Below, piece by piece: positions 1 to 25,808 of a stretch of DNA of 25,808 bases. The first letter of the stretch is position 1, and every line of letters begins with the position of its first letter. The position numbers were made by a program, and so were the translations under genes. Origin of the DNA: Physcia stellaris. Lineage: Eukaryota > Ascomycota > Lecanoromycetes > Caliciales > Physciaceae. A model generated the notes under the pieces. The model made no database searches. It saw nothing but the letters and a program-made list of their open reading frames with translations, and was not told the DNA's origin. Location of the stretch: assembly GCA_018902385.1 (NCBI GenBank), contig JABSSW010000109.1, forward strand, positions 1 to 25,808, in the 5' to 3' direction.

Positions 1-60
1 TAATTATGTAATTAATTTATATTTTTGTATAACATTTCACATTATATCGAAATCATTTTT
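1..60 (+). repeat. Possible left terminal repeat of the outer element (cut by window edge)
   Basis: The window opens with TAATTATGTAATTAATT, which matches 17954-17970 exactly. Weaker similarity follows, through a shared ATTTCACA, to about base 60. If 17952 (TG) is the LTR start, the window begins two bases inside the left LTR. Similarity beyond base 60 is weak, so the length of the repeat is not known. Confidence 0.4.
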
Positions 61-1382
61 TTCATGTTCGTTTATGATACGCGAACATTCAAATAAACAA
101 AGTTTTTGTTTCAAAATTCAAAAATTGATAAAGAAACATAATAGATTCGTATCGTTTGAGCATTCAAAAAAAACAACAAAACGTAACAAATTGATTGTGA
201 ATGCAAAAAAACGAAACATAATAAATTCGTTTGTCGATTCAATTGAATATTTTGACAAACGAATTTCAACGATAATCGATGTCACGAAAATAATTTTTTC
301 GAACGTCGATTCAAATTCGTTTCATTATTAATTGACAAAATTTTTTTGTTTCAAAAATGATTCGATTACATTATTAAACACATATCAAATTATTTCGAAA
401 AAAGTGACATTTATACAAAAAAACATCAAAAAATTAATCAAAAATTTCATTTTCAATGATATTCAACTTTTTATCATTTCGAACGACATTACATTCAATC
501 GATTATTTATGTTTTTTATATTTCGAATTTTTTTTTCTTTTTTCTTTTCAATTTAATTATTTATTATTTTTTATCATCATGATTTTTTCAATTCGTTTGA
601 AAAAACGTCAACGATTCAACGAAATAAAAAAGCTGAATATTTTCGATTTTAATCAGAAAATCGATGATTCTGAACGTTTTCTCGATATCTATATGATCAC
701 AACAATGTTCGATTTTACAAAATCGAATTTCATCGTGATTTTGACGTCAATTGACATATTTAATTTTTCGAAATTAAAAAAAAACGATTTTTGAACAATT
801 TGCACGATTCTGAAAAATTTTGAAATTTTTTCGAAAAAATAGAAACAAAAACATCAATATCATTCGTGTTTGAAACAATCGCGAAAAATACATAAAAACG
901 AAAAATTTAAAACATTTTTTAGAATTCGATGAAATCAACGTTCAATTCGAAACAAATCGAATTGAAATTCATAAATATCGTATTAAAATCAACAAACGAT
1001 TCGTCGTTAATCGTAAATTAAAAAAAAAAAAAAAAAAAAATTTTCGAATGATCAGATTGTCGACGTTTTTTCAAAAATTAATTATAACGAAAAAATTAAT
1101 TTTTTCAAAATTCGTTCAAGAAACAAAAAATTAATTTCTAAATATATCGATTTTTTTATTTTTTATGAACACAAAAATTCAAACATTTTCGATTACATTC
1201 GATATGATATTTGAAAAAATAAATGCGTCGATAAATTAAAAATCAATGCGAATTAATATTTTATTAAACAACAACAAATCATTGCAATCGTTCAATGATT
1301 AAAAAACAAAATCGTCAAACACGTTCACATTCGACGTAAAATTCAACGTTATTTTTTTTTCGATTACGAAAAAATTTTCAAA
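61..1382 (+). other. Decayed leader and Gag N-terminal region of the outer element
   Basis: I recognise no protein here. There are open stretches at 74-331, 332-556 and 456-794, but they are simple-composition readings rich in Phe, Ile, Asn and Lys, as any reading of this AT-rich DNA would be. The stretch from about 590 to 794 may be the N-terminal part of Gag. A short imperfect duplication links 135-170 with 213-243 (shared GAAACATAATA-ATTCGT). A run of 21 A sits at 1020-1040. Confidence 0.4.
1020..1040 (+). repeat. Poly-A run of 21
   Basis: An uninterrupted run of 21 A lies inside the outer element upstream of Gag. It probably arose by mutation of a purine-rich tract and may be length-variable. 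No function is claimed. Confidence 0.8.
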
Positions 1383-1868
1383 TTGTTTGATATCATTTAC
1401 GTCGATACAAATCATGATCGCAATATTCGACGTCAATATAATAATTTCAAAATAAAATTTTCGAATGTATACAGCGAATTTTATTCAAAATTTTTATTAT
1501 TGATTAATCAATTATTCAACAAATTTGATGACGACAAAATTCATAATTTGAAAAAAAAATTTATCGTTAAATTCAAATTGATTATGAATAATTTGAATAA
1601 TTTCATTTCGTTTGATATTTTTTATCGAAAAATTCAAACAATCGATAATCGTCATCGACGTATTCAAAATGATAACGATAATTTTTTCAAATTTTCGAAT
1701 CATAAACAAACATTTCGAATTCGTCGAAACGAAAAATATTTTGCGACGTTGATTATCAATTACATCAATTCAATCGAAAAAAAAATTTACAAAATTGTTA
1801 TAATTCGTTTTTTTGTGAAAAAAAAATGTCGTCGTTGTGATAATTTAAAACATTGATGAAAAAAATGC
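1383..1868 (+). pseudogene. Gag of the outer gypsy element, with damaged zinc knuckle
   Basis: Gag packages the element RNA in the cytoplasmic particle. A 157-codon stretch reads like the capsid part of fungal gypsy Gag: YSEFYSKFLLLINQL near the middle, then a Lys-rich helix-forming stretch, then IDNRHRRIQ, close to the usual IDNR-R end of the retrotransposon Gag domain. A CCHC zinc knuckle follows at 1827-1868: Cys 1827, Cys 1836, His 1851 and Cys 1866, spaced C-x2-C-x4-H-x4-C. Two TGA codons (1854-1859) lie between the His and the last Cys; they are most simply explained as former TGG Trp codons. The upstream start is not recoverable. Motifs are seen; family assignment is from knowledge of gypsy Gag. 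Confidence 0.75.
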
Positions 1869-2556
1869 AAATCAAAAAAATCGTTATTCGAATGAATAAA
1901 CGATTTGATTAAAAAAAAAATATTCAATTTTCAGAATATTGCAACGATTTTCGATTATGTTAACAATACATTCATTGTTTTTTCATTTTTCGATGAATCG
2001 AAAAATTAATTATTTTTTTCAAAAGCGCGAAAAAAATTATCAAAATTTGTTCACGAGATTTTCAGCATAACATCTTTAACGAATTTCTTTGTAAATTTTT
2101 AATTAAGAAAATAAATTTTTTAATTTCGAAAAAACAAAAATCAAATTTATTATTCATCAGATATTGTTCAAAATAACGATACAAAATCATTCAAAATTTT
2201 TCGTTTTTTTGTTTATCATTAAAATAAAACAATATTCGTTGATTTTCAATAAATCATGAATGAACAAACATGAAATGATTTTTAACATAATCAATAACGA
2301 CTGTTATTTCACATTAAATCATTGAAATCATGACGAAACATTTTTTTTATCGTTTCGATCATCGATATTTCAAAAATTATTCAATTCAAACAAACAATCG
2401 AATAAAACATTTTATTTGTCGTTTTTTGAACGATTTTTCACGTCGATTTTTTTTACGAACGTTCAAAAATATCAAATATTTTCGAAACGATCAGTTTCGA
2501 TCTCGTTTCGATCGATTTTTTTTCGTTTTATCGTTGAAAACTGAAACGAAAAAAAA
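1869..2556 (+). other. Gag-Pol linker and probable protease region, unrecognisable
   Basis: By position, between the zinc knuckle and reverse transcriptase, this should contain the aspartic protease. I could not find a D-S/T-G motif. The open stretch 2330-2566 has no recognisable motif. It is probably decayed protease and linker. Confidence 0.35.
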
Positions 2557-4555
2557 TTGTCGTTAAAAAAGTTTTTGAATTTCGATTTCAAATATGTCAT
2601 CGAAAAAATAAACAAAAATTATTTTTCGAATAAACTTTTCAAAAAAAAACAAAAAATGAAAACAATACGCGAAACACAAAAATCGAATTTGATCAACGTT
2701 TCGATCAAAAAATTCGATTTATTCAAAAAATTTACGCGACGTTTTAATCGAAAATTTAAAATTACGATTTTCGAAAATGAAAACGACGAACAAAATTTCG
2801 ATTTTGTCGCATCATTAAATGTCGTTTTTATTGACGCGATTGTTTTTCAATCGTTAACGAAATTTAAAAAAAAAAAAATCAAAACGTTTTTTTTGATCAT
2901 GAAGAAACTAGACGAAATTATCGACAATGTTAAAAAAAATTTAATCAAAATAAAAATTGATTTCGATTTGAATTTCAAAAAAAATTTTAAAATCATGAAA
3001 ACAATCGTCGAAAAATTAAAACGTAAAATTTCTGAATTTTTTAAACGATTCGAAAACGTATTCAATTCGAAAAAAATCGACAAATTATTTTCGCATAAAT
3101 TTTACGATCACAAAATCGAATTGACGAAAAATTCGAATCAATTATTTCGAAATCGAATTTATTTTTTATCGTTTAAAAAATTCGAAATTTTTCAAAAATA
3201 TTTACACGATAATTTTCAAAAAAAATTTATCAATTCAAACAAGACGTTTTATGTTTCGTTCATTTTATTCGTCGTTAAATTTAACGAACAATTTCGTTTA
3301 TGTGTCGATTATCGAAAACTGAACGTCATAATCAAACGTAATAATTATTTTATTTCGTTGATCGAAAAAATTCTTGCGAAAATTATCGATTGTAAATTTC
3401 TGTTCAAATTGAATATCATATTTGTTTTCAACAAATTTCGAATGAATTCACAAAACGAAAATTTCATTATTTTTATATGTTCGTTAAACATTTACAAATA
3501 TCATGTATTGTTTTTTGAATTAATCAATGATTCGATCAATTGACAACATTATATGAACGATTTGTTGTTCGAATATATCAATCATTTTTGTTAAATATAT
3601 TTGAATAATATTTTCATTTATAACAAAATTCGAAAACAACATGAACGACATTTTATTCAAATATTTCAAAAATTAAAAAAAGTCGAATTTCAGATCGATA
3701 TCAAGAAATGCGAATTTTTTCAAACGGAAAATTTTTTTTCGACGTCATATTATCAACAGAAAATTTGCGCATGAATTCAAAAAAAATGCAAAATATTGTC
3801 AATTGAATTCGTTTTATTTGCATCAAGAAAATACAAACGTTTATAAATTTTTACAATTTTTGTCGACGTTTCATCAAAACATTTTCGAAATTCGTTAAAT
3901 TTTTAATTCGAATGATCAAAAAAAAACTGATTTCGAATGAATCGATTTGATCAATGAAACGTTCGAAATTTTGAAAAAACGAATAATCGAAATTTCAATT
4001 TTTCGACATTACGATCGCAATCGTAAAACAATTTTAAAAATCGATTTTTCGAATTGATGTTTAAATGAAATTTTTTTTCAATACGACAACGACGAAATTT
4101 TTCATTCGATAATTTTTTTCAGCAAAAAAATGATTTTTGTCGAATGCAATTACGAAATATACGACAAGAAATTTTTAATCATTATTCGATGTTTAAAGTA
4201 TTGAAAATTCGAATTCGAAAATATCGACGAATTTGTCGAAATATACATCGATCACAAAAATTTAGAAATTTTTATGACAAACAAAAAATTCATTTTTCGT
4301 CAAATGCGTTGAATCGAAATTTTGATTGATTATAATATCAAAATTCAATATCAATTCGGCGTCAAAAACGTTAAAATTGATATTTTGATTCGAATGTCTA
4401 AATTTCGTTCAACGAAAAACGACGAAAAAAAATTTTATAAAAAGCAAATTTTGTTTTTTTTTTCGATTATAATTATGTTCAATAAACGCGATAAATGATT
4501 TGTACGAACACGTCATGCAAATCAATCGCGAAAACGAAAATTGTATTAATTATCG
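2557..4555 (+). pseudogene. Pol (reverse transcriptase and RNase H) of the outer gypsy element
   Basis: A 328-codon open stretch (2557-3543) ends with a clear gypsy reverse transcriptase: LCVDYRKLN at 3297-3323, then FKLNIIFVFNKFRM. After the stop at 3541 the same frame continues through NDLLFEYINHF to the active-site box at 3598-3609, which reads YLNN where active enzymes have Y-x-D-D. Both catalytic Asp are therefore Asn. KKCEFF follows, as expected in the connection domain. The RNase H end is visible at 4328-4395 (DYNIKIQYQFGVKNVKIDIL), and a linker reading NRENENCINYR ends at the insertion point 4555. Stops at 3541 and 3592 and further frame breaks make it non-functional. Confidence 0.88.
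4551..4555. repeat. Target-site duplication TATCG, left copy
   Basis: TATCG directly precedes the left LTR (starting TGTAAG). The same five bases follow the right LTR at 12380-12384. Five-base duplications are normal for gypsy integrases. Confidence 0.85.
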
Positions 4556-4769
4556 TGTAAGAAAATATACGACTGAATAATCAAATGACTACAAACAAAC
4601 GCAATGTTTACGAGACGATGATGAATCATCGTGATAACACTGTGAATAATGATAAAATTGAATCGTGAAAACGAAAAAAAGTGAAAATTTTCGAAATGTT
4701 ATATTTTATCGATCAAGACGTTAAACTCGATCAAATTAACGTTCTTGACGATCTTGACATGACATAACA
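4556..4769 (-). repeat. Left LTR (3' LTR of the minus-strand element), 214 bp
   Basis: It begins TGTAAGAAAATATACG and ends GACATGACATAACA on the plus strand. It matches 12159-12379 at roughly nine bases in ten by eye. The last 120 bases are nearly identical, and most differences are transitions plus small indels. Confidence 0.88.
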
Positions 4770-4786
4770 ATTGTTTTTTTTTTTAG
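4770..4786 (-). other. Likely polypurine tract of the minus-strand element
   Basis: On the minus strand a run of 11 A (4784-4774 on plus) lies four bases upstream of the 3' LTR. This is where a gypsy element has the polypurine tract that primes plus-strand DNA synthesis. Original G residues would have been changed to A by the surrounding mutation process. Assigned by position. Confidence 0.5.
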
Positions 4787-5214
4787 AATTTTGATTTTCA
4801 GAATCGAATCGTCGATGTTCTTTTTGCGTATAATTCATTCGATTTCTCAATTTTTTCGTTTAAAAAGATTTCGTGAAAATAATTTTTTGCGTGACGTCAA
4901 TTTTTGCGCGATTTTCAACTAAAATTTTCTTGTAATTTTCAATGTTGATGTTCGCGATCATGCGATAATTTTCTTGTTAATCGTGATGTTGTCATTTGAA
5001 ATGTATCACGACATTCATGATGCACGACACGAGTATGTTCAAATCAATATCTGTTCGAATCATCAATACATTGTTGTTTTTGTTGAACAAACGAAAACAA
5101 ACGTTTTTGCGACGTCTGTTTTTCGCGAATTCAGTTTTTTTGAACGTAATTTTTGATTTTCGAACACGTTCTGTTTTTTGACATTGAAATAAACAATTTA
5201 AATCAACTTTTGTA

Positions 5215-5312
5215 TGATTCAGATGATTTAACGATAAAACGTTGAAATTAAAATTCTTTAATTTTAAAAATAATCGTTCAAATCGATTTCTGAACAATGT
5301 TTTTTTGTTTCT
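5215..5312. repeat. Internal direct repeat, copy 1
   Basis: Starting around ATGATTTAACGATAAAACG and ending GAACAATGTTTTTTTGTTT, this segment matches 5440-5536 with scattered transitions, about 225 bp apart. It is a tandem duplication within the tail of the minus-strand element. Confidence 0.65.
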
Positions 5313-5439
5313 TGTCTCGTTTTCTTTTTGCTTTAAAGACGATTTTTTTACGTTTTATTCGTGTCATCTGATTTTACGCGTGATAATTTATTCGTGTCAA
5401 AATAAAACATAAAATTTCAATTTGATTTTTATTTGTCAT

Positions 5440-5536
5440 CGCTCAAATGATTTAATGATAAGACGCAAAAGTGAAAATTTTTTAATTTTTGAAATTGTCG
5501 TTCGAATCGACGTTTGAACATCGTTTTTTTGTTTTT
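5440..5536. repeat. Internal direct repeat, copy 2
   Basis: This is the partner of 5215-5312: it starts near AATGATTTAATGATAAGACG and ends GAACATCGTTTTTTTGTTT. The two copies share order and spacing of landmarks, so the similarity is more than AT-richness. Confidence 0.65.
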
Positions 5537-6189
5537 TTGTTTTTCGATTTGTGTTTTGATGACGACTTCTTTGCGTCATTTCAAATATAAATAGATTTAT
5601 TTTGACTTTCATTCATTTTTATTTTTACATGATTATTTTCATTATCAATGACAGATGTTCATTGTAATTTAAATGATGAAATGTTCATTGTAATTCATGA
5701 ATCGATGACGTGACGACGATTTCATTCATTGTTACGTTTTCAATGTGAAATGAAAAAAATTAATTTTCAATTGTTCGAATCGACATTAATTTGTCGTCGT
5801 TGAACAAACGTTTTGTCGCGTTCGTTGTATGATTTTTTTTCGTTTCATTTGCGATTCATCGCGTTCGTCGTTTGTTTTGATGAATGTGTTGAACATTTGA
5901 TTAACGTTTTGACGCGTACACAAAAACTCATTACGATCATTTTTTCATTTTTTTTTTTCAATATTTTTTTGAAACAATTTGATAAAAATGTTTTTCGCGT
6001 TTAAATTGTGTTTTGTTGACGTTGACAATTTGTACAATATCAAAATTGTCAACAATAAATTTATTGCTTTTTTTTTGATTGTTGTTACTGAAACACGTAA
6101 TGATTTCGCGTGACGTCAAAATCAAAATTGTAAATTTGTTTTGATTTCGTGATTTCGTGTGTTAATTTTTTTAATTTTTTAAACGTGTT

Positions 6190-6736
6190 GTGAACACGTT
6201 TCGTGTAAAATGTTGTATGAAATGCGTCAAACGCAAACTTGACGACGTCGAACATGAAATATGTATTTTGCGTTTTCAATTAATCGCGTTGATTTGCGCA
6301 ATGCTTTCGATCGTTTCACGACGACAAATATTTTACGTGCGTGTCGATTCGCAAATTTTGCACGTTAATTTTTTTTAAATATGTTCGTCGAATTCAATAA
6401 CATTTGACGATTTTGACAATTACAATAAAATACAAACGCGACAATTTGATGTTCAATTTGCAATTGCGTTTGAAAAATACGATTGTAAAAACTCAACAAC
6501 ATTTCACACAACAAAAAAAGTCAAATCAACATCGTTTTATTGAGAATTTGTTGTTGCGTTTGAAATTTCGACTCGTCGATATCAATCAAATTTTACGTTT
6601 TATGATCGATTCGTTTCGCGTCAATGAGAATTTTTCAATTATGCGTTTCGCGAATTTCTCGAATGAAAAAAAAAATGAAAATCAGATTTCGACTGATGTT
6701 GAAATCATGAATTTCGACGACAATGACGTCGAATAA
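6190..6736 (+). pseudogene. Possible plus-strand ORF remnant inside the minus-strand element tail
   Basis: Two plus-strand open stretches, 6190-6378 (62 codons) and 6404-6736 (110 codons), lie in the tail of the minus-strand element, antisense to its other genes. The first carries CCMKCVKRKLDDVEHEIC, a Cys/His cluster that could be a remnant zinc-binding motif. The second is basic in the middle and ends in an acidic tail (MNFDDNDVE) before its stop. The minus-strand readings of the same DNA look less protein-like. I cannot name a family, and chance openness in AT-rich DNA is a real alternative. Confidence 0.3.
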
Positions 6737-7369
6737 ACGTGATAATCGTTTCTGAACATTACTTTTATCAAAATCGAACAAATCGTAATCAGTCGAAAAA
6801 TCGATACGATAAAAACGAAAATAAAATTCAAAACGATGTTCATTGTAACTCACAAACTTTGATTTGTGATTTTTTTAACACAAAAACGACGACGAATTGA
6901 AAAAACATCGCATGAAAAAATTAATTGATGATTTCAACATGTTTATTAATTATTTGTACATATTCAATGCAACGACACAATTATTAAAAAAATGAACTTT
7001 ATTGACTTTATTACATATGAGACAATTTACTGTAAAAAAATTCGCATTTTGCGTCTTTTTTGTTACAAATCGTCGTTTTTCTTTTTGAATTTCAAATTTG
7101 ATTTCGTAAAATTTCGTTTGAACGATCGTTTTTTTTTTCTGACGAGAAATGACAATTGAATTTCGACACGTTTTCGCTTGAACGTCGTCAACGTTTCGTC
7201 GACGTTATTCAAATTTTTTTTTTAATTCATTCATTATCACATGATGAATATTTTTTTCAGCGAATCAAATATCGAAACATCTTTTTTTTCACGTCGAGAA
7301 TTTTTTTTATTTTTCATTTTTCGTGATCGTTTATCAAGACTATTTTCGCAAACGATTTTGTGAATTCGT

Positions 7370-8480
7370 TGATATGATATTTTTCGAATAAAAACACGTG
7401 AAATACTGAATGAATGCGTCATTTGAATGACAATTTTAAACGATAAATTTGCGTGTTGACAACGTTTTTCATTTCAAAAAATTCGATGTATTTGTCGAAC
7501 AGTTTTTTTTTGATCGCATTTGTTTTAAATTTTTAATCGACAACATAATTTTTTTTTTACATTGTATGTTTTCGCGAATGTTTTTTTGTTGATTCATTTT
7601 GTTTGCGTTTAATTATTGTGTTTTAAATTTTTCTGTAGTTTTTTCGCTTATCGAACAAATTTTGAAATTTTTATTTCGTCGTCGAAATGTCTTGTTGAAC
7701 AAAATCGAATTTGAAATTGAAATCTGAAATGTATTCGAACAAAATTTCAAACGAAATTAATTCAATAAACGCGTGTTTCGCGCAATTGTATACGAAAACG
7801 ATCATTAACAACAACGAAATTCAATTGTTCTGTTTGTGATTGCAAAAATATCGCAAATAATGTTCAAAAATTTGATTTTGTTTTTTTGTTTGATCATCTG
7901 TTTGTGAATAAAAAACGATGTTAAATTTGCGTTTAATTTTCGCGTGATAACACAATGTTGATCAAAAATTGCTTGTGAACAGAAATTCACGATTTGAAAT
8001 TATGTTTTTCGATGATTTATATTTCAAAAAAACGTCGTCGAAAAGCAAATCACACATTTCGTTTGTTTTCATGATGAATTTAATCGAAACGTAAATCGTC
8101 ATTTTGATGTATCGATTTATTATCATCATAATCGAGTCGTAAATTTTTTTGCGTCATTTATTGAATGAGAATTTTGTGATTATATCAATGATAATTTTTT
8201 TTCATGATTTTGTCGACATCGACAATTTCGACAGTTTTTCGTAAAAACGATGATGATAAATTTTTGTTTTTTGACATATCGCGCATTCTTTAATGTATTT
8301 TTCGATGTTTTTTCGCATGTACATTCAATAAAATTTTCGTTGAATGAAATCAACGATTTTTTCAATTTCGAAATGTTTCGCAAGAAAATCGTCGTGACAA
8401 CGTCGCAAAATTTCGATTTTTAAATTTGTTTCATTTGATACATATACAACATGTCAATATCGTAAAATATTGTTCGAATT
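7370..8480 (-). pseudogene. Integrase of the minus-strand gypsy element
   Basis: Integrase inserts the cDNA copy into host DNA. On the minus strand the N-terminal HHCC zinc domain is well preserved at 8396-8274: HDDFLAKH gives the two His, and CAICQKTK gives the two Cys. A stop lies between them after KFY, where gypsy integrases have Trp. The catalytic core follows in broken frames. The C-terminal end is visible near 7422-7400 as THSFSISR, corresponding to the conserved HPVFHVS segment of gypsy integrases. Several stops and frame changes make it inactive. The zinc-domain reading was translated codon by codon; the core is less certain. Confidence 0.8.
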
Positions 8481-8789
8481 TAATGTTCAATTTTTAAATT
8501 TTTTGTCGTTTCGTATGAACGCGCGACGTTTTACGCATTCATTATCGAACATTTGCAATTTTTCAATTTTGTTGAAAAATTTTTGAAATGAATTTTCGTA
8601 CGAATTTTTTTTGTCACACGTTTCAGCAGTTTTTTTTCGACGCATTGTTTGCGTTATCGCGACAATTTCGTTTTAAAAAATTTTTTTTGAAAATTTCTCG
8701 TCAAAAATTTTTTCGTATTGTTTTGATTTCGTTGAAAACACGATGTTCGCAATTGCGATATTTCGAAATTTGTTTTGCAATGTGAACAA

Positions 8790-10337
8790 ACAAATGTTAT
8801 CATTTTCGTTTTCGTTTTCGTAATTTGAACGTCGAAATGATTCGTTTGTCGAATTGAAATTTTTATTTCTGTATTTGATTTCGAAATCATATTCATTTAA
8901 CAATAAAATTCATTTGATTTGTCGTTTGTTCAGAAACGTGATAAACATGAAATATTTCAAATTGTTATGATTCGACATTACAATGATCGTAAATTGATTA
9001 TTTTTTAAATAATGACGTTATTGTTTGAAATTTTTCACGATAATCAGCAATTTTTGATCGTGCGTTGAATATTTGATTTCGACAAATATCATTTTTTTTG
9101 AATAAAAAGCGACGAAATGTCATTGCGTTTGATTTTCGATGTCGAGATTTTTCATCAATTGCGAAATCATTTTTGCGATGACGAATTTTGAAATATCGAT
9201 TTCAATCATTGTTCGATTATTGAAATCGAAATGCATCAACATGAACGTTTCGATGAACATGCGAATGAATTTCTTGAAAATTTTCATTGTTTCGTCGTTT
9301 CAAATGAATTCGTCGATTTGTTTTTCGTTTTTGTTATTTTTCAATAATTCGAACAGAAAACGCGACATTTTCGCGTATTTTACGATGAATTTTCGATAAA
9401 AATTTGCGAATTTCAGAAAGATTTGCAATTTTTTGAAATTGTTAAAAATCGATCATGATTTGATCGAATTTATTTTTTTCATGTTCATGAATATTTTTTT
9501 GCTATTGATGATATATTTTAGAAACTCGATGAATTTTTGCATAAATCGACATTTGATCAAATTGACGAAAAAATTGAATTTTCGAAAACGTTTAAACATC
9601 GTTTTTACGTGACGTCAATGTTTTTTTTTCGTTCGAAAATAAATCAAAATGTCGTTTAAAAACAACACACACAATTTGTTTATCAATTTTGCAAACATTT
9701 TGTTTATGAACGACTGAAAAATCGTCGACGCGTTGACAAAATCGAAAAACATCACGACGTATTCGAAAAAATCGTATCGTGTTCGAAATACGATTTTTCA
9801 TTCGTCATTCGTTTTGATTTTTATACGATAATACGCGTTTTTTAAATTTAATTTGATGAAATACGCGACGTTCATCAGACGATTCAATGTTTCATCGATC
9901 AACGATAATGAAATTTTGTTTTTGATCGTGATCGCATTCAAATTTCTGTAATTTACGCAAAATTTTAAATTTTTATTTTTTTTGAAAATGAATAATATCG
10001 ACGCGTCAACATCGACAATCGAATGTTTGATACGATTCAACGCAAAATTTTCGCAAATGTATTTTTGAAAAATTTTTAACTTTTTTTGAAACATATTGTA
10101 CAAAAATTCGAAAAACGAAAATTTGTTCGACATTAAATCAATGACATGATCGTGTTCGTCGTGCGAAAAAAACGTGATCGTCGACTTGAAAAAAAACACA
10201 TTTTCGAATGTTTGCAATTCGTTCGAAATTTCGATCGACGTTTCGTCGTTTTTTCGTATGATACATATCAACGCGTACATTGAAATGATGTCATCGTTCA
10301 ACATTGTCGTGAAATTTTCGAAAATGTTTAATTTCAA
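8790..10337 (-). pseudogene. Reverse transcriptase and RNase H of the minus-strand gypsy element
   Basis: A 179-codon open stretch (10337-9798) holds the N-terminal half of reverse transcriptase, with FCVNYRNLN (usual LCVDYR-LN, Asp now Asn) and FIKLNLKNAYYRI. After a stop at 9798 the same frame reads IVFRTRYDFFEYVVMFF and reaches the active-site box at 9662-9651, FLND, where Y-x-D-D is expected: the first Asp is Asn and the second Asp is kept. The end of RNase H is visible at about 8900-8870 as LNEYDFEIKYR. The order matches gypsy Pol. Stops and altered catalytic residues make it inactive. Confidence 0.87.
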
Positions 10338-10406
10338 TCGATTTTTTTTGATTGTGTAACGTCACGTCATCGTGAATCAATATACGTGTGAATTGTTTTT
10401 CATTAT

Positions 10407-12080
10407 TCATGAAAAATTCATTATCAGAAAATACATCAAATTTTGAAACGAATAAAATTTCTGCATCGAAATGAAAAAATTATTTTTGTCATCACGAACA
10501 TTCATTTTTATTTGATACGTATTAATGAAAAATTTGTTTTCGACATCGAAATTATTCATTTTCATGAACGTTTCGTCGATATTTTGCAAATTTCATTTTT
10601 TCGTCAACGATTTCGAAATGCAATTTATGTTCAACGATCGAATTTTGAAATTCATTTGCGATTGTCATTTTTCAAAAATATTGACGTTGACGCGAATGAA
10701 TATGTCATTTGATTAAATTTTGTGTGAATTCGAACGACAACGACGATTATCGCAACAGATTTTTTCAATTTTTCGAATCATTTTTGATTTCGATAAATTT
10801 TGAAAATGTTTTGTTTTTATTTTTGCGAAAATTGACGTCGACGATTGTTTTTTCTTGAAAAAAACAATTTTTTTTTATGTTTCGATTAAATCGCAATTGT
10901 AACAATTTCGATGTTTTTTTCGTCGACGAATCGACGTCGTTTTTTGTTTTTATCAAATTGATTTTTCGTTTTATCAGATTAATCAAAAAAAAAGTTTTTT
11001 TTTTGACGAAATTTTTGTTCTTTTGACGTTCGCGATTTCGAACGAAAAAATTTGCGAAAATCGAAAACGTTTTGAAAATTCTTGATAAAATGACGATCGT
11101 TTTGCATTGACGACTTTGAACAAAATTTTTTGACGAATCGTCGACGAAATTGAAATCGAATGTGATAATTTTTCGTAAAATATCGTTCAAATCATAAAGA
11201 AACTTTTTTTTTTTGATGTTTTCGATGACGTTGATTTTGTTTTCAACGACGATTCGAAATGCGTCGCGAATTCATTCATATTTTTTTTTTTTTGACATTA
11301 TTGTATTTTTGATTCATCAAAACGACGAGTTTCAAAAAAACTCGACATCGTTGTGAAAAAATTTCGAAAATACGATCACGTTCATCAATTTTTTTTTTGA
11401 TTGATTGATTTTTGATGCGATTTTCATAATTCGATTGAAATCGTATCAAAAAACTGTTGCGTTTAAACGATTTTGATACGACGTTTGAAAAAATAATTAA
11501 AATTTGCGTCGAAAATTCACACAGCGTTTCGAATTCACGATTGAAATTTTTTAATATTTTTGACGTTGTAAATGAATAAATTTTTGAATTTGAATTCGAT
11601 GATTCGTCGAAAACGCAAACGTTTCGAAATAAATTTATTACGAAAATTTTCGTTGTCGTTATTGTCATCGTCGTCTTCGTTATTGAAAAACGTTTTGAAC
11701 GTTTTTTTTTTCAACAACGCGAATTGAATTAATTTCGTTTTTTGAAATGACGTTGTATCGAAACGTTGATTTTCGTCAAAAACAATTTATATTCACGTTT
11801 GTTTTTAATTTTTTTCAGTTATCGATTTGAGTTGTTCGCAATTGTGCGTAATTCGTTTGATTATCGAATTCGAAATCGTCGACGTTCGTTGAAACGACGA
11901 TAATACGTCGAAACGACACACGAAAAACAACAACAATGCGTTCGTCGTTTAATGAGTTTTCATGAATTGAAATTAATTCGTTTCGTTGATCGATTTCAGA
12001 TTGAAACGATTTCACGATCGTGTTGTCGAATGATGATTGTTGAAACGAAATGACGATATTGTTTCGAATAATGAACAAAA
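10407..12080 (-). pseudogene. Gag and protease region of the minus-strand gypsy element (decayed)
   Basis: Between the 5' LTR and reverse transcriptase on the minus strand there are open stretches at 12078-11815 (87 codons), 11668-11276 (130), 11190-10765 (141) and 10589-10407 (60), separated by stops. They are basic and rich in Asn, Lys and Phe. I see no intact zinc knuckle and no protease D-S/T-G motif. The call rests on position within the element. By order, Gag should be roughly 12.1-10.8 kb and the protease roughly 10.7-10.4 kb. Confidence 0.55.
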
Positions 12081-12158
12081 AACAACAAATATTTTCGAAA
12101 TTTTAAATGATGTCATTTGATCGAACAATCGTTCACGAAAATTTAAACGATTCAAAAT

Positions 12159-12379
12159 TGTAAAAAAATATACGATTGAATGATCAAAAATGATTACAAA
12201 CAAGCGCAATGTTTACGAAACGATAATAATAAAATCGTGATAAATTGATTTGTGAATAATGATAGAATTGAATCGTGAAAACGAAAAAAAATGAAAATTT
12301 TCGAAATGTTATATTTTATCGATCAAGACGTTAAACTCGATCAGATTAACGTGTTTGACGATTTTGACATAATATGACA
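12159..12379 (-). repeat. Right LTR (5' LTR of the minus-strand element), 221 bp
   Basis: It begins TGTAAAAAAATATACG and ends CATAATATGACA on the plus strand. It is seven bases longer than the left LTR because of small indels in its first half. It is followed directly by TATCG (12380-12384), the second copy of the target duplication. Confidence 0.88.
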
Positions 12380-12384
12380 TATCG
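12380..12384. repeat. Target-site duplication TATCG, right copy
   Basis: It matches 4551-4555 exactly. Downstream, the outer element's reading frame resumes as ILIDDQIINEKINL. Confidence 0.85.
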
Positions 12385-13512
12385 TCAGATTTTGATCGAT
12401 GATCAAATCATCAACGAAAAAATAAATTTACGAAATTGTTCGAATCGAAACGAAATTCTATTTAAAAACGAAAATTTATGAATGTCAAATCGATTAAATT
12501 TTATGATTGAAATAATTCGTGATGTTCACGATCAATTTTTTTGTGCACATTCGAACATGAATCGTATTGAAAAACTCATTAAACGTTATTATTATTGATT
12601 TAGTATGAAATTATTTATCAAACGTTATATTCGAAATTGTCAAAATGTCAACGATCGAAATTTTTCACACGATAATCGTCACGAATTGTTAATTTCATTG
12701 TCGATTTTTAATCAACGATAAATTGATATATCAATGAATTTCATAATCGAATTATTTGATTTCAAAAACAACAATGTCATTTGTATTATTATCGATCGAT
12801 TAATCAAAAAACGTCATTACGTTTCTTGTGTGATCGATGACGATTTGATTTAAAAAAAATTTGTTGCAAAAATATTAATATATTACGTATTTCGTATTCA
12901 TGAATTATTTTTTTTCATTATTTCAAATCGAGATGATCAATTCGTAAATCGCGTTTGAAAAACTTTTTGTAAACGACTAAAAATCAAATGTAAATTATTC
13001 ATCGTTTTTCAATCAAAAATCGATGATCAAATCGAACGAACGAATCAAAATATTGAAATTCGATTACGTTTATATTGCAATTATCGTCAAAACGATTGAA
13101 TTGATTGAATAAATATTATGAAATTCGTTGACAACAACGATGTTTCAACAATCATCGAATTAATTTCATTTTTCATCAATAAAAATATCATTTTCGAATG
13201 ATTTTCGAATCAAATTTAAATGATTACGAAATTAAAAAAAAAACGATTGTTAATTAAACAGAACGAATTCATTGTCGAAAAAATGAATCGTATTATCGAA
13301 TTGTCAAAATCAATTTTGTCGACGCGAAACAGAAAATAATTGTTCGAATCAACAAATTTCGTTTGTTTATAAATTTTGAAATAAAAAATTTTTTTGATTA
13401 AATCGTCGTCATATAAAAACGATTCGTTAAATCAAACAAATTCGATGACAAAAAATTGAATTCATACAAAATAATCAAAAAAAAATTTCGTTTATGAATT
13501 GAAATTGTGATT
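12385..13512 (+). pseudogene. Integrase of the outer gypsy element
   Basis: The plus-strand reading has the first two zinc ligands in HDQFFCAH (12527-12550), then KLIKRYYY and YIRNC. The last Cys falls in another frame, so a frameshift breaks the HHCC domain at about 12640. In the core, the expected catalytic Asp in the S-M-D-F segment is Asn (codon AAT at 12737-12739). Later, DNNDVSTIIELISFF (near 13130-13175) matches the late-core segment of fungal gypsy integrases. The C-terminal SH3-like part reads LNRRHIKTIR after a stop at about 13396 that replaces an expected Trp. It completes the Pol begun at 2557 across the nested element. Confidence 0.8.
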
Positions 13513-13515
13513 CGA
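13286..13515 (+). repeat. Integrase C-terminal segment, copy 1
   Basis: From about CGTATTATCGAATTG to ATGAATTGAAATTGT, this segment is similar to 14216-14455. The best-matched part is AATCGTCGTCAT. The two copies look moderately diverged and are about 930 bp apart. Confidence 0.6.
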
Positions 13516-14215
13516 ATCTGAAAAGAAATGACAATCATTTGTGTATAACAATTATTGCGAATACATTCATAGCAAGACAATTTTCGGATTCAGAACGATA
13601 AATCAAAACAGCGACGATGAATTTCTAATTATTTATTTCTTTTTTTCAAAACAGTTTGTTTATATTCTATTATCAGCGTATCAACTCTTTTTTCGCAAAT
13701 GATCAATTCGAAACGTTGTTTTTATCTGCGTCGACGCAGTAATCAAAACATGATTCAAGATTTTTTAAAATATTCTTCAACGAGTTCGCTTTTCGAAAAT
13801 CTTGAAAACTGTTCGTGCATTTTTCAAATCATGACAATTGATTTGATTTCGTTTGCAATTTTGATTGTTTTTGACTTCGAACATTCAAACAAAATAATGA
13901 TTATTAATCAGTATTTTGCATTGTTGTTTGAAATTTAACTGAGCGAAATCTTCATTTCGCAAAATTCGATTGACGTTTGTAAATTTCGTGATCTTGACGA
14001 TACATCGTCAAAAATTGAGGCGATTGAATTGAAAACGACAATGAAATCGATCGTTTGTTAACGATGTTTCGATCGTTCGATTTTTGATAATAAAAATTGT
14101 TAACGATTTTCGAATTGATATTACAATTCACGTTGTGATTTTGAAAATGTTTTGTCAAGCGAAGTCGAAGTCTAAAAAAATTTGAAATTGTGATAAAACA
14201 AAAAAAAAAAAAGAA
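13516..14215. other. Segment between the two integrase-end copies, less depleted in CT and AG
   Basis: This stretch keeps more CT, AG and even GG dinucleotides than its surroundings (for example AACTCTT, GATTCAG and GTCGAAGTCT). The plus-strand open stretch 13699-13938 and the minus-strand one 14158-13952 have no recognised motif. It may be an insertion or part of another element copy that was mutated less. Confidence 0.35.
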
Positions 14216-14490
14216 ATCGTTATATTATCGAATACGTCAAAATCAATCATTGCGATGTGTGAAATCAAAATGATAATTCGACGTAAAAACTTTGTTGAAA
14301 CTCTGTGATTTGAAAAACGAAAATTAGTTTTTTATAAATCGTCGTCATAAAAAATGATTCGTTATCAAACAAATTAATTACGTAATTTGCGTCAAAATTA
14401 TCAAAAAAAAACGTTTTGATTTTTACATAATGAATTGAAATTGTTCGACGATATGCACATTCATTCAATTTTTCATTTTTGATTGTTAAA
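14216..14490 (+). pseudogene. Second copy of a gypsy integrase C-terminus
   Basis: It is similar to 13286-13515 and carries FINRRH in the SH3-like part. It then continues past the end of copy 1 into NELKLFDDMHIHSIFHF (about 14430-14480), which matches the conserved HPVFHVS end of gypsy integrases. Frame shifts occur between these motifs. It may be the true end of the outer integrase after a tandem duplication, or a fragment of a second related element. Confidence 0.5.
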
Positions 14491-15202
14491 AAAAAAATTT
14501 TAAAAATTCGTTAAAAAAAACAACATAACGATTTTTCAAAATCAATTATTGCAAAAAAAATGTCGAAATGAAAATTCGATAATATATTAAAATTTCGATA
14601 TCATTATTATCGATTACAATATCGTTACAATTGATTCGAATGAAAATTTCACGATCGAACATGATATTACGTCGACGACGACGAATTTCAAAATGTTCAA
14701 AACATCGTCGATGTTTTTCACGATATTAATTCAAAAACAACAAAATTTGATTTGCGAAATGATTAAATCATGAATTTTATTGTTTATGATTAATCAGAAA
14801 ATTGTTATCGAATTCGTTACAATTCATTTTCAAATTGATTTCAATATTTTTTTTTGTTATTCGTTTCGTTATCATTTCGCGTTGTTTACAGTCAGAATTT
14901 ACGTCGCATGAAAAACTGAATCGTGTCAAAAACATTTTCAGAAATTGTCGTCAAATTTTATTGAACAATGAATAATAATGCAAAATGTTATGCAATGAAA
15001 TGAATAAACGCAAATTGTCAAAAAAATTCGAACATTTACGAATTCGTCAACAAAATTTTCAATTGCTTATTAATGACACGCGAAATTATTTGTAAAATTC
15101 GTTCAAAATACTTTTTTTTCAGAAAATTTAATACATGCATTTTTCGCTGAATGCAATGTACGAATCAAACGTCGTATATGCGATAACATCAACGCGTTAA
15201 TC
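14491..15202. other. AT-rich sequence with no recognised gene
   Basis: Readings on both strands are short and simple in composition. By position it belongs to the 3' part of the outer element, downstream of integrase. I see no motif, LTR or RNA gene. Confidence 0.5.
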
Positions 15203-15207
15203 GTGAT
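15203..15207. repeat. Target-site duplication GTGAT, left copy
   Basis: GTGAT precedes the 5' LTR of the young element and recurs at 17290-17294 directly after its 3' LTR. Confidence 0.93.
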
Positions 15208-15358
15208 TGTTACGGTAAACCTCCACATAGGGCTGGAGTCAGGATATCTTGACCAGAAGGGACTAGCGCCTTGGCACTCTGGCCCATATCTCGCACTCTG
15301 CCTCCTAGATAGTAACAATCAAGCATATTATCCACCCACATCACGATTTATCGTAACA
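15208..15358 (+). repeat. 5' LTR of the young element, 151 bp
   Basis: It starts TGTTACGGTAAA and ends TTTATCGTAACA. These 12-base ends are inverted complements of each other with one mismatch. It is identical to 17139-17289 except at 15223. Confidence 0.95.
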
Positions 15359-15380
15359 ATGATAGCATCATCGAGAACAC

Positions 15381-15407
15381 GATCGACAGCTTTCCAAGCT
15401 GTCGATC
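15381..15407. other. Perfect 12-bp hairpin just inside the 5' LTR
   Basis: GATCGACAGCTT (15381-15392), loop TCC, then AAGCTGTCGATC (15396-15407). It begins 23 bases after the LTR end, in the leader of the predicted transcript. A stem here could act in RNA packaging, dimer formation or priming. This role is inference from position. Confidence 0.8.
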
Positions 15408-15723
15408 CTCAAAGCAGCGACCAACGCCGCTGAGCCGTACCAGAGCCGTTGCGGGCATCGCCAGAACCGATTAAGGGTATCACCAACTCCGCTGGAAGAA
15501 ATTTGTTTATTATTGCAATAGAAACCACATCAGCATATCTACCTACCGATACATTTATCTACCTACCGACCTAGCACCGACCATCAGATCGAACCTACCG
15601 ACTCGTACACCATGATTGCTCCTCCTGAGTTCATTGAACGGTGAACCTCCTTCGCGACGTATCCTTCTACATTACTGCCTACCGCATATCACCTCGCTAA
15701 CTCTGGATTTACATACAAACAAA

Positions 15724-17085
15724 ATGCCGATATACCAGGCCATGTCCATTGCATCGAATGCGACCTTCAATTCCTACGAATTCAAGCCTAATGAGAACGC
15801 ATATCATCAACCACTGTCAATACGCCCCGACATGTCCTTGAATACTCGCAGTCAAGCAGTATCTAGCCAATTCAAAAGCAGTATCAATATGCCAAGCAAG
15901 GCCGCAGTGGCCGCAATGCCTACACCCCCTACACCAAAGCAGTCGCCTGCTGCACCAACGAAACACCCAGTGGCTACAATGCCAACACCCCCTGCGAACA
16001 CCTACCTCCACCGAGTGAGCCAGCATCAGTGCTCACACCACCTACCAGCAGTCAAAAACGGCCTCGAAAACCTCACTTCCTGATACCCCTCCTGCAACGC
16101 CACCAGTCAAAACCGACCCGAAAAGCAGTCACTTCCAGATACACCAGTTGCAACACCAAGAAAGCCAATATCCTGGGCCGAAATAGCCTCACGCCCAATC
16201 GTTGCACAAAGCCTTCGCGTCTCCCAATTCCTACAGCAAAACCAACACCCAAATGCGTTGAAGACTGCACCAAATACCTGCCCGCCCTACACCTCCAAAG
16301 CCGACCCCAAAGCACCAGAAACCCTACCTCACCATCGAAGACCTGTTCGAGATGTTCGCTGAAAGCCAAAGCGAAGGAGCCTGATACACACCAAGAAGAC
16401 CGAATCGCCTCGAAGCTCCGCCAGCCAAGATCACTCCTACTTCAGGCCTGCAACCAATCAGAACGCATCGATTAGTCAGGGCTCGAAAACTCCAAATCCG
16501 AGGAGTTTTCACCAGCGTATGCCCGCGGAATCGATCCGCGCCAAATCCTTACCTCCTACCTTCACGAAACCGGCTCCTGAGAATTCGATCGTTTCGCCAT
16601 ACAAAATGCCCTCTATCTCCGATGGCATACCATTTACACCTGCTCCCCTACCCCTACAAAGGCCACGCACTCAACGAGGCCCCAATTTCTGCCAGCCAAA
16701 GGATCAGACCTCAACAAGTCAGCCAATCAAAAGCCGTGGATTATCAAGAATGCGAAGATTCCATGGCTCGGCGAGACTATTCGCTGGGTGGTATGTTGGC
16801 CTCAGACTTCGAAAACCTCCCCCATACATGCCGCCGCTGCTTTCGAGCCTTCCGCTCCAATAACGACCTGCATGGGCACCTCCGCTGCAACCCATTTCGG
16901 AGCACCGCCGCCGCCGCTCCGAGCAAATCCCTCGGGTCAACGCCAGCATCAACCCTGAAGAAAGGTCTAGACGGTCCGCACCGAGCGCAATCCACTGAGA
17001 CAACTGGGCCAATCGACGGAGAACTCGATGAATTCCTTACTTCTTTCTTTGTATTACTAATAGATTTCTCAAGGATGGATCGCAT
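15724..17085 (+). pseudogene. Frame-broken Gag-like gene with a terminal zinc finger
   Basis: The coding trace runs through several frames. A first Pro/Thr-rich part starts at MPIYQAMSIASNATF (15724) with repeats of MPTPP. Then frame 1 (RKPISWAEIASRP near 16159) carries SWAEIASRP, a segment I associate with fungal Gag-like proteins. Frame 2 then carries YLTIEDLFEMFAESQSEG (16325-16378) and finally SLGGMLASDFENLPHTCRRC. The finger CRRCFRAFRSNNDLHGHLRC (about 16829-16888) fits C-x2-C-x12-H-x2-C and the SNN-LH-H pattern common in fungal retroelement proteins. At least two frame changes and a stop (about 16382) break it, so it is unlikely to give one full protein. Confidence 0.6.
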
Positions 17086-17138
17086 GTCCCGCCACGCGGC
17101 ACAACGAGGGCGTTGTGGTCTTTTTCGTTGGTGGCATC

Positions 17139-17289
17139 TGTTACGGTAAACCTGCACATAGGGCTGGAGTCAGGATATCTTGACCAGAAGGGACTAGCGC
17201 CTTGGCACTCTGGCCCATATCTCGCACTCTGCCTCCTAGATAGTAACAATCAAGCATATTATCCACCCACATCACGATTTATCGTAACA
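17139..17289 (+). repeat. 3' LTR of the young element, 151 bp
   Basis: It is identical to the 5' LTR except for G at 17154 (C in the 5' copy). A C/G difference is a transversion and so is not a product of the C-to-T decay seen in the flanks. Confidence 0.95.
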
Positions 17290-17294
17290 GTGAT
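17290..17294. repeat. Target-site duplication GTGAT, right copy
   Basis: This is the second copy of GTGAT. Removing the element and one copy restores continuous AT-rich sequence. Confidence 0.93.
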
Positions 17295-17951
17295 GATAAA
17301 AATTTTATCGATTGATTCAAATTGTTTGTCTCGTGATATCAATTTGATGTTGCAAAAATTTTCAGAATCGTTAACGCGTTCAATTGTTTGTTTATTAATG
17401 TTCGTCGAAGTTACTTTGACGAATTGTAAAAATTGATCATTTTTCGACATTCATTACATTCGCGTTTTGTCGCATGCAATGTACACATTCGATTTCGCAT
17501 ACGCGAAAATATCAAAATTTTAAACATTGTTACGATGATTTTATTAACACATCAAATCGCCGTTTAAGTCGTAAATCGATTTGATGTTTTCACGATTTTG
17601 ACAGATCGATTTCGCGAACGAAATCGATTTCGACATTTCGAATTTATTTATTCGTTTTATCGATTATTGATTCAACGTCATTCAACAATATTTAAATCAG
17701 CGCAAAACGTTCATCGTTAAGCAAAAAAACATTGATTGATCGTTTCGAAACGAAATTGAAAAAAAACGAAAATACATATGACGAACGTATATCGAATTCA
17801 ACATTTGACCAAATTCAACATCGAATTAATATCGTTATTTTATCGCGTCGAATGTTAAAATCGAAATTCGTCTTGACGCATTCAAGAAATCAAATTTTCT
17901 ATATATGTTTTTGCAAATTTCATGTATTTGTTTTTCATTTCGATATTTTCG
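17295..17951. other. AT-rich 3' part of the outer element, no recognised gene
   Basis: The open stretch 17732-17956 (74 codons, basic) has no known motif. I see no polypurine tract directly before 17952, which weakens the placing of the outer LTR start there. Confidence 0.45.
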
Positions 17952-18013
17952 TGTAATTATGTAATTAATTCATATTTCACAAGCATTTCACACGACATTC
18001 AGTAATTTTTACA
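17952..18013 (+). repeat. Possible start of the right LTR of the outer element
   Basis: TG followed by TAATTATGTAATTAATT (17954-17970), then a diverged stretch with ATTTCACA, parallels the first 60 bases of the window. The length of the full LTR is not determined. Confidence 0.4.
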
Positions 18014-18620
18014 TTGTGCCTTCAATTATCATACGACGAAAATCAACATTTCACATTCAATGTATTCATTAATTTTATTTAGTTATTTTATTTTACAATC
18101 ATTTTGTAAATATAAATGCTTTATTTTTCAAATATTACTGACAATTCGCTGTTCAATCAATAAGTGATATATATTTATTCAAATTCATTAAAATTTGTTC
18201 ATTTCAAAATATCAAAAATTTTTATCACATTTTGAATCTAATTTCGTAAATCATTCATTTTTTTATAAAATTGAAATAAAATTTTTGATTTTTTGTCAAA
18301 TTTATTCAAAATTAAAACAATCGAATGTAAAAATTTTTTCGATCGTCGTATTTTTTCGATTATTGATTTTTATGTTTCGACGATTATTTGCATTTAAACT
18401 TGTACAGTAATTGTATAAACATGACAGAAATTTCGTTGCAAAAAAAAATTTTGTTGCACGATATCGACCGAAAATTTGCGAAAAAATTCGTTGATATTAT
18501 CGACGAAAAATTTGTGAATTTTCAATTAATATAATAAATCACAAAAACAATATACGTTGAAACATCGACAATTTTCGTGCGTTGAACAATACATTAAATC
18601 ATTTGTCAATTATTTGAATA
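18014..18620. other. AT-rich tail, no recognised gene
   Basis: Sequence of the same mutated type continues to the composition boundary. The plus-strand open stretch 18195-18410 has simple composition and no motif. It may contain the rest of the outer LTR and unrelated decayed DNA. Confidence 0.45.
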
Positions 18621-18732
18621 TTGATCAATGAACGCGTTTATTGATCAATATTTGTTTATTGATCAATGAACGCGTTGATTGACGAATGAACGTACGTTGA
18701 TTGAGCAATAAACTTATTGATGTATGAACGGG
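18621..18732. repeat. Imperfect tandem array of about 20-bp units at the composition boundary
   Basis: Units begin at about 18621, 18641, 18659, 18679, 18701 and 18717. The clearest form is TTGATCAATGAACGCGT, and all begin TTGA or TTGATC. Spacing varies from 16 to 22 bases. TTGATCAA is a palindrome. The array ends where ordinary GC content begins. Confidence 0.75.
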
Positions 18733-18957
18733 CATCGCTTAGCTGTCTGGAGAAGTTTGATTCGTGATGAAAGAGGTGAGTTATCAATAAGCGAAGAAGA
18801 GTGCGCTCACTACCGATCAATTCTGGAGTGCACTTCTCCTTTCTGGATGAGTGGTAAACAGGACAACTCCTGAGTAAAAGACGATCTCGCAAAGGTGGTT
18901 GTTGATTTAAGCATGACGTCAAAGCTTTTCGGATTGCAAGAAGGCTAACAATTCTTG
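18724..18957 (+). pseudogene. Unknown small coding relic with one in-frame stop
   Basis: An ATG at 18724 opens a 49-codon frame (MNGHRLAVWRSLIRDERGEL, then SISEEECAHYRSILEC) to a TGA at 18871. The same frame continues past the stop with VKDDLAKVVVDLSMTSKLFG to a second stop at about 18955. The mix of charged and hydrophobic residues on both sides of the TGA looks like real protein, so the TGA may be a mutation in a once longer gene. The ATG lies in the last unit of the tandem array, so the original 5' end may be missing. I do not recognise the family. Confidence 0.35.
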
Positions 18958-19116
18958 ATGCAAGGTAGATTTTCAATTATTTGTTTTTCTCTAATCTCTC
19001 CTGCTCCTTTCCATTCCTACTTATTTTGAGAATAGAAATAGAAATCCGTACTCTTGATATGACTTCTCACCTTTGCTTATTGAGTCTTCAAGTACCAAGA
19101 AGAGACAGGCTGATAA

Positions 19117-19377
19117 GTTCGTCCCAAATACTTTAGCGCAACAGCACCGCAACCTTCCGACGACCTCAACTTTCAGATCCAACGAGGACGCTACATCCAC
19201 TATGATGTGCGAGAGCACGCCATAGCTGGTACAATGAATGGCAACGCTGCCCACGGAACCAATCTTTCATTCAACGTACCTCTTGCTTTCAATGAATTTG
19301 TTGGCGTAACTGATTCTGCCAAGACGAATCGCATTCACATTGCAGCGGTTCGTCTGGAGGGTTTATCTTTCGAATGA
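19117..19377 (+). pseudogene. Unknown coding segment, copy 1 of a diverged tandem duplication
   Basis: An 86-codon open frame runs from just after a stop at 19114 to a TGA at 19375, with FQIQRGRYIHYDVREH, TMNGNAAHGTNLSFNV and AFNEFVGVTD. The first ATG in frame is late, so it is more likely an exon or truncated gene; an AG at 19116-19117 could be a splice acceptor. The DNA from about 19200 to 19600 is similar to about 19745-20170. The aligned protein reading shares GT, AFN-FV-VTD and EGL with copy 2. I do not recognise the family. Confidence 0.35.
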
Positions 19378-19623
19378 AACGGAATGCTCTGCTACTAGGG
19401 ATTGGCTGTTTTGAATTTATATTTGCAAAAGAATCTCGAAGCAACGATTGATTCTGCTGCATCGATTGCAACTTGCAAGTACTGTAACTCCACTTCCCAC
19501 CACACGCTCTGACGCTATGGACGGCGACTGTAAACCCTTCCCCGAGACCTCCTCGGTTCTCCCGAATACGCTATCCCATGGTGCTACTTTTTACGATACA
19601 CTGCAGATCTACGCTTACCCGAC

Positions 19624-20028
19624 ATGGGGCGAAAGCAGAAGATGATGTTTTTCATGTCAATTGCATATCGTCTTCAAATGCGTTGTGCCAAATACGGGTA
19701 CGCGTTTTGTCGTAATGGATGGGTCGGAGACGATGCATCAGAGAAGAATAGCATCACATCCGACCATGGAATAATGAACGTCATGATTGTTTCCGGAACC
19801 ATTAGTCTCTTTGGCGCAATTTTTGCATTCAATAGATTTGTTGACGTAACTGATCGCCAAAAGAGCGAATCCACACATTGTGACCGTTCGTCTGAGGGCT
19901 TACCTTACTACGAATGGGAATGGAATGGAATGAATGGAATACTCACTCCGATATCATCTCTGCTACAGGGATCGGTGTTATGGATTTATCATCGCAAAGA
20001 ACCTCTCCTGAGCAAGAATCAAACCTGA
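19624..20028 (+). pseudogene. Unknown coding segment, copy 2 of a diverged tandem duplication
   Basis: A 134-codon open frame from an ATG at 19624 reads, in its middle, IMNVMIVSGTISLFGAIFAF then NRFVDVTDRQKSE. It lines up in the same frame with copy 1 (TMNG...GT...AFNEFVGVTD). It keeps no stop where copy 1 ends, because of a GAATG-rich expansion. The hydrophobic stretch around VSGTISLFGAIFAF could be a membrane segment, but copy 1 lacks it. Neither copy looks like a complete gene. No family is recognised. Confidence 0.35.
19913..19940. repeat. Short GGAAT-type repeat
   Basis: GAATGGGAATGGAATGG and following bases form an imperfect pentamer run. Copy 1 of the duplicated segment has only GAATGAAACGGAATG here, so the run expanded in copy 2 or shrank in copy 1. 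Confidence 0.7.
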
Positions 20029-20169
20029 TGCTCGGGTTGCAGCTTGCAATTCCTGTATTTCACTTCGGAACGCATGCTCTGACGATACGAACAGCGATTG
20101 TGTAACCAGCTCTTGCTATTTCCTCAGGCTTTCCTCAAGTTTCAAAACACGCTATCGAGCAGCTGGATT

Positions 20170-20990
20170 TGTGCTCACGGCTATGACACTGCTGGAAGCC
20201 TATGACCGTCAATGCTTTCCCAACTATAAAATCCAGGCACAGAAGCTTTGATGGAAGGAGACATAATATTGAGCACGATATTCCACCGAAGCATCCGCCT
20301 GCCTAAAGCAGGTGATGGCGGTGGGCTCCAACTTCAGCAGAACGGTATCGCTTTCGACCGAAGTCGAGGCCTTGGGGTTTTGAACATTGTCCATCTCTTC
20401 GTGACTTCTTACGGGAGTATCGACGATTTGGAACTATGGAGCTGCTGCTGTGAGTGTGTTCCAGATCTACATCTTACGGAGTTGGAATATCACCCACTTC
20501 TCGAAAGGCGACGTCGCTCCCCATGTATCATCGCAAATTAGACGAATCGGGAGAGGTCGATGATTTTATCGGTTAGCTAGGACGAGCTGGGCAGGTTTCG
20601 GTAGAACTCCGGTTGCATCATAGCATTGGAAGTGGGAGGGCTCCCTTCCCTTCTGAGGCATGACTCCCACGATTTTGCCGGAAGAAAAGAGTGCGAGCGA
20701 CATGATCAAGATCCCGCAACTTTCCCGGTCTCTAAGGAGGAAGTAAAGAGTACTCGGCGAGTGGGGATTCGAGATCACTTTCGTCTATTTGGAGTTGCGG
20801 TGCACTCTGAAAATGCAAGGAAAAGTCTGGTCCCGAGAATCATTCTGAGGGTTGTTCCCACATGGACGAGAGCTTGGGGGCAGATATCCTGAGGTCCAGC
20901 AGACTGGGTCTGCAGTGAGGGCATCTGCACTTTGCTGAAGGTTTCGCCGGCGCGCAAGCAAGGCACAACCTACTGTAAGCCCCGAAAGCG
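20170..20990. other. Ordinary-composition stretch, no recognised gene
   Basis: Open stretches at 20248-20541 (97 codons, plus) and 20626-20892 (88 codons, plus) have no motif I recognise, and their frames are not linked by obvious introns. A palindromic CGCCTGCCTAAAGCAGG sits near 20300. It may be decayed gene sequence or intergenic DNA. Confidence 0.4.
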
Positions 20991-21014
20991 CCCGGACTAT
21001 ATGCGTCGCAGTCC

Positions 21015-21290
21015 CGACAGAGAGGTAGTATCCAAGAGAATCAAGTGATTAGCCGACTGGCGACGCGACTCGAGAAACTCTCTCGTAAATTTGGATATCA
21101 TAGCCCAACTTATTCGAATCCTTCGAGACTTAAATTGAAAAACCTTGGCCTAGCTCCAGGAATCAGTAGCAGAGTAGCCGTTCATCTTCCGACAACAAAA
21201 GTAGAGAATGCTGCCGTGTTGGCTCAGGAAATTGCGGGCTGTTTCGCGGAGAGTGTAGTCGTTAAAGGATTCAGCGTTATGATGCTCTGA
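21015..21290 (+). CDS. Hypothetical ORF, no recognised family
   Basis: The open frame ends at a TGA at 21288. It runs ISRLATRLEKLSRKFGYHSP, LKLKNLGLAPGISSRVAVHL, then ENAAVLAQEIAGCFAESVV. The second half is protein-like, with a plausible amphipathic helix. There is no ATG before it in the same frame close by, so it is either an exon or a relic. It lies 23 bases upstream of the signal-peptide-like ORF and about 125 bases before the DUF3632-like remnant, and may belong to the same former gene cluster. I cannot suggest a function. Confidence 0.25.
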   Translation, partial: RQRGSIQENQVISRLATRLEKLSRKFGYHSPTYSNPSRLKLKNLGLAPGISSRVAVHLPTTKVENAAVLAQEIAGCFAESVVVKGFSVMML

Positions 21291-21313
21291 ATCATACCGT
21301 ATCTTGGTACAAC

Positions 21314-21400
21314 ATGAGGCTGTTCATCGCCTCCAACCTCCTGATGGCCGCCTTTGGACTGGCCTCCGCATTGGTTGTCCCTATCGCCATCCAGCTCTGA
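21314..21400 (+). CDS. 28-residue ORF that is almost entirely a signal peptide
   Basis: ATG at 21314 in a reasonable fungal start context (ACAACATGAGG). The protein begins MRLFIASNLLMAAFGLASA and continues LVVPIAIQL to a TGA at 21398. It has a basic residue near the start, a hydrophobic core and an A-S-A cleavage-type site, so it looks like a secretion signal with only 8-9 residues after it. It may be a truncated secreted-protein gene, a first exon (weak GT and CTGAT signals lie just downstream), or a true micropeptide. It is too short for a family call. Confidence 0.35.
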   Translation: MRLFIASNLLMAAFGLASALVVPIAIQL

Positions 21401-21415
21401 TAATTCTACATTTCC

Positions 21416-22345
21416 GTGTCAAGCAACAACAGCGTAGCTATACCGAGTAGCAGGTCGATTAAGGCTTGGGCTGACGCGGCCCGGAGAGACCCTCGACGAC
21501 AAGGCGTTGTGTCGCAGCGTACGATTAATATTCTGGCAAACATGCTCGAAGGTAGAGAAGTCCCAGAGAGCGCCGCTATCTCAATTGCTGCATTATACGA
21601 TCCTTGGATAAGACAACGGCCCCAGGTCTGTTTGGGGGTGTGGAGCCAATTGTGTGATGCTATTAGAGCGCTAGGTGGCAATGCGGAGATCGACCACATT
21701 TAATCCGGCTTTTTGAACGCGATGGCAGAGACTTCCGGGCACGTTACAGATCGGGAGCGGCAGGCCCATTGGTCAGAGGTGGGTTCTCAGGGGGTTTACT
21801 GGAAAGGACTTTACCAGGCCTGGCGATAATCTTTAGACATTACGCGATCCACAGTGAGTCTCCTGACGCCCAGTTTTCACGAGCCGCTATTGGGGAAAGA
21901 AACTCGCACGATAGGTGTCGAGCCTGGATCGTCCGGTACCTGACAGGTGACTGGACCGACGCTCAAGGCAGACTCTGATGGATATGTTTGTCACCTTCGG
22001 CGCACTATGCCTGGTGGTTGCATGGCGAGGACATAGGCATGGCCTTTCATGCTAAGATTGGCCTCCTGGATGGACTCAAGTGCCTTACCGCACACCCATA
22101 GAGATACGTCGAGCGAGAACGAATGTACCGCCAGCAGCTGTCTGGATCCTGGGCGCGGGAGAGACAATATTTGAACTTTGCACCCATGGCAAGCTGGATA
22201 CAGAAGGCGATTGTAGCTTAGTCCAGTGGACCTACTGGAAGAAAAGGTTCCATGAGATTGCTACGAGCCCGATGCTGCCCTATGATGTCGAGATATTGCT
22301 GAAAAGGCAGTCATGAGGATGGAAGACCTTGGGGTCAGATTCAGC
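21416..22345 (+). pseudogene. DUF3632-like protein remnant, frame-broken
   Basis: The first part (21416-21700) reads SIKAWADAARRDPRRQG, then VVSQRTINILANMLEG, AALYDPW and LWSQ-like VWSQLCDAIRALGGN. The last part (22080-22345) reads PPAAVWILGAGETIFELC, then WTYWKKRFHEIA. After a one-frame shift it ends with DIAEKAVMRMEDLG. This is the head-to-tail pattern I know from fungal DUF3632 proteins (an N-terminal helical part with ALYDP; a C-terminal AA-WI-AGE segment followed by W-FWK-RF). The middle (21701-22079) changes frame several times, with ERDGRDFRARY near the break. No ATG opens the first part. Function of the family is unknown. Family assignment is from memory of its pattern. Confidence 0.5.
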
Positions 22346-23180
22346 GTCAAAATACCTCCCATGTTCCTTCTAGTTAGCATTGGCTTTCAGCGCCTGACGA
22401 CTAGCAAACTAGGAAGAGAATTTTCTTTCTTCAGAATTTCAATTTAATTATAGACACTGAATGGCCTTAGCAATCAGGGTTGTTCTATTGACTCTCGGTC
22501 ATCATGTTGTTCCACAGAGTAGAAGCCTTGAGCTCATCTCATCTACCAGCATCCTTAGATCCCAAGCTTTCATCGCGACGAATGGCGAAGGGATATGATC
22601 ATAGGGCGCTGGTACCTATGATGGACGTATGACAGGGTAAATAGAGTTTCTGTATCAAAGAGGTAGGATTGGCGGGGAGGTTGAGTTACTCGCAGTGCGG
22701 AAAGTTTAGCTTTGACATTTCCCGGCCTCTGCCTGGTGTGCTTCGACCATTAAGGTCGGCGTGCGCTGGAGTTTGCATCGGGCTGATCAACATTTTTTGC
22801 TGAAGATTCATGTGCTGGTTTCAAGCCTCCTCTAAATGTGAGACAGTCGCAGGGTCCCCCGTCTTATGCCGTCGAAGTCTGCGGATGTGCGCGCTTATGG
22901 ACAATTCTAAGAACGTCGCTTGCTGATCCTTGACATGAGAACTGTGATGCGCAAAGAGCAAGATGAATCTTGCATGCGCCCACGTGGATACCTTTTTCCC
23001 ACCGATTTCTCCGGGAAACCTAGAATTCATCTCACCGTTTCTTCCGAGTGCAGCTTGCCGGAACGTGCCCCTAAGTGATCCGTGGATACTACGTCCCTTG
23101 GCCTTCTCGACGACAAATTTGCCTTCGTTTTAGAGTCAATCGAGTAGCCTTCATCCGGGTGTTGTCACTTCTTGTCGCGT
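22346..23180. other. Intergenic or decayed sequence, no recognised gene
   Basis: I see no coding pattern with a known motif on either strand. The minus-strand open stretch 23030-22821 (69 codons) has no support. The GGCGAAGGGATATGATCATAG area and the rest show no repeat structure. Confidence 0.45.
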
Positions 23181-23186
23181 CTTGCC

Positions 23187-23633
23187 ATGACGTGGATTTC
23201 TTCTTTGTTCGTCGCAGCATTCTCGCTGTCCACCAAGTATCAGCCTTAGCACTTGCCCCAACTTCTAATGCAAATGTCGGATCCTCTCCGTTACTCGAAA
23301 ATGCCGCTAATCCGACGGCCAATATGCCCGCGGTTGCGGAATTTAACATCGCGTTACCCGAAAGTGCCGTATGAAATCCATCTACCTGGCTACAACAACA
23401 TTATGTCCATCTACGCGAGGAGCGGATTGCAGAAAACCAAAAAGGAAAGATACATCTCCCAGACCTACGGAGATTCGTTCCTTAAATACACGGACGACAT
23501 TACACGCGAATACCGCGCCCAGGAATTCATGCCCAGGATTGCTCGGGACTGGACAATAAATCTCGAATCCTTTACGTATGTACCCAAAACAGTATCGCCA
23601 GGGCATAGTTCATACCTACGCCAAAAGACATAA
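23187..23633 (+). pseudogene. Possible small secreted protein relic, frame-broken
   Basis: ATG at 23187 opens MTWISSLFVAAFSLSTKYQP, a signal-peptide-like start, and stops at a TAG at 23247. From 23230 another frame carries on as VSALALAPTSNANVGSSPL and PAVAEFNIALPESAV. From about 23370 the first frame takes over again with YEIHLPGYNNIMSIYARSG, YGDSFLKYTDDITREYRAQE and DWTINLESFTYVPK, to a stop at 23631. The natural-looking residue mix switches frame twice and returns, as if two compensating indels or an unrecognised intron were involved. I cannot name a family. A secreted, possibly lineage-specific protein is an inference. Confidence 0.35.
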
Positions 23634-24772
23634 TCGCTGACGCTTGTTTGCACTTACAGAAAATGGACAATCTCAATTAGTGGGGTGTCTTCGGCCGTCC
23701 TTTGCCGACCATGATGGCTCTGCAAAGTCTTAGAGCGCTAGATCGACAGCTGCAGCTGCATGGTCCGGCGCATCTGGTTTACTATGGGCGAAGGTCCTTT
23801 TTCGAAATGAGGGGAATTAAAGATTTTGCAAATACAACCAAACTCTGCGAACGATATGGTAGCGAGTGAGAAGAGGTTACGGCGGGCAGATTGAGCCTGA
23901 TGGTTCACAGACGTCCCGGATAAGTCGGAAGCTCTAAAGTGTCTCTTGACGGGTCTCATCAGACTTTGGGTTCCTCATATTCTCGGGGAACATATCTTTC
24001 CCGGTGCTTCATGGTTGTCCGAGGCAAAACCGAGCTCCAGTGGTTCATGCTAGAAGATTGTAGGTGCTGCAAGTCGTAACGTATGTTCAGTCTGGAGCAT
24101 CCCAGAATCTCAGCTCCTTTATCCATCCAGTGCGAGCCTGAAAGTCCCGAGGCCCTGGGTTGACCTGTAAACCATGCTGCTACGGATGTGGATGTCGAGT
24201 CTCTAAAACCGTATATGCCTTCGTCAGCTTCGTCATCAGGAGTCAAGTGCATCTGCATCTGTTCTTTCCTGTACAACGTCAATCAGTTCTCATGGAAGTA
24301 CCATCAAGAACCTGCAGCCTTGTGTTTGCAGCTCTAATCATGACCCGCGTTTGAGGCATGGGCACCGGTCTATTTTTGTTCGCGTCGCTGTTGGTGGTTC
24401 ATCCGTTCAGTACGAAGGCTCTGACTTGATCAGCGATGAAAATATCACTGCTTGAGAATGATGCAGTTTCGAGGCACTGGGCGATTGACGATACGTCGAC
24501 AAGTCTCTGACAGGTATTCCCTGGCAAGGAAGAGTCGGCCCGCTCGGCCCGGCTTTCTCAACTGACAGGTGTTGCCGATCATCTTGCCTCGAAACAGGCA
24601 GTTATAGACGATCGTCTCTCGTTATCTAATCGCTGAAATCGTTATCAATTACCAGCTACAGGACTTTCAAAATGCTGTACTTCCTACGATAACAATGGCA
24701 GTCGCTAGGGGTCACTCGTACGGAGTGCTCTCCTTGATGTATCCACGAACATAATGACATGGTTTGTGCTGA
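23634..24772. other. Region upstream of the gamma-glutamyltranspeptidase gene
   Basis: No gene is recognised. A minus-strand open stretch (24282-23959, 107 codons) has a protein-like mix but no motif or supporting structure. The DNA just before the gene contains GCCCGCTCGGCCCGGC (about 24538) and two CTGACAGGT words (about 24508 and 24562), which may be promoter features. Nothing here can be assigned with confidence. Confidence 0.4.
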
Positions 24773-25808
24773 ATGTCATTGTCTATGGATTTAATACATG
24801 CCGCATGCGCAACCGCATCTCAAGTCTTCTTCGGAGATTCCGCGACCGAAGCAAACCATAAACATGGAGCCGTCGCGTCCGAGAGCAAGATATGCAGTCA
24901 AGTTGGTATCGACCTGATGAAAGCTGGTGGAAATGCCGCCGATGCTGTAAGCTCGGAGCAGTCACCCTGTGAATCCTCGACTTACTTATCGGCAGGTTGT
25001 GGGAACAACTTTTTGTGTTGGCGTTGTTGGTAGGGAAAGACCTCTGATGCACCAAATCTTTTGTAGCTGACATCAGCAATAGGTATGTACCATAGCGGTA
25101 TAGGAGGCGGCGGTTTTGCGCTAGCACGTTCCTCCAACGGTAGCTACGAATCCATCGACTTCCGAGAAACCGCGCCAGGCGCAGCCTTCGAGCACATGTA
25201 CCGCGGCAATGTCAATGGATCTGTTGCTGGCGGGCTTGCAAGGTTGGCACAATCTTCGGCATTCCGACATGGCTGATTAGGCAAAGTGGTATACCTGGCG
25301 AGCTGCGAGGGCTTGAATACATACATCAGCACTATGGAGTACTTCAATGGTCTGCGGTAATGGCGCCCGCCATAGGACTTGCAAGAAATGGATTCGCAGT
25401 GTCTGCAGATCTCGCTGGGGCTATGCGGGGTGCTGGTCACGACAACGATTTTCTGAAGAAGGACGAGTTTTTGACTAAGGATCATACATGGGCAATGGAC
25501 TTTGCGCCGAACGGAACGAAACTCGGTGCGGGAGATACTATGACGCGAAGGCGTTACGCGGACACACTTGAGACCATAGCTTCTTTTGGTGCAGACATTT
25601 TCTATCAGGGGGCAATGGCTAACGCCATGGTTGCTGCTGTGCTGGCAAGCAACGGGTCAATTTCGCTGGACGACTTGAGCAGCTATAGAATATCCTCTCG
25701 AAAAGCAGTCGAAATCGAGTACAAAGGCTTCCACATTGCAAGCTGCGGCGTACCTGCTAGTGGGGCAGTCGCACTCAGTAGCATTAAGACGGTTGAAGGT
25801 TACGAGAA
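24773..25808 (+). CDS. Gamma-glutamyltranspeptidase, 5' part, runs off the window
   Basis: GGT removes the gamma-glutamyl group from glutathione and related amides and passes it to water or an amino acid; the precursor cuts itself into two subunits. Four exons: 24773-24946, 24996-25029, 25083-25242 and 25287 to the end, about 296 residues, covering most of the large subunit. Visible motifs: HGAVASES, GGNAADA joined by splicing to VVGTTFCVGVVG, YHSGIGGGGF, FRETAPGAAF (its Arg is the residue that binds the substrate carboxylate in known GGTs), SGIPGELRGLE, and ASCGVPASG near the edge. The self-cleaving Thr lies beyond the window. The start at 24773 has a stop directly upstream in frame; the N-terminus is only weakly hydrophobic, so secretion is unclear. 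The exons read without breaks. Confidence 0.88.
24947..24995 (+). other. Intron 1 of the gamma-glutamyltranspeptidase gene (49 bp)
   Basis: Starts GTAAGC, ends GGCAG, with a CTTAC branch-type word. Removing it joins GGNAADA to VVGTTF in frame, as in GGT proteins. Confidence 0.85.
25030..25082 (+). other. Intron 2 of the gamma-glutamyltranspeptidase gene (53 bp)
   Basis: Starts GTAGGG, ends AATAG, with CTGAC as branch site. Removing it joins CVGVVG to MYHSGIGGGGF in frame. Confidence 0.85.
25243..25286 (+). other. Intron 3 of the gamma-glutamyltranspeptidase gene (44 bp)
   Basis: Starts GTTGGC, ends CAAAG, with CTGAT as branch site. Removing it joins AGGLA to SGIPGELRGLE in frame. The 5' splice site is weaker than in introns 1 and 2, and the intron is short even for a fungus. 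Confidence 0.78.

Follow-up and report, generated by a model that had tools for sequence, protein, structure and literature searches.

What has removed nearly every C that precedes a pyrimidine from most of this locus? In the window, by which we mean the whole 25,808-nucleotide stretch of Physcia stellaris DNA analysed here, an earlier note had described C-to-T decay that hits CpC and CpT (together, CpY) on both strands and spares CpA and CpG. Its hand count of four lines was reproduced exactly (CA 10, CG 16, CC 0, CT 0, AG 0, GG 0), and a count of all dinucleotides confirmed a depletion stronger than the one first claimed. Positions 1-15207 (GC 26%) hold no CC where about 253 are expected from the C count, and 4 GG; CT (126) and AG (120) each have an observed-to-expected ratio (o/e) of 0.17, the loss of AG and GG mirroring that of CT and CC, so that both strands are affected. 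CA (857, o/e 1.22) and CG (978, o/e 3.79) persist, and the o/e of TA is 0.40. Whereas the loss of CC is total, that of CT amounts to about five sixths and is uneven, with an o/e as high as 0.53 at 13501-14000. Positions 17295-18620 are likewise poor in CpY, whereas the control DNA at 18733-25808 (GC 49%) is normal (o/e: CA 1.08, CC 0.87, CG 0.97, CT 1.08); the element inserted between them and the first block is, as the earlier note had it, rich in both dinucleotides (CC 216, o/e 0.97; CT 140, o/e 1.01).

The mutated DNA of the window is largely transposon DNA (Table 1). The first block matches 83 genome pieces, itself included, dozens of them 80-95% identical among the 40 scored of 499 candidates. 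The gypsy-type element has a reverse transcriptase match (PF00078, E 2.5e-17, at C109:9513-9983, minus strand) interrupted by 2 TGA stops, and the 43.97-Mb assembly contains 14 exact matches to a 23-mer of this element, 13 of them outside the window. The stretch from about 13.7 to 15.2 kb can be aligned to contig C46. The unmutated insertion, which has 73 matched pieces across the genome, ends in terminal repeats of 151 bp with 1 mismatch (TGTTACGG...CGTAACA). About 700 bp directly after 17295 recur in about forty genome places (40 of 429 candidates scored), and among the 40 scored of 429 candidates the stretch at about 18.0-18.7 kb was found only in the window and in C46. The mutated blocks are multi-copy, but about 18.0-18.6 kb was found in two places only, and some repeats escape mutation. 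When ten frames of the window were compared with Pfam, the gamma-glutamyltranspeptidase exon alone scored above the cut-off.

Table 1. Features of the window, with the evidence for each.
Feature	Position	Strand	Evidence
CpY-depleted transposon block, multi-copy	1..4400		CC 0; repeat matches
CpY-depleted gypsy-type LTR retrotransposon	4556..12379	-	LTR pair and reverse transcriptase match
LTRs of the gypsy-type element	4556-4769 and 12159-12379	-	87% identity over 221 columns
CpY-depleted stretch before the insertion	12380..15207		CC 0
Left target-site duplication GTGAT	15203..15207		
Unmutated 2.1-kb LTR-type element without recognised gene	15208..17289	+	CC/CT o/e near 1
Right target-site duplication GTGAT	17290..17294		
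CpY-depleted DNA	17295..18620		CC 4, GG 0, CT 10, AG 13
Unmutated control DNA	18733..25808		CpN o/e 0.87-1.08
Gamma-glutamyltranspeptidase exon at cut right end	25144-25806	+	PF01019, E 4.9e-42

The direction of the changes and their 3′ context were read from copies of another gypsy family, with a natural high-GC copy picked among the loci bearing a reverse transcriptase (L044, on contig C52) as the reference. This copy retains CC 183 and CT 196 in 3483 bp, so that the concern that intact copies might already lack CpC and CpT falls away. Against 11 mutated copies of the family, including one whose alignment is noisy (L051, 285 transversions), C had become T at 4505 of 4677 CpC (96%), 4170 of 4900 CpT (85%), 384 of 4667 CpA (8%) and 196 of 4296 CpG (4.6%), these being counts of cells and not of independent events. 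Alignment of copies was the test set beforehand, and the proposed CpC/CpT preference withstood it. CpC was the more completely converted of the two CpY contexts in every one of the 11 copies, and in 9 of them the gap exceeded 5 points. Over 3466 bp the cleanest copy, L061, differs from the reference by 925 C>T or G>A changes, with a single T>C and a single transversion besides; it has changed at 442 of 444 CpC, 456 of 467 CpT, 26 of 444 CpA and 0 of 411 CpG, and has lost 898 of its 911 CpY sites. No other copy is nearly free of other changes, transversions numbering 8-285 in the remaining ten. The loss of CpY in L061 preceded the accumulation of other substitutions.

Targets are defined by the 3′ base, with hardly any influence of the 5′ base. 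In the seven low-noise copies, the changed fractions were.99,.97,.98 and.99 for ACC, CCC, GCC and TCC, and.84,.89,.83 and.90 for ACT, CCT, GCT and TCT; the minor changes at CpA favoured CAC (.14) and CAT (.07) over CAA (.04) and CAG (.03). The first C had changed in 687 of the 692 CCG sites of the same copies, which bears out the suggestion that the excess of TCG is the product of CCG. New stops in the three longest reference frames arose from tryptophan codons, by TGG>TGA, in 242 of 306 cases across the 11 copies, an excess that CpC targeting on the opposite strand predicts. Both strands are mutated, unequally in some copies (L057, CpT 129/191 and 219/266). The CpT sites spared in the most saturated copies, L061 and L065, overlap little with those spared elsewhere (Jaccard 0-0.06). 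Less saturated copies share spared sites beyond shuffled expectation (in one case 27, where shuffles averaged 9.8 and reached 15 at most), and the cells are therefore not fully independent; the shared sites are either poor targets or the trace of a partly common history. Strand-wise tracts of spared CpT showed no consistent clustering in nine copies, L061 equalling the shuffle maximum with very few sites.

A second, more diverged family, aligned to its own high-GC reference (L058), gave an order in agreement with the first: over the longest aligned stretch of each of six copies, the changed fractions were.44-.82 at CpC,.44-.71 at CpT,.20-.27 at CpA and.12-.22 at CpG. Saturated copies of the window family differ from one another in another way. 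Nine pairs yielded C/T differences at 740 CpA, 296 CpG, 282 CpT and 1 CpC, together with 213 transversions, and the two LTRs of the gypsy-type element in the window differ at CpT 10, CpA 6, CpC 0 and CpG 0. We did not accept this comparison as a gauge of the main preference, CpY being exhausted in such copies; it points to a slower decay of CpA and CpG on top of the loss of CpY. The earlier note had named a majority of changes at CpA or CpG as the outcome that would overturn its claim, and the 740 CpA differences are no such majority but a residue between copies already stripped of CpY.

The signature extends well beyond the window. Across 33 loci with GC <0.32 (106,921 bp), which came through searches and not through random sampling, the o/e was 0.04 for CC, 0.26 for CT, 1.21 for CA, 3.31 for CG and 0.40 for TA, with TA never above 0.55 in any locus. 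Three of these loci (L004, L060 and L063) keep a CC o/e above 0.15. Of 16 one-kb stretches taken at round coordinates, 15 were normal (GC.45-.57) and 1 was AT-rich with CC 0 and GG 0. A 5.8S gene, the sole match of an rDNA search, sits in CC-poor DNA.

Some repeats have escaped. In the family of the element at 15208-17289, the internal CC o/e was 0.85-1.26 in each of the 29 loci retrieved besides that of the window (L015-L043, a few of which overlap as parts of a single copy), and 14 of the 29 have flanks with at most 14 CC plus GG, other flanks often including unmatched element DNA. The family includes pairs that are 92-97% alike over 3-5 kb with CC near normal. The embedded element was tried as a reference for mutation and failed, its relatives being largely unmutated. 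Pooled differences from it, with overlapping loci counted twice and plus-strand matches only, came to CpG 223, CpC 219, CpT 141 and CpA 125 for C to T and to CpC 221, CpT 179, CpG 147 and CpA 76 in the reverse direction; an excess at CpY was absent from these pooled differences save in one terminal repeat on C28, where 11 of 14 C-to-T differences fell at CpC. The close pairs C109/C46, C60/C95 and C102/C71 are without a strong CpY excess. Two further loci, L045 and L046, are 95% alike over 3.4 kb, both of high GC, with 42 transversions and differences that lean mildly to CpY (CpC 42, CpT 37, CpA 31, CpG 23). The unmutated family and this high-GC pair together indicate that the process spares some repeats, and any dependence on homology is seen here only as an association with repeats.

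A search of the genome for DNA methyltransferases (PF00145) gave four matches in three genes; the enzymes that the earlier note wished to see inspected comprise two of the RID/Masc1 class and one resembling DIM-2. The predicted enzyme on C3, with ENV at motif VI, DUF7893 and a BAH match below the cut-off, appears DIM-2-like. Those on C5 and C6 carry PPCQ and, at motif VI, EQT and EET, respectively; across a 174-residue section of the catalytic part they share 40% identity, against 26-27% with the putative DIM-2-like enzyme. According to PMC6709928, the Masc1/RID class is recognised by EQT or EET replacing ENV and by a short recognition domain of about 80 residues, and the EET triad occurs in Botrytis Rid and in Pseudogymnoascus. 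The presence of both RID-like and DIM-2-like genes suggests a filamentous ascomycete host of the Pezizomycotina, to which the EET triad points weakly as well. The gap between motifs VIII and IX in the C5 and C6 enzymes measures some 70-80 residues by eye on predicted exon joins, and their PCQ and EQT/EET motifs assign both, at the level of sequence, to the RID/Masc1 class. For enzymes of this class, no activity in vitro had been demonstrated as of 2019, as that paper describes it.

Taken as a whole, the signature looks like RIP with a preference for a 3′ pyrimidine. C-to-T changes on both strands lie far above all others (925 against 2 in L061) and two genes of the RID/Masc1 class are present; the CpA preference of the Neurospora type, which is not required of all RIP, is absent (384/4667 against 4505/4677 at CpC). 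The tabulations in both families fit the suggestion of a RIP-like process with a different sequence choice. In our view the transposon DNA of the window has probably undergone heavy mutation by a RIP-type defence that targets CpY, with a homologue of the RID/Masc1 class as its agent. Such a cytosine methyltransferase would be directed to duplicated DNA during the sexual cycle and would act on C before a pyrimidine, the base then becoming T; an altered reading of the 3′ base by one of the two RID-class enzymes (EQT or EET) would account for the switch in preference. Both the likely agency of a RID-like enzyme with a changed choice of 3′ base and the timing in the sexual cycle are inferred. A more specific version, tentative and somewhat less likely to hold than to fail, is that the sequence choice of RIP has shifted to CpY and leaves out CpG by way of the diverged second RID paralogue, the EET enzyme on C6, that conversion becomes nearly complete within a single sexual cycle or a few, and that present RIP indices do not see the result.

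The DIM-2-like enzyme might instead make the CpY changes through a heterochromatin-linked pathway. Its gene is present in the genome, and in Neurospora, as set out in PMC11969663, DIM-2 takes part in RIP where duplicates are old and heterochromatic; the same source describes new duplicates as RID-dependent, and L061, with 1 transversion in 3466 bp, is young, which makes this explanation unlikely. The youth of that copy weighs further against slow, ordinary deamination of methylated non-CpG cytosines with no burst. The slower CpA/CpG component between saturated copies and the other substitutions in 10 of 11 copies would suit such decay, but 898 of 911 CpY sites lost against 1 transversion and 1 T>C does not, and we regard it as very improbable. 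Methylation and deamination at CpG, in which CpG is the main target, does not fit the 196 of 4296 CpG changed overall and the 0 of 411 in L061.

CpC and CpT could also have been removed by two successive processes, one for each, as the lead of CpC in every copy, exceeding 5 points in nine, might suggest. A single enzyme with a graded preference gives CpC above CpT equally well, however, and in L061 and L065 both contexts are near-saturated together, so two such processes are improbable. The earlier note had also allowed for a second process acting before or after the first; no second main process is needed, since a copy that has gained just one transversion has lost nearly all its CpC and CpT alike. 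APOBEC/AID-like deaminases choose their target by the 5′ base. A single-strand cytidine deaminase of this type preferring CC would explain why CC is the best target, but here the 3′ base decides and the near-neutrality of the 5′ base argues against it, which leaves it scarcely credible. A genome search for APOBEC_N at E 0.1 gave no match; it carries little weight, since distant deaminases would escape it and 14 prokaryotic control genomes were also without a match over the cut-off.

The process shares with the RID-dependent RIP of Neurospora crassa the C-to-T changes on both strands, the repeats as targets and a RID homologue, but the order here, CpC>CpT>>CpA>CpG, almost reverses the CpA>CpT>CpG>CpC given for that species in PMC5496416, which gives CpA~CpG, CpT>CpC for T. 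reesei. Botrytis, Sclerotinia and Magnaporthe are described in PMC4352252 as having a CpT signature alongside CpA; CpT is targeted here too, and Botrytis Rid has the EET triad of the C6 enzyme, but in this genome CpA largely escapes and CpC, a term absent from the text of that paper, comes first. The same source names CpG as the main signature in basidiomycetes and, with CpA, in Tuber; these CpG/TCG-type signatures are also repeat-associated C-to-T changes, but with CpG as the main target, where L061 has none changed. For CpC, the closest thing to a hint in print comes from the heterozygous C/T hypermutation of the basidiomycete Rhizoctonia solani AG8, where Table 2 of the report gives CpC the closest spacing of any class (214 bp), although the text stresses CpG; those are SNPs at a low level in both genes and repeats, unnormalised by dinucleotide abundance and without saturation. 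In Monilinia, CpA changes plus CpC->TpT double mutations have been reported. Full-text searches of the openly readable literature, subscription papers such as Clutterbuck 2011 lying outside it, gave no CpC-first RIP.

The mutated DNA of the window scored as RIP-negative by the standard indices (thresholds as in PMC7882544), and index-based surveys may therefore miss such species. A kingdom-wide survey of 2025, which used a k-mer screen and not indices, presents CpA preference as common to RIP-like defences (PMC12543289), a conclusion that the CpY case contradicts. Known fungal systems prefer C before A; the transposons here have been hit at C before C or T by a strong RIP-like process whose traces lie at many genome locations, a variant of RIP with a new sequence choice for which a RID-like enzyme and the sexual cycle would provide the agent and the moment. 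With a natural RIP of nearly opposite preference and two RID-class genes of known sequence, what determines the choice of the 3′ base by RID-class enzymes becomes testable.

Standard RIP indices (TpA/ApT 0.42, substrate 1.26, composite -0.84) score positions 1-15207 of the window as RIP-negative, although this DNA is saturated. Indices based on CpC and CpT give 0.002 and 0.043 here, compared with 0.753 and 0.952 in the unmutated control DNA. In Rhizoctonia solani AG8, CpC is the C/T SNP class with the closest spacing (PMC4014442, Table 2); the text of that paper puts the weight on CpG.

The family of the inserted element seems to escape the mutation process, except for one terminal repeat on contig C28. 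CC is near-normal in 29 of the 29 other loci fetched, many copies are surrounded by DNA depleted of C before a pyrimidine (CpY), and the family includes pairs of copies that are 92-97% alike. A segmental duplication shared with contig C46 takes in the inserted element together with mutated flank on each side. A short tandem array lies at the boundary between mutated and normal DNA.

Coordinates of the features discussed
Feature	Position	Detail
2-kb LTR-type family, multi-copy	window 15208-17289	other loci L015-L043
Segmental duplication	window 13743-18780; G000:C46:37891-42957	92% across 5151 columns
Short tandem array	window 18606-18713	periods 20 and 38
5.8S rRNA gene (L013)	G000:C41:45899-46052	sole match among 39 scored of 2644 candidates

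The DNA around the 5.8S gene contains 2 CC and 6 GG in a total of 3154 bp. This locus, the sole match among the 39 candidates scored of 2644, is apparently a mutated rDNA relic, so intact rDNA seems to be absent from the assembly.

Two reverse-transcriptase-bearing loci, L045 (contig C5) and L046 (contig C12), are a further repeat pair that escaped: they are 95% alike across 3.4 kb, lie in reading frames that stay open for 1024 and 1151 aa, and differ with only a mild lean towards CpY.
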